Origin: Pseudomonas sp. WJP1
Lineage (GTDB): Bacteria > Pseudomonadota > Gammaproteobacteria > Pseudomonadales > Pseudomonadaceae
Assembly: GCF_028471945.1 (NCBI RefSeq)
Contig: NZ_CP110128.1
Location: 2,592,501-2,656,500, forward strand
Length of the DNA stretch: 64,000 nt
Reading direction: 5' to 3'
This document shows, piece after piece, positions 1-64,000 of the stretch (position 1 is its first letter; every line of letters starts with the position of its first letter). Position numbers and translations under genes: made by a program. The notes under the pieces are model-generated. The model was not told the origin of the DNA, searched no databases, and saw only the letters and a list, made by a program, of their open reading frames with translations.

Positions 1-236
1 CACCGGTGGTGCAGGTCCCCACTGCACCGCCCATGCCGTTCCAGTTCATCGGCCGGATGCATGACCGCACCGACCTGCAAGTGTTTTTGCAAAACGGCGA
101 AAAGATCTACGTCGTGCGTAAAGGGGATGTGATTGACGAAACATGGAAGATCGAGGGCATTTCCGATCTGGAACTGAGCCTGGTCTATTTGCCTCTGCAT
201 TTGTCCCAGACCTTGTCTGTGGGGAGCGCGCAATGA
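1..236 (+). CDS. Secretion-system PilP/GspC-like protein, C-terminal part
   Basis: The frame is open to the window edge, so this is the last ~78 residues of a longer protein. The visible part contains QVFLQNGEKIYVVRKGDVID and a YLPL segment near the end, the compact beta fold of PilP/GspC-type linker proteins that join an inner-membrane pilus platform to an outer-membrane secretin. The stop TGA overlaps the ATG of the secretin gene (ATGA), so the two are translationally coupled. The role is inferred from this position and the motif; the N-terminal half, where a membrane anchor would be expected, is outside the window. Confidence 0.6.
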   Translation, partial: PVVQVPTAPPMPFQFIGRMHDRTDLQVFLQNGEKIYVVRKGDVIDETWKIEGISDLELSLVYLPLHLSQTLSVGSAQ

Positions 237-2065
237 ACAAATCCCGTTTGCTGATGAGCCTGTGTATCTGCGCAGGGCTGGCTGCCTGCAGCTCGGCACA
301 GGTTGCCAAGGAAGAAGCCTCTGAGCTGATCGAGCAGGGCCAGTACGAAGCCGGCCTGGCCCGGATCGAGGAGGGCCTGCGGGAAAACCCTCGCGACACC
401 GAACTGCACATTGCCCTCAACAGCACCCGTGCCCGCGCGATCACGGCGCTGCTGACCCAGGCCGACATGGATCGCACCCAGCGTGATTTCGCGTCCGCCC
501 GCATGGGGTACGGCCGGGTGTTGACCATCGAACCGAACAACCGCCGCGCCCAGGACGCCCTGCGCCAGCTCGAACACATGCGCAGCCTCGATGAAAAACT
601 CGAACTGGCCCGTGGCGACCTGCGCCGCGGCGATATCTACGGCGCCGAGCGTCAAGTCAGGCAGATTCTCGAACTGGACCCGACCAACGAAGGCGCCCTG
701 GAACTGCAAGGGAATATCCGCCTGGTGCAGAGCCGCAACGTGGTGGCCTATCCGCAACTGCGCACCAAGCTGGACAAGCCGGTGACCCTGGAATTTCGCG
801 ACGCCAACCTCAAGACCATCTTCGAAGTGCTGTCCCAGGTCGCCGGCCTGAACTTCATCTTCGACAAGGACCTGCGCCCGGACATGAAAGCCACCATCTT
901 CGTGCGCGACGTGCGCATTGAAGACGCGGTGGAACTGCTGCTGCAACAGAACCAGCTGCACCAGAAAGTGGTGAACGAAAACACCTTGCTGATCTACCCG
1001 GACTCGCCGCAGAAGCTCAAGGATTACCAGGAACTGGTGATGCGCACCTTCTACCTGACCAGCATCGATGCCAACACCGCGTTGAACATGGTCAAGACCA
1101 TGCTCAAGACCCGCGACGTGTTCGTCGACGAACGCCTCAACACCCTGACCATGCGCGACACCGGCGACGCCGTGCGCATGGCGGAAAAACTCCTGCAGTC
1201 GCAGGATCAGTCCAACCCCGAAGTGGTGCTGGAAGTGGAAGTGATGGAAGTCGCCACCCAGCGGATCCTCGACCTGGGCCTGCAATGGCCGAACACCTTC
1301 GGCGTGATCAACAGCGACGGTAGCGCGGTCAGCGTTCTCGACCAGCTCAAGGGCATCAACTCGAGCCGGATCACTATCCAGCCCTCGCCACAGGCCAAGA
1401 TCAACGCGGCGGACAAGGACATCAATACCCTGGCCAGCCCGGTGATCCGCGTCAGCAACCGCGAACAGGCACGTATCCACATCGGCCAGCGCGTGCCGAT
1501 CATCAGCGCCACGTCGGTGCCCTCGACCCAGGGACCGGTGATCACCGAAAGCGTGACTTACCTGGACGTCGGTCTGAAACTGGAAGTGCAGCCCACCGTG
1601 CACCTGAACAACGAAGTGGCGATCAAGGTGGCCCTGGAAGTGAGTAATGCCACGCCACTGGAACCGACCCGCCAGGGCACGATTCCGGTCCAGGTCGATA
1701 CGCGCAACGCGCAGACCACCCTGCGCCTGCATGACGGCGAAACACAGATCCTCGCCGGCCTGATGCGCAACGACCATGGCAGCACCGGCAACAAGATTCC
1801 CGGTCTTGGCGATATTCCCGGCCTCGGCCGCCTGTTCGGCAGCAACAAGGACGACGTGAGCAAATCCGAGCTGGTGTTGTCGATCACGCCGCGGATCGTG
1901 CGCAACCTGCCGTACCAGAGCCCGTCGGACATGGAATTCCCTACCGGCACCGAAACCAGCATGCACATCCAGGCGCCGGACCGCTCGAAGGTCGAAGTCG
2001 AAGAGGTGAAAGTGCGGGGCATGAACGCACCGATCGCTACCACCGTCACCGTCGGGAAGCCTTGA
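233..2065 (+). CDS. TPR-containing secretin lipoprotein (GspD/PilQ/MshL-like)
   Basis: 610 aa. The ATG at 233 overlaps the previous stop and gives a lipoprotein signal with lipobox LAAC. Residues ~30-150 are TPR-like helices, ~170-310 the secretin N-domain region (the stretch beginning KPVTLEFRDANLKTIFEVLS), and ~400-560 the conserved secretin C-domain with VPIIS, the PTRQGTIPVQVDTRNAQTTL stretch and IPGLGDIPGLGRLF. Secretins form multimeric outer-membrane channels for type II secretion or type IV pili; the lipid anchor would let this one reach the outer membrane. It is followed by three pseudopilin genes and then csgEFG with almost no gaps, so it belongs to a secretion system physically linked to curli export. 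The substrate is unknown. Confidence 0.85.
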   Translation: MNKSRLLMSLCICAGLAACSSAQVAKEEASELIEQGQYEAGLARIEEGLRENPRDTELHIALNSTRARAITALLTQADMDRTQRDFASARMGYGRVLTIEPNNRRAQDALRQLEHMRSLDEKLELARGDLRRGDIYGAERQVRQILELDPTNEGALELQGNIRLVQSRNVVAYPQLRTKLDKPVTLEFRDANLKTIFEVLSQVAGLNFIFDKDLRPDMKATIFVRDVRIEDAVELLLQQNQLHQKVVNENTLLIYPDSPQKLKDYQELVMRTFYLTSIDANTALNMVKTMLKTRDVFVDERLNTLTMRDTGDAVRMAEKLLQSQDQSNPEVVLEVEVMEVATQRILDLGLQWPNTFGVINSDGSAVSVLDQLKGINSSRITIQPSPQAKINAADKDINTLASPVIRVSNREQARIHIGQRVPIISATSVPSTQGPVITESVTYLDVGLKLEVQPTVHLNNEVAIKVALEVSNATPLEPTRQGTIPVQVDTRNAQTTLRLHDGETQILAGLMRNDHGSTGNKIPGLGDIPGLGRLFGSNKDDVSKSELVLSITPRIVRNLPYQSPSDMEFPTGTETSMHIQAPDRSKVEVEEVKVRGMNAPIATTVTVGKP

Positions 2066-2067
2066 TC

Positions 2068-2541
2068 ATGAACGCCTCGCAACGCGGTTTTACCTTGATC
2101 GAAGTCGTGGTGACGCTGTCCCTGATCGGCCTGCTGGCCGGCATGGCCGCACCGCTGACCGAGACCGTGGTGCGCCGGGGCAAAGAGCAGGAACTGCGGA
2201 CCTCGCTGTACCAGATCCGCGATGCCATCGACGCCTACAAGCGCGCTTTCGACGCCGGTTACATCGAGAAGTCGCTCAACAGCAGCGGCTACCCGCCGAA
2301 CCTGCAGGTGCTGGTGGAAGGGGTGCGTGATGTGCGCAGCGCCAAGGGTGCCAAGTTCTATTTCCTGCGCCGCGTACCCCATGACCCGCTGGCGCCGGTC
2401 AAGCGCGACGACGAAGGTGGCTGGGGCCTGCGCTCCTACGACAGTACGGCTCAAAACCCGCGCGAAGGCCAGGACGTCTTTGACGTCTACTCCAAGGCCC
2501 GGGGCAAGGGTCTCAACGGCATCGCCTACCGGGAGTGGTGA
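2068..2541 (+). CDS. Type II secretion-like pseudopilin 1
   Basis: 157 aa. It begins with a class III prepilin leader: short basic N-terminus, RGFTLIEVVVTL with cleavage after Gly and Glu at mature position 5, then a ~20-residue hydrophobic helix. The globular part has the PulG/GspG-like pattern (ELRTSLYQIRDAIDAYK, YPPNLQVLVEG, VPHDPLAP, GWGLRSYDS). I chose ATG 2068 over an upstream TTG because it sits just after the secretin stop and gives a normal leader length. Prepilin peptidase would process it at the inner membrane; the fibre would push cargo through the secretin. It is one of three pseudopilins in a row. Confidence 0.85.
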   Translation: MNASQRGFTLIEVVVTLSLIGLLAGMAAPLTETVVRRGKEQELRTSLYQIRDAIDAYKRAFDAGYIEKSLNSSGYPPNLQVLVEGVRDVRSAKGAKFYFLRRVPHDPLAPVKRDDEGGWGLRSYDSTAQNPREGQDVFDVYSKARGKGLNGIAYREW

Positions 2542-2545
2542 ACAT

Positions 2546-2920
2546 ATGCGTCGGGAAAAGGGTTTTACCCTATTGGAACTGATGGTGGTCATGGCAATCA
2601 TCGCCACCCTGATGACGATCTCCTTGCCCCGCTATTTCAACAGCCTGGAGGCCTCCAAGGAGACCACCCTGCGCCAGAGCCTGTCGGCGATGCGCGAAGC
2701 ACTGGACCACTACTACGGTGACACCGGGCGCTATCCCGACTCCATCGAGCAGCTGGTTGAACAGCGCTACCTGCGCAATCCGCCGATGGACCCGATTGCC
2801 GAACGCAAGGACGCCTGGGTCATGGTCGCACCGCCTGACGGCGTGGCCGGCGGTGTCGCCGATATCAAGAGTGGTGCCACAGGGAGGGCGCGTGATGGCA
2901 GCCTGTATTCCGAGTGGTAA
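2546..2920 (+). CDS. Type II secretion-like pseudopilin 2
   Basis: 124 aa. The class III leader KGFTLLELMVVMAIIATLM has Gly before the cleavage site and Glu at mature position 5. The body carries SLSAMREALDHYYGDTGRYP and YLRNPPMDPI, typical of GspG/PulG-type major pseudopilins. It starts four bases after the preceding stop. Its size and both canonical residues make it a candidate major subunit of the pseudopilus; the exact family member is not decided by eye. Confidence 0.85.
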   Translation: MRREKGFTLLELMVVMAIIATLMTISLPRYFNSLEASKETTLRQSLSAMREALDHYYGDTGRYPDSIEQLVEQRYLRNPPMDPIAERKDAWVMVAPPDGVAGGVADIKSGATGRARDGSLYSEW

Positions 2921-3434
2921 GCCTGGGGCACAGGACGGCTTCACCTACCTGGGTGTGCTGTTCCTGATCATGGTGATGGGCATGGGCCTGGCCAGTGCCG
3001 GCGAGTTGTGGTCCACCGCCTCGCGCCGCGACCGCGAACGCCAATTGCTGTGGGTCGGCACCCAGTACGCCCAGGCACTGCGCAGCTATTACCGCAGTTC
3101 GCCAGGCCTGGCCCAGTACCCCAAGGAACTTGCCGACCTGTTGCAGGACGAGCGCTTTCCCAATGCCAAGCATCATATCCGCCAGCTGTACCCGGACCCG
3201 ATTGGCGGCGGTGAATGGTTCCTGATGCGCGGCTTCGACGGACGCATCACCGGCATCAGCAGCTCGGCCACGGAGCTGCCGCTCAAACAGGCGGACTTCC
3301 CCAGCCAGTGGTCGGACTTCAACGGCATGGCCAGCTACAAGGACTGGCAGTTCGTGGCCGAGAAAGCCTTCCTCGATGGCACCTCGGGCCCGGCCAAAGG
3401 CCAGTCCACAGCGCCGGAGGCATTGCAGCCATGA
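2895..3434 (+). CDS. Atypical pseudopilin 3, lacks Glu5
   Basis: 179 aa. The leader is GAQDGFTYLGVLFLIMVMGM: Gly precedes the cleavage site, but mature position 5 is Gly instead of the usual Glu. Loss of Glu5 is characteristic of the tip pseudopilin GspK, so this may be the tip or a minor subunit. The body has ERQLLWVGTQYAQALRSYY and YPKELADLLQD, also seen in pseudopilin-like proteins. The start lies inside the end of the previous gene (26-base overlap), and the stop overlaps the csgE start by 4 bases, tying the secretion and curli genes into one unit. Confidence 0.75.
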   Translation: MAACIPSGKPGAQDGFTYLGVLFLIMVMGMGLASAGELWSTASRRDRERQLLWVGTQYAQALRSYYRSSPGLAQYPKELADLLQDERFPNAKHHIRQLYPDPIGGGEWFLMRGFDGRITGISSSATELPLKQADFPSQWSDFNGMASYKDWQFVAEKAFLDGTSGPAKGQSTAPEALQP

Positions 3435-3820
3435 AGCGCTTTTGCCTGGTGTTGGTCCTGCTGTTGAGCAGCGCAGTGAGCTGGGCCGGTGAAGAGGACG
3501 AAATGCTCGGCTTCATCATCGACGACACGATCTCGCACATTGGCCACGAATTTTACTACTCGTTCAGTGAACGCCTGCGCGCCACCAGCCCGATGGATTT
3601 CAACCTGGTGGTACGCGAACGACCTTCGGCTCGCTGGGGCAGCCTGGTGACCGTGGAATTTCAACAACGCCTGGTTTACCGGCGCTTCCTGCCGCCAAAC
3701 ACCGTGGAGCTCAAGGACGAGGCCTATGCCGCCGCCGACTGGGTACGCGGACAGATTGTCCAGCGCAAGCTGGAAGCCTTGCTACAGGACACCACGGACC
3801 TTGAGAGGGACGAACTATGA
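3431..3820 (+). CDS. csgE: Curli assembly/transport protein CsgE
   Basis: 129 aa with a Sec signal peptide (cleavage after AVSWA). The mature protein has DEMLGFIIDDTISHIGHEFY, LVVRERPSARWGSLVTVEF and VYRRFLPP, which I recognise as CsgE. CsgE is a periplasmic adaptor that caps the CsgG pore and guides curlin subunits to it. The ATG overlaps the previous stop (ATGA), and the gene overlaps csgF in the same way. Gene order csgE-csgF-csgG is as in other curli loci. Confidence 0.93.
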   Translation: MKRFCLVLVLLLSSAVSWAGEEDEMLGFIIDDTISHIGHEFYYSFSERLRATSPMDFNLVVRERPSARWGSLVTVEFQQRLVYRRFLPPNTVELKDEAYAAADWVRGQIVQRKLEALLQDTTDLERDEL

Positions 3821-4236
3821 AAGCGAAAACGTTTTTGCAGCGCGCCGGTGGATGCATGCTCGGCCTGGGGGTTTGCGCCCTGGTCCAGGGCACGGAACTG
3901 GTCTACACGCCCATCAACCCTTCGTTTGGCGGTAACCCGTTGAACGGCACCTGGCTGCTCAACAACGCCCAGGCGCAGAACGACTACGACGATCCCGACT
4001 TGAAGGATCGCACCTCGGCGGCCGGGACCTCGGCCCTGGAGCGCTTCAGCGCCCAGTTGCAATCGCGCTTGCTGGGGCAACTGCTGGACAACATCTCCAC
4101 CGGCAACACGGGGAGCCTGTCCACGGACGCTTTCATCGTCGACGTGGTCGACGACTCCGGTGCGCTGACAATCAACGTGACCGACCGGGCCACGGGTGAA
4201 GTTTCGGAAATCCAGGTGAATGGCCTGGCCCCTTGA
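3817..4236 (+). CDS. csgF: Curli assembly protein CsgF
   Basis: 139 aa with an N-terminal signal ending near VQGTE. The mature start LVYTPINPSFGGNPLNG is the CsgF signature; this segment inserts in the CsgG channel, while the C-terminal part helps anchor the CsgB nucleator at the cell surface. The start codon overlaps the csgE stop. Length is close to that of the E. coli protein. Confidence 0.95.
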   Translation: MKAKTFLQRAGGCMLGLGVCALVQGTELVYTPINPSFGGNPLNGTWLLNNAQAQNDYDDPDLKDRTSAAGTSALERFSAQLQSRLLGQLLDNISTGNTGSLSTDAFIVDVVDDSGALTINVTDRATGEVSEIQVNGLAP

Positions 4237-4266
4237 GGGGAATCGGGACAATGGGGAGTTAAGGAC

Positions 4267-5139
4267 ATGAAAAAAATAATTGCGCTAGGGCTGATGTTGG
4301 CGGCATTACAAGGGTGCAGTCTGCGCGAGCCGATGCCGGCAGAGCAGGACTCCAAAACCCCGACCCTGACCCCAAGGGCCTCGACTTACTACGACTTGAT
4401 CAACATGCCACGACCCAAGGGCCGGTTGATGGCGGTGGTCTACGGCTTCCGCGACCAGACCGGGCAATACAAGCCGACCCCGGCCAGCTCGTTTTCCACC
4501 AGCGTCACCCAGGGCGCGGCGAGCATGCTGATGGACGCCTTGCAGGCCAGCGGCTGGTTCGTGGTGCTGGAACGTGAAGGGCTGCAGAACCTGTTGACCG
4601 AGCGCAAGATCATCCGCGCCTCGCAGAAGAAACCAAACACCCCGGTGAACATCCAGGCCGAGCTGCCACCGCTGCAAGCGGCGAACATGATGCTCGAAGG
4701 CGGGATCATCGCCTACGACACCAACGTGCGCAGCGGCGGCGAAGGCGCGCGCTACCTCGGTATAGACATTGCCCGGGAGTACCGCGTCGACCAGGTCACG
4801 GTGAACCTGCGGGCGGTGGACGTGCGCAGCGGGCAGGTGTTGTCCAACGTCATGACCAGCAAGACCATCTACTCCGTGGCCCGCAGTGCCGGGGTGTTCA
4901 AGTTCATCGAGTTCAAGAAGCTGCTCGAAGCCGAGGTGGGCTACACCACCAACGAACCGGCGCAGTTGTGTGTGTTGTCGGCGATCGAAGCGGCGGTGGG
5001 GCACATGCTGGCGCAGGGCATCGAGCGGCATTTGTGGCAGGTGGCGGGGGATAATTCCCAGCCTGCGCAGAATGAGACGCTGGATCGGTACCTGACGCAG
5101 AACCGGGTGGTGCCGGAGGGTGAGGGCGCGGATGAGTGA
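4267..5139 (+). CDS. csgG: Curli secretion channel lipoprotein CsgG
   Basis: 290 aa. It has a lipoprotein signal with lipobox LQGC and a good ribosome site (AAGGA) just before ATG. The body contains KGRLMAVVYGFRDQTGQYKP, FSTSVTQGAASMLMDAL, GWFVVLEREGLQNLLTERKI and YLGIDIAREYRVDQVTVNLR, all CsgG hallmarks. CsgG forms the nonameric outer-membrane pore for unfolded CsgA and CsgB. It is the last gene of this + strand unit; about 970 bases of repeat-rich DNA follow. Confidence 0.96.
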   Translation: MKKIIALGLMLAALQGCSLREPMPAEQDSKTPTLTPRASTYYDLINMPRPKGRLMAVVYGFRDQTGQYKPTPASSFSTSVTQGAASMLMDALQASGWFVVLEREGLQNLLTERKIIRASQKKPNTPVNIQAELPPLQAANMMLEGGIIAYDTNVRSGGEGARYLGIDIAREYRVDQVTVNLRAVDVRSGQVLSNVMTSKTIYSVARSAGVFKFIEFKKLLEAEVGYTTNEPAQLCVLSAIEAAVGHMLAQGIERHLWQVAGDNSQPAQNETLDRYLTQNRVVPEGEGADE

Positions 5140-5284
5140 GCCGATCCAGACTGTAGGAGCCAGGCTTGCCGGCGAAGGCGGCCTGTTAGCCGACCTGGCC
5201 CCTGCAGATGTACCCGATCCAAACTGTAGGAGCTGGCTTGCCAGCGATGGCGTCCTTACAGCCGGCCTATGTTTTGTTGACTGT

Positions 5285-5617
5285 GTACATATCCATTCCT
5301 GCGGTAACGGCCACCTATGGTTTCGCTCTTACAGCGAGTCACTTGGAAAAGCCCCAAGTAACCAAGGGCTCTTGCCCCTGGCGTTCGGTGCCTCGCTAAT
5401 GCTCGGCATGCCCTCGCTCCGGTCCTGCTCCGTGGGCCCGCCGCGATGGGCCATCCTTGGCCCAGCGCGGCTAAACCGGCATCCATGCCGGTTTACCCAC
5501 TGCGCAGAACCTCCACTCGGCCTCTCGATGGGCAAGAACATCAAAAGCCAGATCAAGATCAAACGCAAAAGCGAGGCGGCCTTAAAGCCGACCTGATTTT
5601 GCGGGTGCACCCGATCT
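5285..5617 (+). repeat. Dispersed ~330-bp intergenic repeat, copy 1
   Basis: It begins GTACATATCCATT, has GCGGTAACGG and a TTACAGCGAGTCACTT-type segment, then nested palindromes (GCCGCG..GGGCCA..TGGCCC..CGCGGC and AAACCGGCAT..ATGCCGGTTT), and ends GCGGGTGCACCCGAT next to a REP. Copies 2 and 3 lie at 6586-6909 (same strand) and 7017-7333 (inverted), and a diverged copy at 35793-36123. No transposase is present, so it may be a non-autonomous element or a structured RNA or DNA repeat. Confidence 0.8.
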
Positions 5618-5620
5618 CCC

Positions 5621-5709
5621 TGTAGGAGCCAGGCTTGCCGGCGAAGAACGATAACGCGGTACAACAAATACACCGCAGCGCCTGGTTCGCCGGCAAGCCT
5701 AGCTCCTAC
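5621..5709. repeat. REP inverted pair (BIME)
   Basis: TGTAGGAGCCAGGCTTGCC and its near reverse complement face each other around a ~45-base loop that contains GAACGATAACGCGGT and CACCGCAGCGCCTGG. The same loop recurs at 6910, 30433 and 42512 and forms the unit of the 23.5-24.4 kb array. Confidence 0.85.
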
Positions 5710-6110
5710 AAAGCGAACGCCCGGTCAGCCACCCAATCTCTCACGGCTGTGCATGATCCAGGCAACATCTGTAGGAACAATCCGAGGCTACATCGCCTTG
5801 CGCCGTTGCCTACAACTACGCCAGAATCCGCCGGCTTGTGCGCCTTGTCCCTGGTCATTATCGTTTCCGTGTCGCTGCCAATTCGGCGACCGGGTTTAGC
5901 GATCCGCACCATGCAAAGGCGCTACAACGCCCCAGACCAGACTTAGTGCAGCCTTCGTTGTCTGCAGTTTTGTGTCATGGCGGCTGTGCGTGGGAGACCT
6001 TCGTGTCTACCTGGGTTTCCTTTGCCCCGGATCGCTAACCTGCGTACAGCTGCCACCCTTACTTGTTTAGCGATAGGTCATGGTGGTCCATCTATCAAAG
6101 GAGATTGTCC

Positions 6111-6428
6111 ATGCCCAAGCCCAGCCCCAATCCCCCGGAATCAAATTCCGATAATCCTGCTTCCAGCCTTCATCTAAAACCCGCCATCCTGAAATCTTCC
6201 ACCCCCCACAACCCCAGCTCAATGTTCCTCATCGCCCCAGACATCAGCACCGAAGACCTGCTGGCCCACGCCTGCGAATCCCTGGCGTCCGCCAGCATCA
6301 TGGCCACCGATTTCGCAACGTTCGTGGAAGGCCCCCAACGCAGCATGTTGCTGGGCATCCAGCAGGTGATCATGCTCGCCGACCTGGCGGTAAATCGCGC
6401 GTTGGATAATCTCGATCCGCAGGGATAA
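6111..6428 (+). CDS. DUF6124 family small protein
   Basis: 105 aa. A strong AAAGGAGA ribosome site lies 6-7 bases before ATG. The protein starts MPKPSPNPPES and has a conserved core with MFLIAPDISTEDLLAHACES, LASASIMATDFA, EGPQRSMLLGIQQVIMLADL and VNRALD, which matches a small Pseudomonas family (DUF3077/DUF6124-like). No signal or membrane segment. Function unknown. It stands alone between repeat copies. Confidence 0.75.
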   Translation: MPKPSPNPPESNSDNPASSLHLKPAILKSSTPHNPSSMFLIAPDISTEDLLAHACESLASASIMATDFATFVEGPQRSMLLGIQQVIMLADLAVNRALDNLDPQG

Positions 6429-6585
6429 CCCCGCCACTGGACGCCTTCGCCTGCAAGTCGGTTCGCCGCACCGCTGACTTCTATAAGGGGAAATGTTTAC
6501 GGCTTCCGATCAGGCCGGCCGGCAGGCCGCCTCACGCCCTGAGCCTGTTCGTCAACGTCAACGCCTGTGGGAGATTGTCGTCTGA

Positions 6586-6909
6586 GTACATATCCATTGC
6601 TGCGGTAACGGCGGCTTATGGTTTCGCCCTTACGGCGAGTCCCTTTTTCAAACGCCAAAAAGGAACCAAAAGGCTTTGCCCCACCACTCGGTGCCTCGCC
6701 TAGGCTCGGCATGCCCTCTCTCCGGCATTGCTCCGTGGGTCGCCGCGATGGGCCATCCTTGGCCCAGCGCGGCTAAACCGGCGTCCTGCCGGTTTCCCCA
6801 CTGCGCAATGCCTGCGTTCGGCCATCGTGGTTAACGGGGCACCCAGATCAAAAGCCAAAGCGAGGCGGCCTTAAAGCCGACCTGACTTTGCGGGTGCACC
6901 CGATCCCCC
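6586..6909 (+). repeat. Dispersed ~330-bp repeat, copy 2
   Basis: Same order of motifs as the copy at 5285, with many base changes and a shortened 3' part. It ends in the same GCGGGTGCACCCGAT and REP junction. Confidence 0.8.
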
Positions 6910-7001
6910 GTAGGAGCCAGGCTTGCCGGCGAAGAACGATAACGTGGTGCAACAGAGACACCGCAGCGCCTGGTTCGCCGGCAAGCCTGGCTCCTACAAG
7001 G
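6910..7001. repeat. REP inverted pair (BIME)
   Basis: GTAGGAGCCAGGCTTGCCGG and the facing GCCGGCAAGCCTGGCTCCTA flank a loop with GAACGATAACGTGGTGCAAC and CACCGCAGCGCCTGG. It sits exactly between the direct and inverted copies of the 330-base element. Confidence 0.85.
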
Positions 7002-7016
7002 GAATGCGTACGGCTC

Positions 7017-7333
7017 CCGATCAGGTCGGCTGTCAGGCCGCCTCGCTTTTGCTGTTGATCTTGATCTGGCTTTTGATTTTCTTGCCCCATCGGGAGGCCG
7101 AGTGGAGGTTCTGCGCAGTGGGTAAACCGGCATGGATGCCGGTTTAGCCGCGCTGGGCCATGGATGGCCCATCGCGGCGGGCCCACGGAGCAGGACCGGA
7201 GCGAGGGTATGCCGAGCCTTAGCGAGGCACCGAACGTCAGGGGCAAGAGCCCTTGGTTACTTGGGGCTCTTCCAAGTGACTCGCTGTAAGAGCGAAACCG
7301 CCAGACGCCGTGACCGCAGGAATGGATATGTAC
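7017..7333 (-). repeat. Dispersed ~330-bp repeat, copy 3 (inverted)
   Basis: Reverse complement of the element at 5285, ending in GGATATGTAC. It is closer in sequence to copy 1 than to copy 2; for example it shares the CCCAAGTAACCAAGGGCTCT stretch in reverse. Confidence 0.8.
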
Positions 7334-7357
7334 TCAGTTAACAAATAATAGGTCGGC

Positions 7358-7542
7358 TGTCAGGCCGCCATCGCCGGCAGGCCAGCTCCTACAGTTGATC
7401 GAGTACAGCCGTGAGAGATGGGTCGGCTATAAGGACGCCTTCGCCGGCAAGCCTGGCTCCTACGGTTTGAACCGGGTATACCTGCAGGAGCGTGGTCGGC
7501 TTTGAGGCCGCCATCGCCGGCAAGCCTGGCTCCTACAAGATT
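7358..7542. repeat. Three successive REP motifs
   Basis: Three copies of a GCCGGCAAGCCTGGCTCCTA-type motif occur about 70 bases apart (ending near 7393, 7462 and 7539), all in the same orientation, between the inverted repeat copy and the csgA terminator. Confidence 0.75.
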
Positions 7543-7586
7543 GTGTCGTCCAAAAAAAGAAGGTGCGAACGCCTGTCTGTAGCCAC

Positions 7587-7627
7587 AAAAAAAACCGCGA
7601 CCCTCTCCTCAAGAGCCGCGGTTTTTT
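7587..7627. terminator. Terminator for csgA (stem AACCGCG/CGCGGTT)
   Basis: An A-run, AACCGCG, a 17-base loop, CGCGGTT and a T-run. On the - strand it lies just after the csgA stop and has a run of T, as expected of an intrinsic terminator; the T-run on the + strand also makes it usable in the other direction. Confidence 0.85.
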
Positions 7628-7639
7628 CACGCCCTACGC

Positions 7640-9094
7640 TTACTTCTGCATCACAGTCGCACTGTTAGCCGTACCAAACTGCTGCACGTTCGCCATCTGG
7701 GTCATGCCACTCTGGTCGACGCTGGCAATGTTGCCAGTCCCCCCCTGGGTCACATAGGCGACGTTCATGGTGTCGGCCTGCTTGATGGTGATCATGTTGT
7801 CTTCGCCATACAGCTGCGTGGTGAACGCCTGGTTGCCGCTGCCTTCCTGGTTGAAGTCGGTGGTGTTGTTGGTGCCGGTGCTGCTGCCCTGGGCCAGGTT
7901 GTTGGTGCCGCGCTGGTCGGCGATCAGGATGTTGTCGGTGCCGTTCTGGTCGAAGTACAGCTCGTTGTAGGATTCGCTCTGGCTGACCGTGGTTTTGTTG
8001 CCGTAGCCGGTCTGGTTGGTGGTCATGATGTGGCCGGTGTCTTTCTGGGTGAAGTTGGCGACGTTGCCGTCGCCGTTCTGGTTGACGGTGGCGCGCTGGT
8101 TGCTGCCGAACTGGCCGCCCATTTGTGTTGCCGGGCCTTTCCAGTTGCTGGCGTAGACCTTGTTGTCGTTACCCGAGGACGTGGCGTTGAGCACATGGTC
8201 GGTGCCGGTCTGGTAGGTGAAGTGGATGTTGCCGATGCCCTGTTGATTGAGCGTCACGGTCGAGCCCATGGACTCGAACTGGTCGGCATAGATGGCGTTG
8301 AGGTCGCCGACCTGAAACACCTGGGCAACGTTGTGGTCGCCGTAGCTCTGGTCGACGATGGTTTCGTTGGTCTGGCCGTTCTGGTCGATGGTGGTTTTGC
8401 TGGCGACCTGGGTGTCCTGCCAGACTTCGCTGCCGTTGCCGTCGCCGTACTGGTTGATGGTCAGGTTGCCGCCATCGCCGTAGCGCTGGTCACCGTAGGC
8501 ATAGTTGGTGCCGCCGGACTGGTTGATGTCGATCTGGCCGTTCATGTGGTTGATCTGTTCGGCGGTGGCGTAGTTGGCGGTGCCGTACTGGATGATCACC
8601 GCGTTGTTGGCCGTGCCCACCTGGATCTGTTCGATATTGGCTTCGTTGCTGTCGCCGTACTGGTAGGTTTTGCCGGAGGTGTTTTCCTGGCTGTCCTGGT
8701 AGATGAACGAGAAGTTGCCGTTGCCTTCCTGTTGTTGCAGGACCTCGCCGCCGCCGACCCCGATCGACTGGCTGGCATGGCTGACGTTGTTGTCGCCGCT
8801 CTGGTTCTGGATGATGGTGCTGTTGCTTTCGAACAGTTGCTCGGCGTAGCCGGCGTTGTAGTTGCCAGACTGGTTCTGCTCGATGGTACTGGTGACGTTG
8901 TCTTGTACGGCGGCCGCATCGTTGCCCGTACCGGACTGGTTCTGGGTGGCGGTGCTCAGGGGGGCCGCCGTCTGTTTCACATCGGCGATGTTGGTGTCAC
9001 CGAACTGGTTTTGGGTCGACACGCTGTCCTCGGCCAATGCTTGAGCACTGACTATGACCAGGATGGCGGCGGTGAGGGGCGTCAGTTTAAACAT
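7640..9094 (-). CDS. csgA: Major curlin CsgA, unusually long
   Basis: 484 aa with a signal peptide ending at AQALA. The whole mature part is curlin-type repeats of the pattern Q-x-G-x-x-N-x-a-x-x-x-Q (for example QNQSGTGNDAAAVQ, INQYGDGNGSEVWQ, VNQNGDGNVANFTQ). I count about 25-28 units, some degenerate, against five in the 151-aa E. coli protein. Each unit forms a strand-turn-strand of the amyloid beta-helix. The region rich in G, N and Q is secreted unfolded through CsgG. The ribosome site GGAGG precedes ATG. It lies 27 bases after csgB on the same strand. Some central units lose the Q ladder (around TGTDHVLNATSS). Confidence 0.95.
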   Translation of the reverse strand: MFKLTPLTAAILVIVSAQALAEDSVSTQNQFGDTNIADVKQTAAPLSTATQNQSGTGNDAAAVQDNVTSTIEQNQSGNYNAGYAEQLFESNSTIIQNQSGDNNVSHASQSIGVGGGEVLQQQEGNGNFSFIYQDSQENTSGKTYQYGDSNEANIEQIQVGTANNAVIIQYGTANYATAEQINHMNGQIDINQSGGTNYAYGDQRYGDGGNLTINQYGDGNGSEVWQDTQVASKTTIDQNGQTNETIVDQSYGDHNVAQVFQVGDLNAIYADQFESMGSTVTLNQQGIGNIHFTYQTGTDHVLNATSSGNDNKVYASNWKGPATQMGGQFGSNQRATVNQNGDGNVANFTQKDTGHIMTTNQTGYGNKTTVSQSESYNELYFDQNGTDNILIADQRGTNNLAQGSSTGTNNTTDFNQEGSGNQAFTTQLYGEDNMITIKQADTMNVAYVTQGGTGNIASVDQSGMTQMANVQQFGTANSATVMQK

Positions 9095-9121
9095 GATGAA
9101 ACCTCCAAGTGGTGCAGTGCT

Positions 9122-9583
9122 TTAGCGATATTGAGTGACCGATACGCTCATTCCATTTCCTGCTTGGGTCACAGCGCTTTGCTGCCCCGTGCCGGCCTGG
9201 ACAATGCTGGCGTCGTTGTTGTTGCCGTTCTGGGATATCTGCGCGCGGTTGTGGCTGCCGGTTTGGGTGATGGACGCGGCGTTGCCGGAACCTTGCTGGT
9301 TGATCAAGGCCATCAGGTCGCTGCCTTGTTGCAGGATGTATGCTTCCTGATTGCTGCCCGACTGCACGATCTGGCCGAGCAGCGACTGGCCGTTCTGTTG
9401 CAACAGCGCGACGTTGGCCTGGCCGTTCTGGTCGATCAGGGCTTGCTGGCCCACCGGGGGTGGCAGCTCGCCGAGATCGGCGCCGGGCGCCAGGTCGTCG
9501 TTTTCCATCAAGTCGTCGGCGCGCAGGACCGCGCTGCTGCAAAGCAGGAGCAGGCAGAGCAGGGCGGCGGTCGACGTTTTCAT
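9122..9583 (-). CDS. csgB: Curlin nucleator CsgB
   Basis: 153 aa with a signal peptide ending at VLRA. A ~30-residue acidic, Pro-rich N-terminal segment (ENDDLAPGADLGELPPP) precedes about six curlin repeats (IDQNGQANVALLQ, INQQGSGNAASITQ, ISQNGNNNDASIVQ). CsgB nucleates CsgA polymerisation on the cell surface and is held there with help from CsgF. csgB before csgA is the usual order. AAGGAC lies before the start. Confidence 0.92.
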   Translation of the reverse strand: MKTSTAALLCLLLLCSSAVLRADDLMENDDLAPGADLGELPPPVGQQALIDQNGQANVALLQQNGQSLLGQIVQSGSNQEAYILQQGSDLMALINQQGSGNAASITQTGSHNRAQISQNGNNNDASIVQAGTGQQSAVTQAGNGMSVSVTQYR

Positions 9584-9606
9584 GGCGTTGTCCTTTGGTG
9601 AGAGGG

Positions 9607-9639
9607 TTGCCCCATCAGCCAGCCCGGCCGATGGGGCAA
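9607..9639. other. Intercistronic hairpin before csgB
   Basis: TTGCCCCATC and GATGGGGCAA form a perfect 10-bp stem with a 13-base loop. It lies between the end of the upstream secreted-protein gene and csgB. No T-run follows on either strand, so it is more likely an RNA-processing or stability element, or a weak attenuator, than a full terminator. Confidence 0.6.
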
Positions 9640-9643
9640 AGGC

Positions 9644-11893
9644 TCAGTTCGCGATGACCTGCACCGTGCGCACGGTGCCTTGGGACGAGGTGATGGTGGC
9701 TGTCGGGTTCGCCGACGGAATCACCGTTGTGCTGTTGCTCACTGTCAGCCTCCAGCGTCCGGTCAACGGCACCGTGGTGCTACCCAGCGTCACCAGCCCG
9801 GTTGGCGTGGTCACCTGGACAGTGATGGTGTTGCCGGTGGTCACCGATGAAGTCCCTGTGAAGTCCCAGTTGAAGCGGTTGTTGGAACGGGCTGTCACCG
9901 TGGCCGCTGTCACCGCGAAGGTTTCCGCAGCAGGCCGTGGCGAGACTTGCACCGTGACCGTGGCTGGCGACGTCGACACGGCACCGAAAGCGTCCCGGGC
10001 GAAGTAGTTGAAGGTCGTGGTGAAGGCCGAGGTGACGGTGGCCGGTGGGTTGTAGGTCAGGACCGTGCCGTTACTGGTGACGGTGCCGCGACCGGTCGGT
10101 GGTTGGCTGAAGCTGTTGATCGCCAGCGGTACGTTGCCTTCCGGATCGGTGTCGTTGGCCAGCACGTTGATCGGTATCGACACACCCAGGGTCGCGATAC
10201 CGTCGGCGACGGCCACCGGAGGCTGGTTGGGCGCCACGGTGATGGTCACGGTCGCCGCAGCGGTCGAGGCCAGGCCTTTGATGTCTTGCGCCTTGTAGGT
10301 GAAGGTCGTGGTCAGCGGAACGGTGACCACGGCTGGCGGCGTATAGACGACGGCCGTGGTTCCGCTCAACGTCACGGTGCCCTGGCCGGTGGCCGGTTGG
10401 GTCAGCTCGGTGATGCTCAGCGGTGTGTTGCCGTCCGGGTCGCTGTCGTTGGTCAGCACGTTGAGGGTGATCGGGATACCGAAGCTGGTGCTGCCGCTGT
10501 CGGCGACGGCAATCGGCGCCTTGTTCTCGCCGGTGTCTGGCGCTGTGCCGACGACCACGACTGGCTCGGTATCGCTACCGCCCGAGGCCGATTTGATCGT
10601 GACGGTTGCCGGTGGCTGGGCCAGGTCAGCGACGGTCAGGCGCTGCAGGGTGCCGGACTTGGTCAACCGTCCGTAGCCCTGGGCGACCATGTCCGGTACC
10701 ACCACTTCGTCAGACGAGGTGGCTTCGATCAGCAGGCTGTGGTTGCTCCAGCTGTAGCGAGCGGTCTGGACTTTCACCACGTCGGTGACTTTGCTCGACA
10801 CGGCCGTTGGTTTTTTTGTGTCAGTCGGATCGGTCGCGGTGACCACCACCACCGGAGGAACGGTCGCTCCCGTCAGGCGGCTGGCGAAGAACTGGCCGCT
10901 GTTGTCGCCGAGCATGTCGACCAGGCAAGGCGTCGGGGGCGATCCGGGAACCAGTGCCACGGTTTCGCGGAAGCACACGTTCGAACCGTTGACCGATTTG
11001 CCAAAGACTTCTACTCGAGTGCTGCTGGTGCCTGGACCCGAAGAAGTACGGCGGTACGTGGCGCGGCCGATTTCCACGGGGGTTGGCGCACGGCTGTCGA
11101 GTATCTTGCCGGAAACGGTAAACAGATTGGTCTCGATGGTCCCGGGCGGACCCTGGACGCGCAGGAAATTGGTGTTGAACGGGCTGCCGGTGACGGCTTC
11201 GGAAAGGTTCGGGTCGCCGACGAATTTATCGATGGTCCCGGTGTCCGGGTTCATTTCGGGGTAGGGACCGTTGACACTTTGCAGGAAGGGCCCAACCTGA
11301 CCGTTGAGAGCGCCCGAGAAGTTGCCCGGTGCGCCGATGCCGATGTCGCGGGTGATGTTGATCGCCCGACGGCCCGGCGTGGTGACGTTGACCGTTTCCG
11401 TGCCGTACGGGTGGGTGATGATGTAGGTCCCGGCGACAGGCACGTTCACCCGCAGGCGAATCCGCGCGAAGCTTGCCTGATCGCCGTCGACAGGATTTTC
11501 CGCCGCGAATGCCGCTTCGATCCCGGCCACGTAGGCATCCACGCCATAGCCGCCGACATCGTTGATGCTGGTCTCGGCAAGGAACCAGAACGCTTCCGGT
11601 GGCCAGTTATCCGGGAACACCATCGGCTGGGTGTCGTCGTAAACCCCGGGTTCCGGATTCAGGATGCACATGTAGGCGGGCGCGCCAGGCGCACCCGGTG
11701 CCCGCGTACTGGTCGCCCGTGACTGGCACAGTTCCAGCTTCAGCAGATTGTTGTCTTGATACCACATGGGGAATTTCCCCGTGGCAAAGGTGTAGGGGCC
11801 GGGGTCGACGGCAGCGAGTTGCGCGAACGCACTGCCGGACAGCGAGAGAGTCAGCCCGAGCGCGTTGAGCGCGAAGCGTGGCCACTTGTTCAT
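9644..11893 (-). CDS. Secreted multidomain protein with cadherin-like/Ig-like repeats
   Basis: 749 aa; the start at 11893 is fixed by a perfect AGGAGGC site. A signal peptide ends at GSAFA. Residues ~1-280 (AVDPGPYTFATGKFPMWYQD, GAPGAPAYMCILNP, GVYDDTQPMVFP, RRAINITRDIGIG, DPNLSEAVTGSPFNTNF) are shared with the upstream paralogue. A middle part ends in a module ATVTIKSASGGSDTEPVVVV, also shared. Then come two bacterial cadherin/VCBS-like domains (NKAPIAVADSG..NVLTNDSDPDG and NQPPVAVADGI..NVLANDTDPEG) and a C-terminal beta domain. No anchor is seen. Its place directly upstream of csgB suggests a surface or matrix protein working with curli; no function is known to me. Confidence 0.8.
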   Translation of the reverse strand: MNKWPRFALNALGLTLSLSGSAFAQLAAVDPGPYTFATGKFPMWYQDNNLLKLELCQSRATSTRAPGAPGAPAYMCILNPEPGVYDDTQPMVFPDNWPPEAFWFLAETSINDVGGYGVDAYVAGIEAAFAAENPVDGDQASFARIRLRVNVPVAGTYIITHPYGTETVNVTTPGRRAINITRDIGIGAPGNFSGALNGQVGPFLQSVNGPYPEMNPDTGTIDKFVGDPNLSEAVTGSPFNTNFLRVQGPPGTIETNLFTVSGKILDSRAPTPVEIGRATYRRTSSGPGTSSTRVEVFGKSVNGSNVCFRETVALVPGSPPTPCLVDMLGDNSGQFFASRLTGATVPPVVVVTATDPTDTKKPTAVSSKVTDVVKVQTARYSWSNHSLLIEATSSDEVVVPDMVAQGYGRLTKSGTLQRLTVADLAQPPATVTIKSASGGSDTEPVVVVGTAPDTGENKAPIAVADSGSTSFGIPITLNVLTNDSDPDGNTPLSITELTQPATGQGTVTLSGTTAVVYTPPAVVTVPLTTTFTYKAQDIKGLASTAAATVTITVAPNQPPVAVADGIATLGVSIPINVLANDTDPEGNVPLAINSFSQPPTGRGTVTSNGTVLTYNPPATVTSAFTTTFNYFARDAFGAVSTSPATVTVQVSPRPAAETFAVTAATVTARSNNRFNWDFTGTSSVTTGNTITVQVTTPTGLVTLGSTTVPLTGRWRLTVSNSTTVIPSANPTATITSSQGTVRTVQVIAN

Positions 11894-11928
11894 GATGCCT
11901 CCTGATGCGGATCTGGGCATGAGAGCGT

Positions 11929-13275
11929 TCATTGCACGATGACCACTTCTTCGGTGTCAGTGCCGCCATTGGATGACGTCACGGTGACCTTGGCCGGTGG
12001 AATCGGCGTGATGCCGGTCGACAGGATTTTTTCCGCACCATCACCGAGCAGATCGCCGATGGTGGCACCGGTGCCGGATGTGACGGTGAGTACGGGGGGG
12101 GAGGTTTCATCGCTGGACGAGGCCACGACGGTGAGCAGGCCCCCGTTGATGCGGTATTCGGCACGGGAAATCACCACCAGGTCGGTCAGTTTCGTAGGCA
12201 CGGTGGTCGGCGTGCTGGTGGGGATGGCCAGGTGGTTGTCGGCAGTCACCTGCAAGTTGATCGGCAACGTCGGGTTGGTGGCGGATTGGGCATACCAGTG
12301 GCCGGTGGTGTTGGCCTCAGTCAGGTTCAGCACCGGGTTGTTGCTGTCCAGTGTCACGGTGGCCGGAGGTGGCGGGGCCATCACGAACACGTCCTGCTGG
12401 GCGACCGGGGCGCTTTCGCCGGCCTTGCGCGAGTAAGTGCTGCGTTCGGCAATGATCGGGGTGGGTCGGACCACCGTCGACAACTTGCCGGAAATGGCCA
12501 TCACCGTCGTCCGCAAGTCCAACCCGTTAGGTCCTTCGATGCGGATGTAGTTGGTGTTGAACGGGCTGCCGGTGAAGGCTTCCGACAGGTTCGGATCGCC
12601 GACGAATTGCTCGGCTTGACCTGTGGCCGGGTTGGTCTCGGTGTAGGGGCCGTTGACACTGCGCAGGAAGGGACCGATGTCACTCTTGAGGGCGCCGTCA
12701 TAGGTTTTCGGCGAGCCGATGCCGATGTCCCGGGTCATGTTGATCGCGCGGCGCCCACCGGCGGGAACGTCGAATATATCGACGCCGTAGGGGTGGGTGA
12801 TGGTGTAGACGCCGGCGGTGGGCACGTCGACCCGAATACGGATACGGCCAAAACTGACCTGGTCGCCGTCGTGCACATCTTCCGCGGCGAAGGCGGCTTC
12901 GACAGCGCTGACATAGGTCAGGTCGATGCCCCGTGCCGCGTCGACGATTGAGCCGTCGCCGGTGAACCAGAACGTTTCATCGGGGAAATTGGTCGGAAAA
13001 AGGATCGGCTGCGTGTCGTCGAATACCCCGGGAGCCGGATTCAAAACGCACATGTAGGCGGGTGCGCCAGGTGCGCCGGCAACCCTGGAACTGACAGCTT
13101 TTGACAAGCACAGGTCGAGGGTTCGACCATGGCTGTCCTGATACCAGGAAGCGAAGCCACCCGTGGCCGGCAGGTAGGGGCCGGGATCTACAGCAAACAG
13201 CGCAGCTTGGGCGGCGCCTTGAGCCAGAGCACTCACGATCAGGGCGATCGTGGTTTTGGACAGTAAAGGGTGCAT
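11929..13275 (-). CDS. Secreted protein, short paralogue of the downstream cadherin-like protein
   Basis: 448 aa with a signal peptide ending at GAAQA and a GAGGGAA ribosome site. Its first ~280 residues parallel the next gene (AVDPGPYLPATGGFASWYQD, GAPGAPAYMCVLNP, GVFDDTQPILFP, RRAINMTRDIGIG, DPNLSEAFTGSPFNTNY), and it ends just after the shared module AKVTVTSSNGGTDTEEVVIV, lacking the cadherin-like tail. Conserved Cys in LCLSKA and YMCVLNP could form a disulfide. It is probably the first gene of a four-gene unit (this gene, its paralogue, csgB, csgA). Function unknown. Confidence 0.75.
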   Translation of the reverse strand: MHPLLSKTTIALIVSALAQGAAQAALFAVDPGPYLPATGGFASWYQDSHGRTLDLCLSKAVSSRVAGAPGAPAYMCVLNPAPGVFDDTQPILFPTNFPDETFWFTGDGSIVDAARGIDLTYVSAVEAAFAAEDVHDGDQVSFGRIRIRVDVPTAGVYTITHPYGVDIFDVPAGGRRAINMTRDIGIGSPKTYDGALKSDIGPFLRSVNGPYTETNPATGQAEQFVGDPNLSEAFTGSPFNTNYIRIEGPNGLDLRTTVMAISGKLSTVVRPTPIIAERSTYSRKAGESAPVAQQDVFVMAPPPPATVTLDSNNPVLNLTEANTTGHWYAQSATNPTLPINLQVTADNHLAIPTSTPTTVPTKLTDLVVISRAEYRINGGLLTVVASSSDETSPPVLTVTSGTGATIGDLLGDGAEKILSTGITPIPPAKVTVTSSNGGTDTEEVVIVQ

Positions 13276-13566
13276 GAGTATTCCCTCTATCAGAGTACCT
13301 GCCCCTTGGGATATGGGTCAGTTGAGAGGTCTTCGGCAACTCCCATGCCAACTGCCGGAAATGTCGGTGCCGGCCCCGGTACACGGGCGTTTGCCGCACG
13401 CTCGAAGGTCGAGTGGGAAATCACGGTGCGGGCGTCTTTCCCCAGCATTGGGGGTAGATGGGGGGCAGAGGGGGTGATGGAGGTGTGGGGAAGGAATGCC
13501 CCCAAGGTCGGGCAAACCGCTGGCAGTGCGCTATAAACCTATAGGGGTTTCGCGGGAACACTATCC
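13276..13566. other. Divergent promoter region, curli genes / sensor kinase
   Basis: 291 bases between divergent genes. There is a G-rich stretch (13451-13495) and a small dyad AAACC..GGTTT (13535-13550) just before the kinase start. I could not identify a convincing -24/-12 site here. Confidence 0.5.
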
Positions 13567-15015
13567 ATGACCACGCTTGCAAAGACACTGGCGTCCGACC
13601 AGGGCGAAATTCGCTTGAGCTCGCGCAAACAGCCGTTCAATCTGCTGCGCTGGTTTTCGCTCATCAGCATGGCGGTGATCGGCACCGTGGCGGTGGCGTT
13701 GGGCTCGGTGTCGACCAAGTTCGTGATTACCGAAAGCGTGGAACGCGATGCCCTGTTGACGTCGCAATTCATCCAGGCGATCGCCTCGGCCGAAGTGCGC
13801 CACGTATCGATTCCCAATGTGCGGACCATGGGCGAGTTGCTCGACCCGCGCAAGGACCTGGACTTTCCCGACGTCGACCCACTGGCCCGCGCCAACGCCC
13901 GGGGTGAATTCCTCGACCATATCGAACACTTGCCGGATGTGATCCTGGCCAACATCTATGCCCCCGACCGCATGATCATCTGGTCGACCAACCCGGCCCT
14001 GATGGGGACCACGATTCACGCCGACGAAGACCTGGACCAGGCCTTCGCCTCGAAGAGGCCCGTGTCGGCCAGTTATCACGATGTCGACAAGGCGCGCATG
14101 GAACAGAAATTCGTCACGCCGCCGGAATACATTTTCATCGAAAACTACATTCCGCTGTTCGATGCCGAAGGCAAGAACGTCACGGCGATGGTCGAGATCT
14201 ACAAGGAACCCAAGGACCTGATCAGCCGGATGGAACGTGGCCTGGTGCTGATATGGTTGGCCACGGCCCTGGGCGGCGGGCTGATTTACCTGGGGCTGTA
14301 CTGGATCGTGCGGCGGGCGGCGATCCTGCTGGCGGCGCAACAGAAGCAACTGATCACCAACGAAACCTTCGTGGCCCTGGGCGAGATGTCGTCGGCCGTT
14401 GCCCACAGCCTGCGCAACCCTCTGGCCACCATTCGCTCAAGCGCCGAACTGGCACTGGAGTTCGACAGTGGCCCGGCGCACAAGAACATCAACGACATCA
14501 TCGGCCAGGTCGATCGCATGTCGAAGTGGGTGCGCGAGCTTCTGCAATCCTTGCGCCCGCTCAATGACGACGGCGAGCCGGTAAACCTGGTGGCGGCGCT
14601 GCACGACAGCCTCATGGCTTTCGAGCAGCAGATCGTCAAGGGCCGGGTCAATGTGCTGTTCGAACCCATAGGCACGCCGATGGTGTTGAGCCAGCAGGTG
14701 CAGCTGACGCAGATCCTCAACAGTTTGCTGGCCAATGCGCTGGAGGCCATGGACGAAGGCGGTACCTTGGCCATGACGATGACGCCCATCGATACCCAGC
14801 GTGTTCGCGTGGTGGTCAGCGATACCGGCAAAGGCATGAACGAGGAACAGCGACTCATGGCATTCCGGCCGTTTTTCACCACCAAGCAGGGCGGGCTCGG
14901 TGTCGGCCTGGTGCTGGTCAAGCGCATCATGGAACGCTTTGGCGGGGCGGTGGCCCTGGAAAGCCGGGAGGGCGAGGGCACCCGCGTCAGCCTGACATTC
15001 AGGCGAGTTCCCTGA
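13567..15015 (+). CDS. mnxS1: Sensor histidine kinase, MnxS1-like
   Basis: 482 aa. TM1 at ~27-47, a ~170-residue periplasmic sensor segment (EHLPDVILANIYAPDRMIIW, FIENYIPLFDAEGKNVTAMV), TM2 at ~222-245, then the H-box VAHSLRNPLATIRSSAE with His280, an N-box ILNSLLANALEAM, DTGKGM and GGLGVGLVLVKRIMERFGG of the ATPase domain. No HAMP or PAS is obvious. It is a close paralogue of the kinase at 19215. In P. putida GB-1, from memory, MnxS1 and MnxS2 both act through MnxR to activate Mn(II) oxidation; the gene set here has the same make-up. Kinase call sure; the Mnx assignment is by context. Confidence 0.8.
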   Translation: MTTLAKTLASDQGEIRLSSRKQPFNLLRWFSLISMAVIGTVAVALGSVSTKFVITESVERDALLTSQFIQAIASAEVRHVSIPNVRTMGELLDPRKDLDFPDVDPLARANARGEFLDHIEHLPDVILANIYAPDRMIIWSTNPALMGTTIHADEDLDQAFASKRPVSASYHDVDKARMEQKFVTPPEYIFIENYIPLFDAEGKNVTAMVEIYKEPKDLISRMERGLVLIWLATALGGGLIYLGLYWIVRRAAILLAAQQKQLITNETFVALGEMSSAVAHSLRNPLATIRSSAELALEFDSGPAHKNINDIIGQVDRMSKWVRELLQSLRPLNDDGEPVNLVAALHDSLMAFEQQIVKGRVNVLFEPIGTPMVLSQQVQLTQILNSLLANALEAMDEGGTLAMTMTPIDTQRVRVVVSDTGKGMNEEQRLMAFRPFFTTKQGGLGVGLVLVKRIMERFGGAVALESREGEGTRVSLTFRRVP

Positions 15016-15145
15016 AAATGGGTGTAAACTTTCCCCGCTAGCGGGTGCCATTCCCCAGTCGCCATTCCCGGGTCATGGCACATTGATGCTGATAAGCCAT
15101 TGTTTTGCTGGGTGTTAATACCTTTGTATAAAGCAGTTACAAATT

Positions 15146-15161
15146 TGGCCGAGTCCTTGCA
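15146..15161 (+). promoter_or_regulatory. Sigma-54 (-24/-12) promoter for the multicopper oxidase
   Basis: TGGCCGAGTCCTTGCA matches the RpoN consensus TGGCAC-N5-TTGCA, with GG at 15147-15148 and GC at 15159-15160, exactly 10 bases between them. It predicts a start of transcription about 30 bases before the oxidase ATG. The downstream NtrC-type regulator is the obvious activator. Confidence 0.75.
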
Positions 15162-15202
15162 AATCCCCCATCACCCCCTTCACATAATCGAGGCGGCTGG
15201 TG

Positions 15203-18010
15203 ATGGACACAAAAGCGCGGTATCCCTTCAAATGGTTTGGTCTGTTGACGCCATTGAGCGTCGCCTTGACGATTTCACTCAGCACAGGGACCTTGCGCGC
15301 CAGCCCCATAGACGATGAGCGACAGCCGGAACCGACTGATCCTTCTGCCTATTACGATGAGCCTGAAGACCGGGTGGGGGCACTGAACGCCATCCTGACC
15401 ATGCCCGAGGCCAACGAGGACTCCTTCGACTTGCCCGACGGGGTCAAGGGTTCACGCGATACCGAACGGTTGGAAAACGTCCTGCCGCCTGCCGCGCAAA
15501 CCAGTTTCAACTACCCCACCAATGGCAAGCCGAGCCCGTTGTTTGGCGCCCAGCCGTTCACCCAGCAATTGCTGCTGTTCGAAGAGTTCGGCCCGGAAAA
15601 GCTCGACCCGACCACCCCGGCGGCACCCTTGCCGTTTCCCGCGGCGGCCATTGGCCCGTTACCGGCACAAGACCCCAACAGTGCGGCCCGCAGCGCACCA
15701 CCGGGACCTGCGCTCGATACCTTCCTGCGCCAACCGGGGCTGACCCCGTTCCCCAGCCAGTACGCCAACGAAGTGGATCGCAACCCGTGGCAGGCGCAGA
15801 TCGAGTACTTTCTCAACCGTCATATCGGCTCGTCGGCCGAAGGCCGTCCGCCAGGAAAGGGCTGGTCCCATCAGCGCTGGAACGAGTTCTATCCGCAAAA
15901 CGCCTACAAAACCGTGCAGACCGGGGCGCGGATCAACGGTGGCTTGCGTGACGCCCGGCAGATGCACGGCTATGCCTTGGGCGAGTTCGGCCCCGGTGGC
16001 CTGTATCACAACGTTGCCGGTGTACCGGCCACGGACGGTACGGCCAAGGGCGTCGACCCGCGCTTTCACCCGGCGATGCCGGTACAGAACCACAACTCGG
16101 TCTGGACGTTCGACGGCACGCTGCCGCCCAAACTGTTGATGGTGCGCTACGGCCAACCGCTGCTGATGCGCCACTACAACGGCTTGCCGATCGATCCGTC
16201 GGCCAACATGGGCTTTGGCCTGCACACCATCAGTACCCACGAACACAACGGCCACGCGCCCGCGGAAAGCGACGGTTATGCCAACGCGTTTTTCTTCCCC
16301 GGGCAGTACTACGACTATCGCTGGCCGATCCAGCTGGCCGGCTACGACAGCATCAATACCGACGCCCATGATCCGCGCGCGGCGTTCCCTTGCTCGCCGG
16401 GCGAAACCCTGTGGACCAATGACATGAGCCCGGGTCGCAAGACCTGCGAGAACGGCACGATCAAGATCCGCGGCGACTGGCGCGAAACCATGAGCACCCA
16501 CTGGTTCCACGACCACATGCTGGATTTCACCGCGCAGAATGTCTACAAGGGCAACGCGGCGATGATGAACTACTACAGCGCCCTGGACCGTGGCAACGAG
16601 TCGGTGAACGACGGCGTCAACCTGCGTTTCCCCAGCGGCAGCGCCTTGCCATGGGGCAACCGCGACTATGACGTCAACCTGGTGTTCGCCGACAAGGCCT
16701 GGGACGGCAATGGCCAGCTGTGGTTCAACCCCTTCAACACCGACGGCTTCCTCGGTGACCAGGTGCTGGTCAACTGGCAGTGGAAACCGACCCTGGATGT
16801 GCGCGCCCGCAGCTATCGCTTCCGGATGCTCAACGGCTCGGTTTCGCGCTACTTCAAACTGGCGCTGGTGCGTGAAATCAAGGGCACCAGTGGCGAGTTC
16901 CAGGGGCCCAAGGGCTCGGGTGTGTCCTATGCCCGCGTGCCTTTCCACATGATTGCCAACGACGGCAACATCATGGAACACAGCGTGCCGTTCGACGGCA
17001 CCATGGACCTCGACGCCGACGGCGATAAACAGAACCACAACGCAATCCTGCCGACCCAGGGCATTGCCGAGCGTTTCGACATCATCGTCAACTTCGCGAA
17101 AAACGGCATCAAGCCCGGGGACAAACTGTTCTTCGTCAACCTGCTGGTGCATGACGATGGCAAGGGGCCGAAGGAGCCGGTGTCGCTGGCGGACGCGCTT
17201 TCGGAAAATTACAAGGCAGTGATCAAGCAAACCAGCAAAGGACCGATGTGGGACAAGGGTGACCCGGCAGTGGGCAAGGTGTTGCAACTCAACGTCAAAC
17301 CCTACACCGGTCAGGACCTGGCCATGGACCCTGCCGCCTACGAGCCGGCCAAGCCGGGCAAGGCTGAAGGCCTGGTGATGATCCCGCTGAAAATCCATCG
17401 CGACAACGCGGCCGACAAGGCGCTGCTGGCCAAGGCCCGCCATCGCACCTTCACCTTCGGCCGCTCCGATGGCACCGATGAAGCACCCTGGACCGTCAAG
17501 ACCGATGGCGGCTTCGGTTTCCACATGGACCCTCGGCGCCTGAACTCCTCGACCCAGTTGGCCAGCGGGCCGACCGATGCCGGGGGCGCGGGCTACGGCA
17601 CCCTGGAAGTGTGGAACATCAAGGCCGGCGGTACGGGCTGGAGCCACCCGGTTCACGTGCACTTCGAGGAGGGGATCATCCTCAGTCGCGGCGGCAAGGC
17701 CCCACCGGAATGGGAAAAATGGGCTCGCAAGGACGTGTACCGCATCGGCTCGGAAAAGGACGGCCTGGACAGCGTCGAGATGGCGATCAACTTCCGTGAA
17801 TTCGCCGGGACCTACATGGAGCACTGTCACAACACCCAGCACGAGGACAACTCCATGCTGCTGCGTTGGGACATCGAGAAGCCCGGGCAATTCCAGTTGA
17901 TGCCGACCCCGTTGCCAAGCTGGGATGGCGTGCGCTACGTGAACTCCGCCGCGTTGCCAACCTTCCGTACTGGCGACGGCTTCGGTCCGAAAGTGACGGT
18001 CAAACAATGA
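15203..18010 (+). CDS. mcoA: Large multicopper oxidase, McoA-like
   Basis: 935 aa with an N-terminal signal-like segment. Four copper-binding motifs are visible: HEHNGH (~res. 349), HWFHDHM (~433), HPVHVHF (~815) and HCHNTQHEDNSMLL (~874; Cys and His of the type 1 and trinuclear sites). It is much longer than laccases or CopA. Multicopper oxidases of this type oxidise metal ions or phenols with O2 in the periplasm; in P. putida GB-1 a similar protein (McoA) is one of the Mn(II) oxidases, according to my recollection. It is followed with a 4-base overlap by the SCO1-cytochrome gene and preceded by a sigma-54 promoter. ATG 15203 follows GAGGCGG. Confidence 0.82.
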   Translation: MDTKARYPFKWFGLLTPLSVALTISLSTGTLRASPIDDERQPEPTDPSAYYDEPEDRVGALNAILTMPEANEDSFDLPDGVKGSRDTERLENVLPPAAQTSFNYPTNGKPSPLFGAQPFTQQLLLFEEFGPEKLDPTTPAAPLPFPAAAIGPLPAQDPNSAARSAPPGPALDTFLRQPGLTPFPSQYANEVDRNPWQAQIEYFLNRHIGSSAEGRPPGKGWSHQRWNEFYPQNAYKTVQTGARINGGLRDARQMHGYALGEFGPGGLYHNVAGVPATDGTAKGVDPRFHPAMPVQNHNSVWTFDGTLPPKLLMVRYGQPLLMRHYNGLPIDPSANMGFGLHTISTHEHNGHAPAESDGYANAFFFPGQYYDYRWPIQLAGYDSINTDAHDPRAAFPCSPGETLWTNDMSPGRKTCENGTIKIRGDWRETMSTHWFHDHMLDFTAQNVYKGNAAMMNYYSALDRGNESVNDGVNLRFPSGSALPWGNRDYDVNLVFADKAWDGNGQLWFNPFNTDGFLGDQVLVNWQWKPTLDVRARSYRFRMLNGSVSRYFKLALVREIKGTSGEFQGPKGSGVSYARVPFHMIANDGNIMEHSVPFDGTMDLDADGDKQNHNAILPTQGIAERFDIIVNFAKNGIKPGDKLFFVNLLVHDDGKGPKEPVSLADALSENYKAVIKQTSKGPMWDKGDPAVGKVLQLNVKPYTGQDLAMDPAAYEPAKPGKAEGLVMIPLKIHRDNAADKALLAKARHRTFTFGRSDGTDEAPWTVKTDGGFGFHMDPRRLNSSTQLASGPTDAGGAGYGTLEVWNIKAGGTGWSHPVHVHFEEGIILSRGGKAPPEWEKWARKDVYRIGSEKDGLDSVEMAINFREFAGTYMEHCHNTQHEDNSMLLRWDIEKPGQFQLMPTPLPSWDGVRYVNSAALPTFRTGDGFGPKVTVKQ

Positions 18011-19113
18011 ACCGCGAGGGTGTCGACATGAAGTTGCCTACCGCACGTGCGCAAGCCCTGGGCATGCACCTGGTGCTGATATTGGTCACTGGTTTGCTGG
18101 CCAGCCAGCTGCTGGTGGCCAATCCGGCACCCTCGACTCCAGCACCGACAGCCACGGACGAAGCCGCCACGCCCTGGGGTGGCGACTATTTCCCCAACAC
18201 CCTGCTGACCGACCAGGACGGTCGGCAGGTGCATTTTTTCGATGACCTGATCAAGGGCAAGGTGGTGGTGATCAACTTCATCTTCACCTCGTGCAGCGAC
18301 TCCTGCCCGCTGGAAACCGCGCGCCTGCGCCAGGTGCAGAAGCTGCTCGGCGACCGGGTCGGCAAGGACATCTTCTTCTACTCCATCAGCATCGACCCCT
18401 TGAGCGATACCCCCGAAGTGCTCAAGGCCTACGCGCAACGTTTTCAGGTCGGGCCAGGCTGGCAGTTCCTCACCGGGGAGTTCGCCGACGTCACCGAGTT
18501 GCGACAAAAACTCGGTCTGTTCATCGAAGGCGTCGACAACGGCCGCAGCAAGGATCACAACCTGAGCCTGATCGTCGGCAACCAGCAAACCGGTCGCTGG
18601 ATGAAAGCCTCACCTTTCGAGAACCCCTGGATCCTGGCCGATCAACTGGCCAATACCTTGCATAACTGGAAACAACCAAGCATCGGCGAGAGCTACGCCG
18701 ATGCCCCGGAAATCCGCCCGCCGAGCAACGGCGAAGAATTGTTCCGCACCCGTTGCGCGTCGTGCCACAGCCTTGGTCCGATGGACGGGCAGGGCATCGG
18801 CATGCGCAGCATCGGTCCGGACCTGGTCGGCGTGACCCGCCAGCGCGATCCGGCCTGGCTGAACCGCTGGATCCGCGAACCCGACCGCATGCTGGCCGAG
18901 AAAGACCCGATCGCCGTCGCGTTGTACGAACGCTTCGACAAGATCCCGATGCCCAACCTGCGCCTGGACGAGCGCTCGGCGCAGTCGATCATCGAGTTCC
19001 TGCAGGCAGAAACCGACCGCCAGCAGCCGCTGCCCGCACCCCTGGCCGTCGGCGCTGAAGAACCGCAACACGGCCACGCGATCGCGGCACCGGACAAGGC
19101 GCAGGTGCAATAG
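18007..19113 (+). CDS. SCO1/SenC - cytochrome c fusion protein
   Basis: 368 aa. A membrane-anchor or signal segment (~20-40) is followed by a SCO1/SenC thioredoxin-like domain with CSDSC (CxxxC) and the later copper-ligand His (SKDHNLSLIV), then a c-type haem domain with CASCH (CxxCH) and a likely axial Met in KIPMPNL. It probably delivers copper to, or passes electrons from, the oxidase encoded just before it. ATG 18007 overlaps the previous stop; ATG 18028, with GAGGG in front, is an equally good start. The His/Ala-rich tail is unstructured. Confidence 0.82.
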   Translation: MNREGVDMKLPTARAQALGMHLVLILVTGLLASQLLVANPAPSTPAPTATDEAATPWGGDYFPNTLLTDQDGRQVHFFDDLIKGKVVVINFIFTSCSDSCPLETARLRQVQKLLGDRVGKDIFFYSISIDPLSDTPEVLKAYAQRFQVGPGWQFLTGEFADVTELRQKLGLFIEGVDNGRSKDHNLSLIVGNQQTGRWMKASPFENPWILADQLANTLHNWKQPSIGESYADAPEIRPPSNGEELFRTRCASCHSLGPMDGQGIGMRSIGPDLVGVTRQRDPAWLNRWIREPDRMLAEKDPIAVALYERFDKIPMPNLRLDERSAQSIIEFLQAETDRQQPLPAPLAVGAEEPQHGHAIAAPDKAQVQ

Positions 19114-20676
19114 TGGCAAAATAGTTTTATCGGGCAGCCCGCGACGGTCAATGCCACCTACACTGATCGGGAATGCGGCTGAGAAAGGCTTGTTTCAAGC
19201 AATCAGGACCTCCCATGCAGAGACTGGAATCTCCCAAAGTACCTGCGCTGGATACGCCGGCAGCAGAGGGCAAGGATTGGCGGCCGCCGTTCAACCTGGT
19301 GCGCTGGTTTTCCCTGGCGAGCTTTTTCATCATTGCCGGGGTGGCATTGGGGCTGGGCTACATTTCCACGCGTTTCGTGGTCGAGGAGAGCATTGAGCGC
19401 GACTCCATGCTGACCGCGCAATTCGTGCAAGCCATTGGCGCGGCCGAAATCCGCCACGCCGCGATTTCGCCGAACCGGACCATGGGCGAAATGCTTGACC
19501 CACGCGCCGACGGGGCCTATCCCGACGTCGACCCGGGCGCCCGTGCCACGTCCCGTATCGAGTTTCTCGATCATGTCGAACACCTGCCGGACATCCTGCT
19601 GGCCACGGTGTACGCCCTGGACCGCACTGTGGTCTGGTCGACCAACCCCGAGCTGATCGGTGTGCGCATCGACAATGACGAGGAACTCGACGAGTCCTTC
19701 GAAATGAAGGAAGCGGTGTCCACCAGCTACCACGAGATCGATGAGGAGCGTCCCGAGCAACGGCTGCTGCATGAACCGCAATACCTGTTCGTCGAGAACT
19801 ACATTCCAATGTTCAACGCCGACAAAAGCAAAGTGGTGGCCATGGTCGAGATCTACAAGGAGCCGACGGACCTGGTAGAGCGTATCCAGCGCGGGTTCAG
19901 GGCGATCTGGTTGACCACCCTGCTCGGCGGTGCGGTCATCTACCTGGGATTGTTCTGGATCGTGCGCCGGGCGGCCCTGTTGTTGCAAAGCCAGCAGAAA
20001 CAACTGGTGGCCAACGAAACCTTCGTCGCCCTGGGGGAAATGTCCTCGGCGGTCGCCCACAGCCTGCGCAATCCGCTGGCGAACATTCGTTCCAGCGCCG
20101 AACTGGCCCAGGAAATCGCCAACCAGACCGCGCAGAAGAACATCGGCGACATCATCAGCCAGGTCGATCGCATGTCGCGCTGGGTCCGTGAGTTGCTGGT
20201 GTCCTTGCGCCCGGTCAACGACGACTTTGAAACCGTCGACCTGGTGCTCGCCATCGACGACACCCTGGGCGCCTTTGCCCCGCAGATCCAGCGTTCGAAC
20301 GTCGAGGTGCGCTTCACCCCCAGCAAGGTTGCACCGGTCGTCAGCCAACAGGTGTTGCTCACGCAGATTCTCAATAGTCTGTTCGCCAATGCCCTGGAGG
20401 CCATGCCCAAGGGCGGCGTACTGAGTATCGATATTGAAACACCGGTAGCCGGCCAGGTGCGCATGATCCTCAACGACACTGGCAAGGGCATGACCCAGCA
20501 GCAACAGCAAATGGTCTTCAAGCCGTTCTTCACCACCAAACAGGGGGGGTTGGGCGTGGGCCTGGCCCTGGTCAAAAGAATAATGGAGCGCTTCGAAGGC
20601 TCGGTCGAACTGACCAGCCAAGAACAGGAAGGAACCTGCGTGTGTCTCAATTTCAAAGTGGCAACGGGAGGGGAAT

Positions 20677-22107
<1,431 letters not shown>

Positions 22108-22126
22108 AGGCGCAGCAGGGCAGGCA

Positions 22127-22145
22127 CGGCCTTGTTACAAGGCCG
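22127..22145. other. Hairpin at convergent gene ends
   Basis: CGGCCTTG-TTA-CAAGGCCG, a perfect 8-bp stem with a 3-base loop, lies between the convergent regulator and exported-protein genes and spans the latter's TAA stop (22135-22137). There is no T-run on either side. Confidence 0.5.
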
Positions 22146-22515
22146 GGTTCTGACCGCTGAGGCAAGCGAGCATGCACGTCGGATCGAGGACCTCCTGGTT
22201 CACGTAGACGCCGTGTTCGGCGTCGTAGGTGCGAATGAACACGCGAACGGTGGTATCGGCCACCGTTGGCAATCGGGAATCGGAAAACACGTGCTGGCTC
22301 GAAACCGGAGTGAAAGTCTGGGGCGATGTCGGGATGTACGCTCCCGGTGGCACCGTGCTCAGGGTCGGCGGAACCGGATGGGCAAAGGGCTGGTCCGCGC
22401 CGTAGTAGTTGAATTCACTGCTTGATTCTTCGGTTTGCATCGCACTGTCGTCCGCCTGTGCGCAGCTGGCAGCCAGGCACAGGGCAAGCAATAGCGTGGG
22501 TACGGTTGTATTCAT
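22135..22515 (-). CDS. Exported protein of unknown function
   Basis: 126 aa. ATG 22515 gives a clear signal peptide (cleavage after SCAQA). The mature part is Pro/Ser/Thr-rich, with FNYYGADQPFAHPVPPTLST, TVRVFIRTYDAEHGVYVNQE and a C-terminal pair of Cys (CMLAC). I do not recognise the family. It converges on the two-component operon. Confidence 0.6.
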   Translation of the reverse strand: MNTTVPTLLLALCLAASCAQADDSAMQTEESSSEFNYYGADQPFAHPVPPTLSTVPPGAYIPTSPQTFTPVSSQHVFSDSRLPTVADTTVRVFIRTYDAEHGVYVNQEVLDPTCMLACLSGQNPAL

Positions 22516-22694
22516 GGCAGCACCTGCGGCATCGGTTTTCGCGCATTTCCCCAAGGTGATTAACTATAGCGTTCCCGCGGGCGAGCGTCGGCGGGGCGCG
22601 GATTACACAATCGCAACAATGCTCCGATGGGTCGGTTTCCAGCCATGGACTAGACTCGGGCCGGTCAAACCCATACCCGATTCTGGAGCGTGCA

Positions 22695-23501
22695 ATGGAA
22701 ATGCCGACAAAACAGCAGGCCATCGCCAGCAACCGCGATGCCTGGAATGATTCCGCCCGTCACCACAAGGACAGCTCTGAATGGCAGGCGCTCTGGCGAG
22801 CCGTGGAACACGCGGATTTTTCCTGCCTGGATGAAACCCTGACCGGGGTCCTGGAGCAGGTCGGCATCGACGGCAAGGACGTGGTGCAACTGGGCTGCAA
22901 CAACGGCCGCGAAAGCCTGTCGCTGTTCGCCCTGGGGGCCCGCCATGTCGTGGGGGTCGATCAGTCTGCGGCGTTTCTTGAGCAGGCGCGGGAGCTGGCG
23001 TCTCGCTCATCCCACGGGCCTGAGTTCATCGAGGCCGACATTCACCACCTGCCACCGACACTGCAGGGACGCTTCGACATGGCCCTGGTGACCATCGGCG
23101 TGTTGAACTGGATGCCGGACATCGGCGCGTTCTTTCGCCATGCGGCGCTAACCCTCAAGCCCGGTGGCGCGCTGGTGATCTACGAAACCCACCCGTTCCT
23201 GGAAATGTTCGACCCCGAGGCCGCCGATCCCTACAGCCTGGCCAGCTCGTACTTTCGCCGTGATCCTTTTGTGCAGAACCAGCCGATCGTCTATGAAGGC
23301 AAGGTCGAGCAACCGGCCGCCCCGTCCTACTGGTTTGTCCATACCCTGGGGGCGATCTTCAGCGGCGCCATCGATGCGGGGCTGCAGATCAGCCATTTCA
23401 GGGAGTACCCGCATTCCAACCGCGAGGAGCTCTATGACCGCTACCAGGGGCAGGAGGCGCAGTTGCCGATGTGTTTTACCTGGGTGGCGGTGAAGCGGTG
23501 A
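22695..23501 (+). CDS. Class I SAM-dependent methyltransferase
   Basis: 268 aa. GGAG precedes ATG. SAM-binding motif I is VVQLGCNNGRESLSL (~62-76), with GVDQSAAFLEQAREL following and a motif LTLKPGGALVIYETHPF (~150-166) after it. Small-molecule methyltransferases look like this; the substrate is not evident. It is a single gene, followed at once by the REP array. Confidence 0.8.
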   Translation: MEMPTKQQAIASNRDAWNDSARHHKDSSEWQALWRAVEHADFSCLDETLTGVLEQVGIDGKDVVQLGCNNGRESLSLFALGARHVVGVDQSAAFLEQARELASRSSHGPEFIEADIHHLPPTLQGRFDMALVTIGVLNWMPDIGAFFRHAALTLKPGGALVIYETHPFLEMFDPEAADPYSLASSYFRRDPFVQNQPIVYEGKVEQPAAPSYWFVHTLGAIFSGAIDAGLQISHFREYPHSNREELYDRYQGQEAQLPMCFTWVAVKR

Positions 23502-23520
23502 TCGACGCGATGGCATTTGT

Positions 23521-24380
23521 TGCACCGCGTCATCGTTCTTAGCTTTGTAGGAGGCAGGCTTGCCGGCGAACCAGGCGCCGCGGTGTATCTGTTGCACCGC
23601 GTCATCGTTCTTCGCTTGTAGGAGCCAGGCTTGCCGGCGAACCAGGCGCTGCGGTGTATCTGCTGCACCGCGTCATCGTTCTTCGCTTGTAGGAGCCAGG
23701 CTTGCCGGCGAACCAGACGCCGCGGTGTATCTGTTGCACCGCGTTATCGTTCTTCGCGGGCAAGCCTCGCTCCTACAGGCGAACCAGGCACCGCGGTGTA
23801 TCTGCTGCACCGCGTCATCGTTCTTCGCTTGTAGGAGCCAGGCTTGCCGGCGAACCAGACGCCGCGGTGTATCTGTTGCACCGCGTCATCGTTCTTCGCG
23901 GGCAAGCCTCGCTCCTACAGGCGAACCAGACGCCGCGGTGTATCTGTTGCACCGCGTCATCGTTCTTCGCGGGCAAGCCTCGCTCCTACAGGCGAACCAG
24001 ACGCCGCGGTGTATCTGTTGCACCGCGTCATCGTTCTTCGCGGGCAAGCCTCGCTCCTACAGGCGAACCAGACGCCGCGGTGTATCTGTTGCACCGCGTC
24101 ATCGTTCTTCGCGGGCAAGCCTCGCTCCTACAGGCGAACCAGACGCCGCGGTGTATCTGTTGCACCGCGTCATCGTTCTTCGCGGGCAAGCCTCGCTCCT
24201 ACAGGCGAACCAGACGCCGCGGTGTATCTGTTGCACCGCGTCATCGTTCTTCGCGGGCAAGCCTCGCTCCTACAGGCGAACCAGGCACCGCGGTGTATCT
24301 GTTGCACCGCGTTATCGTTCTTCGCGGGCAAGCCTCGCTCCTACAGGTGAACCAGCCACCGCGGAATACCTGCTGCACCA
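23521..24380. repeat. REP-derived tandem array, 12 units of ~71 bp
   Basis: The motif TGCACCGCGTCATCGTTCTT recurs about every 71 bases, from 23521 to 24304 (12 copies, two with GTTATC), with a decayed 13th at ~24372. Each unit also has GGCGAACCAG-CGCCGCGGTGTATCTG. Between the motifs sits a ~19-base REP core in one of two orientations: TGTAGGAGCCAGGCTTGCC in units 1, 2, 3 and 5, and GGCAAGCCTCGCTCCTACA in the others. Units 6-12 are nearly identical, implying recent expansion. The unit equals the loop plus arm of the REP pairs elsewhere in the window. No gene in the array is convincing. Confidence 0.92.
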
Positions 24381-24433
24381 AAACCATTGCAGACCGCTAT
24401 CCTTGAGCCCAGGCTCATCGAACGGGTCCTCCC

Positions 24434-25102
24434 ATGCTGGAAGTCCAGGGTGTCTTCAAAAGCTACGCCACCCCGCAAGGCCCATTGCCGGTGCTGCAAG
24501 GTGTCGACCTGAGCCTCAAGCCGGGCAGCAGCCTGGCGCTGATGGGCGAGTCGGGCAGCGGCAAGAGCACCTTGCTGCACCTGATCGCCGGGCTGGACAA
24601 GGTCGATCGCGGCAGCATCCGCAGCGGGCAGCAGCGCCTGGAGCAGATGAACGAAGGGCAACTGGCGAGTTGGCGACGCACCGAGATCGGCCTGGTGTTC
24701 CAGCAGTTCAACCTGATCGGCAGCTTGCGGGTGGAGGACAACCTGGCGTTTCAGGCGCGCCTGGCCGGGCGCCATGATCCGCGTTGGCAGGCGCATCTGG
24801 TGCAGCGCCTGGGCTTGGGCGATTTGCTGCGGCGCTATCCCGAACAGCTCTCCGGCGGCCAGCAACAACGGGTCGCATTGGGCCGCGCACTGGCGTCGCA
24901 ACCGAAGTTGCTGTTGGCCGACGAGCCCACCGGCAGCCTCGATGAAGCCACCAGCGCCGAGGTGCTGAAGTTGCTGCTCGAGCTGCTCGACGACAGTCCG
25001 ACGACCCTGCTGATGGTCACTCACAGCCCCAGCGTTGCGGCGCGAATGGCGGAAAAGGTGGTGTTGCACGGCGGTCGACTGGCGGCCGTGGGCAAAGGCT
25101 GA
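24434..25102 (+). CDS. ABC transporter ATP-binding protein (LolD/MacB/AttE type)
   Basis: 222 aa. Walker A GESGSGKS, Q-loop LVFQQFNLIGS, signature LSGGQQQRVALGRAL, Walker B LLLADEPTGSLDE and the H-loop MVTHS are all intact. The subfamily pairs with FtsX-type permeases. The permease gene starts two bases after the stop, and a lipocalin-like lipoprotein follows, the same three-part set as the Att export systems. Confidence 0.92.
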   Translation: MLEVQGVFKSYATPQGPLPVLQGVDLSLKPGSSLALMGESGSGKSTLLHLIAGLDKVDRGSIRSGQQRLEQMNEGQLASWRRTEIGLVFQQFNLIGSLRVEDNLAFQARLAGRHDPRWQAHLVQRLGLGDLLRRYPEQLSGGQQQRVALGRALASQPKLLLADEPTGSLDEATSAEVLKLLLELLDDSPTTLLMVTHSPSVAARMAEKVVLHGGRLAAVGKG

Positions 25103-25103
25103 G

Positions 25104-27575
25104 ATGCGCATTTTTCGCCAGACCCTGCGCGCGCTGCTCAGTCATTGGCGACAGCACCCGGTGCAATTCTTTAGCGTGTTGACCGGGCTGTGGCTGGCCA
25201 CCAGCCTGCTCACCGGCGTGCAAGCCCTGAACAGCCAGGCGCGGGACAGCTATGCCAAGGCCAGCCAGTTGATCGGCGGCGAACCCCAGGCCAGCCTGAG
25301 TGCGCCCGGCGGCGGGACGTTCTCCCAGCAGTTGTTTGTCGACCTGCGCCGCGCCGGTTGGCCGGTGTCGCCGGTGTTGCAGGGGCGGCTGACGCTCAAG
25401 GGCCATGAGGATCAGCGCCTGCAACTGATGGGCATCGAACCCGTGTCCCTGCCGGCCGGGTCCGAGGTGGCGGGGCGGGCGTTGGCCATCGAGCAGGTTG
25501 TCGAGTTCTTCACCCCGCCGGGCAGCACCTGGATTGCGCCGCAGACGCTGCAGGCCCTGGGATTGGCCCAGGGCGATCGGCCACAGGCCTTGAACGGTCA
25601 GGCCTTGCCACCCCTGCACGCCCAGGTGGACATGGCGCCGGGTGTGTTGCTGATGGACATCGGTTTTGCCCAGCAGATTCTCGGGTTGCCCGAGCAGTTA
25701 TCGCGTCTGCTGCTGCCCGGGAATTTCACCGCGACACTGCCCGATTCGTTCAAGGGCCAACTTCAGTTCAAGAGCAGCGGCGAAGAAAACAATCTGGCGC
25801 GCCTCACCGAAAGCTTTCACCTGAACCTGGACGCCCTGGGGTTCCTGTCGTTCGTGGTCGGCCTGTTTATCGTGCATGCCGCGATAGGCCTGGCGCTGGA
25901 ACAGCGGCGTGGTCTGCTGCGGACCCTGCGCGCCTGCGGGGTCAGCGCGCGGATGCTGATCGTCTCACTGGCCGTCGAACTGGGCGCCCTGGCCTTGATC
26001 GGCGGCGTGGCCGGCGTTATCAGCGGTTACCTGCTGGCCAGCGTGTTGCTGCCGGATGTCGCCGCCAGCCTGCGCGGGTTGTACGGTGCCGAAGTGGCGG
26101 GGCAGCTGAGCCTGAGCCCGCTGTGGTGGCTCAGCGGCGTCGGCCTGAGCCTGCTCGGCGCCGCGCTCGCGGGTGCCAACAGCTTGTGGCGGGCCGCGCG
26201 TTTGCCGCTGCTGGCCCTGGCCGATCCGCAGGCCTGGCACCAGGCCCATGCGCGCTGGCTGCGCCGCCAGGGTTGGGTGGCGGCGATTGCGTTGGGCATT
26301 GCGTTGCTGGCGTTGCTGCGCGGTGACAGCCTGGCCAGCGGATTTGTGTTGATGGCCGCGCTGTTGCTGGGCGCCGCGTTGGCGCTGCCGGTGGTACTCA
26401 ATGGCGTGCTCAATGGGCTGACGAGGCGCACTGCTTCGGTGCTCGGCCAGTGGTTTGTCGCCGATTGCCGCCAGCAACTGCCGGCCTTGAGCCTGGCGCT
26501 GATGGCGTTGTTGCTGGCCCTGGCGGCCAACATCGGAGCCGGCAGCATGACCGCCGGTTTTCGCCAGACCTTCAGCAACTGGCTGGAACAACGGCTGACC
26601 GCCGAGCTCTACCTCAACCCACAAAACCCGGCCCAGGCTCGGCAGCTTTACGATTGGCTCGAGCAACAACCGCAGCTCACGGCGGTGTTGCCCAACTGGC
26701 AGGTCTCGATTCAATTGCAGGGTTGGCCGGCGGATGTGTTTGGGGTGATCGATCACCCGACCTATCGTCAGCACTGGCCGTTGCTGGAGGCCCTCTGCGA
26801 CAAGCCCTGGGACAGCCTGGCGGCGGACGACACCATGATGCTCAGCGAGCAACTGGCGCGACGCTTGAAGGTCAAGCTGGGCGATCACTTGACGATTGCC
26901 ACGCCCAACGGTCCCTGGTCGCCACGTATCGTCGGGATCTATGCCGACTACGGCAATCCCAAGGGCCACCTGCTGGTCAACGTCAATCACTTGCTGCGCG
27001 GCTGGCCACAACTGACGCCGAACCGCTTCAACCTGCGCATCGAACCAGCATTGATCACGCCGTTCGTAACCGCGCTGCAAGCGCATTTTGCGCTGGAGGA
27101 CAGTCGCATCGTCGATCAGGCCCGGCTCAAGGGTTGGTCGACGCAAGTGTTCGAGCGCACCTTCGCCGCCACTGCTGCGCTCAATAGCCTGACCCTTTGC
27201 GTGGCGGGCGTGGCGTTGTTCATCAGCCTGCTGACGCAAAGCCAGAGTCGTCTGGGCCAACTGGCGCCGCTGTGGGCGCTGGGGGTGACGCGTCGGCAAC
27301 TGATGCTGCTCAACCTTGGGCAAACCTGGCTGTTGGCGGTGCTGACGCTGGTGTTGGCGTTGCCGCTGGGCATTGCGTTGGCCTGGTGCCTGGACACCGT
27401 GATCAACGTCCAGGCTTTTGGCTGGCGTCTGCCGCTGCGGGTGTTTCCCCTGCAATTGCTGCAGTTGATGGGGCTGGCGTTGTTGGCGACGTTGCTGGCG
27501 TCGGCGTGGCCGCTGTATTCGCTGTATCGCACGCAACCGGCGGACCTGCTGAGGACCTTTGCCCATGAGGATTGA
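25104..27575 (+). CDS. FtsX-like ABC permease (AttF/AttG type, fused)
   Basis: 823 aa. TM1 near residues 13-33, a large periplasmic domain, then three TM helices (~245-350), a further TM set in the middle (~385-490), a second periplasmic domain (MacB-like, ~500-690) and three final TM helices. Two FtsX domains in one chain suggest a fusion of two permeases of the kind seen as AttF and AttG. Such systems extract lipids or lipoproteins from, or transmit force across, the inner membrane rather than import solutes. It overlaps the next gene by 11 bases. Confidence 0.87.
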   Translation: MRIFRQTLRALLSHWRQHPVQFFSVLTGLWLATSLLTGVQALNSQARDSYAKASQLIGGEPQASLSAPGGGTFSQQLFVDLRRAGWPVSPVLQGRLTLKGHEDQRLQLMGIEPVSLPAGSEVAGRALAIEQVVEFFTPPGSTWIAPQTLQALGLAQGDRPQALNGQALPPLHAQVDMAPGVLLMDIGFAQQILGLPEQLSRLLLPGNFTATLPDSFKGQLQFKSSGEENNLARLTESFHLNLDALGFLSFVVGLFIVHAAIGLALEQRRGLLRTLRACGVSARMLIVSLAVELGALALIGGVAGVISGYLLASVLLPDVAASLRGLYGAEVAGQLSLSPLWWLSGVGLSLLGAALAGANSLWRAARLPLLALADPQAWHQAHARWLRRQGWVAAIALGIALLALLRGDSLASGFVLMAALLLGAALALPVVLNGVLNGLTRRTASVLGQWFVADCRQQLPALSLALMALLLALAANIGAGSMTAGFRQTFSNWLEQRLTAELYLNPQNPAQARQLYDWLEQQPQLTAVLPNWQVSIQLQGWPADVFGVIDHPTYRQHWPLLEALCDKPWDSLAADDTMMLSEQLARRLKVKLGDHLTIATPNGPWSPRIVGIYADYGNPKGHLLVNVNHLLRGWPQLTPNRFNLRIEPALITPFVTALQAHFALEDSRIVDQARLKGWSTQVFERTFAATAALNSLTLCVAGVALFISLLTQSQSRLGQLAPLWALGVTRRQLMLLNLGQTWLLAVLTLVLALPLGIALAWCLDTVINVQAFGWRLPLRVFPLQLLQLMGLALLATLLASAWPLYSLYRTQPADLLRTFAHED

Positions 27576-28638
27576 GTTCGGGGTATGGTTGGTCGTAGCG
27601 TTGCTCGCCGGTTGCGGTCAGCCGGCGCCTGAAGAAAAGGGCTTCGCCGGCCTCGGCAATCAGGCGTCCGCTTTTATCCCGGTGGTGCCAGGGCGCGAGT
27701 TCAGCTTTCCGGCCGATCACGGCCCGCATGAGGGCTTTCGCATCGAATGGTGGTACATCACCGCCAACCTCAAGGATGCGCAGGGCCGCGAGTTCGGCGC
27801 GCAGTGGACGCTGTTTCGCAGTGCCTTGAAAGCCACGCCCGAGGCATCTGGCTGGGCCAACCAGACGATATGGCTGGGCCACGCGGCGGTGACCTCGGCC
27901 TCGGTGCATCACGCCGCCGAGCGTTATGCCCGAGGCGGCGTGGGACAGGCCGGCGTGCGCCTTGCGCCATTCGAGGCGTGGATCGACGACTGGCGCTTGA
28001 GTAGTCAGGTAGCGGGTGCCGACCCTCTGGCCGAAATGCAACTGCGCGCCCGGGACAAGGCCTTCAGCTATGAACTGCGGCTGACTTCGAATCGACCGCT
28101 GGTGCTGCAAGGGGACAAGGGTTTCAGTCAGAAATCCGAACAGGGCCAGGCGTCGTATTACTACAGCCAGCCGTTTTTCCAGGCCAGTGGCCTGCTTTCG
28201 ATCGACGGCAAGGCGTTTCAGGTCAGTGGCCCCGCGTGGCTCGACCGAGAATGGAGCAGCCAGCCCCTGACCGCCAATCAAAGCGGTTGGGACTGGTTTT
28301 CCCTGCACCTGGACAGCGGCGAGCAGGTGATGCTCTATCGCATGCGGCAAAAAAACGGCGATCCTTACCTGACCGGCACCTGGATCGACGCCCTGGGTCA
28401 GACGCAAATGCTCAGCGCCGCCGACATCCACCTCACCCCTCAGGACACCGCCAAGGTGGCCGGGCGTTCGATGCCGGTGCGCTGGTCGATCAAGATTCCC
28501 GGCAAACGACTCGATATCGTCATCAGTGCGCTGAATCCCCAAGCCTGGATGGATTTGCGCATTCCCTATTGGGAGGGGCCGGTGCGCTTGAGCGGAAGCC
28601 ACGGCGGGCAGGGGTATCTGGAAATGACCGGTTATTGA
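27565..28638 (+). CDS. Lipocalin-like lipoprotein, AttH/CrtC family
   Basis: 357 aa. Lipobox LAGC, then two lipocalin-like beta-barrel halves with FSFPADHGPHEGFRIEWWYI, GREFGAQWTLFR, SGPAWLDREWSSQPL and GWDWFSLHLDSGEQVMLYRM, the AttH/carotenoid hydratase-like (CrtC) signature. Usually the last gene of an Att-type exporter; it may carry a hydrophobic ligand on the far side of the membrane. The start at 27565 lies inside the permease end. Confidence 0.85.
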   Translation: MRIEFGVWLVVALLAGCGQPAPEEKGFAGLGNQASAFIPVVPGREFSFPADHGPHEGFRIEWWYITANLKDAQGREFGAQWTLFRSALKATPEASGWANQTIWLGHAAVTSASVHHAAERYARGGVGQAGVRLAPFEAWIDDWRLSSQVAGADPLAEMQLRARDKAFSYELRLTSNRPLVLQGDKGFSQKSEQGQASYYYSQPFFQASGLLSIDGKAFQVSGPAWLDREWSSQPLTANQSGWDWFSLHLDSGEQVMLYRMRQKNGDPYLTGTWIDALGQTQMLSAADIHLTPQDTAKVAGRSMPVRWSIKIPGKRLDIVISALNPQAWMDLRIPYWEGPVRLSGSHGGQGYLEMTGY

Positions 28639-28781
28639 GTCGCAGCTCCGCCCAGCGGCGAATCGACCGCACAAGAAACCGCGAACACTCCCTGATCAGC
28701 GTCTATGCTCATTCCCACACACGGCGTTGGAGCTTGTTTCGGCGCTGTTTGTCGTCATTGACCACAGGGAATGTTCTGCCT

Positions 28782-29363
28782 ATGAAACTTCACGCACTGA
28801 CCAAAGCTGTCACCCTTGCCACCTTGTTGTCTGCTGCCAGCCTCAGCGCCGTTGCCGCGGATATCCCGTTGTCTGCCGTCGTGGAGGCTGATGAAGTCAG
28901 CACCAAAGTCGTTTCGGTCGATGCCGCCAAGCATCAAGTGGTGCTTGAAGGGCCGGAAGGTCGTCAGGTGCATGTGCAACTGACCGATAAGGCGAAAAAC
29001 CTCGGCCAGCTGAAAGCCGGAGACCAGGTCGACATCAAGGTCACCCGCTCCGTCGCCGCCTACCTCGACACCGATGTCGACAAGGGGCTGCCCGGCAGCT
29101 TGGAGCGTGCCGGCGAAGCTCGCAACGCACCCGGCAGCGTCCCTGGCGGCGAAGCTTATCGTCAGGTCGAAGTCCAGCTGCAAATCACCGACATCGACCT
29201 GAAGAAAAACCAGGTGTCCTTTAAAAACCCGGCGGGGCAGACCAAAACCATCACTGTCGAAAAACCGGAAGTTCAAGCCAAGTTGAAGGACCTGAAAGTC
29301 GGACAAAGCGTTAACGTGATATACACCGACGTATTGCAGGTAACCACCGCATCCGGAAGTTGA
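28782..29363 (+). CDS. Periplasmic protein of unknown function
   Basis: 193 aa with a signal peptide ending at AVAA. Two similar beta-rich halves are visible (KVVSVDAAKHQVVLEGPEGR and QITDIDLKKNQVSFKNPAGQ, each followed by LKAGDQVDIKVT or LKVGQSVNVIYT), an internal duplication reminiscent of small OB-type folds. No catalytic motif is seen. A 143-base gap separates it from the Att genes. Confidence 0.7.
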   Translation: MKLHALTKAVTLATLLSAASLSAVAADIPLSAVVEADEVSTKVVSVDAAKHQVVLEGPEGRQVHVQLTDKAKNLGQLKAGDQVDIKVTRSVAAYLDTDVDKGLPGSLERAGEARNAPGSVPGGEAYRQVEVQLQITDIDLKKNQVSFKNPAGQTKTITVEKPEVQAKLKDLKVGQSVNVIYTDVLQVTTASGS

Positions 29364-29377
29364 GTGATTTATTCATT

Positions 29378-29412
29378 GATTATTCCTGTACAAATTTTGT
29401 ATAGGAATAATC
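29378..29412. promoter_or_regulatory. Perfect AT-rich palindrome
   Basis: GATTATTCCT and AGGAATAATC, 10-bp perfect arms, with near-palindromic ACAAATTTTGT in the centre. It lies 15 bases after the stop of the periplasmic protein. It could be a terminator-like stem or an operator; the low GC is unlike a usual terminator. Confidence 0.6.
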
Positions 29413-29545
29413 AGTTTTGGCCGAACTAGTGGGTTTAAGTTGTTGGTTTCAATTGTATTTGAATTGACATCTTATAGGATATGTATCGGCAAATTTCATG
29501 TTTAATTCGCGGACATATCCATAAACATCTATTAAAATACACCCC

Positions 29546-29609
29546 GTTCGCCCAGTGCCAGGGTTCTTTACCAGTGCATGGAATGCCGAGGCCATAGCAC
29601 TGGGCGAAC
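29546..29609 (+). other. Two mutually exclusive stems upstream of the DJ-1 gene
   Basis: GTTCGCCCAGTGC (29546-29558) is perfectly complementary to GCACTGGGCGAAC (29597-29609). A second copy, CCAGTGCATGG (29571-29581), can instead pair with CCATAGCACTGG (29592-29603). A further 8-bp dyad ACGACTGC..GCAGTCGT lies at 29623-29655. The shared arm allows two alternative folds. Confidence 0.6.
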
Positions 29610-29742
29610 ACTTTTTCCAAGTACGACTGCACTTTCAATACGAAGGGCGCAGTCGTTGTCTGCTCTGCACTAACCCCGGGTTTGAACTTGTAACTGACTG
29701 TTATGTGTTTCGCCCGCCGTCCCGAGATGGAGTGATGACGAC

Positions 29743-30420
29743 ATGAAAATCCTGATGGTTCTAACGTCCCACGATCAATTGGGTGACACCGGCAAGAAAA
29801 CCGGCTTCTGGCTGGAAGAATTCGCGGCACCCTATTACGCCTTCAAGGACGCAGGTGCGCAACTGACCCTGGCCTCGCCCAAGGGCGGCCAGCCCCCGTT
29901 GGACCCCAAAAGCGACGAGCCGGATGCGCAAACCGAGGCCACCGAACGCTTTCGCAAGGACCCCGCGGCTCAGTCCGCATTGGCCTCGACCGTCGTGCTG
30001 GGCACGGTGAAAGCCTTGGACTACGACGCAATCTTCTATCCAGGCGGCCATGGGCCACTCTGGGACCTGGCCGAAGACCGTGACTCGATCGCGCTCATCG
30101 AAGCGTTCTACAACGCCGGCAAACCGGTCGCCGCCGTCTGCCATGCGCCCGGTGTACTGCGCCATGCCAAGGGCGCCGACGGCCAGCCACTGGTCAAGGG
30201 CAAGCGGGTGACGGGGTTCACCAACAGTGAAGAAGAAGCGGTACAACTGACCAAGGTCGTGCCATTTTTGGTGGAGGACGAACTCCAGGCCAAGGGCGGG
30301 ATTTTTTCGAAGGGGCCGGATTGGGCGAGCTATGTGTTGACCGATGGGTTGTTGCTGACGGGGCAGAATCCGGCGTCTTCACAGGCGACGGCTGAAGCCC
30401 TGCTGTCAAAACTGAAATGA
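29743..30420 (+). CDS. DJ-1/PfpI family protein (glyoxalase III / chaperone type)
   Basis: 225 aa. The conserved acid in GFWLEEFAAPYY, YPGGHGPLWDL, and the nucleophile Cys in AVCHAPGVL are all in place, as in HchA-type glyoxalase III / protein deglycase enzymes that act on methylglyoxal. Cytoplasmic, no signal. It stands alone, with an unusual structured region before it and a REP pair after it. Confidence 0.85.
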   Translation: MKILMVLTSHDQLGDTGKKTGFWLEEFAAPYYAFKDAGAQLTLASPKGGQPPLDPKSDEPDAQTEATERFRKDPAAQSALASTVVLGTVKALDYDAIFYPGGHGPLWDLAEDRDSIALIEAFYNAGKPVAAVCHAPGVLRHAKGADGQPLVKGKRVTGFTNSEEEAVQLTKVVPFLVEDELQAKGGIFSKGPDWASYVLTDGLLLTGQNPASSQATAEALLSKLK

Positions 30421-30432
30421 ACACCGGATTTT

Positions 30433-30522
30433 TGTAGGAGCCAGGCTTGCCGGCGAAGAACGATGACGCGGTATTACAGAAACACCGCAGCGTCTAATTC
30501 GCCGGCAAGCCTGGCTCCTACA
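30433..30522. repeat. REP inverted pair (BIME), 25-bp perfect arms
   Basis: Arms 30433-30457 and 30498-30522 are perfect reverse complements (TGTAGGAGCCAGGCTTGCC plus GGCGAA). The loop shows GAACGATGACGCGGT and CACCGCAGCG. Likely acts as the shared end for the two convergent genes. Confidence 0.9.
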
Positions 30523-30531
30523 GGGGAGGGG

Positions 30532-31911
30532 TTAGTTACCCAGGGCGGCTAGACACTGCTCGATCGAGCGCTGTTGAGTTTGTGCATACAACTGCAGTTC
30601 ATCGATCGTTGAACGCCCCAGGGCTGATTCGAACGCCTGTTGGTTAGAGTGCACGCCATAGTGGGTTTGCGCGTCATCCCCCAGGTTTGACTGAAAGATC
30701 CCCGCGGCGCTGACCGGCAGGAAATCCTCGTACACCAGTGGTTCAACTTGCAGATACCCGCCGCTGACCAGGTCTTCGAGCGCCAAGGTTTTCAGTTCAG
30801 CCGCCGCCAGGCCTTTTTCCGTCACAAAATAGCGAAAGAACGCCAGTTCCTGTTGGCGCATGCCCTCATGGGTGTCAGGGAATTCGCTGAAGTGTTGCGC
30901 CATCAAGGCGTTGTAGCGGTCAGCGTTGGCTTCGTTGGGGAAATCCTTGAGTTCGTCCCGCGCAGCATTGAGCAAGCGGTCGTACAGCGCCCGGCCTTTG
31001 GGCGTCAGTGCGGCGCCGCGTTGTTCGATTTCACCGAAGCGGGCGCTGTGGCTGCCGCGGGTGTCGGATTGATCGCTGAACGCGACCGGCTCGTCAAGCG
31101 CCTTGAAACTGGTCTGGCGCAGCAGGATAGGGCACTGACGGCGGGGCGGACCTTCGATCACCGCCTTGGGGGTGATGCCGTGCGCCGGCATTTGCGCCTG
31201 CACGATGTCGATGTCGAGGGTGCGCGGCGTCAGGTGATTGATGTGCGGGCCCTTGAACGCCACCACGTCGGCAATCAGTCGATGCTGGGCGCTGAGTTTC
31301 TGATATTGCTCGGCGGTCACCGTGGCACTGTGGTGCCAGCGGAAGGTTTCCAGGGCCTGCTCGACGAACTCTTCGGCCTCTTTTTCGCTGAGGCCGCCTT
31401 GGGATTCGGCACGATCGATCAGCGTGAGCGCAACGGGGGTGAAGATCGAACGCTGGTCCAGCACCGACTGGGCAAACGCCCGCAACTCCAGGTCTTCAAT
31501 CAGTTCCAGGCGCAGCAACGAGGTGAACACACGAAACGGGCTGACTTGCAGCGCCGCTTCATGCACCGCACGGAACGCGGTCGAATGCACCGGCACCCCG
31601 GCCGGGGTCAGGTCGTAATAACCCACCGGCTGCATGCCCATCACCGCGAACAGGCGGGCGAGGGTGGCCAGTTCAGCGGCGGTGCCGACCCGGATTGCAC
31701 CATGGCGCTCAAGGTCGAGGCGCTCGATTTCCCCGGTGCTGTTCAAGCGTTGGGCCACTTGCGGGTCGTGGTCCAGCACGTGGCGGTTGGTCTGTTCCAC
31801 CAGTTCCATCAGCGCGCCGTACAGCGGCACTTCTTCGCGGTACATGTCGGACATCGCCTTGGAGAAGCGTTGGCGGATCAGGTCGGGGCTGACGAAGCTC
31901 GGATGGCTCAT
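30532..31911 (-). CDS. hglS: 2-oxoadipate dioxygenase/decarboxylase HglS (DUF1338)
   Basis: 459 aa. The chain has RTLDIDIVQAQMPAHGITPK, GPPRRQCPILLRQTSFKALD, and TRGSHSARFGEIEQRGAALT, known from the YdcJ/DUF1338 family, and a His-rich FKGPHINHLTPR that would hold part of the metal site. HglS converts 2-oxoadipate to D-2-hydroxyglutarate, linking D-lysine degradation to central metabolism. ATG 31911 has AGGAAA in front; an upstream TTG is less likely. It is the last gene of a - strand group with the hydrolase and the monooxygenase, but the 110-base gap suggests its own promoter. Confidence 0.87.
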   Translation of the reverse strand: MSHPSFVSPDLIRQRFSKAMSDMYREEVPLYGALMELVEQTNRHVLDHDPQVAQRLNSTGEIERLDLERHGAIRVGTAAELATLARLFAVMGMQPVGYYDLTPAGVPVHSTAFRAVHEAALQVSPFRVFTSLLRLELIEDLELRAFAQSVLDQRSIFTPVALTLIDRAESQGGLSEKEAEEFVEQALETFRWHHSATVTAEQYQKLSAQHRLIADVVAFKGPHINHLTPRTLDIDIVQAQMPAHGITPKAVIEGPPRRQCPILLRQTSFKALDEPVAFSDQSDTRGSHSARFGEIEQRGAALTPKGRALYDRLLNAARDELKDFPNEANADRYNALMAQHFSEFPDTHEGMRQQELAFFRYFVTEKGLAAAELKTLALEDLVSGGYLQVEPLVYEDFLPVSAAGIFQSNLGDDAQTHYGVHSNQQAFESALGRSTIDELQLYAQTQQRSIEQCLAALGN

Positions 31912-32021
31912 GAACAAATTTCCTGGCGCGTTGACGTGAAGGATGGCGAAAAGATCGCAGCCTTCATCGACGCCGGCAAACGAAGTTTCTGACGGACTTC
32001 ATTCTGCAAAGGACTGCCAGC

Positions 32022-32978
32022 TCAGTGCAGACGTTGATCCTGGGGGCTTTCCGAGCGCAGCGATGCCAAAAACTCCCGATACAGGCGCGCCGAACCTGCA
32101 GGTGCTTCGACCATCGGCATGTGCCCGATGCCTTCCCATATTTCCACCCGCAGATCCGCCAGGCCCTTGCTCCAGATGGCCACGCTGCTGACATCGATCA
32201 AGCGGTCCTTGCGCCCCCATAGCAACAGCGCCGGGGCCTTGATTGCCGGCAGCCGGGGTTCCATTGGCGGGCTGGCGCGAAATTCGCGGAAGATTTCCTC
32301 CAGTTCGTCGCGCGACTGTTGATAGCGATGGGCGACGGCATCCAGCACCACGCGCGGCACCCACGGTGGTTCGGCCATGGTCATGCCATAGAAATACTTG
32401 AATTCTTCCCGCGAGTGGATCAGGAACGGGTTGTGGCCCTTGGCCAGATGCCGCTCCAGGTCACTGGGTTCTGGCGCAGTGACCCCGGCAGGGTCGAACA
32501 GGGCGAGCGAGGCGATGCGCTCCGGATAATGGGCCGCCAGCCAGGCCGCGATGTAGCCGCCCATCGAGTTGCCGATGACATGGACCTTGTCGACCCCGCA
32601 GACATCGAGCAACTGGATCATGCGCTTGGCTTGCAAGGGAATGTCATAGCCGCCACCCGCCTTGAAGCCGGTTTCACCATGCCCGGCGATGTCGGGGATG
32701 ATCACCCGGTAGTTGCCGACAAAGTGCCGGGCAAAACGCAGCCACAGGTTCTTGTCGGCACTGAAGCCGTGCAGCATCAACACATTGCTGGACGCCTCAT
32801 ACGGTCCGCCTTGCCAGGTCGAGACAGTCATTTCGGCGATGGGCACGACGATCTTGTGCAGTTTGTACAACTTGGCCTCGACGGCCACGCTCAAGTCATA
32901 CAGCCAGTACCCGATGGCCGGGTAGCTCAACCAGCTCCAGGCGGCGAACACCGCGATAGCGACAACCAGTAAAAGCAT
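32022..32978 (-). CDS. Alpha/beta hydrolase with N-terminal membrane anchor
   Basis: 318 aa. A hydrophobic helix at ~1-25 may anchor it in the inner membrane. Oxyanion segment LMLHGFSADKNLW, nucleophile Ser in GNSMGGYIA, acid in LLWGRKDRLID and His in GIGHMPMVEA form the catalytic triad. It lies 21 bases downstream of a Baeyer-Villiger monooxygenase and may hydrolyse the ester that enzyme makes. Substrate not determined by sequence. Confidence 0.83.
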   Translation of the reverse strand: MLLLVVAIAVFAAWSWLSYPAIGYWLYDLSVAVEAKLYKLHKIVVPIAEMTVSTWQGGPYEASSNVLMLHGFSADKNLWLRFARHFVGNYRVIIPDIAGHGETGFKAGGGYDIPLQAKRMIQLLDVCGVDKVHVIGNSMGGYIAAWLAAHYPERIASLALFDPAGVTAPEPSDLERHLAKGHNPFLIHSREEFKYFYGMTMAEPPWVPRVVLDAVAHRYQQSRDELEEIFREFRASPPMEPRLPAIKAPALLLWGRKDRLIDVSSVAIWSKGLADLRVEIWEGIGHMPMVEAPAGSARLYREFLASLRSESPQDQRLH

Positions 32979-32999
32979 CAGCGTCTTCCTTCTATCTGA

Positions 33000-34451
33000 T
33001 CAGGACACGATGTGATCCGCCGGTTTCAGGGTTCGGGTCAAGCGGTGAAAGCTGAAACTGAACCCGGGAAACATGGCAACCACATGACCGCTCTTGCTTT
33101 GATACCAACTGTGGCAGCCTCCTGACTTCCACACCGTGCGTTCCATTTCTCTATGGATCATTTCAGTGTAGGTACGTTCTGCCTCGGGGCGTACTTCGAT
33201 GCTGCGCAAACCGCGTGCTTTTATCGTGCGAATGCAATCGAGGATGTAGTTCATCTGCGATTCGATGATGAACAGTGCCGATGTATGGCCGATCCCGGTG
33301 TTCGGCCCGGTGACGATAAACAGGTTGGGGAAGGCCGGCAGGCTGGTGCCGAGGTAGGCGCGCGGGTATTGCGCCCAGACGTCCTTGAGGCGGGTGCCGT
33401 TTTTTCCCGTAACAGGGTAGGAAATCACCCCGTCGGTGGCGTCGTAACCGGTGGACCAGATGATCAGGTCCAGGTCGATGTGTTGGCCGTCCTGCATGAG
33501 GATACCGGTTTCATCGATGGCTTTGATGCCCTGTTCGCGGCTGTGCAATGTCACGTTGGCGCGGCACAGCGCAGGGTAAAGGGTGCTCGACAGGATCACC
33601 CGCTTGCAGCCGAGCGTGTAGTCGGGGGTCAATTTGCGCCGCAACTCGGCATCCGGCACCTGGCGCTTGAGCAAACGCAGGGCTTGCAGCTGGACCATGC
33701 GCACTGCCGGCCTTGAATATTTGAAGGCAATCACCCGGGTTTCAAACTGCCAGTAGATCAGCCAGCGCAGCAGCTTGTAGGCCGGCTTGAGCCCGAGCAA
33801 CCAGCGCTGGAAACGGCCGAAGGTGCGGTCAGCCCGTGGCAGCACCCAATGCGGCGTGCGCTGGAATACATGCAGGTGCTCGACATCCGGGGCGATCGCC
33901 GGAATCACTTGGGCCGCACTGGCGCCGCTGCCGATGATGGCCACACGCTTTTGCCGGTAATCGTAGGAATGATCCCAATTGTTGGTATGAAAGGCTTTGC
34001 CGCCAAAGCGTTCCTGACCTTCGAAGTGTGGGACCACCGGTTGGCTCAGGGGGCCGGTGGCATTGATCAGGAACTGGGCATGAAACACGCCCTTGGCGGT
34101 GTGTACCGCCCAGAGTGTATGTTCTTCGTCCCATTCGACACGCTCGACATTGGCCTGCAGTTCCACCTTGCTTCGCAAGCCGAAGTGCTCCACCACGTAA
34201 CGGGTGTAGCGGTGCAGTTCAGCCTGTTCGGCGAACATCTGCGTCCAGCGGTAGGGGGCGAACGACAGCGAATAGAGCGGCGAGGGCACGTCGACCGCGG
34301 CGCCCGGGTAAGTGTTCTGGCACCAGGTGCCGCCGAAGAAATCCCGGCGTTCCAGCAGGCGAAAATCGTCGATGCCGGCCTTGAGCAAATTGACCGCCGC
34401 GCACTGGCCGCCAAAACCGCTGCCGATGATCAGCACTTGAAAGGTCTGCAT
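33000..34451 (-). CDS. Baeyer-Villiger-type flavin monooxygenase
   Basis: 483 aa; a perfect AGGAGG site fixes the start at 34451. FAD motif GSGFGGQCAA at the N-terminus, the BVMO fingerprint FGGKAFHTNNWD (FxGxxxHxxxWD) near 150-165, a second nucleotide motif GSGASAAQ, and WSTGYDATDG later. It inserts oxygen next to a ketone to give an ester or lactone, using NADPH. The next gene is an alpha/beta hydrolase, a frequent partner. Confidence 0.88.
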   Translation of the reverse strand: MQTFQVLIIGSGFGGQCAAVNLLKAGIDDFRLLERRDFFGGTWCQNTYPGAAVDVPSPLYSLSFAPYRWTQMFAEQAELHRYTRYVVEHFGLRSKVELQANVERVEWDEEHTLWAVHTAKGVFHAQFLINATGPLSQPVVPHFEGQERFGGKAFHTNNWDHSYDYRQKRVAIIGSGASAAQVIPAIAPDVEHLHVFQRTPHWVLPRADRTFGRFQRWLLGLKPAYKLLRWLIYWQFETRVIAFKYSRPAVRMVQLQALRLLKRQVPDAELRRKLTPDYTLGCKRVILSSTLYPALCRANVTLHSREQGIKAIDETGILMQDGQHIDLDLIIWSTGYDATDGVISYPVTGKNGTRLKDVWAQYPRAYLGTSLPAFPNLFIVTGPNTGIGHTSALFIIESQMNYILDCIRTIKARGLRSIEVRPEAERTYTEMIHREMERTVWKSGGCHSWYQSKSGHVVAMFPGFSFSFHRLTRTLKPADHIVS

Positions 34452-34641
34452 GGGCCTCCTTTTCAACGTTGTGCAGCAATCCCTACCTTCATGTATAGCC
34501 GTTTCTGCGGGTACATCGATTTGCTGGCGACGGGAGCTCGTCCCGCCGGCCGGTGATGGCTATTTGCCGTTGCCCTGATAGACTTCGGGCACACCTGCAT
34601 TCCCGGTGTGAACAGGTTCGTTCTGTGGTGCAGAGGTCCCT

Positions 34642-35715
34642 ATGGGAAAGATGGGAGGAAAAGGACTTTCACTGGCCAGGAGGCTCTACACGTCGCGAAT
34701 CCTCGGCCTGGTGCTGGGTTTGATCTGCGTGAGTGTGGCGATGTACCCACTGGACCCGGCGATGTGGGTCTGGAGCCTGATGCTGTTCAACGGCTTGCTC
34801 TGGCCGCACCTGGCCTATCAATGGGCGCGTCGGGGCAAGACGCCCTATCACGCCGAACACCGCAACCTGTTGGTCGACGCGTTCATGGGCGGCTTCTGGG
34901 TCGCCGCGATGCAGTTCAATCCGCTGCCCAGTGCAACGACTATTTCCATGATGGCGATGAACAACGTAGCCATCGGCGGTTTGCGTTTTCTGCTGGTGGG
35001 CAGTGCGGCGCAGATTCTCGGGGTGTGCGTCGGCTGGCTGATCTTCACCCCGGCCTTCATCCCTGAAACCAGCCAGCTGCAGCTGTACGCCTGCTTGCCC
35101 CTGATGTGTTTTTATCCCATGGCACTGGGCTGGATCTGCTATCGCCAGGCCTATACCCTCGGCCGGCAAAAGCGTGAGCTGCTGGCCCTGAGCCGCACCG
35201 ACAGCCTGACCGGCCTGCTCAATCACGGCGCCTGGAAGGATCAGCTGGAGATCGAGTTCCAGCGCTGCCAACGCCAGCATCAGGGCGGGGCCATCGCCCT
35301 GATCGACATCGACCACTTCAAGAGCATCAATGACACCTACGGCCACGTTGCCGGTGACATCGTGCTGCGCCAATTGAGCAAGATGCTCAGGCAGAACCTG
35401 CGGGCCACCGACGTGGCCGGGCGTTATGGCGGCGACGAGTTCTGCGTGATCCTTCCCGACCTGCCGTTGAGCAGCGCGGCCGTGGCCATGGACGCCTTGC
35501 GTGACCGTTTCGCGACCCTGGGGTACGAGCAAACTCCGGCCCTGAAAGTCAGCTTGAGCATTGGTCTTGCGGCCTTTAACGCACGCCACGCCGATGCGAC
35601 CTTGTGGCTCAACGATGCTGACCAGGCGTTGTATGAGGCCAAGACCTCGGGGCGTAATCGGGTTATCTGTTGCAGCAATGACAGGCCTCAGCGCGAGCTG
35701 CTTGACTCTGTCTGA
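34642..35715 (+). CDS. MASE2-GGDEF diguanylate cyclase (DgcC/AdrA type)
   Basis: 357 aa. Residues ~10-180 are a MASE2 membrane sensor with about five TM helices (ILGLVLGLICVSVAMYPLDP, WSLMLFNGLLWPHLAYQW, HRNLLVDAFMGGFWVAAMQF). The GGDEF domain is complete: RTDSLTGLLNH, LIDIDHFKSINDTYGH, and RYGGDEFCVIL, with an intact catalytic loop. It makes c-di-GMP. In enteric bacteria the MASE2 cyclase DgcC/AdrA is co-regulated with curli, so its presence in a curli strain is of note though it lies 21 kb away. Confidence 0.92.
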   Translation: MGKMGGKGLSLARRLYTSRILGLVLGLICVSVAMYPLDPAMWVWSLMLFNGLLWPHLAYQWARRGKTPYHAEHRNLLVDAFMGGFWVAAMQFNPLPSATTISMMAMNNVAIGGLRFLLVGSAAQILGVCVGWLIFTPAFIPETSQLQLYACLPLMCFYPMALGWICYRQAYTLGRQKRELLALSRTDSLTGLLNHGAWKDQLEIEFQRCQRQHQGGAIALIDIDHFKSINDTYGHVAGDIVLRQLSKMLRQNLRATDVAGRYGGDEFCVILPDLPLSSAAVAMDALRDRFATLGYEQTPALKVSLSIGLAAFNARHADATLWLNDADQALYEAKTSGRNRVICCSNDRPQRELLDSV

Positions 35716-35792
35716 ACCTCACCGCTGAACCCCTGTGGGAGCTGGCTTGCCAGCGATGGCGGCCTGACAGCCGACCTGTCTTTGTTGTCCGA

Positions 35793-36069
35793 GTACATAT
35801 CCGTTGCTGCGGTAACGGCCACTTATGGTTTCGCCCTTACGGCGAGTCCCTTTTGTCAAACGCCACAAAAGGAACCAAAAAGTCTTGCCCCAGCGTCCGG
35901 CCCCTCGCTAAGGCTCGGGATTCCTTCGCTCCGGTATCCATCCGGGGACACTGCCCTCCGGTTGGCTTCGCTGCACCTACATGCAGCGTGTTCGACTGCG
36001 TCGAACGGCGCTGCGCGCCACTCCCCGGATGAACACCTCCACTCAGCCTCCCGAAGGGGCGGGTGGATC
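35793..36069 (+). repeat. Dispersed ~330-bp repeat, copy 4 (diverged)
   Basis: GTACATATCCGTTGCTGCGG and TTACGGCGAGTCCCTTTTGT at the start match the copies at 5285 and 6586. The middle part is replaced by a different sequence with TTCGACTGCGTCGAA, and the end (CTCCACTCAGCCTCC) matches again. Confidence 0.75.
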
Positions 36070-36123
36070 AAAAGCAAAAGCAAAAGCAAAAGCAAAAGCA
36101 AAAGCAAAAGCAAAAGCAAAAGC
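36070..36123. repeat. Hexanucleotide repeat (AAAAGC)x9
   Basis: Nine perfect copies of AAAAGC in a row at the 3' edge of the repeat element, 14 bases past the end of the oxaloacetate decarboxylase gene. Other copies of the element have only one or two such units. Slippage here should make copy number variable. Confidence 0.95.
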
Positions 36124-36137
36124 CAGAGCAGAAGTCA

Positions 36138-37007
36138 TTACTCTTTAACGTGCATAAACTCCTCCGCCCACCGAATGTATTCCTCCGGCTGCGTGTAGGT
36201 ATGCGTCAGTTCGGTAGCGTTCAGATCCGCCGCCTGGGTAAATATCTGACGCTGTTCGCGCAGGCTGTCGTAAGTCGCCTTGATCGCGGCGAAGTAGGCC
36301 CCGTGGCCGTCGATGACGATGCGTACGCCCAGTTCGGCAAGGCGTTGGTCATCACGCAACAACGGATTACCGTAGGTCACCAGCATCAGCGGCACGCTCA
36401 GGTGCTCGGCGATCTGTTCCAGGTGGTCGAAATCCTTTACCCCCACCATGCAGATTCCGTCCGCGCCCGCGGCCTGGTATTGCTTGGTGCGGCTGATGAT
36501 TTCCTGGACCGGCAGGATGCCTGCATGGGTGCGGGCGATGATTGCCATTTGCGAATCGCACCGGGCTTCCAGTGCCGCGCGAATCTTGCCGACACCTTCG
36601 GCGACCGTGATCAGGTCGGTGGATTTGCGGCCGAATTGCGCCGGCAGCAGGGTGTCTTCGATGGTCAGGGCCGCCACGCCGGCACGTTCCAGCTCGACGA
36701 TGGTGCGCATGACATTGAGCGCGTTGCCGTAGCCATGGTCGGCGTCGGCAATCACCGGCAATTGGGCGACGCGGCCGATGCGGGTGGCCTGTTCGGCGAA
36801 TTCGCTGAGGGTGATCAAGGCAAAGTCAGGGGCGCCCAATACCTGCAACGACGCGACCGATCCACCGAGGATCCCCACCTCGAACCCCAGGTCAGCAGCG
36901 ATGCGCGCCGACATTGGGTCGAAGACCGAGGCGGTGTGATAGCAGGTGTTGGAGGCGAACAGTTGGCGAAAATTGCGGCGCAAATCTTGATGAGAAAGCC
37001 TGGACAT
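36138..37007 (-). CDS. Oxaloacetate decarboxylase, PEP mutase/isocitrate lyase superfamily
   Basis: 289 aa. Motifs of the superfamily are [38 protein letters not shown] (metal-binding Asp residues), and [13 protein letters not shown]. Length and sequence match the Pseudomonas enzyme that splits oxaloacetate to pyruvate and CO2 (PA4872-like). GGTGGAA precedes the start. Single gene on the - strand. Confidence 0.87.
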
Positions 37008-37049
37008 ATGAGTTCCACCAATGGAAATGGAAAGGCTTGAGCAAAAGTG

Positions 37050-38186
37050 TCAACGCCGAAGATGTGGAAGGCTATCACGTGGGCAGGTCTGAAATGATGA
37101 CGAATTTGCAGGTTTTCCGGCCAAGGACATCAATCTTGTGGCGAGCCAGGGCTCACCCGCGGCCTGCTGCTGGCGGCTGGGCAGCGGCACCGCGCGCACC
37201 GAATCGCCGGGTTGCAGTTGCAAGCGCTTGGCGGTGAGGCGGTCGACCAGCAGGCTGTTGCCCCCCGTCAGTCGCGCTGGGGCGGCGGTGATTCGGCAGT
37301 TTTCCAGGCGGCGATTATGGATCAGCCAGATCGGTGCCTGGTCGTCCGGGGTGCCGATGGCCAATTGCAGGTGCTGACTGTCGCGCACGGTTCGAATGCC
37401 TGGAACCGGGGCTTCGATCACCGGGCCCGCATCGAAAATGTCGATGTAGCCTTTGTGGGAGAATCCCTCGGCAGTGAGGATCTTCAGGGCCGGCTCCGAA
37501 TTGACATGCGGCTTGCCGATTACCGCCTGGGCCCGTTCGGTGAGCAGGCAGGTGTAGAGCGGTTGACGTGGCATCAGCTCGGCGATGAACGATTTGTTGC
37601 CCAGCCCCGACAAGTGATCGGCGTGACTGAATTCCATCTTGAAAAAATGACGGCCCACACTGTCCCAGAAGGGTGAACAACCTTTTTCGTCGGCACTGCC
37701 GCGCAGCTCGGCAATCAGTTTCTCGCCGAACAGGTGCGGGAACTCCGCCACCAGCAACAGGCGTCCCAGCGACAGCAGCCGGCCGTTACTGCCCCAGCGT
37801 TGATCGGGGCGCAGGAACAACGAACAGAGTTCCGATTGACCGGTCATCTCATTGTTGAGGAACAAGGTCGGGATATGTCGTGAAATACCCAGGTCGGGTG
37901 AAGAATTGACGGTCAGCCCGACACGATAGTTGTACCAGGGCTCGCGCAGGCCAACCGCCCCGGTCATGGCGCTGACGCCGACCACTTGCCGGTCGTCGTC
38001 TTCGAGCACAAACAGGTAGTCGGCGTCGGCGCGTTCGACCTGTTCGGCGAAGGTCCTTTGGGCCCAGCGCACGCGATGGCACAGGCGCTCTTCGTTGACC
38101 GGCAGGGTCGTCAAGCCGCGGCCCGCCAGGCGGCCCAGTGCGAGCAAGGTGGGCAGGTCGGTCACCTGGACCGGGCGGACAATCAT
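37050..38186 (-). CDS. aruG: Arginine/ornithine N-succinyltransferase, AruG-like subunit
   Basis: 378 aa. MIVRPVQVTDLPTLLALGRL, LEDDDRQVVGVSAMTGAVGL, EPWYNYRVGLTVN, SELCSLFLRPDQRWGSNGRL and GCSPFWDSVGRHFF are AstA-family motifs and match AruG in order. The usual length is about 340; here a ~35-residue tail rich in Arg, Ser and Gln is added. It transfers succinate from succinyl-CoA to arginine or ornithine in the AST pathway. It follows the AruF-like gene by 61 bases, but none of the other ast/aru genes is here. Confidence 0.85.
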   Translation of the reverse strand: MIVRPVQVTDLPTLLALGRLAGRGLTTLPVNEERLCHRVRWAQRTFAEQVERADADYLFVLEDDDRQVVGVSAMTGAVGLREPWYNYRVGLTVNSSPDLGISRHIPTLFLNNEMTGQSELCSLFLRPDQRWGSNGRLLSLGRLLLVAEFPHLFGEKLIAELRGSADEKGCSPFWDSVGRHFFKMEFSHADHLSGLGNKSFIAELMPRQPLYTCLLTERAQAVIGKPHVNSEPALKILTAEGFSHKGYIDIFDAGPVIEAPVPGIRTVRDSQHLQLAIGTPDDQAPIWLIHNRRLENCRITAAPARLTGGNSLLVDRLTAKRLQLQPGDSVRAVPLPSRQQQAAGEPWLATRLMSLAGKPANSSSFQTCPRDSLPHLRR

Positions 38187-38247
38187 GTTGCGCTGCCTTC
38201 TGCATGCCCGTTCGGGCGTTGTCGATGGGGCTCGTGGCGTTTAATGC

Positions 38248-39264
38248 TCACAGGGCGATCAGCCGGATCGTGCTGCCTTCAGTCACCTGCAGGGCTTGGC
38301 AGATCCCGGCGTCCAGCGACACGGGTTGCCCTGTGCGGTAGTCAAGATCGGCGACGATGGCGCGATAGTCCTCGAGCGAATCGTTGCTGAGCAGATAGCG
38401 GCCACGGGCGTCGATGGATTCGCCGGAATTGACCTGTGCGGTCTGGCTTTGCGCGATCGAGCGAATGTCGACCGTGCGTGCATACAGCGTCGGGCCACCA
38501 TCGAACAGGTCGACATAAGTGTTGGTTTCGAACCCTTCGCGGGCAAGGATATCGAAGGCTTCCTGGCCATCGGGGTGGATGCGCCCGATGCAGTCTTGCG
38601 CGGCCTGGGGCAGCATCGGCACGTAGATCGGGTATTGCGGCATCAGGTGGGCGAGAAACGACCGGTTTTGCAGGCCGCAAAGACGCTCGGCCTCGACGTA
38701 GGGCAGGTCGAAAAAATGCTTGCCCACGGCATCCCAGAAGGGGGAGTGGCCGTCATCGCTGCTGAAACCGACGATTTCGCTGATCACTGCATCGGCAAAG
38801 CGTTGTGCATGCGCGGCAATGAACAACAGGCGCGCCCGCGACAACAATTCGGAGTGCGGCGTACGCACCAGCGCCGTATCGATATGGAAGCCGCGCAGCA
38901 AGGTGTGGCCGTTGAGGTCCTGGCACAGCGACAGGGCAGGTACGCCGTGCTTGATGTTCAGCTCGCGCGAGGCACTGGTGAAAGGGCGGTTGCGCAGGCT
39001 GTAGAAGGGTTCGCTGGAGCCGGTCGTGGCGACGATTTCCGAGCAACCTGCCAGGCGCCGGTTCGTCTGGTCTTCGAGGACGAAAAAGTAATTCTGCGGG
39101 CCGGGACTCTCGACGTTTTGTTGCAGCGACGAGCAAGAGTCGAGAATCCTGTCGCGCAAGCGTGCGCTGTCATCGGGCAAGGACGTGACGCCCACCAGGC
39201 TTTCGCGGGCCAGTCGCTGCAACTGCGGCAGGTCGGTTGGTTGCACGGTGCGCAAGACCAGCAT
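38248..39264 (-). CDS. aruF: Arginine/ornithine N-succinyltransferase, AruF-like subunit
   Basis: 338 aa. MLVLRTVQPTDLPQLQRLAR, VGVTSLPDDSARL, YFFVLEDQTNRRLAGCSEIV, EPFYSLRNRPFTSASRELNI and GHSPFWDAVGKHFF match AruF. In P. aeruginosa AruF and AruG form one enzyme inside the aruCFGDBE operon. Here the pair stands alone, so it is probably a second copy. The promoter would lie in the 343-base gap upstream. Confidence 0.83.
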   Translation of the reverse strand: MLVLRTVQPTDLPQLQRLARESLVGVTSLPDDSARLRDRILDSCSSLQQNVESPGPQNYFFVLEDQTNRRLAGCSEIVATTGSSEPFYSLRNRPFTSASRELNIKHGVPALSLCQDLNGHTLLRGFHIDTALVRTPHSELLSRARLLFIAAHAQRFADAVISEIVGFSSDDGHSPFWDAVGKHFFDLPYVEAERLCGLQNRSFLAHLMPQYPIYVPMLPQAAQDCIGRIHPDGQEAFDILAREGFETNTYVDLFDGGPTLYARTVDIRSIAQSQTAQVNSGESIDARGRYLLSNDSLEDYRAIVADLDYRTGQPVSLDAGICQALQVTEGSTIRLIAL

Positions 39265-39607
39265 GGGTGCACTCCTGTATCAAAGGGCTCGGTGACCGGC
39301 CTTCGCATGAGGGCATCCCGGCTCCTGCTGGATGAGGTGTTCGTTAATCCGTTGAAAACAGTATTCGTAGATGGCGCACTACATGTCTAGTTAATTTTCA
39401 CGGGGGCTTTTTCTCGGTTGAACGGACGGGAAATGACTGTCAGCAGCAGACGAAGGGGAGGTTGATGGGCCGTGTAGGGCTTCGCCATTAACGAGCGTCC
39501 GAATCGTTGAAATGAGGCCCCCTGACGATCTTTCTTACGGCACAATTGGGCAATGACTGACGGCTAGGCGCCGATTTTCCTTTCTATTCCACAGAGTGAT
39601 TTTTTTC
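39265..39607. other. Divergent intergenic region, no gene
   Basis: 343 bases between the AruF-like gene and the phosphatase. I looked for a cobalamin riboswitch (because of cobF downstream) and saw no B12-box-like motif. Nothing else of note. Confidence 0.5.
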
Positions 39608-40183
39608 GTGCAGGCGACCCGTTTGACTTTGATCTGCCACGCTCGAACCCTGGCACAGAAGCTGGCGCGCTTCCCCGTGGACGAACCCCTGGAGATGGAT
39701 TGGCAATCGGCGCGGGGCTCGCGAGGCGCTCGACTCAAGGAAACATCGCGCCTGTTGTGCGCTCCGGAGTTACGCACACGACAGACCGCCGAACTGTTCG
39801 GCAAGCCCGTGGAAATCGTCGAGGCCCTGCGCGATTGCGACTTCGGTGATTGGCGCGGCGTGCGAATCAACGACCTGCAAAAAAGCCACGGTGAATCACT
39901 TCAGGCCTGGCTTGCCGATCCGCGCTCGGCACCCCACGGTGGTGAGTCGGTGGCGCAAGTCGGCGAGCGCGTCGCCGCCTGGATGAAAACCCTGGAGGCG
40001 CTGCCCGGCCATGTACTTGCCGTGACCCACCCATTCGTCATGCGTGCCGCGTTGATGCACGTGCTGCAGGGTTCGGCCTTCAACCTGATCGATGTCGAGC
40101 CGCTGTCAACGCTAGACCTGCAGTTCCATGGTTGCTGGCGGTTGCGGCTGTCGTGCAACGATAACGAGGGAATGCCCAGATGA
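39608..40183 (+). CDS. Histidine phosphatase family protein
   Basis: 191 aa from GTG 39608 (another GTG at 39596 is possible; neither has a strong ribosome site). LTLICHARTLAQ holds the RHG-like motif, but as CHART in place of RHG, so the catalytic His is kept while the first Arg is changed. ELRTRQTAELFG, DCDFGDWRG and VTHPFVMRAALMH complete the family pattern. The 4-base overlap with cobF suggests a role near cobalamin synthesis, possibly in place of CobC, but this is inference. Confidence 0.75.
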   Translation: MQATRLTLICHARTLAQKLARFPVDEPLEMDWQSARGSRGARLKETSRLLCAPELRTRQTAELFGKPVEIVEALRDCDFGDWRGVRINDLQKSHGESLQAWLADPRSAPHGGESVAQVGERVAAWMKTLEALPGHVLAVTHPFVMRAALMHVLQGSAFNLIDVEPLSTLDLQFHGCWRLRLSCNDNEGMPR

Positions 40184-40935
40184 AAAAACTCCTGGTCATC
40201 GGCATCGGCGCCGGCAACCCCGACCACATCACCCTGCAGGCCGTGAAGGCGCTGAACCGGGTCGATGTTTTTTTCATCATGGACAAGGGCCAGAGCAAGG
40301 ACTCGCTGATCGACCTGCGCCGCGAGCTCTGCGAGCGTCATATCACCGATCCGCATTACCGCTTTGTCGAGGCTCCAAGCCCGGAGCGCGAACGTGGCGA
40401 CATCGACTACAAAACCAGCGTCGATGCGTTGAACCTGGCCAAACAGCAAACCTTCGAGCGGCTGATCAATGAGGAACTGGCCGATGACCAGTGCGGCGGT
40501 TTTCTGGTGTGGGGCGACCCGGCGTTGTACGACAGCACTATTCGAATCCTGCAGGCGATCCTGGTTTCAGGCACCTGTGCCTTCGAGTTCGAGGTGATCC
40601 CCGGCATCACCAGCGTCCAGGCGCTGGCCGCGGCGCACAAGGTGACGCTCAATCAAATTGGCCGCCCGGTTGAAATTACCACCGGCCGGCGCTTGGCGGC
40701 AGGGCAGGTGAGCGATGCCGACAGTCTGGTGGTGATGCTCGACGCCCAGGATGCCTACCAGCATGTGGCGGATCAGCAGACAGAGATTTACTGGGGCGCC
40801 TACCTCGGGACGCCGGATGAAATCCTCATCAGCGGCAAGCTCGGGGAGGTGGCGCAGCAGATCGAGCAGGTGCGCAAGGCGGCCCGGCAGGCCAATGGCT
40901 GGATCATGGACACCTATCTGTTGCGCAAGCCCTGA
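40180..40935 (+). CDS. cobF: Precorrin-6A synthase (deacetylating) CobF
   Basis: 251 aa. It opens LLVIGIGAGNPDHITLQAVK, the tetrapyrrole methylase start, with GFLVWGDPALYDSTIRIL and VIPGITSVQALAAAHK, and ends NGWIMDTYLLRKP. CobF methylates C1 of precorrin-5 with loss of the acetyl group, in the aerobic B12 pathway. Starts inside the phosphatase stop (ATGA). Other cob genes are not in the window. Confidence 0.93.
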   Translation: MKKLLVIGIGAGNPDHITLQAVKALNRVDVFFIMDKGQSKDSLIDLRRELCERHITDPHYRFVEAPSPERERGDIDYKTSVDALNLAKQQTFERLINEELADDQCGGFLVWGDPALYDSTIRILQAILVSGTCAFEFEVIPGITSVQALAAAHKVTLNQIGRPVEITTGRRLAAGQVSDADSLVVMLDAQDAYQHVADQQTEIYWGAYLGTPDEILISGKLGEVAQQIEQVRKAARQANGWIMDTYLLRKP

Positions 40936-40943
40936 AGCATGCC

Positions 40944-41918
40944 TCAGGACATGCGCTGGTCGGTTCGGCCAAACCGTTCGCGGTACACCGACGGCGGCAC
41001 GCCGACCACGTTGCGAAACGCCACGCGAAAGCTTTCCACCGAACGATAACCACAGTGCTGGGCGATCTGCTCTGTGTGCTGGTCGGTGCTTTCCAGCAAT
41101 TCCCGGGCACGGCCCAGCCGCTCATGTTGCAACCAGGTCTTGGGCGACTGGCCGCTGGCTTCGGTGAAACGGCGCAGGAAGGTGCGTTCGCTCATGGCGG
41201 CTTCGCTGGCCAGGTCGCGAACCTCCAGCGGTTGGTGCAAACGCTCCCGTGCCCACTGCATCACGCGTGAAAGATCGCTGCGCGGCGTAGGACTGACCGG
41301 CGTCGGAATGAACTGCGCCTGGCCCCCGGTGCGTTGCGGTGACATCACCAGGCGCCGCGCCACCGAGTTGGCGACCTGGGTACCGAAGTCCCGCGCCACC
41401 AGATGCAGGCAGGCGTCGATGCCGGCGGCGCTGCCGGCAGAGGTGATCAATTGCCCCGAATCGACGTAGAGCACGTCCGGGTCCACCAGGATGTTCGGGA
41501 AGCGTTCGGCCAGTTCCGCGGTGTAGCGCCAGTGAGTGGTGGCGCCGCGACTGTCGAGCAAACCGGTGGCGGCCAGCACGAACACCCCCGAGCAGATCGA
41601 CAGCAACCGCGCGCCCCGCGCATGGGCCTGGCGCAGGGCCGTCAGCAATGCCTCGGGCACGTCTGCCTGACGATCGCGCCAGCCGGGAATGATCACGGTC
41701 CGGGCCTGCTGCAGCAATTCCAGGCCGCCATCGGCCAGTACCCGGATGCCGCCCATGGCGCGCATCGGGCCTTGATCGACGGCCGCAATCTGATGGCTAT
41801 ACCAAGGGAAATCGAACTCTGGCCGCGCCAGGCCAAAGATCTCCACGGCGATGCCGAATTCGAAGGTACACAGGCCGTCGTAGGCCAGGATTGCGACCAG
41901 TCCTGGAGAGGAATGCAT
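40944..41918 (-). CDS. ftrA: GlxA/FtrA-type AraC transcription regulator
   Basis: 324 aa from ATG 41918. The N-terminal ~190 residues are a DJ-1-like domain (VAILAYDGLCTFEFGIAVEI, LSICSGVFVLAATGLLD, with the pseudo-nucleophile Cys) and the C-terminal ~100 an AraC helix-turn-helix pair (LAS-EAAMSERTFLRRF, IAQHCGYRSVESFRVAFRN). This group senses small metabolites through the DJ-1 domain. It is divergent from the rhodanese gene, with about 100 bases between, and may control it. Confidence 0.87.
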   Translation of the reverse strand: MHSSPGLVAILAYDGLCTFEFGIAVEIFGLARPEFDFPWYSHQIAAVDQGPMRAMGGIRVLADGGLELLQQARTVIIPGWRDRQADVPEALLTALRQAHARGARLLSICSGVFVLAATGLLDSRGATTHWRYTAELAERFPNILVDPDVLYVDSGQLITSAGSAAGIDACLHLVARDFGTQVANSVARRLVMSPQRTGGQAQFIPTPVSPTPRSDLSRVMQWARERLHQPLEVRDLASEAAMSERTFLRRFTEASGQSPKTWLQHERLGRARELLESTDQHTEQIAQHCGYRSVESFRVAFRNVVGVPPSVYRERFGRTDQRMS

Positions 41919-42019
41919 TTGGCGGAAAGTTCCCGGTGAGTGTCTTGTGCGCCACTTTAGCCGCTGTGGGCGGCCAGATAAAGTCTGTTCACACCCACTC
42001 ATATCCAGGAGCCCTGCCC

Positions 42020-42439
42020 ATGACCAGCCTAGTGCGCGACATTCCCGCCGCCCCTTCAGCCATTGCCTTGATGCATTTCAGCAACCGCCTGACATTCGAA
42101 ACCGACTGTTCCGACGTCTACGCCAGCCAACAGGCCGGCGAAGTCGATTTTGTCCTGGTGGATGTGCGGGGGCCGTTGGCGTTCGACCGGGGGCATGTAC
42201 CCGGCGCGATCAACATCCCCGGGCGACTGCTCAACGCCGATGGCTTGCGCGCCTACCCGAAAACCAGCCTGTTCGTGGTCTATTGCGCCGGCCCCCACTG
42301 CAACGGCGCGAACAAGGCGGCGGTGAAGCTGGCGGCGCTGGGGTATCCGGTCAAGGAAATGATTGGCGGGGTGAACGGATGGCTGGATGAAGGGTTTGAG
42401 TTGAGTGCAACGGGTGCTGCTATCGGTTGTGCGTGCTGA
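42020..42439 (+). CDS. Single-domain rhodanese-like protein
   Basis: 139 aa. Rhodanese motifs: FVLVDVRGPLAFDRGHVPGA, ALYP-like PKTSLFVVYCAGPHCNGA with the active Cys in CAGPHCNG, and GYPVKEMIGGVNGWLDEGF. It likely transfers sulfane sulfur. Divergent from the FtrA-type regulator. The C-terminus has two further Cys (GCAC), possibly a metal or redox site. Confidence 0.86.
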   Translation: MTSLVRDIPAAPSAIALMHFSNRLTFETDCSDVYASQQAGEVDFVLVDVRGPLAFDRGHVPGAINIPGRLLNADGLRAYPKTSLFVVYCAGPHCNGANKAAVKLAALGYPVKEMIGGVNGWLDEGFELSATGAAIGCAC

Positions 42440-42756
42440 GGTTCCCTGCGGAGCTGCGCTCGGTCCTCGATATAGGGGCGGCTGACCTGATGTCGGGTGA
42501 TCGTGTTTTTCTGTAGGAGCGAGGCTTGCCCGCGAAGAACGATAACGCGGTGCAACAGACAGACCGCGGCGCCCGGTTCGCCGGCAAGCCTGGCTCCTAC
42601 AAGCAAAGAGTGTGATGACCATTATCCATAAATATTTGTCGCATTGAAATAATTTGCCCTGTGAAAGCCGCTCTAGACTGCCGGCCACTTCGGTCCCCAG
42701 CCACAAGCTATCGACCGAAAGCTGCCAATAAAAGTCTCCGCACACAGGAGTTATAA
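42440..42756. other. Gene-free region with REP pair
   Basis: 317 bases. An imperfect REP pair lies at 42512-42601, its loop again holding GAACGATAACGCGGTGCAAC. The remaining ~150 bases are the probable promoter zone of the binding-protein gene (AT-rich near 42620-42660). Confidence 0.6.
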
Positions 42757-43536
42757 ATGAACAAGCTAGTGATGTTCGGTGCCCTGGCACTGTCGATGTT
42801 GTCCCTGACCGCCGTGGCCGCGGATACCAAGCCCATCCGCATCGGCATCGAAGCCGGTTACCCGCCGTTCTCGATGAAGACCCCTGACGGCAAACTCACC
42901 GGTTTCGACGTGGACATCGGCGACGCCCTGTGCGAGCAGATGAAGGTCAAGTGCACCTGGGTCGAGCAAGAGTTCGACGGCCTGATTCCGGCACTGAAGG
43001 TCAAGAAAATCGACGCCATCCTGTCGTCCATGACCATCACCGACGATCGCAAGAAAAACGTCGATTTCACCATCAAGTACTACCACACCCCGGCACGTTT
43101 CGTGATGAAGGAAGGTACCGCCATCAAGGACCCGCTGACCGAGCTCAAAGGCAAGAAAGTCGGTGTGCTGCGCGCCAGTACCCACGACCGCTTCGCCACG
43201 GAAGTGCTGGTGCCTGCGGGCATCGAGCTGGTGCGTTATGGCTCGCAACAGGAAGCCAACCTGGACATGGTCTCCGGCCGCGTTGACGCGCTGCTGGCCG
43301 ACTCGGTCAACCTGGACGACGGTTTCCTGAAGACCGACGCCGGTAAAGGTTTCGCTTTCGTCGGGCCCGAGTACAACGATCCGAAATACTTCGGCGGTGG
43401 CGCCGGGATTGCCGTGCGCAAGGGCGATACCGCCCTCGCCGAGCAGTTCAACAAGGCCATTACCGAGATCCGCGCCAACGGCAAGTACAAGCAAGTGCAG
43501 GACAAGTACTTCAAGTTTGACGTTTACGGCGAGTAA
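42757..43536 (+). CDS. Periplasmic amino-acid-binding protein (ABC transporter, AotJ-like)
   Basis: 259 aa with a signal peptide ending at AVAA. Family-3 solute-binding pattern: [70 protein letters not shown]. Similar in order to arginine/ornithine-binding AotJ. No permease or ATPase genes follow, so it may share a transporter encoded elsewhere. A strong terminator ends its transcript. Confidence 0.87.
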
Positions 43537-43550
43537 GCGAGCGGTTCAAA

Positions 43551-43584
43551 AAATGGCAGCCGTTGACGCGGCTGCCATTTTTTT
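43551..43584 (+). terminator. Intrinsic terminator after the binding-protein gene
   Basis: AAATGGCAGCCG and CGGCTGCCATTT form a 12-bp perfect stem with a 6-base loop (43563-43568), then a run of T. Confidence 0.93.
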
Positions 43585-43644
43585 ATGCTCATGTTTTATC
43601 CTGCCCAATACATTTCCCAACCGTGGGCGAATCGGAGTTCTGCC

Positions 43645-44757
43645 ATGCAACGCATCGACCATCCACTGCCCTGGAGCCACCTGGGTACAGAGCGCACCCT
43701 CAGCGTATTCCGTTATGGCGCAGGGCCGCGCAAGGTCTATATCCAGGCCAGCCTGCACGCCGATGAACTGCCAGGCATGCGCACGGCCTGGGAGCTCAAG
43801 CAGCGCCTGGCCGAACTGGAAAGCCAGGGACAACTGCAAGGCCTGATCGAACTGGTGCCGGTGGCCAACCCCATCGGTCTCGACCAGCACCTGCAAGGCA
43901 GCCACATGGGCCGCTTCGAACTGGGCAGCGGCAAGAACTTCAACCGCTCGTTCGTCGAACTGAGCGCACCGGTGGCGCAGCGGGTGGGTGATCGTCTGGG
44001 CAGCGATGCCGAGGCCAACATCGCCTTGATTCGCCAGGCCATGGGCCAGGTGCTCGACGACCTGCCGGCCCCGGCGTCGCAACTGGAAGCGATGCACCGC
44101 CTGTTGCTACGCCACGCCTGCGACGCCGACATCACCCTCGACCTGCATTGCGACTTCGACGCGGCGATTCACCTCTACGCCTTGCCGCAACATTGGCCGC
44201 AGTGGCAATCGCTGGCGGCGCGCCTGAAAGCCGGGGTGGCTCTGCTGTGCGAAGATTCCGGCGGCAGTTCCTTCGACGAGTCTTGCTCTTCACCCTGGTT
44301 GCGCCTGGCCAGAGCTTTCCCTGAAGCGGCCATCCCACCGGCCAACCTGGCAACCACCCTGGAACTTGGCAGCATGGGCGACACCCGGGTCGATCAGGCG
44401 CAGGCCAATTGCGAGGCGATCCTGGGCTTTCTCGCCGAACAGGGTTTCATCAAGGGCACCTGGCCGGCGGCACCGGGCGAGTGCTGTGAGGGCATGCCCT
44501 TCGAAGGCACCCAATACCTGTTCGCACCGCATCACGGCGTGGTCAGCTTCCTGCGCGATGCCGGTGAGTGGGTGGAGCAGGGCGATGCGTTGTTTGAAGT
44601 GGTCGACCCGTTGAACGACAAGGTCACCACCGTGCGCGCGGGCACCAGTGGCGTGTTGTTTGCGATCGATCGTGGTCGCTATACGCAACCGGGCACCTGG
44701 CAGGCGAAAGTGGCCGGGCGCGAGCCGATTCGGGTTGGGAAGTTGATTAACGATTGA
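43645..44757 (+). CDS. Succinylglutamate desuccinylase/aspartoacylase family protein, AotO-like
   Basis: 370 aa. Zinc carboxypeptidase-like motifs: YIQASLHADELPGM (His and Glu ligands), VANPIGLDQ, FNRSFVEL, and DLHCDFDAAIHLY. A C-terminal biotinyl-like beta domain (LFAPHHGVVSFLRDAGEWVE) follows, as in AotO and related proteins. GGAG precedes ATG. In P. aeruginosa AotO sits in the aot arginine transport operon; here a homologue sits after an AotJ-like protein, but past a terminator. Substrate unknown. Confidence 0.82.
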   Translation: MQRIDHPLPWSHLGTERTLSVFRYGAGPRKVYIQASLHADELPGMRTAWELKQRLAELESQGQLQGLIELVPVANPIGLDQHLQGSHMGRFELGSGKNFNRSFVELSAPVAQRVGDRLGSDAEANIALIRQAMGQVLDDLPAPASQLEAMHRLLLRHACDADITLDLHCDFDAAIHLYALPQHWPQWQSLAARLKAGVALLCEDSGGSSFDESCSSPWLRLARAFPEAAIPPANLATTLELGSMGDTRVDQAQANCEAILGFLAEQGFIKGTWPAAPGECCEGMPFEGTQYLFAPHHGVVSFLRDAGEWVEQGDALFEVVDPLNDKVTTVRAGTSGVLFAIDRGRYTQPGTWQAKVAGREPIRVGKLIND

Positions 44758-44768
44758 GGAGGGGAGGT

Positions 44769-45386
44769 TCATTGCACTCCCCGTGATCGATGGATGGCTA
44801 AGGTGATGAGGTAGCGTTCTTCTGTGGGGTGTTTGTAGTCCATGAAGCGGCCAACCACCAGCATCAGTTGGTACTTGTCACCTGCTCGCCAGTAAGCTTT
44901 TTCGACGTTTTTTACACTTTGTAATTGGGCACGCCATTGCGGGGTGTCGGCGAACGAGGGGAAGTCCTTGACCCGGGTGGGTACCCAGCCAGCGTTGCGC
45001 CATTGCTCCTGCAGATCCAGCACGACCTTGAGGGTGTCGTCGAGTAGTAGCGGCTCGACTTGTGGGGACATGCGGACACCGTCAATCCGTTCATCGCGTC
45101 CAAAACCTACCGTGAAGAAACGGGCCAGCGGGGTCACAAAGCCAAACTCAGGATCTGCGAAGCGCAGACGGGCATCAGACTTGGGAACATTGAACCAAGA
45201 GTGCCCTGGTATGACTGGGTCGATTCTTGCGCTGGAGCGCTGGCGCATGGCCTCGTACGGCTCGCCAATCACGAGAGCGATTTCCGGCTCATCCGAAAGT
45301 TTTTGAATCGCCGCCAGCGTCAGGAGGGCGGCGACCGCCAGTGCCAACGCACCACGTCGCGAACCCACGCGTTGCAACAGGCTCAT
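44769..45386 (-). CDS. Membrane-anchored protein beside PAAR, function unknown
   Basis: 205 aa. A signal-anchor helix (~12-28) precedes a soluble domain (VIPGHSWFNVPKSDARLRFA, FFTVGFGRDERIDGVRMSPQ, YWRAGDKYQLMLVVGRFMDY). The start ATG overlaps a TGA of the frame described at 45383. Its position after a PAAR gene suggests a role in type VI secretion, such as immunity, chaperone or effector partner. I do not recognise the family. Confidence 0.6.
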   Translation of the reverse strand: MSLLQRVGSRRGALALAVAALLTLAAIQKLSDEPEIALVIGEPYEAMRQRSSARIDPVIPGHSWFNVPKSDARLRFADPEFGFVTPLARFFTVGFGRDERIDGVRMSPQVEPLLLDDTLKVVLDLQEQWRNAGWVPTRVKDFPSFADTPQWRAQLQSVKNVEKAYWRAGDKYQLMLVVGRFMDYKHPTEERYLITLAIHRSRGVQ

Positions 45387-45540
45387 CGCACGCCACCACC
45401 CAGGGCAATATCCCGAATCGACCGCTCAATCTGCTCGCTCTGGTCGCTGTGCAGCAGATCATCAAACTGCTTCGCTGCCCTCAGTACGAAGGCCATGCGC
45501 TGATTTATATCGGCCAGGTTGGCAAAGGGGGTGTTGCTGA
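45383..45540 (-). pseudogene. Apparent frameshifted 3' end of the PAAR gene
   Basis: In a frame other than that of the PAAR gene, the sequence reads SNTPFANLADINQRMAFVLR, then AAKQFDDLLHSDQSEQIE and RSIRDIALGGGVR, a natural-looking protein stretch that ends exactly at the next gene's start (ATGA). No ribosome site lies in front of its internal ATG (45496). It is best explained as the original C-terminus of the PAAR protein, cut off by a one-base change near 45520-45560, or by a sequencing error. A separate 37-aa gene is possible but less likely. Confidence 0.45.
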
Positions 45541-45918
45541 AACAGGTGCCCACGCTGGAGTGAAACTGGCTTGTCGCGGCGCGACCGGCGCGGCCGCCTG
45601 TGGAGGGGCACTCCTCGCCGGCGGCGGCGAGGCATCCTGTCTGGACACATAGGTAGCGGTGGTAAAAGAGGGGAGGAGCCCGGCCTTGCAGGGGCAGCTA
45701 CTGCGGCTGTCCAGCGAGCCCGCCATCAGTTTACCGTGACTGTCCATGAACGAGATGCCGCCGAGGATTTCGTAGGTTTCGTCGTTTTTGCCGCAGGAAA
45801 CCGGATCCCCTACGCGAGCATGGGCGAAGCCAAACATCAGGATGCGGGTATCGGTCTCCAGCACCTGGCCACCGCAAGTGGTCTTGTCACCCTTGCGAAT
45901 GAAATATCCGTCTGCCAT
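45505..45918 (-). CDS. PAAR-domain protein (type VI secretion tip)
   Basis: 137 aa. MADGYFIRKGDKTTCGGQVL, HARVGDPVSCGKNDETYEIL, ISFMDSHGKLMAGSLDSRSS and CPCKAG are PAAR-domain motifs, forming the sharp cone at the end of VgrG. An Ala/Pro/Gln-rich linker (~100-135) follows, ending abruptly at VSATPPLPTWPI. The reading frame appears to be broken near the end (see 45383-45540). No other type VI genes are in the window. Confidence 0.8.
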   Translation of the reverse strand: MADGYFIRKGDKTTCGGQVLETDTRILMFGFAHARVGDPVSCGKNDETYEILGGISFMDSHGKLMAGSLDSRSSCPCKAGLLPSFTTATYVSRQDASPPPARSAPPQAAAPVAPRQASFTPAWAPVSATPPLPTWPI

Positions 45919-46123
45919 TGCTTGAACTCCCTGTCTGATGACGATCAAATTGCCCCTGCTCCCGATGGAACGCAGGAGTGGCAAAGTGCCGCGCACAGAG
46001 TTCTATACGAAGCAGTCAGGGGTAAATCAGACGTTTCCTTGTCTGGTGTAGGCCGATTCCGCAATCGCTCCAACGAAGGTGCTAGGCTCTGTCCCGAACC
46101 CTGCGCACGGTGAAGGAAGGTTT

Positions 46124-46840
46124 ATGCTGAAGTTTCTCGCTCTGTTCACGCTGCTGGCATCCGCCGCTGTCCACGCTCAATCCCCCCTGCAAACCGACCT
46201 CCCACTCAAGTACCTGGAGCAGGCCAACCCCGACTCCCGCGAGCAGCCGCTGGTGATTTTTCTCCACGGCTACGGCAGTAACGAGCAGGATCTGTTCGGC
46301 ATCAAGGATGAGTTACCCAGGGAGTACAACTACCTGTCGGTGCGGGCGCCGATGGTGATGCAAGAGGGGAGTTACCAGTGGTTTCGCAAGAAAGGCGAGG
46401 GTGCCTACAACGGCGAGACCGATGATCTGAAGGCCAGCGGCCAGTTGTTGCTGGATTTTGTCGCACAGGCGGCGAAGAAATATCACACGCAACCGGAGAA
46501 GGTATTCCTGGTCGGATTCAGCCAGGGCGCGATCATGTCCTACGAAGTCGCCCTGCGTCATCCCGAGGCGGTGGGCGGGATTGCCGCGTTGAGCGGGCGG
46601 ATTCTGCCGGTGCTCCGGTCCGAGCTCAAGCCGGATGAAAAACGCCAGTCACTGGCGATTTTCATCGGCCATGGCACGGCAGACCAGCGCCTTCCCTTGA
46701 GCGATGGCACCGAGGCCAACAGCCTGCTGCAAAGCGTGTCGCTGGAACCCGAGTTCCACGCCTACCAGGGTGTCGGCCACAGCATCAGTGCCGAAGAACT
46801 GCAGGACTTGAGCGCCTGGCTGCAGCGCCGCAACCCCTGA
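46124..46840 (+). CDS. Exported carboxylesterase/phospholipase-type alpha/beta hydrolase
   Basis: 238 aa with a signal peptide ending at AVHA. Nucleophile Ser in GFSQGAIMSYE, acid in GHGTADQRLPLSDG, and His in GVGHSISAEEL; the oxyanion segment is FLHGYGSNEQDLFG. A strong AAGGAAGG site precedes the start. It belongs to the phospholipase/carboxylesterase group. Converges with the next gene. Confidence 0.86.
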   Translation: MLKFLALFTLLASAAVHAQSPLQTDLPLKYLEQANPDSREQPLVIFLHGYGSNEQDLFGIKDELPREYNYLSVRAPMVMQEGSYQWFRKKGEGAYNGETDDLKASGQLLLDFVAQAAKKYHTQPEKVFLVGFSQGAIMSYEVALRHPEAVGGIAALSGRILPVLRSELKPDEKRQSLAIFIGHGTADQRLPLSDGTEANSLLQSVSLEPEFHAYQGVGHSISAEELQDLSAWLQRRNP

Positions 46841-46843
46841 AGC

Positions 46844-47416
46844 TTATTTGCCGCTGACGATCTGCTTGATCAGGGTTTCGTGGGCCGCCATGTCGCCGGG
46901 GCGGGAAATGACCTGAATCACGGTCATATGGTTGCCCGATGCCGCCATCAACGTGGTGTTGAGGGTCATGCCGCCGCCCTGGGTGGCGGTGCTGTCGACC
47001 TGGCGCACACCCAGGCCTGTCGCCTTCAGGGTCAGGCTTTTTTCGCTAAGCTTGTTGTAGTCCGCCAGGGCCTTGTGTTGCGCCGCGTCGAAGTCGGCGG
47101 CGGTGCCGTCGAGAAATTCACCGTCGTTGTCCTTGACCTTGACGCCCTCGGGCAGGCTGTTTTGCGCGGCGATCACCACGGTCTTGGTGGTTTCGTTGGT
47201 GTACATGGTGCCGCTTGCGCCGGTGGGGCTGGCGGGCAACGGGTTGGCAATGAAACCCTTGGGCAGGGTGAAGGTGAACTTGCCATCGAGCATCGAGACT
47301 TTTTGACCCTGCACCGTCTCTTTGACAGGGGCCTTGGCCGCCTGCACATTCAAAGCCCCCAGGCTGGCAGCCGCTGCCAGCAACAGGACAACGGCTTTTT
47401 TACTCAACAGTGACAT
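46844..47416 (-). CDS. Exported protein of unknown function (DcrB-like?)
   Basis: 190 aa from ATG 47416, with a signal peptide ending at NVQA. The mature part (GKFTFTLPKGFIANPLPASP, TVVIAAQNSLPEGVKV, GLGVRQVDSTATQGGGMTLN, MTVIQVISRPGD) resembles small periplasmic proteins of the DcrB type. No catalytic motif is seen. Family assignment uncertain. Confidence 0.6.
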   Translation of the reverse strand: MSLLSKKAVVLLLAAAASLGALNVQAAKAPVKETVQGQKVSMLDGKFTFTLPKGFIANPLPASPTGASGTMYTNETTKTVVIAAQNSLPEGVKVKDNDGEFLDGTAADFDAAQHKALADYNKLSEKSLTLKATGLGVRQVDSTATQGGGMTLNTTLMAASGNHMTVIQVISRPGDMAAHETLIKQIVSGK

Positions 47417-47518
47417 TCGAAAAACTCCAGGGATGGTCGCGCGGTGGGGGGCGATCATCCCATGGGGGCTGTGAGATGTTCCAGCATGGGCTAACGGACG
47501 GTCGTTGAAGCTTCGGTA

Positions 47519-47788
47519 TCAGGGGTATTCCTGCCTGGCATGTAACACGCTCAGGATCTGGATTTGATCCGTCACCCGATAGACCACCAGGTAATTGGGA
47601 TGCACAACAATTTCTCGCGTACCGGTAAGTCGGCCACATCGATAGAGATAGGGATGTTCGGGGAGAGCTGATGTAGCCGTTTCAATGGCCTGGTTGAGCG
47701 CCAGAGCCGCTACGAGATTACGGTCACCAATGTAATTGAGGATTTGCAACAGATCGGATCGTGCCTCGGGACGCCACTCAACCCGCAT
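47519..47788 (-). CDS. RelE/ParE-family toxin
   Basis: 89 aa. WRPEARSDLLQILNYIGDRN and REIVVHPNYLVVYRVTDQIQ are the typical RelE/ParE strand-helix pattern, with a C-terminal LHARQEYP. It overlaps the upstream antitoxin gene by 11 bases, the usual antitoxin-first arrangement. Toxins of this fold cut mRNA on the ribosome or inhibit gyrase; which applies is not clear from sequence. Confidence 0.87.
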   Translation of the reverse strand: MRVEWRPEARSDLLQILNYIGDRNLVAALALNQAIETATSALPEHPYLYRCGRLTGTREIVVHPNYLVVYRVTDQIQILSVLHARQEYP

Positions 47789-47969
47789 CGCGCTTGTTGC
47801 GCTTTGACTCCAGGAGGGCTCGCATTTCAGCCATCACTTGATCATGCGGGATGCTTGGGCGCGGATCATCCAGGGATGCCTGTACCTTGGCACGGAACCA
47901 GCGGTCGTAGCGGGTAGCCTGCTCTGCGGTTTCAAATTCTGAAACTATGGAGGAAAATCGGACGTTCAT
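47778..47969 (-). CDS. Antitoxin of the RelE/ParE pair
   Basis: 63 aa from ATG 47969, with GGAG before it. It reads MNVRFSSIVSEFETAEQATR, then YDRWFRAKVQASLDDPRPSI, and ends in a basic tail. The size, order and overlap with the toxin support the call. A longer frame upstream has poor codon use and no ribosome site, so I rejected it. Confidence 0.82.
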   Translation of the reverse strand: MNVRFSSIVSEFETAEQATRYDRWFRAKVQASLDDPRPSIPHDQVMAEMRALLESKRNKRDAG

Positions 47970-48266
47970 GGTGATCTCCGCGATCGATGCCTGCAGTTTA
48001 ATGGGTATATGGCTCGTTGTCGTCTTTGTCTGGATGAAGTACATCCCCTCAAAGAACGGGTGTTCACTCCATCGACAAATCGTAATCACCTGGCGTCCGA
48101 CGGCCAACCGGAAAAACATGTAGGACATATGCTGGATTTTTTGATTTTCGTCGCCTCGTGTGGGATCTCAAAAAACCAGTAGCCGATACCCTGTGGTGAC
48201 GGCGGGTCACCACAGGAGGGGCGCGCTCATACCTCCAGTTCCTTACCTCCGAATGTCGGGAACGGC
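47970..48266. other. Promoter region of the toxin-antitoxin pair with a hairpin
   Basis: It holds the likely promoter of the pair and, at 48190-48216, CCTGTGGTGAC and GTCACCACAGG (11-bp perfect stem, 5-base loop) near the end of the GST gene. No T-run follows. Confidence 0.55.
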
Positions 48267-48941
48267 TTACTGGGCCTGGTTCTGCGGGAACAGGCTGCGG
48301 CGGGTTTCTTCGTCGAATTCGGCCTTGAGCACAAGCTTCTCTTTCAGGCCAAGAGCACGCTGGGCTGCTGGACGAGCGCTGATTTCATCGAACAGGCGCT
48401 TGACGTTCGGGGAGGCCGCCAAGCCGTTTTCGCCGAGGATGTAGGGTGCGTAGTTGGCCCAGCCCCAGAGGGCCATGTCGGCGATGCTGTAGCTGTCGCC
48501 AGCCAGGTATTGATGGTCGGCCAGGCGCTGGTCGAGCACGCGATAGTGGCGTTCGACTTCCTTGAGATAGCGATTTTTCGCGTAGGGCAGGTCTTCCGGC
48601 GCGTGATGCAGGAAATGCACGGCTTGCCCTGAGAACGGTGACAGGCCGGTGGCGATGAACATCAGCCACGACAGCAGTTCGGCGTTGCCGGCAGCGCTGT
48701 CGGGCAGGAAACGCTGATGCTTTTGTGCCAGGTGCAGCAGGATGGCCTGGGAGTCGAAAACCGTCGCGTCGCCATCGACCAGGGCTGGTACCTTGGCGTT
48801 CGGGTTGATCGCGAGGAAGGCTGGCAGGTGTTGCTCGCCCTTGAACGTGTCGACGCCGATCAACTCATAGGGCGTTTGCAGTTCTTCGAGCAGCAGGGCG
48901 ACTTTCATCGGGTTCGGCGAAGGATGGAAAAAGAATTTCAT
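48267..48941 (-). CDS. Glutathione S-transferase
   Basis: 224 aa. N-terminal thioredoxin-like domain (FFFHPSPNPMKVALLLEELQ, NPNAKVPALVDGDATVFDSQ with the glutathione-binding VPAL and DSQ), then an all-helical domain (YLAGDSYSIADMALWGW). Ser9 is in the place of the catalytic Ser of Ure2p-like/YfcG groups. The ATG at 48941 is the only start that gives a proper N-terminus. Confidence 0.9.
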   Translation of the reverse strand: MKFFFHPSPNPMKVALLLEELQTPYELIGVDTFKGEQHLPAFLAINPNAKVPALVDGDATVFDSQAILLHLAQKHQRFLPDSAAGNAELLSWLMFIATGLSPFSGQAVHFLHHAPEDLPYAKNRYLKEVERHYRVLDQRLADHQYLAGDSYSIADMALWGWANYAPYILGENGLAASPNVKRLFDEISARPAAQRALGLKEKLVLKAEFDEETRRSLFPQNQAQ

Positions 48942-49024
48942 GGTGTAGGCCTCAGTCGGGATTGGTTTGGAACTGAGGCTGATGGTGGGGCAAACCTGTT
49001 CGATTGACGTACGAGGATGTTGCG

Positions 49025-49813
49025 CTACTCGTTCGAAATTGTTGAACGTGTTGCCACAGCAGCGGGTTTTGCCAGCAACCGCCGGGTGACACCGAGCATG
49101 GCCACCGAGACTGCGACGCCAACACCGAAACCCAGCATGCCCATGCTGGGCAAGGTCAGCGTCACGACCAGGCAGAAGGCGGAAAATGAATACATCCCGG
49201 TGGCCGTCGCCCGCAGTAACGCGGCGGTGAACGCTGGGCCCCGGGTTTGCTGGGAGAACACCGCCATCACACTGCCAAGCACCGGGAACACGGCGAGCAG
49301 GCCGCTCCAGCGGTCGCCGACGGTGCTGGCGAGCCAGGTGACGGCCAGGGTCAGCAAGGCGCCGGCAACCATTCGCAGCAGCAATTTGTCGGACTTGGGC
49401 GCCGGCCCTGAAACGATCGGCTGCACTGCCGGGAACAAGTGCGGCGCGGCCAGCAGCGCAGTGGCGGCGGCAATCACCGAGAGCGGCAGCGACGGCGGGA
49501 GCAACGACAGGACCACGGCAACCAGAGCCCATACCAGTAGCGAGATTGTCAGTGCCAGCGGCCATTTTGCCCGTTGCGCGACCTGCGCATAGGTCACGCA
49601 GAAGGCAATCATCGCGAACATCGCCGACAGCGCTGCCATGGCCGACTGGGCGGCGAACGCCTGGCCTTGTTCGATGGCGAGGAACAACAGAATAGGCCCG
49701 ACCACCACCGGCAACCCCGACAACCAACCCGCCACGCTTGGTCCCCAACGTTTACCAGCCAGGGAGATCAGCAGCAGAAAGCCTGGAATGACCAGCAGTT
49801 TGAGCATCAACAC
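49025..49813 (-). CDS. Integral membrane protein, about 8 TM helices
   Basis: 262 aa. The whole chain is hydrophobic, with likely TM segments such as LLVIPGFLLLISLA, WLSGLPVVVGPILLFLAIE, LALTISLLVWALVAVVLSLL and MLGFGVGVAVSVAMLGVT. I do not know the family function. GGAG spaced about 8 bases before GTG 49813 favours that start; ATG 49807 is the alternative. Confidence 0.65.
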   Translation of the reverse strand: MLMLKLLVIPGFLLLISLAGKRWGPSVAGWLSGLPVVVGPILLFLAIEQGQAFAAQSAMAALSAMFAMIAFCVTYAQVAQRAKWPLALTISLLVWALVAVVLSLLPPSLPLSVIAAATALLAAPHLFPAVQPIVSGPAPKSDKLLLRMVAGALLTLAVTWLASTVGDRWSGLLAVFPVLGSVMAVFSQQTRGPAFTAALLRATATGMYSFSAFCLVVTLTLPSMGMLGFGVGVAVSVAMLGVTRRLLAKPAAVATRSTISNE

Positions 49814-49925
49814 GCGCACTTCTCCGACCTGTGTGTGGCCGCAACGTTAGCATTTTGCGAGGTGATTTGCTCTAAAACTGATCGTGGTTTGTATACAAAA
49901 TGCCGAGGGTATCAATACTGGGCCA

Positions 49926-50819
49926 TCAGTGGGTAAACGCCTGCACCACAAAATCAATGAACGCCCGGGTCTTGGCCGGCATCAGCGTGCGGCTCGGGTA
50001 GTACAGCGAAATCGCCCCGGCATCGCCCTGCCAATCGGGCAACAAGTGCACCAGTTCACCGCGCTGGATGTTCGGTTGCACATCGGACAGCACCAGCAGC
50101 GTCACGCCCAATCCCAGCATGGCCGCTTCGCGCATGGCGGCGGGGTCGTTGAGTACGATGCTTTCGTTGAGGCTGGCGGGCATTTCATGGCCGGCGCCAT
50201 CGCGCATGAGCCATTGCCGGATCCGCCCGGTGCGGCTGCCGCGCATCACGATCCCGGTGTGCCGGGCCAGGTCCGCCGGGGTGGCGGGCAGGCTGCGTTG
50301 CGCCAGATACGCCGGTGAGGCGACGGCCACCACGGGGGCGGGTGCCAGGGTTCGGGAGACGACGCCCGGAGTCAACTCGAAGCCACCGCCGATGGCGGCG
50401 TCGTAACCTTCGGCGATCAAGTCCACGGCACGGTTTTCGAAATGCCATTCCGGGCGTATCAGCGGGTAGCGCGCCAGAAACGCCGGCAGCAGTGGCAGGA
50501 TATGGCCGATGCCGAACGTCGGCGCCAGGCTGACCTTGAGCACGCCTGCCGGCTCGCCCCGATCGGTAGTGACCGCGTTGATCGCCGCTTGCAGCGCCTC
50601 CAGGTTGCCGCCGATGCTGGCCAGGAACCGTTCCCCGGCTTCGGTCAGGGACAGTTTGCGGGTCGAGCGCTGGAACAGGCGAACGCCGATGTTGCGCTCC
50701 AGTATGGCCACGTTGCGGCTCACGGCGGCGGGGGTGAGCGCGAGCAAGCGGGCGGCTGCCGAGAAGCTTCCGGTTTCGGCACTGCGCACAAAGGATTCGA
50801 GATTGGCGAGGGTTTCCAT
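49926..50819 (-). CDS. LysR-family transcription regulator
   Basis: 297 aa. N-terminal helix-turn-helix METLANLESFVRSAETGSFS...RLLALTPAAVSRNVAILERN, then a periplasmic-binding-type effector domain. Divergent from the SDR and reductase genes, which it may control. Related in pattern to CrgA/AaeR-like LysR types. Confidence 0.9.
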   Translation of the reverse strand: METLANLESFVRSAETGSFSAAARLLALTPAAVSRNVAILERNIGVRLFQRSTRKLSLTEAGERFLASIGGNLEALQAAINAVTTDRGEPAGVLKVSLAPTFGIGHILPLLPAFLARYPLIRPEWHFENRAVDLIAEGYDAAIGGGFELTPGVVSRTLAPAPVVAVASPAYLAQRSLPATPADLARHTGIVMRGSRTGRIRQWLMRDGAGHEMPASLNESIVLNDPAAMREAAMLGLGVTLLVLSDVQPNIQRGELVHLLPDWQGDAGAISLYYPSRTLMPAKTRAFIDFVVQAFTH

Positions 50820-50933
50820 AAAGCAACACCTGATAGCAATGCTTGAAAATCATTCAAGGCATTACCGGCTAATCACGCCCTAATGGCAAGCGCAGTATTC
50901 ACTCCATTCCCAACCCCCCGGAGTGAAACAGCA

Positions 50934-51683
50934 ATGACAACCCGACTTCCACTTGAAGGAAAAACCGCGCTGGTCACCGGCGGCTCCCGTTCCATCGGTG
51001 CGGCGATCGCCAAGCGTCTGGCAGCCGATGGCGCCAACGTAGTACTCACCTTCAGCGCATCGCCGGCCAAAGCGTTTGAGGTGGTGCAGGCCATCGAAGG
51101 CGCTGGCGGCCGTGCCCTGGCGATCGCAGCCGATGCCGGTGATCCGCAGGCGGTGCGGGGCGCGGTGACGCGTACCGTCGAGGCGTTCGGCAGCCTCGAC
51201 ATACTGGTCAACAACGCCGGTATCGCCCTTGGGGGACCGATCGAGGACATCAGTTTCGACGACTACCAACGCATGATCGCGGTCAATGTCACCGGCGTGT
51301 TTGTCGCCACCCAGGAGGCGGCGCGCACCATGAAAGCAGGCGGGCGGATCATCCATATCGGCTCGTCGATGACCCATTACGCCGCGTTCCCGACCGCATC
51401 GCTCTACACCCTGACCAAAGGTGCCATCGCCGGGTTCAACCGCAGCCTGGCCCGCGATCTCGGACCCAGGGGCATCACGGTCAACACCGTACACCCAGGC
51501 CCGACCGACACCGACATGAACCCCGATGGCGGTCCGGTCAGCGAAATCGTCGGCCCCGGCATCGCCATTGGCCGTTATGGAAAGCCCGAGGACATTGCCA
51601 GTGTCGTGGCCTTCCTTTCCAGCCCAGAGGCGGCGTTCGTTACCGCTGCCGACATCATCGCCGACGGTGGTTTCACCGCCTGA
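50934..51683 (+). CDS. Short-chain dehydrogenase/reductase
   Basis: 249 aa. NAD(P)-binding TGGSRSIG, NNAG at ~88, catalytic Ser in IGSSMTHY, and YTLTKGA with Tyr and Lys of the YxxxK motif; the end ITVNTVHPGPTDTDM is typical. GGAGTGA precedes ATG 50934. Substrate unknown. Likely in one unit with the next gene (24 bases) and controlled by the divergent LysR. Confidence 0.9.
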   Translation: MTTRLPLEGKTALVTGGSRSIGAAIAKRLAADGANVVLTFSASPAKAFEVVQAIEGAGGRALAIAADAGDPQAVRGAVTRTVEAFGSLDILVNNAGIALGGPIEDISFDDYQRMIAVNVTGVFVATQEAARTMKAGGRIIHIGSSMTHYAAFPTASLYTLTKGAIAGFNRSLARDLGPRGITVNTVHPGPTDTDMNPDGGPVSEIVGPGIAIGRYGKPEDIASVVAFLSSPEAAFVTAADIIADGGFTA

Positions 51684-51707
51684 TCAACTCATTGCGAGGA
51701 ACGTCTC

Positions 51708-52310
51708 ATGAGCACAATTGGAATCATCGGCGCCGGCGCCATCGGTGCAGCCTTTGCCCGGGCACTGTCGCGTCAAGGCATTGAAGTGGTCATCGCCAAC
51801 AGTCGCGGCCCCGGAAGCCTGGCCGCGTTGGTGGCAGAGCTCGGGCCAACCGCCCGCGCCGGTACCCGCGAAGAAGCGGCGGCGCAGCCCATCGTGCTGG
51901 TGGCGGTGAACTGGTCGAAGTTGCCGACGGCACTGGCCGGCCTGCCGGATTTTGCCGGGCGGATCGTGATCGATGCCAACAACTCGATCGAAGCGCCGGC
52001 GTTCAAGGCAGTGGACCTGCACGGACGCATGTCCAGTGAGGTGTTTACCGAATGGGTGCCGGGTGCGCGGGTGGTCAAGGCGTTCAATCACCTTCAGGCG
52101 CACTTGCTGGAAAGCGACCCGACTGCGGAAGGTGGGCGGAGGGTGCTGTTTTTCTCGGGCGACGATGCCGAGGCGAGGGCGCAAGTGGCGGTGTTGATCG
52201 AACGGCTGGGGTTCTTCGGGATCGATCTTGGGGCGTTGAGCGTCGGTGCGCGGCTGGTGCAGTTTCCGGGCGGACCGCTGCCAGCATTGAATCTGGTGAA
52301 GTTCGCCTGA
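51708..52310 (+). CDS. NADPH-dependent F420 reductase-like oxidoreductase
   Basis: 200 aa. N-terminal GIIGAGAIGAAFARAL is a GxGxxG Rossmann motif, with NSRGPGSLAALVAELG next and PIVLVAVNWSKLPTALAGLP later. It looks like the NADPH-binding domain of F420 reductase-like proteins, which in Pseudomonas act with NADP and unknown substrates. It follows the SDR gene closely. Confidence 0.8.
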   Translation: MSTIGIIGAGAIGAAFARALSRQGIEVVIANSRGPGSLAALVAELGPTARAGTREEAAAQPIVLVAVNWSKLPTALAGLPDFAGRIVIDANNSIEAPAFKAVDLHGRMSSEVFTEWVPGARVVKAFNHLQAHLLESDPTAEGGRRVLFFSGDDAEARAQVAVLIERLGFFGIDLGALSVGARLVQFPGGPLPALNLVKFA

Positions 52311-52320
52311 CGCGGCACTG

Positions 52321-52420
52321 TGTAGGAGCGAGCCTGCTCGCGATGAACGTCCAGCCAACGCGATCATTCAGACGGCGCGCGTCATCGTTGACGTCCATCG
52401 CGAGCAGGCTCGCTCCTACA
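52321..52420. repeat. REP-type inverted pair, 25-bp perfect arms
   Basis: Arms 52321-52345 and 52396-52420 are TGTAGGAGCGAGCCTGCTCG plus CGATG and its exact reverse complement. This is the second REP type of the window, with AGCCTGCTCGCG in place of AGGCTTGCCGGCG. Confidence 0.9.
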
Positions 52421-52433
52421 CGGAAACGAGAAA

Positions 52434-52466
52434 ACCCGGTGTAACCGAAGTTACACCGGGTGTTTT
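52434..52466. terminator. Bidirectional terminator between convergent genes
   Basis: ACCCGGTGTAAC - CGAA - GTTACACCGGGT, 12-bp perfect stem with a tetraloop, flanked by AAAAC on one side and GTTTTT on the other. It ends both the reductase transcript and the thiolase transcript. Confidence 0.93.
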
Positions 52467-52515
52467 TCCAGGCTGCGCGGCTCTTCGTGGGTCCCCGCGC
52501 AGTCTGTTGAACGCT

Positions 52516-53697
52516 TTAAGCCCGTTCGAGCGCCAAGGCCACGCCCTGACCACCACCGATGCACAGGGTGGCAAGGCCTTTTTTGGCGTCACGCTTGATC
52601 ATTTCATGCAGCAGGGTCACCAGTACGCGGCAACCTGAGGCACCGATCGGGTGGCCGAGGGCGATGGCGCCGCCGTTGACGTTGACCTTGTTCAAGTCCC
52701 ATTCCAGGTCCTTGGCCACGGCCAGGGATTGCGCGGCGAAGGCTTCGTTGGCTTCAATCAGCTCAAGCTGGTCGATGGACCAACGGGCCTTGTCCAGGCA
52801 ACGGCGAGTGGCCGACACCGGGCCGATGCCCATGATTGCCGGATCGACGCCCGCGTTGGCGTAGGCAGCGATTTTCGCCAGCACCGGCAGGCCCAGGGCC
52901 TTGGCTTTTTCGGCGCTCATCAGGATCACGGCGGCGGCGCCGTCGTTGAGCGACGAAGCGTTGCCGGCGGTCACCGAACCGTCCTTCTTGAAGGCCGGCT
53001 TGAGCTTGCCCAGGGATTCGGCGGTAGTGCCGGCCCGTGGCTGCTCGTCGGTGGCGAAGGACAGTGGATCGCCCTTGCGCTGGGGGATCAGGATCGGTGT
53101 GATTTCGTCAACGAAGCGCCCGGCTTCGATGGCGGCCACGGCTTTCTGTTGCGAGGCGGCGGCGAACGCGTCCTGCTGCTCGCGGCTGAGGCTGTATTTC
53201 TCGGCCAGGTTCTCGGCGGTGATACCCATGTGGTAATCGTTGAACGCATCCCACAGGCCATCGCTGATCATGGTGTCGACGATTGGCGCGTTGCCCATGC
53301 GCAGGCCGGTGCGGGCACCAGGCATGACGTAGTTGGCCAGGCTCATGTTTTCCTGGCCACCGGCGATGATCACCTCGGCGTCGCCGCAACGGATCGCCTG
53401 GGCGCCCAGGTGCAGGGCCTTGAGGCCCGAACCGCAGACCTTGTTCAGGGTCATGGCCGGCACGGCGAAGGGCAGGCCGGCCTTGATGGCTGCCTGGCGC
53501 GCAGGGTTTTGCCCGGCGCCGGCGGTCAGTACCTGGCCCATGATCACTTCATCGACTTGCGCAGGGTCCAGGCCGGTTTGCGCCAGCAGCTGACGGATCA
53601 CCGCAGCGCCCAAGTCAACGGCGGATACGCTGGCCAGGGAACCCTGGAAGCTGCCAATCGCGGTGCGCGTGGCGGCAACAATGACGACTTCTTGCAT
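52516..53697 (-). CDS. Acetyl-CoA C-acetyltransferase (thiolase)
   Basis: 393 aa. Nucleophile Cys in [12 protein letters not shown] (~res. 88-90), [14 protein letters not shown] with the catalytic His, and a final [13 protein letters not shown] with the second Cys. ATG 53697 with GAGGAA before it. It splits acetoacetyl-CoA into two acetyl-CoA and stands right after scoB, completing acetoacetate use. Confidence 0.92.
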
Positions 53698-53708
53698 GGA
53701 CTGATTCC

Positions 53709-54374
53709 TCACAGGTCACCGAACTGCATTTCCGGTACGTGGTCCGGCACGATCAGTTTACCGGCAGTCTTGGCAACGATTTCTTCGACGCTGACGCCCG
53801 GTGCACGTTCTTTGAGAATGAACGCGCCGTTGTCGATTTCCAGGTAGGCCAGGTCCGTCAGCACGCGCTTGATGCAGCCGGCGCCGGTCAGCGGCAGGCT
53901 GCATTGGGACAGCAGCTTGGACTCACCATCCTTGGACGCGTGGGTCATGATGACGATGATGTTGTCTGCGCCGGCCACCAGGTCCATCGCTCCGCCCATG
54001 CCCTTGACCAGTTTGCCCGGGATCATCCACGAGGCGATGTTGCCTTGCACGTCGACTTCGAAGGCGCCCAGCACGGTCAGGTCGACGTGGCCACCGCGGA
54101 TCATCGCGAAGGACTCGGCCGAGGAAAAGATCGACGCGCCGATGCGCGCGGTCACGGTTTGCTTGCCGGCGTTGATCATGTCGGCATCGATGGTGTCTTC
54201 AGTCGGGAACGGACCCATGCCCAGCAGGCCGTTTTCCGATTGCAGCATGACTTCCATGCCTTCGGGGATGTAGTTGGCGACCAGGGTCGGAATGCCGATG
54301 CCCAGGTTCACGTAGAAGCCGTCCTGCATTTCGCGGGCGACGCGTTGAGCCATTTGTTCGCGGGAAAGTGCCAT
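53709..54374 (-). CDS. scoB: 3-oxoacid CoA-transferase subunit B
   Basis: 221 aa. [15 protein letters not shown], catalytic Glu in [14 protein letters not shown], and [20 protein letters not shown] are subunit B hallmarks. With subunit A it moves CoA from succinyl-CoA to acetoacetate. Starts 36 bases after scoA. Confidence 0.92.
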
Positions 54375-54410
54375 TGTTGTTATTCCTTCATTCGGTCCGG
54401 GGGCAGGGGA

Positions 54411-55109
54411 TCACTTGCGTACGGTGCGCTGTTCGATGCGCTTCTCGAACGTGCCGCAGATGATCCGGTCGACGTAGATGCCAGGGGTGTGGATCTGCGC
54501 CGGGTCCAGCTCGCCGGGTTCGACGATTTCTTCGACTTCGACCACGGTGATCTTGCCGGCGGTGGCGGCCAGCGGGTTGAAGTTCTGGGCGGTGTGGCGA
54601 TAGATCACGTTACCGAAATGGTCGGCTTTCCAGCCTTTGACGATGGCGAAGTCACCGGTGATGGATTCTTCCATCAGGTACTTGCGGCCATGGAATTCGC
54701 GCACTTCCTTGCCGTCGGCAACCGGGGTGCCGACGCCGGTGGCGGTGAAGAAGGCCGGGATGCCGGCGCCGCCTGCGCGCATTTTTTCAGCGAGGGTGCC
54801 TTGCGGGGTCAGGATGACTTCGATTTCGCCTTTGAGCAGTTGCTCTTCAAACAGCTTGTTTTCGCCGACGTAGGAAGCCACCACTTTGCTGATCTGGCGG
54901 TCGGTCAGCAGCACGCCGAGGCCGAAACCGTCGACGCCGCAGTTGTTGGAAACGACGGTGAGGTCGCGTGTGCCTTTGCGCTTGATCTCGTTGATCAGGT
55001 TCTCCGGAATCCCGCACAGGCCGAAGCCGCCGGCGATCACGGTCATGCCGTCTTCAAGACCGGCCAGGGCTTCCTCGTAGGAACTCACGCGCTTGTCGAA
55101 ACCTGCCAT
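54411..55109 (-). CDS. scoA: 3-oxoacid CoA-transferase subunit A
   Basis: 232 aa from ATG 55109, with AGAGGTG before it. [37 protein letters not shown] and [20 protein letters not shown] are the subunit A motifs. It is the first gene of scoA-scoB-thiolase and divergent from a LysR regulator that may control it. Confidence 0.92.
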
Positions 55110-55250
55110 ATGCACCTCTTTTATTCTTTGTGGGCGGCTGGCTAGCCGAATGGGATTGAGTGTCGCGCTACAGGATTCATTTGTTAAGTTGATTTTTAAT
55201 GTTGATTGATAGATAAAACTCAACAATGTAATGCTTTGGAGACAACCACC

Positions 55251-56138
55251 ATGACAGTCAAGCAGATCCGCGCCTTCCTGGCCGTGGCCCAGAGCCTGAG
55301 TTTCGCCGTGGCCTGCGAGCGCCTGCACCTGTCGCAATCGGCCCTGAGCCTGACCATCAAGGCGTTGGAAGAGGGCCTGGGCGGGCGTTTGTTCACCCGC
55401 AACACGCGCAACGTGGCGCTGACCGCCGAAGGCGAATCCCTGGTGCCGCTGGCGCGCCGCCTGATCGCCGATTGGGACAACGCCGAGGACGAGATGCGTC
55501 AGCGCTTCACCCTGCAGCGCGGTCGCGTGACCCTGGCGGCCATGCCGTCGTTTGCCGGCAACCTGCTGCCGCCGATCCTCAAGACATTCCGCGAGCGCTA
55601 TCCGAAAGTCAACGTCACGGTCAACGACGTGATCAACGAGCAGGTGCTGGAAATGGTCCGTGATCGCCAGGTGGAACTGGGCGTGGCATTCGAGCCGACC
55701 ATGAGTTCGTCGCTGCAATTCACGCCGTTGTACATGGATCGCTTCGTGGCGGTGGTGCCCCAGGATTCACCGCTGGTCGAGCTCGATGAAATCGACTGGC
55801 GGACGTTGCTCAAGGAGCCGTTCATCACCTTGCAGCGTCCGTCGACATTGCGGGTGATGCTTGAAGAGCATTTGCAGGCCCGGGGCATGAAGCTGCCGGT
55901 GGAGTTTGAAAGCCATCAACTGGCGACGGTCGGGCGGATGGTCGCCAGCGGGTTGGGCGTGAGCGCGGTGCCGGCCCTGTGCGCGGGGCAGATGCGTGAA
56001 CTGGGGGCGCATTGCATCACCTTGCACGACCCAGTGGTGGAGCGGGCCATCGGGGTGCTGACTTTGCCGGGAGGGGAGCTGTCGGCGGCGGCGCAGGCGC
56101 TGTTTGATGTGCTCAAGGCGCAGGATTTTGCGGTCTAG
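55251..56138 (+). CDS. LysR-family regulator next to the sco genes
   Basis: 295 aa. N-terminal helix-turn-helix [20 protein letters not shown]...[17 protein letters not shown], then an effector domain. Divergent from scoA, with 141 bases between them that hold two GTTGAT copies about 14 bases apart (55188 and 55201) and a TCAAC, so it is the likely regulator of acetoacetate use. Confidence 0.88.
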
Positions 56139-56147
56139 CCTGATCGG

Positions 56148-56999
56148 TCAGCGAGCCAGGCGCTGTGCCAGCAACGGCAGCAACTGCTCGCACGACCCCT
56201 CGATCTTCAAATCCAGCATGTCATCCGCCCGGGTCTTGCCCAGGTTGATCGCCAGCAATGGCTTGCCCTGATCCACCACCGCGCGGCACAGGCGAAACGC
56301 GGAGTACGCCATCAGCGACGAGCCCACCACCAGTAACCCTGCCGCCTTTTCCACCGCAGTCATCGCTTTGGCGGCCGTCTCCTGGGCGACGTTCTCGCCA
56401 AAAAACACCACATCCGGCTTCAGCCGCGCGCCAGAGCAGTGGGGGCAATGCGGGACCTGGAAGCTTGCTTCGAAGGCAGGATCCAGCAGCGTATCGCCAT
56501 CCGGTGCCTGCACCGCGTCCACGCCAGCCAGATAGGGGTTTTGTACTTCCATCAGATGCTGGATCGAATCGCGCTCGCTGCGTTTTCCGCAGTCCAGGCA
56601 CAACACCCGGTGCAGGCTGCCATGCAGTTCGATCACGTCATGGCTGCCGGCCTGGTCGTGCAAGGTATCGACGTTCTGGGTAATGAGTCCGCTGATTTGT
56701 CGATTGCTTTGCAAGCGGGCCAGGGTGTCGTGGGCCACGTTCGGTTGCGCCTGGCGCACTCGCGCCCAGCCGAGCATCGCCCGCGCCCAGTAGCGCCGCC
56801 GGGATTCGGGTGCCGAGAGAAATTCCTGATACATCATGGGCTGACGGCCTCGGCGCACGCCCTGATTGTCGCGATAGTCCGGAATGCCCGACGGGGTACT
56901 GATACCGGCGCCAGTGAGGACGGCGAAGGGCTCGTCGGCCATGAACTGCTGGAGGCGATCGAGTTGTTCATGAACGAGGGAGTCGAGCACGCTTTGCAC
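56148..56999 (-). CDS. SIR2-family NAD-dependent deacetylase
   Basis: 283 aa. NAD-binding TGAGISTPSGIPDYRD, TQNVDTLHDQAG and the catalytic His in ELHGSLHRVLC; zinc site CLDC...CPHC; GSSLMAYSAFRL near the end. The family removes acyl groups from protein lysines. Converges with the LysR gene. Confidence 0.92.
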   Translation of the reverse strand: MQSVLDSLVHEQLDRLQQFMADEPFAVLTGAGISTPSGIPDYRDNQGVRRGRQPMMYQEFLSAPESRRRYWARAMLGWARVRQAQPNVAHDTLARLQSNRQISGLITQNVDTLHDQAGSHDVIELHGSLHRVLCLDCGKRSERDSIQHLMEVQNPYLAGVDAVQAPDGDTLLDPAFEASFQVPHCPHCSGARLKPDVVFFGENVAQETAAKAMTAVEKAAGLLVVGSSLMAYSAFRLCRAVVDQGKPLLAINLGKTRADDMLDLKIEGSCEQLLPLLAQRLAR

Positions 57000-57063
57000 T
57001 CCAAGGTTGAGTGCCAGCAGATTAGCATTTGCCGATCATTGGCTACGATCGCAATGTATCCCT

Positions 57064-57131
57064 TGTAGGAGCACGGCTTGCCGGCGATAGCGATCTTGAG
57101 GGCGCCATCGCCGGCAAGCCGTGCTCCTACA
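57064..57131. repeat. REP inverted pair, 25-bp perfect arms
   Basis: Arms 57064-57088 and 57107-57131, TGTAGGAGCACGGCTTGCCG and its exact reverse complement, with only an 18-base loop. It lies between the sirtuin and methyltransferase genes. Confidence 0.9.
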
Positions 57132-57146
57132 GTATTTGCGCGGTGT

Positions 57147-58193
57147 TCATTTACGCGCTTCAAGGATCAGGTTGAACGGCGTCTCCGTGGCCCGGCGGAA
57201 ACTCGAGAACCCGGCCTCGCTGAACACCTTGCGCAACCGCGCCTCGCCCGCCTGGGCGCCGAGCCCGAGGCCGACTTCCTGGGACAGCGAGTTGGGCGTG
57301 CAGATGAAGGTCGAGGCGGCGTAGAACAGCCGGCCGACCGGGGTGATGTTGTCGTCCAGCGAATCGTTGGCGAACGGCTCCACCAGCAATACCGTGCCGT
57401 CCGGTTTCAACGAATCGTAGGCGTGCTTGGCCGCGCCCACCGGGTCGCCCATGTCGTGCAGGCAGTCGAAGTAGCAGACCAGGTCATAGTCGTCGCCGGG
57501 ATAACTCTTGGCCGTACCCTGGAAGAACCGAGCGCGGCCGGACACGCCACCTTCCTCGGCGCGCTGGGTGGCGACGGTGACGGACGGCGCGTGGTAGTCG
57601 AAACCGACGAACCGCGAGTTCGGGTACGCCTGGGCCATGATCACCGTCGACGCGCCATGACCGCAGCCGATGTCGGCGACTTTGGCGCCTTCTTCCAGTT
57701 TGGCCACCACGCCGTCCAGGGCCGGCAACCATTCGGCGATCAGGTGCGCCTTGTAGCCAGGCCGGAAGAAGCGTTCGGTGCCGCTGAACATGCACGGATG
57801 GTGATCGCCCCAGGCCAGGCCGCCGTCGCCACGCATGGCCTTGACCAGTTTGTCCTTGTCATGGAAGAACGATGCGACCACGCCGATGCCGCCGGCGATA
57901 TAGACCGGCGAGTCTTCGACGGCCAGTGCCAGGGCCTGTTCTTCGGGCAGGCGGAATTGACCGTCGCTGTGTTCCATATAGCCGGAAGCGGCGTGGGCGC
58001 TGAGCCATTCGCGCACCAGGCGCGGGTTGCAGCCGGTCTTCTCGGCGAGGGCTTCGGGCTTGATCGGCTGGCTGTCGGCCATGGCCCGGTACAAGCCCAG
58101 CTCTTCCCCGAGGATGACGTTGGCGAGCATTGCTGCGCCACCCATGTCACCTACCAGTTTGCCCATGAAATCATTGAGTTTGGCCTCGTCCAT
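57147..58193 (-). CDS. SAM-dependent methyltransferase with N-terminal winged helix
   Basis: 348 aa from ATG 58193 (AGGAG before it). The N-terminal ~90 residues form a winged-helix dimer domain (LAEKTGCNPRLVREWLSAHA), and the rest is a class I methyltransferase with VADIGCGHGASTVIMAQAYP and VCYFDCLHDMGDP. Small-molecule O- or N-methyltransferases of this build (Rv2258c-like) exist; substrate unknown. A much longer reading frame upstream of this start is just the antisense of the next gene. Confidence 0.83.
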   Translation of the reverse strand: MDEAKLNDFMGKLVGDMGGAAMLANVILGEELGLYRAMADSQPIKPEALAEKTGCNPRLVREWLSAHAASGYMEHSDGQFRLPEEQALALAVEDSPVYIAGGIGVVASFFHDKDKLVKAMRGDGGLAWGDHHPCMFSGTERFFRPGYKAHLIAEWLPALDGVVAKLEEGAKVADIGCGHGASTVIMAQAYPNSRFVGFDYHAPSVTVATQRAEEGGVSGRARFFQGTAKSYPGDDYDLVCYFDCLHDMGDPVGAAKHAYDSLKPDGTVLLVEPFANDSLDDNITPVGRLFYAASTFICTPNSLSQEVGLGLGAQAGEARLRKVFSEAGFSSFRRATETPFNLILEARK

Positions 58194-58351
58194 CACGTGT
58201 GCTCCTTTTGCAGGATCACAGTCCGGAAGCGTTGTACGCCCGGGCGGTGGTCGTGGGAATGAACAGGAGATCGAGCAGGTCCTGTGTGCATTAAGTCTAG
58301 TTCGCAAGCCGTACGCAGTGGCCTGGAGCGACGAAAATCCCCCAGACCGGA

Positions 58352-58462
58352 CACTGACCCCCTGTAGGAGCGAGCCTGCTCGCGATGGCGTTTTATCATT
58401 CGATGGGAGGTTGCCTGACACGACGCCATCGCGAGCAGGCTCGCTCCTACAGGGGGTCAGTG
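58352..58462. repeat. 39-bp perfect inverted repeat (REP type)
   Basis: Arms 58352-58390 and 58424-58462 are exact reverse complements, with the REP motif GTAGGAGCGAGCCTGCTCGC in the middle and CACTGACCCCC at the outer end. The loop is 33 bases. This is the longest perfect dyad I found in the window. Confidence 0.93.
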
Positions 58463-58490
58463 TTCGGCAGCGCATGTGCATGTATCCCAA

Positions 58491-58515
58491 TGTATCGAGA
58501 CAGCCTCTCGATACA
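58491..58515. promoter_or_regulatory. Perfect palindromic operator candidate
   Basis: TGTATCGAGA - CAGCC - TCTCGATACA, 10-bp perfect arms, 159 bases before the amidohydrolase ATG. The size and symmetry suit a dimeric repressor (TetR, GntR or MarR type) or an activator. No regulator gene is adjacent. Confidence 0.6.
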
Positions 58516-58673
58516 GTCCCCCTCAATTCAAGGCCCCTCACGAACACAGCCCAGACACAAACTTGCGCTGAACTGATCAGGCCGTTTTGGCGCCATTGAA
58601 CCGTGGCGACCAAGACCCTTTCCCAGGTCGCCTGAGCAGGCGGCCGTTTGCTCCTGTCTCCGAGGGGATCACA

Positions 58674-59996
58674 ATGCCTGAATCCAATCTCAACGCCACG
58701 CCGGTCGATCGCCTGCGGGTCGATCGCTACACCAACGGCATCATCGGCCCGAGCCTGCCAATGCTCGGCCCGCTGGCCGACGGCGGCACTCTGATCACCG
58801 GGACGCCGCCAGGTTGCTGGGGGCCGATGATCACGCCCGCTTTCGAGGGCGGCCATGAAGTGACGCAACCGGTGGCCATTGCCGGGGCACAAATCGGCGA
58901 TGCGGTGGCGATCAAGATCAAAAGCATGCGTGTCACGTCGCTGGCCACTTCGTCCGGGGTTATGAGCTTCGTCGAGGGGCGCTACAACGGCGATCCGTTC
59001 GTCTCCAAGTTCTGCGCCAAGTGCGGCACCGAGCACCCGGCCAGCCATGTCGAAGGCATTGGCGAGGACGCGATTCGCTGCAACCACTGTGGCGCCGAAG
59101 TCAGCGCGTTCCGCTTCAGCCATGGTTATGTGATCGTGTTCGACGCGCAGAACCAGGTCAGCCTGACGGTCAACCAGGACATCGCCAACCGACTGGCCGG
59201 CAAAGCGTCCGAGATGTCGGCGCTGCCGGAATTCGCCGCGCAACATTCGATCCTGTCCCTGGCCCGCGCCGATATCCCCGGCGTCGCCGCGCACATGCGA
59301 CCGTTCCTCGGCAACATCGGCACCCTGCCTTCGCGCGACTTGCCCGACTCGCACAACTGCGCTGATTTCGGCCAATACCTGATCAATGCCCCGCACCGTT
59401 TCGGCATGACCCGCGAAGAACTGCACGCGGCCAAAACCGACGGCCACATGGACACCAACTCGGTCCGCGAAGGCTGTGTGCTGATCTGCCCGGTGAAAGT
59501 GCCCGGCGCGGGTGTGTACATGGGCGACATGCACGCCCAGCAGGGCAACGGCGAAATTGCCGGGCATGCCACCGATTGCTCCGGGGAAACCGTAGTGGTG
59601 GTGGAGGTGGTGAAAAACCTGACGCTGGAAGGGCCGATCCTCCTGCAGAACCTCGACGACCTGCCGCCGATGGCGCGGCCCATGAATGCCCAACAGCGGG
59701 CCAGCGTCCGCGCACTGGGCGAGCGTTGGGGCCAGCACGAGGTTGAACAGAGCGGCCCGATCACCTTCATCGGCAGCGGCGAAAACCTCAACCTGGCGGT
59801 GGAAAACGGCCTGCAGCGCGCCGCCAATGTCACCGGCCTGCCGTATGACGAAGTGCTCAATCGCGCCACCATCACCGGTTCCATCGACATCAGTCGCCTG
59901 CCAGGCACTGTGCGCGTGACCTTCCTGTGCCCGATGGACGTGCTCGATCGCATGGGCATCGGTCATCTGGTTCGCGAGAAGTACGACCTGGCGTAA
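58674..59996 (+). CDS. Acetamidase/formamidase family protein with zinc ribbon
   Basis: 440 aa; GAGGGGAT precedes ATG. It has the FmdA/AmdA-like frame (DGGTLITGTPPGCWGPMITP; CVLICPVKVPGAGVYMGDMH; GNGEIAGHATDCSGETVVVV), and an inserted four-Cys ribbon CAKC...CNHC near 118-145. Family enzymes hydrolyse formamide or acetamide to the acid plus ammonia; some act on other amides. The palindrome at 58491 may control it. Confidence 0.82.
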   Translation: MPESNLNATPVDRLRVDRYTNGIIGPSLPMLGPLADGGTLITGTPPGCWGPMITPAFEGGHEVTQPVAIAGAQIGDAVAIKIKSMRVTSLATSSGVMSFVEGRYNGDPFVSKFCAKCGTEHPASHVEGIGEDAIRCNHCGAEVSAFRFSHGYVIVFDAQNQVSLTVNQDIANRLAGKASEMSALPEFAAQHSILSLARADIPGVAAHMRPFLGNIGTLPSRDLPDSHNCADFGQYLINAPHRFGMTREELHAAKTDGHMDTNSVREGCVLICPVKVPGAGVYMGDMHAQQGNGEIAGHATDCSGETVVVVEVVKNLTLEGPILLQNLDDLPPMARPMNAQQRASVRALGERWGQHEVEQSGPITFIGSGENLNLAVENGLQRAANVTGLPYDEVLNRATITGSIDISRLPGTVRVTFLCPMDVLDRMGIGHLVREKYDLA

Positions 59997-60103
59997 TGCC
60001 CGGAGGCGGGTTTGTACCAGAATGTGTACAGACCCGCTGCCGATACAAGCCCTGCTGTTTTCCGTCGGCACGCCACACAGGCCCGATACATCCCTTCGAT
60101 TAA
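59996..60103 (+). other. Short Cys-containing reading frame before the MNIO gene
   Basis: ATG overlaps the amidohydrolase stop (TAATG). It would encode 35 residues, [12 protein letters not shown] and then TRCRYKPCC, with Cys at 10, 15, 20 and 21. There is no signal peptide, no own ribosome site and the third-base GC is lower than in neighbouring genes. As MNIO enzymes act on Cys peptides I record it, but I think it is more likely chance. Confidence 0.15.
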
Positions 60104-60140
60104 CTGTGATGACGTTCTGACAACCCTTGGAATCGACATC

Positions 60141-60980
60141 ATGCAAACCCAAGTCACTTCAGCCAAGGCCAGCGCCGGGCTCGGCCTGCGTCGCGGTTTA
60201 ATCAAGGACCTGCTGGCCGCGCCGGCAGGCCATTTCGATTTTCTCGAAGTCGCGCCGGAGAACTGGATCGGCATCGGCGGTGCCCATGGCGCAGCGCTGC
60301 GAACCCTGGCCGAGCGCCATCCGTTGTCCTGTCACGGCTTGTCCCTGTCCCTGGGGGGACCGTCGCCGCTGGATGTCGAATTCCTGCAAGAGGTGCGGGT
60401 TTTCCTCGACCACCACAACGTGCCGCTGTACAGCGAGCACCTGAGCTATTGCAGCGATGACGGTCACCTGTATGACCTGTTGCCGCTGCCCTTTACCGAA
60501 GAAGCGGTGCATCACGTCGCCGCGCGCATCCGTCAGGCCCAGGACATTCTCGGCCGCCGCCTGGCGGTGGAAAACGTCTCCTACTACGCGGCACCGCAGC
60601 AGGACATGGACGAAGTAACGTTCACCAACGCCGTGCTGCGCGAAGCCGATTGCGACCTGTTGCTGGACGTCAACAATGTGTTCGTCAACTCGATCAACCA
60701 CGGTTTTGACCCGCATGCTTTCCTGGACGGAATCGATGCGAACCGTGTGGTGGCCATGCACATTGCCGGACACTTCGATGAGTCCGACACCTTGAAAATC
60801 GACACTCACGGCGCTTCGGTCAAGCCGGCGGTGTGGTCGTTGCTGGCCCAGGCCTATGCCCGATTCGGCGCGCAACCGACCTTGCTCGAGCGTGATTTCA
60901 ACTTTCCGGTGTTTTCCGAGCTGGTCGCCGAGTTGCAGACCATTCGCCGGTTGCAAACCGAGGAGGTGAACCGTGGCTAA
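60141..60980 (+). CDS. MNIO family iron enzyme (DUF692, BufB/HvfB-like)
   Basis: 279 aa. His, Asp, Glu and Asn clusters typical of the TIM-barrel DUF692 family are present: [63 protein letters not shown] and [13 protein letters not shown] enzymes use two or three iron atoms to remodel Cys in peptide precursors (bufferins, methanobactin-like RiPPs). It overlaps its DUF2063 partner by 8 bases. No clear precursor with a signal peptide is present next to it. Confidence 0.87.
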
Positions 60981-61740
60981 GCGCTCGCTGCACGAACAGC
61001 AAAACAGCATGGGTCTTTACTTGCGTGATCCGGAGCGCTACGCGCCGCCGCCGGAAATGGACCCGGCGCGGGCACAGGTTTATCGCGACCTGATGTTCGC
61101 CAACCTGTCTTCTTTGATCAGCGGCACCTTTCCGGTATTGGTGAAGATTCTCGGCGATGAGCAATGGCGCAAACTGGTGCGCATCTTCCTGCGTGACTAC
61201 CGCGCGCACACGCCGAAATTCGGCGAAATCGCTGAGGAGTTCGTTGATTTTCTGGCCTCTGAACCCCCGGCGCTGGCCGCAGGCAAGTGGCCGGCGTTCA
61301 TGATCGAGCTGGCGCACTACGAATGGGCGGAAATGGCCCTGCAACAATCCGAAGACGAGCCGTTGCCCCTCGGCGATGCTGATTTGTTGCTCGATCGTCC
61401 GTTGCGGGTTTCGCCATTGGCCTGGCCCTTGGCGTATGCCTGGCCGGTGCAATTGGTCGGGCCGCACTATCAGCCTGATACACCGCCGAATCAGCCGACA
61501 TTGTTGTTGGTGCGTCGGGACCTGGATTTCAGCGTGAAGTTTTCCGAACTGAGCCCGTTGGCGTGGCGGTTGTTGCAGAGAATTGACCAGTTCCCGAAAC
61601 TCGATGGACTTGGGCAACTGCAAGGCCTGGCGCAGGAAGCGGGCGCGGCCGACACCGAGTCTTTTGTGCGCAACGGTCTGGGATTGTTGCGGCAGTTGCA
61701 TGCCGAGGCGGTAGTCGGGATCGCCGATCGGGTGCATTGA
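60973..61740 (+). CDS. DUF2063 partner protein (BufC/HvfC-like)
   Basis: 255 aa. The N-terminal ~100 residues ([32 protein letters not shown]) fit the DUF2063 "putative DNA-binding" domain, which in RiPP loci is the MNIO partner that binds the precursor. The C-terminal ~150 residues hold a second beta-rich domain ([20 protein letters not shown]). It starts inside the MNIO gene. Confidence 0.85.
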
Positions 61741-61744
61741 GCGT

Positions 61745-62776
61745 TCAACCCCAGGACGCCAGCCAATCCGGCGGGCACGGATGAGTCGCATAAAAGTGGC
61801 GCATCTGCGCCAGATCACGGGCAAACCAATCGCTGACCCATTGGCTGTATTGCCCCTGCGCCGAATACTGGATAGTGGGCTGCTCAAGGCTGTCGAACAG
61901 CGCTTGTGCCGCTTGCATGCCGCTCATCAAGGCCTTGAGTACCCCATGGGAAGCCGCAGGGTCGAGCAGACTGGCCGCATCGCCCACCATGAAGTAACCC
62001 GCACCGGCCGGCGCCGTGCTCACGCGCCAAGTGACATCGGCACCCAGAACCGGACCTGATGAGGGTAAGCCGCGCAACGCTTCGGGCACGGCATGGGGAG
62101 TAGACTTGCCCTCGGCAAAACACAGGCGCGTCCAGTGCAGCAATTGATCCTGGACGTTTGCCACCCATGTCCAGCCGTCGGGGTCGGCCAACAGGTGCGG
62201 GGCATATTCATAAGGTTCGAGACAGCCTTGCAGATAACCGTACCGGGCTACCAGCAGCGGTGAACAGCGCCGAACGCTCAGGCGGTGTTGGCGACTCAGC
62301 CAGCCCGCGGCACCGCTGGCATCGATCAGGTAGGTACTCAACAGAGGGCCCTTGTCGGTTTCCACGCCTATCACCCGCCGGTCATGGGTGAGCAGGCGCC
62401 GGGCCTGGCATGGTTGCAATACACTGACCCCAAGCGTCGCAGCCCGCTGTAGCAACGCCGTGTCAAGCGTTGCTCTGGCGACGTGAAAACCCTGCCAGGT
62501 GCCGCCACTGTCACCGCCAAAGTCGTTGAAGCGAAGCGGACCGTTCCACTGTACCCAGTGTCCGGAAAAGCGCACCACGCCTTGAGCAGAAAAGGTCGGG
62601 ACCCCGAGTTGCTGCAGCAAGGGTTCGATGCCCGGGTGCAGGCTTTCCCCAGGACGAAACCGTGGAAACCTTTCGCGCTCGAGCAGCGCCACCCGCAAGC
62701 CGCGTTGTGCACAGCTGATCGCTGCCGCGCAACCTGCCGGACCGCCGCCGATCACCACGGCATCAAAGGGCTTCAA
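61745..62776 (-). CDS. FAD-dependent oxidoreductase, halogenase/LodB-like
   Basis: 343 aa. FAD motif GGGPAGCAAAISCAQRGLRV, FRPGESLHPGIEPLL, and MVGDAASLLDPAASHGVLKA. It resembles the flavoprotein group of tryptophan halogenases and LodB/GoxB, whose members install protein-derived cofactors. The motif WxWxIP of halogenases is not seen. It overlaps the upstream gene by 14 bases and is probably translated with it. Confidence 0.78.
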   Translation of the reverse strand: MKPFDAVVIGGGPAGCAAAISCAQRGLRVALLERERFPRFRPGESLHPGIEPLLQQLGVPTFSAQGVVRFSGHWVQWNGPLRFNDFGGDSGGTWQGFHVARATLDTALLQRAATLGVSVLQPCQARRLLTHDRRVIGVETDKGPLLSTYLIDASGAAGWLSRQHRLSVRRCSPLLVARYGYLQGCLEPYEYAPHLLADPDGWTWVANVQDQLLHWTRLCFAEGKSTPHAVPEALRGLPSSGPVLGADVTWRVSTAPAGAGYFMVGDAASLLDPAASHGVLKALMSGMQAAQALFDSLEQPTIQYSAQGQYSQWVSDWFARDLAQMRHFYATHPCPPDWLASWG

Positions 62777-64000
62777 GTGCGACCTGCCAAGCTGCCGATT
62801 CTTCCTTGATCAGGATCGCCCCGGCACCGACCAGCAGGCTGACCTGGCGTTCGATGGCCACGTAGCGCAGCTTGAAATCACTGTCCGGGGTCCAGCTGGC
62901 ACCGCGTTTATATACCTGGTAGCGATGGACCCAGCCATCGAGAATCAGACCCGCTTCCTGCTGGGCCGTGTCGAGTTCCGGATCCGGTCGTTGCACCCGC
63001 CGGAAAGCCAGCAATGGCCAGGTGTTGCGCTGGCCATGGTCACTGCCGGCCCCGAGAACGTTGTACACGCGGTGCATCGAGAGCACGCGTTCCTGGTACT
63101 CCTGTGGTGTGACGCGGCCGGTCAAATGCAGGGAGAAACGCCCATCGAGGGCCACCTGGGTGTAGTCGCTGTATTCGTAGGCGTGGTAACGCACCAGCAT
63201 CCGCCCATCATGCTCTACCAACTGCGGCCCTTGCTGATGGTCCCAGGCAGGGGCGTCGCCCTGGCCGATTTCCGCATCGGTCAGCGGGATGATGCTGTGC
63301 AGGCTCGATCGCGGTTCGAAGGTGCGGGCGGAGTCCGGCGCCACGCCGGGCCAGTAGGAACCCAGGGCCGCACAAATGCGTACGTCCTCGGTAAAGGGGC
63401 TGGCCATCTGGTAACCCGAGAGCATGTTCAACCAGCTCCCGTCCTCACCGCGCTGCCGCACCCAGCCGACTTCCCAGCCGGGACCGAAGATCCCCGCCGC
63501 GGCGTCCGGCAGCGGGGAGGGGCGGGCAATGGGGGCGACGCTTTTAGCCGGCAACGATGTGGATTGAGTGTCGTACGGCAACGCCACGATGGCAGTTACC
63601 CCGCGATCTTCAGCCGAAAAGGGTTGATCCTGCAGGTTCAGGTTGGCGCAGTAGCGTACATTCGACAACGCCTCCAGCCGCGCATGCCAGATGTTCGGGT
63701 TGGGCAGGGCGGGTTCCTCACGTGCCCAGCGTATCAACTGACGCTGGATGCACAGGGCAAAGAAGTCCGGGGCGCCAATCACCGAATACGCCGCCACCGA
63801 TGGCAGGAGATTGTCCAGGGGCTGGCAATGGGCCCGGACCCAGCCGTCGGCGGTACCGTCGTGATAGTGCAGGGCGCGGTAGCCACCTTGCTTGACCCGT
63901 TCCGCCACTCCCTCCAGGTCATTGAGATCCTCGAACCGACCTTCCGCATCCAGCGTGTGGCGGCCATGCACCATGCCACCAGTGTTGGCCGGCATCAGGA
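62763..64000 (-). CDS. Large protein of unknown function, 5' end beyond window
   Basis: At least 412 residues, with the frame open to the window edge; an ATG at 63995 exists but is probably internal. Motifs: TGGMVHGRHTLDAEGR, YRALHYHDGTADGWVRAHCQ, FFALCIQRQLIRWA, AAGIFGPGWEVGWV, FTEDVRICAALGSYWPGVAP, IIPLTDAEIGQGDAPAWDHQ. I do not recognise it. A flavoprotein gene coupled to it might modify it, as LodB does LodA, but the known LodA motifs are not evident. Confidence 0.6.
   Translation of the reverse strand, partial: LMPANTGGMVHGRHTLDAEGRFEDLNDLEGVAERVKQGGYRALHYHDGTADGWVRAHCQPLDNLLPSVAAYSVIGAPDFFALCIQRQLIRWAREEPALPNPNIWHARLEALSNVRYCANLNLQDQPFSAEDRGVTAIVALPYDTQSTSLPAKSVAPIARPSPLPDAAAGIFGPGWEVGWVRQRGEDGSWLNMLSGYQMASPFTEDVRICAALGSYWPGVAPDSARTFEPRSSLHSIIPLTDAEIGQGDAPAWDHQQGPQLVEHDGRMLVRYHAYEYSDYTQVALDGRFSLHLTGRVTPQEYQERVLSMHRVYNVLGAGSDHGQRNTWPLLAFRRVQRPDPELDTAQQEAGLILDGWVHRYQVYKRGASWTPDSDFKLRYVAIERQVSLLVGAGAILIKEESAAWQVALEAL

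Follow-up and report, generated by a model that had tools for sequence, protein, structure and literature searches.

The secretin-csgEFG unit and the curlin genes opposite

The window analysed here is a 64,000-nt stretch of the Pseudomonas sp. WJP1 genome, at the beginning of which genes for a secretin, three pseudopilins, CsgE, CsgF and CsgG follow one another on the forward strand (233-5139), with overlaps of 4-26 nt or gaps no longer than 30 nt. The earlier note had described overlaps of 4 to 26 bases or gaps of a few bases; the overlaps and tight junctions stand, but the 30 nt between csgF and csgG exceed that wording. The secretin (610 aa; 233..2065) comprises a TPR-like region and the Pfam domains STN, Secretin_N and Secretin, the last scoring 136 bits, and reaches 153.3 bits against NCBIfam GspD, below the cut-off of 351.35. 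Its start is placed at 233 and not at 1 because bases 3-236 are the end of the upstream HR-domain gene, which it overlaps by 4 nt. Pseudopilin 1 (2062..2541, + strand; Pfam N_methyl, E 2.3e-8) begins with a TTG codon that overlaps the secretin gene by 4 nt, an alternative ATG at 2068 leaving a 2 nt gap, and after a further 4 nt follows pseudopilin 2 (2546..2920, + strand; N_methyl, 1.7e-9). Both are GspG-like in NCBIfam, at 38.4 and 51.1 bits respectively, below the cut-off of 88.85, and by name we take them to be xcmT2/xcmT3-like. Pseudopilin 3 (2895..3434, + strand) overlaps pseudopilin 2 by 26 nt, has no family match in Pfam or NCBIfam and, in an alignment with 12 relatives (13 sequences in all), lacks Glu5; it is presumably xcmX-like by name, the missing Glu5 being what we take to be a GspK-like trait.

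The curli genes continue the unit on the same strand. csgE (3431..3820), with a 4 nt overlap, scores 121.5 bits in Pfam and 161.9 against the NCBIfam equivalog (cut-off 137), csgF (3817..4236), again with a 4 nt overlap, 106.9 in Pfam (cut-off 25.8) and 116.5 in NCBIfam, below 171, and csgG (4267..5139) 269.7 in Pfam (cut-off 20.8) and 300 in NCBIfam, below 505; by name the three presumably correspond to csmE, csmF and csmG. No sigma-70-like site was found in positions 1-14000, compared with 3.0 expected from shuffling. Secretin to csgG probably forms a single transcript, in agreement with the earlier proposal of one transcription unit.

On the other strand lie a short and a long secreted paralogue, csgB and csgA, in this order, separated by a 4 nt overlap and then by gaps of 60 and 27 nt. 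The CsgA-like curlin (484 aa; 7640..9094, − strand) has six stretches of the Pfam Curlin_rpt family and 152.7 bits against NCBIfam CsgA, below the cut-off of 160, and the CsgB-like curlin (153 aa; 9122..9583, − strand) has three such stretches; together with CsgE, CsgF and CsgG, these curlin-repeat subunits all pass their Pfam cut-offs. The long paralogue (9644..11932, − strand) carries Ig-like repeats towards its C-terminus (Big_9 and Cadherin_4 in Pfam, and a dedicated alignment), and both it and the short one (11929..13275, − strand) have starts that by eye resemble signal peptides. The short paralogue has 2029 homologues among the candidates scored, and none of the 120 listed has a name that points to a function (hypothetical, uncharacterized, 'Glycoprotein gp2', Cadherin_4). 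Its AlphaFold model is weak and beta-rich (pLDDT 64.8, pTM 0.46), and the leading Foldseek matches are Ig-like or adhesin-type chains at a query TM of about 0.2; given these values, no function is claimed for the paralogues. A Big_9 protein beside multicopper oxidases in another genome (G440, locus L066) was not counted as a homologue, since its alignment with the long paralogue is mostly confined to the Ig repeats. The connection that the earlier note drew between the unit, curli and the two paralogues holds, and the paralogues could be cargo of either exporter, the type-II-like machine (hereafter Xcm) or CsgEFG.

The rest of the machine, the mnxG operon and sigma-54-type sites

The earlier note had called the secretin and pseudopilins type-II-like and pointed upstream for gspE and gspF, and both were found there together with further components. 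Just upstream of the secretin lie genes for GspE (ending 2.4 kb from it; 495.3 bits, below the equivalog cut-off of 630.25), a PilN-type, a PilO-type and a GspC/PilP-like HR-domain protein, as well as a lone receiver domain. An adjacent gspG-gspF pair runs divergently from mnxG, the two being separated by a gene for a lytic transglycosylase; its GspG scores 192.9 bits, above the major-pseudopilin cut-off of 88.85, and its GspF 283.8, below the equivalog cut-off of 424. This divergent gspF, with orthologues in the same genomes as the secretin (see below), rules out a missing gspF. The HR-domain gene, which we regard as encoding a clamp-type protein, begins upstream of the window (L002:11718-12236), and its 3' end occupies 3..236 (+ strand). 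No Pfam family exceeds its cut-off for this protein, and a profile search matched it to two PilP chains in the PDB (E 0.041 and 0.25). Its C-terminal domain was modelled by AlphaFold with a pLDDT of about 86-96 by blocks, and Foldseek ranks 1-14 are PilP, GspC, GspB, PulC or LspC entries, all of HR type (counting 3jc8_Pa, which we presume to be PilP). The match to 3oss_C has a TMt of 0.81; the best E value is 4.7e-3, none being at or below 0.001. On this predicted fold, the idea that GspC is missing was dropped. The protein in the PilM position has no Pfam or NCBIfam match and no convincing PDB relative, and two Peptidase_A24 (prepilin peptidase) genes lie elsewhere in the genome. Thus, judged by gene content, the type-II-like machine looks complete.

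The machine is embedded among manganese oxidation genes. Upstream of the window lies mnxG, encoding a full-length MnxG (3925 bits, cut-off 3100), together with genes for a beta-propeller protein, two SCO1 proteins, a cytochrome c/binding protein and PpiC. Beyond the curlin unit, the forward strand encodes a sensor kinase (13567..15015; histidine kinase families below their equivalog cut-offs), MnxS1-like by position, and a multicopper oxidase (15200..18010; partial CueO-type matches), McoA-like by position, a layout also seen in strains DSV-1 and MS-1 in the available text of PMC11409713. There follow, on the same strand, a SCO1-like protein (18028..19113) whose C-terminal CxxCH segment by eye suggests cytochrome c, with tblastn cross-matches to SCO1 genes in the mnxG operon, a second sensor kinase (19173..20708), MnxS2-like by position and cross-matching MnxS1 homologues, and an MnxR-like sigma-54-dependent response regulator (20677..22107; NtrC-type, 390.3 bits, below the equivalog cut-off of 558.6).

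Sigma-54-type sites recur at several of these units. One precedes mnxG in all 20 sampled cases and another the xcm-csg unit in 20/20, where it is the best match in 19. Of the 80 named loci, 79 carry TGGCAYGAAGNNTGC at the latter site, the one remaining being too short, and the sequence has no occurrence elsewhere in the 1.47 Mb searched. Within individual genomes the receiver-gene site scores modestly, being equalled by as many as 6.5% of shuffles; its strength lies in its conservation. The paralogue-csgB-csgA unit has a -24/-12 site at 13335..13350 (− strand), 59 bp before the start, whose score none of 500 shuffles reached; the best site lies 57-71 bp before the start in all 18 readable loci, and in five of them it is weakened by a change in the -12 GC. 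No site better than chance was found for the gspG-gspF unit (33% of shuffles reach the score), or for mnxS1, mnxS2, csgB, csgA and csgE. For P. putida GB-1, one study (PMC11930936) describes PmnxG and PmcoA as Mn-activated promoters of predicted IHF/sigma-54 type.

Distribution and joint absence across Pseudomonas

Of the 80 closest named Pseudomonas loci, 76 have full csgE, csgF and csgG behind pseudopilin 3, and the computed csgE start is at most 14 nt from the last pseudopilin-3 codon in all 77 loci where both align, a regularity that argues against a chance adjacency of xcm and csg. Across 199 genomes of the genus, counted without regard to phylogeny, the secretin has an orthologue in 61 and GspF (at least 66% identity) in exactly the same 61, with a single stop in each of two gspF frames (G060 and G027); MnxG occurs in 59, all within these 61. 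csgE lies directly behind the xcm unit in 59/61 (one copy, in G137, being truncated), and MnxG 10.4-12.3 kb upstream of the secretin in 53/61. The divergent gspF is 1.5-2.0 kb from mnxG in 39 of the 59 MnxG genomes and away from it in the other 20 (far off on the same contig in nine, on another contig in 11). Among the 54 named loci with over 8 kb of sequence beyond csgG, eight lack csgBA and the paralogues next to it, all eight genomes having curlin repeats elsewhere; the same genes are absent from the 3.4-6.9 kb read in a further five (L040, L052, L136, L137, L141).

Among 20 named genomes tested, a non-random selection from the 80, three lack MnxG and the same three lack curlin repeats; two more (G163 and G021) lack both MnxG and CsgE and keep xcm, including gspF. 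Five genomes without MnxG are thus also without CsgE or curlin repeats and retain xcm, and four of these five loci (L135, L213, L217, L218) form no single clade in the GspE tree. Because xcm is retained in genomes without MnxG, it may serve other cargo or be slow to decay. In G137, MnxG, xcm and the paralogues with mnxG are kept, csgE is truncated, csgF and csgG have no match and only curlin fragments remain; curli is therefore unneeded for the rest to persist.

Interpretation and relation to known systems

What the sequence shows is which genes are present, a conserved layout, conserved promoter-like sites, and genes that occur and are missing together; from this we infer what Xcm carries, that MnxR controls the xcm-csg and csgBA units, and what the fibre does. 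The favoured reading, to which we assign a probability of about 0.72, is that two machines, Xcm exporting MnxG and CsgEFG exporting curli, belong to a single manganese programme under MnxR and sigma-54. The secretin and pseudopilins would make up the distal portion of a type-II-like machine that is complete and non-canonical, and MnxG, the multicopper oxidase that oxidises Mn(II), would cross the outer membrane through it, perhaps along with McoA or the paralogue pair. CsgEFG, encoded on the same mRNA, would be a separate and ordinary curli exporter for the opposite-strand curlins. The sigma-54 regulator MnxR would switch on both systems through similar promoters, so that exported oxidase and amyloid fibre layer appear together and Mn oxide can be held on the fibres. 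A stronger version, which we hold only tentatively, makes curli a dedicated biomineralisation scaffold, MnxR/sigma-54 co-inducing MnxG, its private exporter Xcm, the Ig-like surface proteins and the amyloid; Mn oxide would then be laid down on curli outside the cell, and loss of the oxidase would make the amyloid dispensable, which would explain the joint absence.

The other explanations fare less well. The hybrid machine suggested in the earlier note, in which the Xcm secretin and pseudopilus and CsgEFG form one exporter for curlins or curli-associated proteins, could draw on the tight coupling of csgE to the xcmX-like gene in the 77 aligned loci, but each half is found without the other, and this reading is rejected as very improbable. 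Specifically, Xcm-type clusters without adjacent csg were seen in seven genomes of other genera, at nine readable loci, and at six LPMO-type sister loci, xcm is retained in csg-less genomes, and csgE occurs without this secretin in 7 of 66 csgE genomes, with free-standing second csg copies at L042 and L044. In addition, CsgG-type export in E. coli is not known to need a secretin. MnxG is the better-supported candidate for Xcm cargo.

Xcm might instead mainly export the two Ig-like, adhesin-like paralogues as decoration or anchors for curli and be tied to MnxG through regulation only; the paralogues' place before csgB-csgA in one unit and their signal-peptide-like starts speak for this. However, two of the four extra MnxG copies lie beside a second paralogue pair without csg (L047, L146), and G137 keeps its pair with mnxG after csg loss, so that the paralogues follow MnxG at least as much as curli. 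Moreover, secretion mutants of GB-1 reportedly affect export of the Mn-oxidising factor, and we consider the paralogue proposal unlikely. Mere neighbourhood, an accident of a co-inherited island without common function, agrees with the loss of csg alone in G137 and with the neglect of phylogeny in the co-occurrence counts, but is hard to reconcile with the joint absence of csg or curlins and MnxG in genomes retaining xcm, with the similar promoter-like sites at separate units, or with the csg operon of another type beside one of the four extra MnxG copies, in G087; it appears distinctly unlikely.

The two-machine reading bears on how Pseudomonas exports an Mn oxidase of ~1,950 residues and organises the oxide around it, a matter of interest for metal cycling and for filters that remove Mn. 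The data link a known, little-followed exporter with the oxidase, a regulator and an amyloid, and predict curli genes in the Mn regulon. The xcm-csg block is no new hybrid; its core arrangement seems to have been described earlier in a relative. The joint absence and the shared promoter type look unreported in the open-access literature, outside which the key 2003 and 2010 papers lie; no open-access paper was found to join at least three of MnxG, type II secretion, Mn oxidation and csgG, and matches to csmE there were unrelated acronyms.

The closest known system is Xcm of P. putida GB-1, for which the 2003 work of de Vrind et al. (Mol Microbiol 47:993) is said to describe a two-gene xcmT1-xcmS operon, a cluster of xcmT2, xcmT3 and xcmX with csmE, csmF and csmG, and a requirement for these genes in exporting the Mn-oxidising factor, and reportedly no xcpP homologue. 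By that gene list, the same set is present here, including an xcmX-type pseudopilin with two more pseudopilins and csgEFG and a separate xcmT1-xcmS-like gspG-gspF pair; here, however, this pair adjoins mnxG, the block lies between mnxG and mnxS1-mcoA-mnxS2-mnxR, and a GspC/PilP-like HR protein is present. As cited in PMC4509608, the GB-1 system is a 'Gsp-related pathway' for export of the Mn-oxidising factor. The mnxG loci of PMC11409713 and PMC8218464 share the six-gene mnxG operon and the kinase-mcoA-SCO-kinase-regulator order in the available texts, and if the IMG numbers in Table 4 of PMC11409713 are consecutive, DSV-1 and MS-1 have 17 genes between SurA and mnxS1, the number found here; the main texts of both papers leave the intervening genes unmentioned ('secretion' and 'curli' are absent from both, 'csg' from PMC11409713). 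Relative to type VIII (curli) systems, CsgE, CsgF, CsgG and curlin-repeat CsgA/CsgB are shared, whereas csgEFG here forms part of an operon with secretin and pseudopilins; the available text of PMC3521004 reports that, P. stutzeri apart, Pseudomonas csg loci have no csgD nearby, and mentions neither 'secretin' nor 'type II'. With canonical type II systems (Xcp/Hxc/Gsp) the locus shares secretin, GspE, GspF, GspG, pseudopilins and an HR protein, but its platform genes are of PilN/PilO type, three further pseudopilin-like genes replace GspH-K, and secretin, GspE and GspF all fall below equivalog cut-offs. Xcm-type clusters of other genera (L061, L062, L064-L069, L071) contain the same families without adjacent csgEFG or mnxG; L072, a weak match, and L063, on a 5 kb contig, were left unused. 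Likewise, the LPMO sister clusters (L034, L037-L039) have same-family secretin, GspE, GspF, GspG and three pseudopilins and no adjacent csgEFG or mnxG, but carry an LPMO gene inside, found in all four loci searched for it (by Pfam on one); by analogy, this would be a precedent for a cargo gene within such a cluster.

The secretin-csgEFG unit and its export machine

The window begins inside an operon, at the 3' end of the gene for an HR-domain protein (3-236, plus strand), which is followed on the same strand by the secretin gene (233-2065), pseudopilin 1 (2062-2541), pseudopilin 2 (2546-2920), pseudopilin 3 (2895-3434), csgE (3431-3820), csgF (3817-4236) and csgG (4267-5139). The close succession from the secretin to csgG described in an earlier note was recovered, including the overlaps of 4-26 nt, except that the gaps, given there as a few bases, reach 30 nt. 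Pseudopilin 3 matches no Pfam or NCBIfam family and does not carry the usual glutamate at position 5; it can be aligned with 12 relatives. No sigma-70-like promoter was detected within 1-14000, against 3.0 expected. On the minus strand, a unit running from 13275 to 7640 encodes two paralogous secreted proteins, CsgB and CsgA, and beyond it lie genes for a sensor kinase, a multicopper oxidase, an SCO1-like protein, a second kinase and a sigma-54 regulator.

Several repeats were observed alongside. The DNA between csgG and csgA (5140-7640) is repeat-rich, with an inverted repeat of 311 nt (93%) whose two arms are separated by 1.5 kb, and with motifs that we take to be REP-like; a tandem array at 23565-24379 (11.5 copies of a 71 bp unit, with 92% matches) contains motifs that resemble these by eye. 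In another genome, G057, further partial csgG copies lie 3' of the intact gene (L040:3956-5593).

The host genome (G000; 7.0 Mb, one contig), in which the window spans C1:2592501-2656500, is placed in Pseudomonas by its relatives. The gspE- and gspF-like genes that the earlier note proposed to seek upstream are both present: gspE within the 12 kb preceding the window (L002), and gspF, together with gspG, divergent and upstream of mnxG, with a lytic transglycosylase gene in between. L002 opens with the end of mnxG, after which come, in order, genes for a beta-propeller protein, a pair of SCO1 proteins (identified by cross-matches and from the mnxG operon as published, rather than by a Pfam scan of their own), a cytochrome c/binding protein, PpiC, a lone receiver domain, GspE, a protein at the PilM position that matches no Pfam or NCBIfam family, PilN, PilO and the HR protein. 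The latter has no Pfam match above the cut-off, and Foldseek ranks 1-14 for its predicted fold are all PilP, GspC, GspB, PulC or LspC entries, none with E < 1e-3. Two prepilin peptidases are encoded elsewhere in the genome. Because gspE, PilN, PilO, the HR protein, gspG, gspF and the prepilin peptidases could be located, the Xcm-type (type-II-like) machine looks complete in gene content. As read from the sequence, Xcm would likely be an exporter dedicated to the Mn oxidase MnxG, with a curli system that would be co-regulated with the oxidase.

Co-occurrence and joint absence of MnxG and curli genes

The part worth following is the coupling between curli and MnxG, together with their common promoter type and joint absence. 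Among 199 genus genomes, a secretin orthologue (at least 600 bits; 72-100% identity, one cut at a contig end) occurs in 61, MnxG in 59 and CsgE in 66. All 59 MnxG genomes carry the secretin, and CsgE was likewise unmatched in G163 and G021, the two with the secretin that lack MnxG. A gspF orthologue (at least 66% identity) is found in exactly the 61 secretin genomes. Of the 59 MnxG genomes, 39 have it divergent from mnxG and within 1.5-2.0 kb of it; a further 9 have it on the mnxG contig at a great distance, and in the remaining 11 it sits on a different contig. The gspF frame contains one stop codon each in two MnxG genomes (G060:C5:80635-81837 and G027:C1:132435-133625). csgE comes next after the secretin locus in 59/61 genomes, the truncated copy of G137 included, and in 53/61 MnxG precedes the secretin by at most 12.3 kb; for the remaining eight, the xcm contig stops short of mnxG in five (G025, G076, G134, G170, G174), mnxG is about 180 kb off in G102, and it is absent in two. 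Fisher tests of co-occurrence, which ignore the kinship of the genomes, were extreme. Within the best 80 of 257 named relatives, full csgE, csgF and csgG are present in 76, and CsgA, CsgB and the long paralogue were matched beyond csgG in 46 of the 54 loci having more than 8 kb there; the other eight genomes have curlin repeats elsewhere.

Loss was followed in 20 of these 80 genomes, a non-random sample picked to take in all four csg exceptions. MnxG is present in 17 and curlin repeats in the same 17 (one repeat only in G592, which is G137-like), and the three without MnxG (L213, L217, L218) yielded no curlin repeats in a search that covered the 20 named genomes. These three loci retain the xcm genes within reach, the L213 contig stopping just past xcmX, the third pseudopilin gene. 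A 93-tip GspE tree places them with L135 (G021) inside a seven-tip clade that also holds L193, L202 and L216, and the four are not monophyletic; of the other three, the two tested, the L193 and L202 genomes, have MnxG. Judged by distances, this suggests about three losses within the clade, with an additional one in G163, elsewhere in the tree. In G163 fragments of csgE and csgG abut. G021 lacks mnxG and the beta-propeller gene between its transglycosylase and SCO1 genes, and its contig stops inside the secretin. G137 retains MnxG and has lost most of csg, which speaks against a strict MnxG-csg tie.

Extra MnxG copies adjoin a second paralogue pair in the host genome and G167, and a different csg operon in G087; that of G151 has neither a paralogue pair nor a csg operon in the 16 kb read. 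The second mnxG of the host (L047, G000:C1:2214001-2234000) is about 75% identical and divergent from the second pair, with sigma-54-like sites on both sides, and that of G087 (L046:8138-17434) is divergent from the different-type curli operon, about 1.2 kb apart.

Sigma-54-type promoter sites

Sites were scored with our own weights and compared with shuffled sequence. For mnxG, the best site lies upstream of the gene in all 20 genomes sampled, and no more than 0.5% of shuffles are as good. The receiver gene heading the xcm-csg unit likewise has a site upstream in 20/20, not the top score in G131 and equalled by up to 6.5% of shuffles in single genomes. The motif TGGCAYGAAGNNTGC, derived partly from genomes on which it was then counted, stands at this site in 79 of the 80 named loci and has no other occurrence in 1.47 Mb; the 80th locus is too short. 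For the short paralogue, the best site lies 57-71 bp ahead of the start in 18/18 readable loci (17 in islands and one beside the second mnxG; of 20 loci fetched for the purpose, 9 were unreadable there), its -12 half being altered in 5/18. The mcoA site of the window is weaker (2% of shuffles as good), and mnxS1, mnxS2, csgB, csgA, csgE and gspG have none above chance; the gspG-gspF unit is therefore not shown to have the common promoter type. In P. putida GB-1, IHF/sigma-54 sites are predicted for mnxG and mcoA, and activation is reported to depend on Mn (PMC11930936).

Related clusters and known systems

A search of 398 phylum genomes found pseudopilin 3 (E 1e-6 or better) in the host and nine others, all outside the genus, the G443 match being weak. 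Nine readable non-genus loci from seven genomes (those of G507 and G443 being too short or too weak to read) contain gspG, gspF, gspE, the secretin and three pseudopilins, and the stretches fetched around them gave no match to csgE, csgF or csgG. At a cut-off of E 1e-50, MnxG was matched in the host; a G299 match fell below this cut-off, and its operon is apart from the Xcm cluster of that genome. It encodes a distant MnxG-like protein of 2054 residues with beta-propeller, SCO and cytochrome genes (L070). In G440 (L066), an Xcm-type cluster and a neighbouring operon are convergent; the operon contains two multicopper-oxidase ORFs and encodes an Ig-repeat protein, a subtilase, an SCO-like protein and a cytochrome c protein.

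A sister secretin, 33-37% identical, occurs in ten genus genomes without a CsgE or MnxG match, and each of the six sister loci fetched encodes GspE, the secretin and three pseudopilins, all from the same families. In the four searched for it (L034, L037-L039), an LPMO-like gene of GbpA type lies between the pseudopilins and gspG, with a Pfam LPMO_10 match in the one locus scanned. It probably encodes a chitin-binding cargo of the cluster, which would provide a precedent for MnxG as cargo.

The core arrangement seems to be already known: in the work of de Vrind et al., xcmX, xcmT2 and xcmT3 reportedly lie beside csmE, csmF and csmG, with xcmT1-xcmS apart. That work is cited in PMC4509608, PMC3798386, PMC3056050, PMC3521999 and PMC4672498, and PMC3056050 gives P. 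putida csgEFG and csgAB as two clusters. The main text of PMC11409713 has no match for "secretion", "curli" or "csg". As given in that paper, the order mnxS1-mcoA-SCO-mnxS2-mnxR in DSV-1 and MS-1 equals that past the csgBA unit of the window, and 17 genes separate the SurA gene from mnxS1 if IMG numbers are consecutive, the same count as here.
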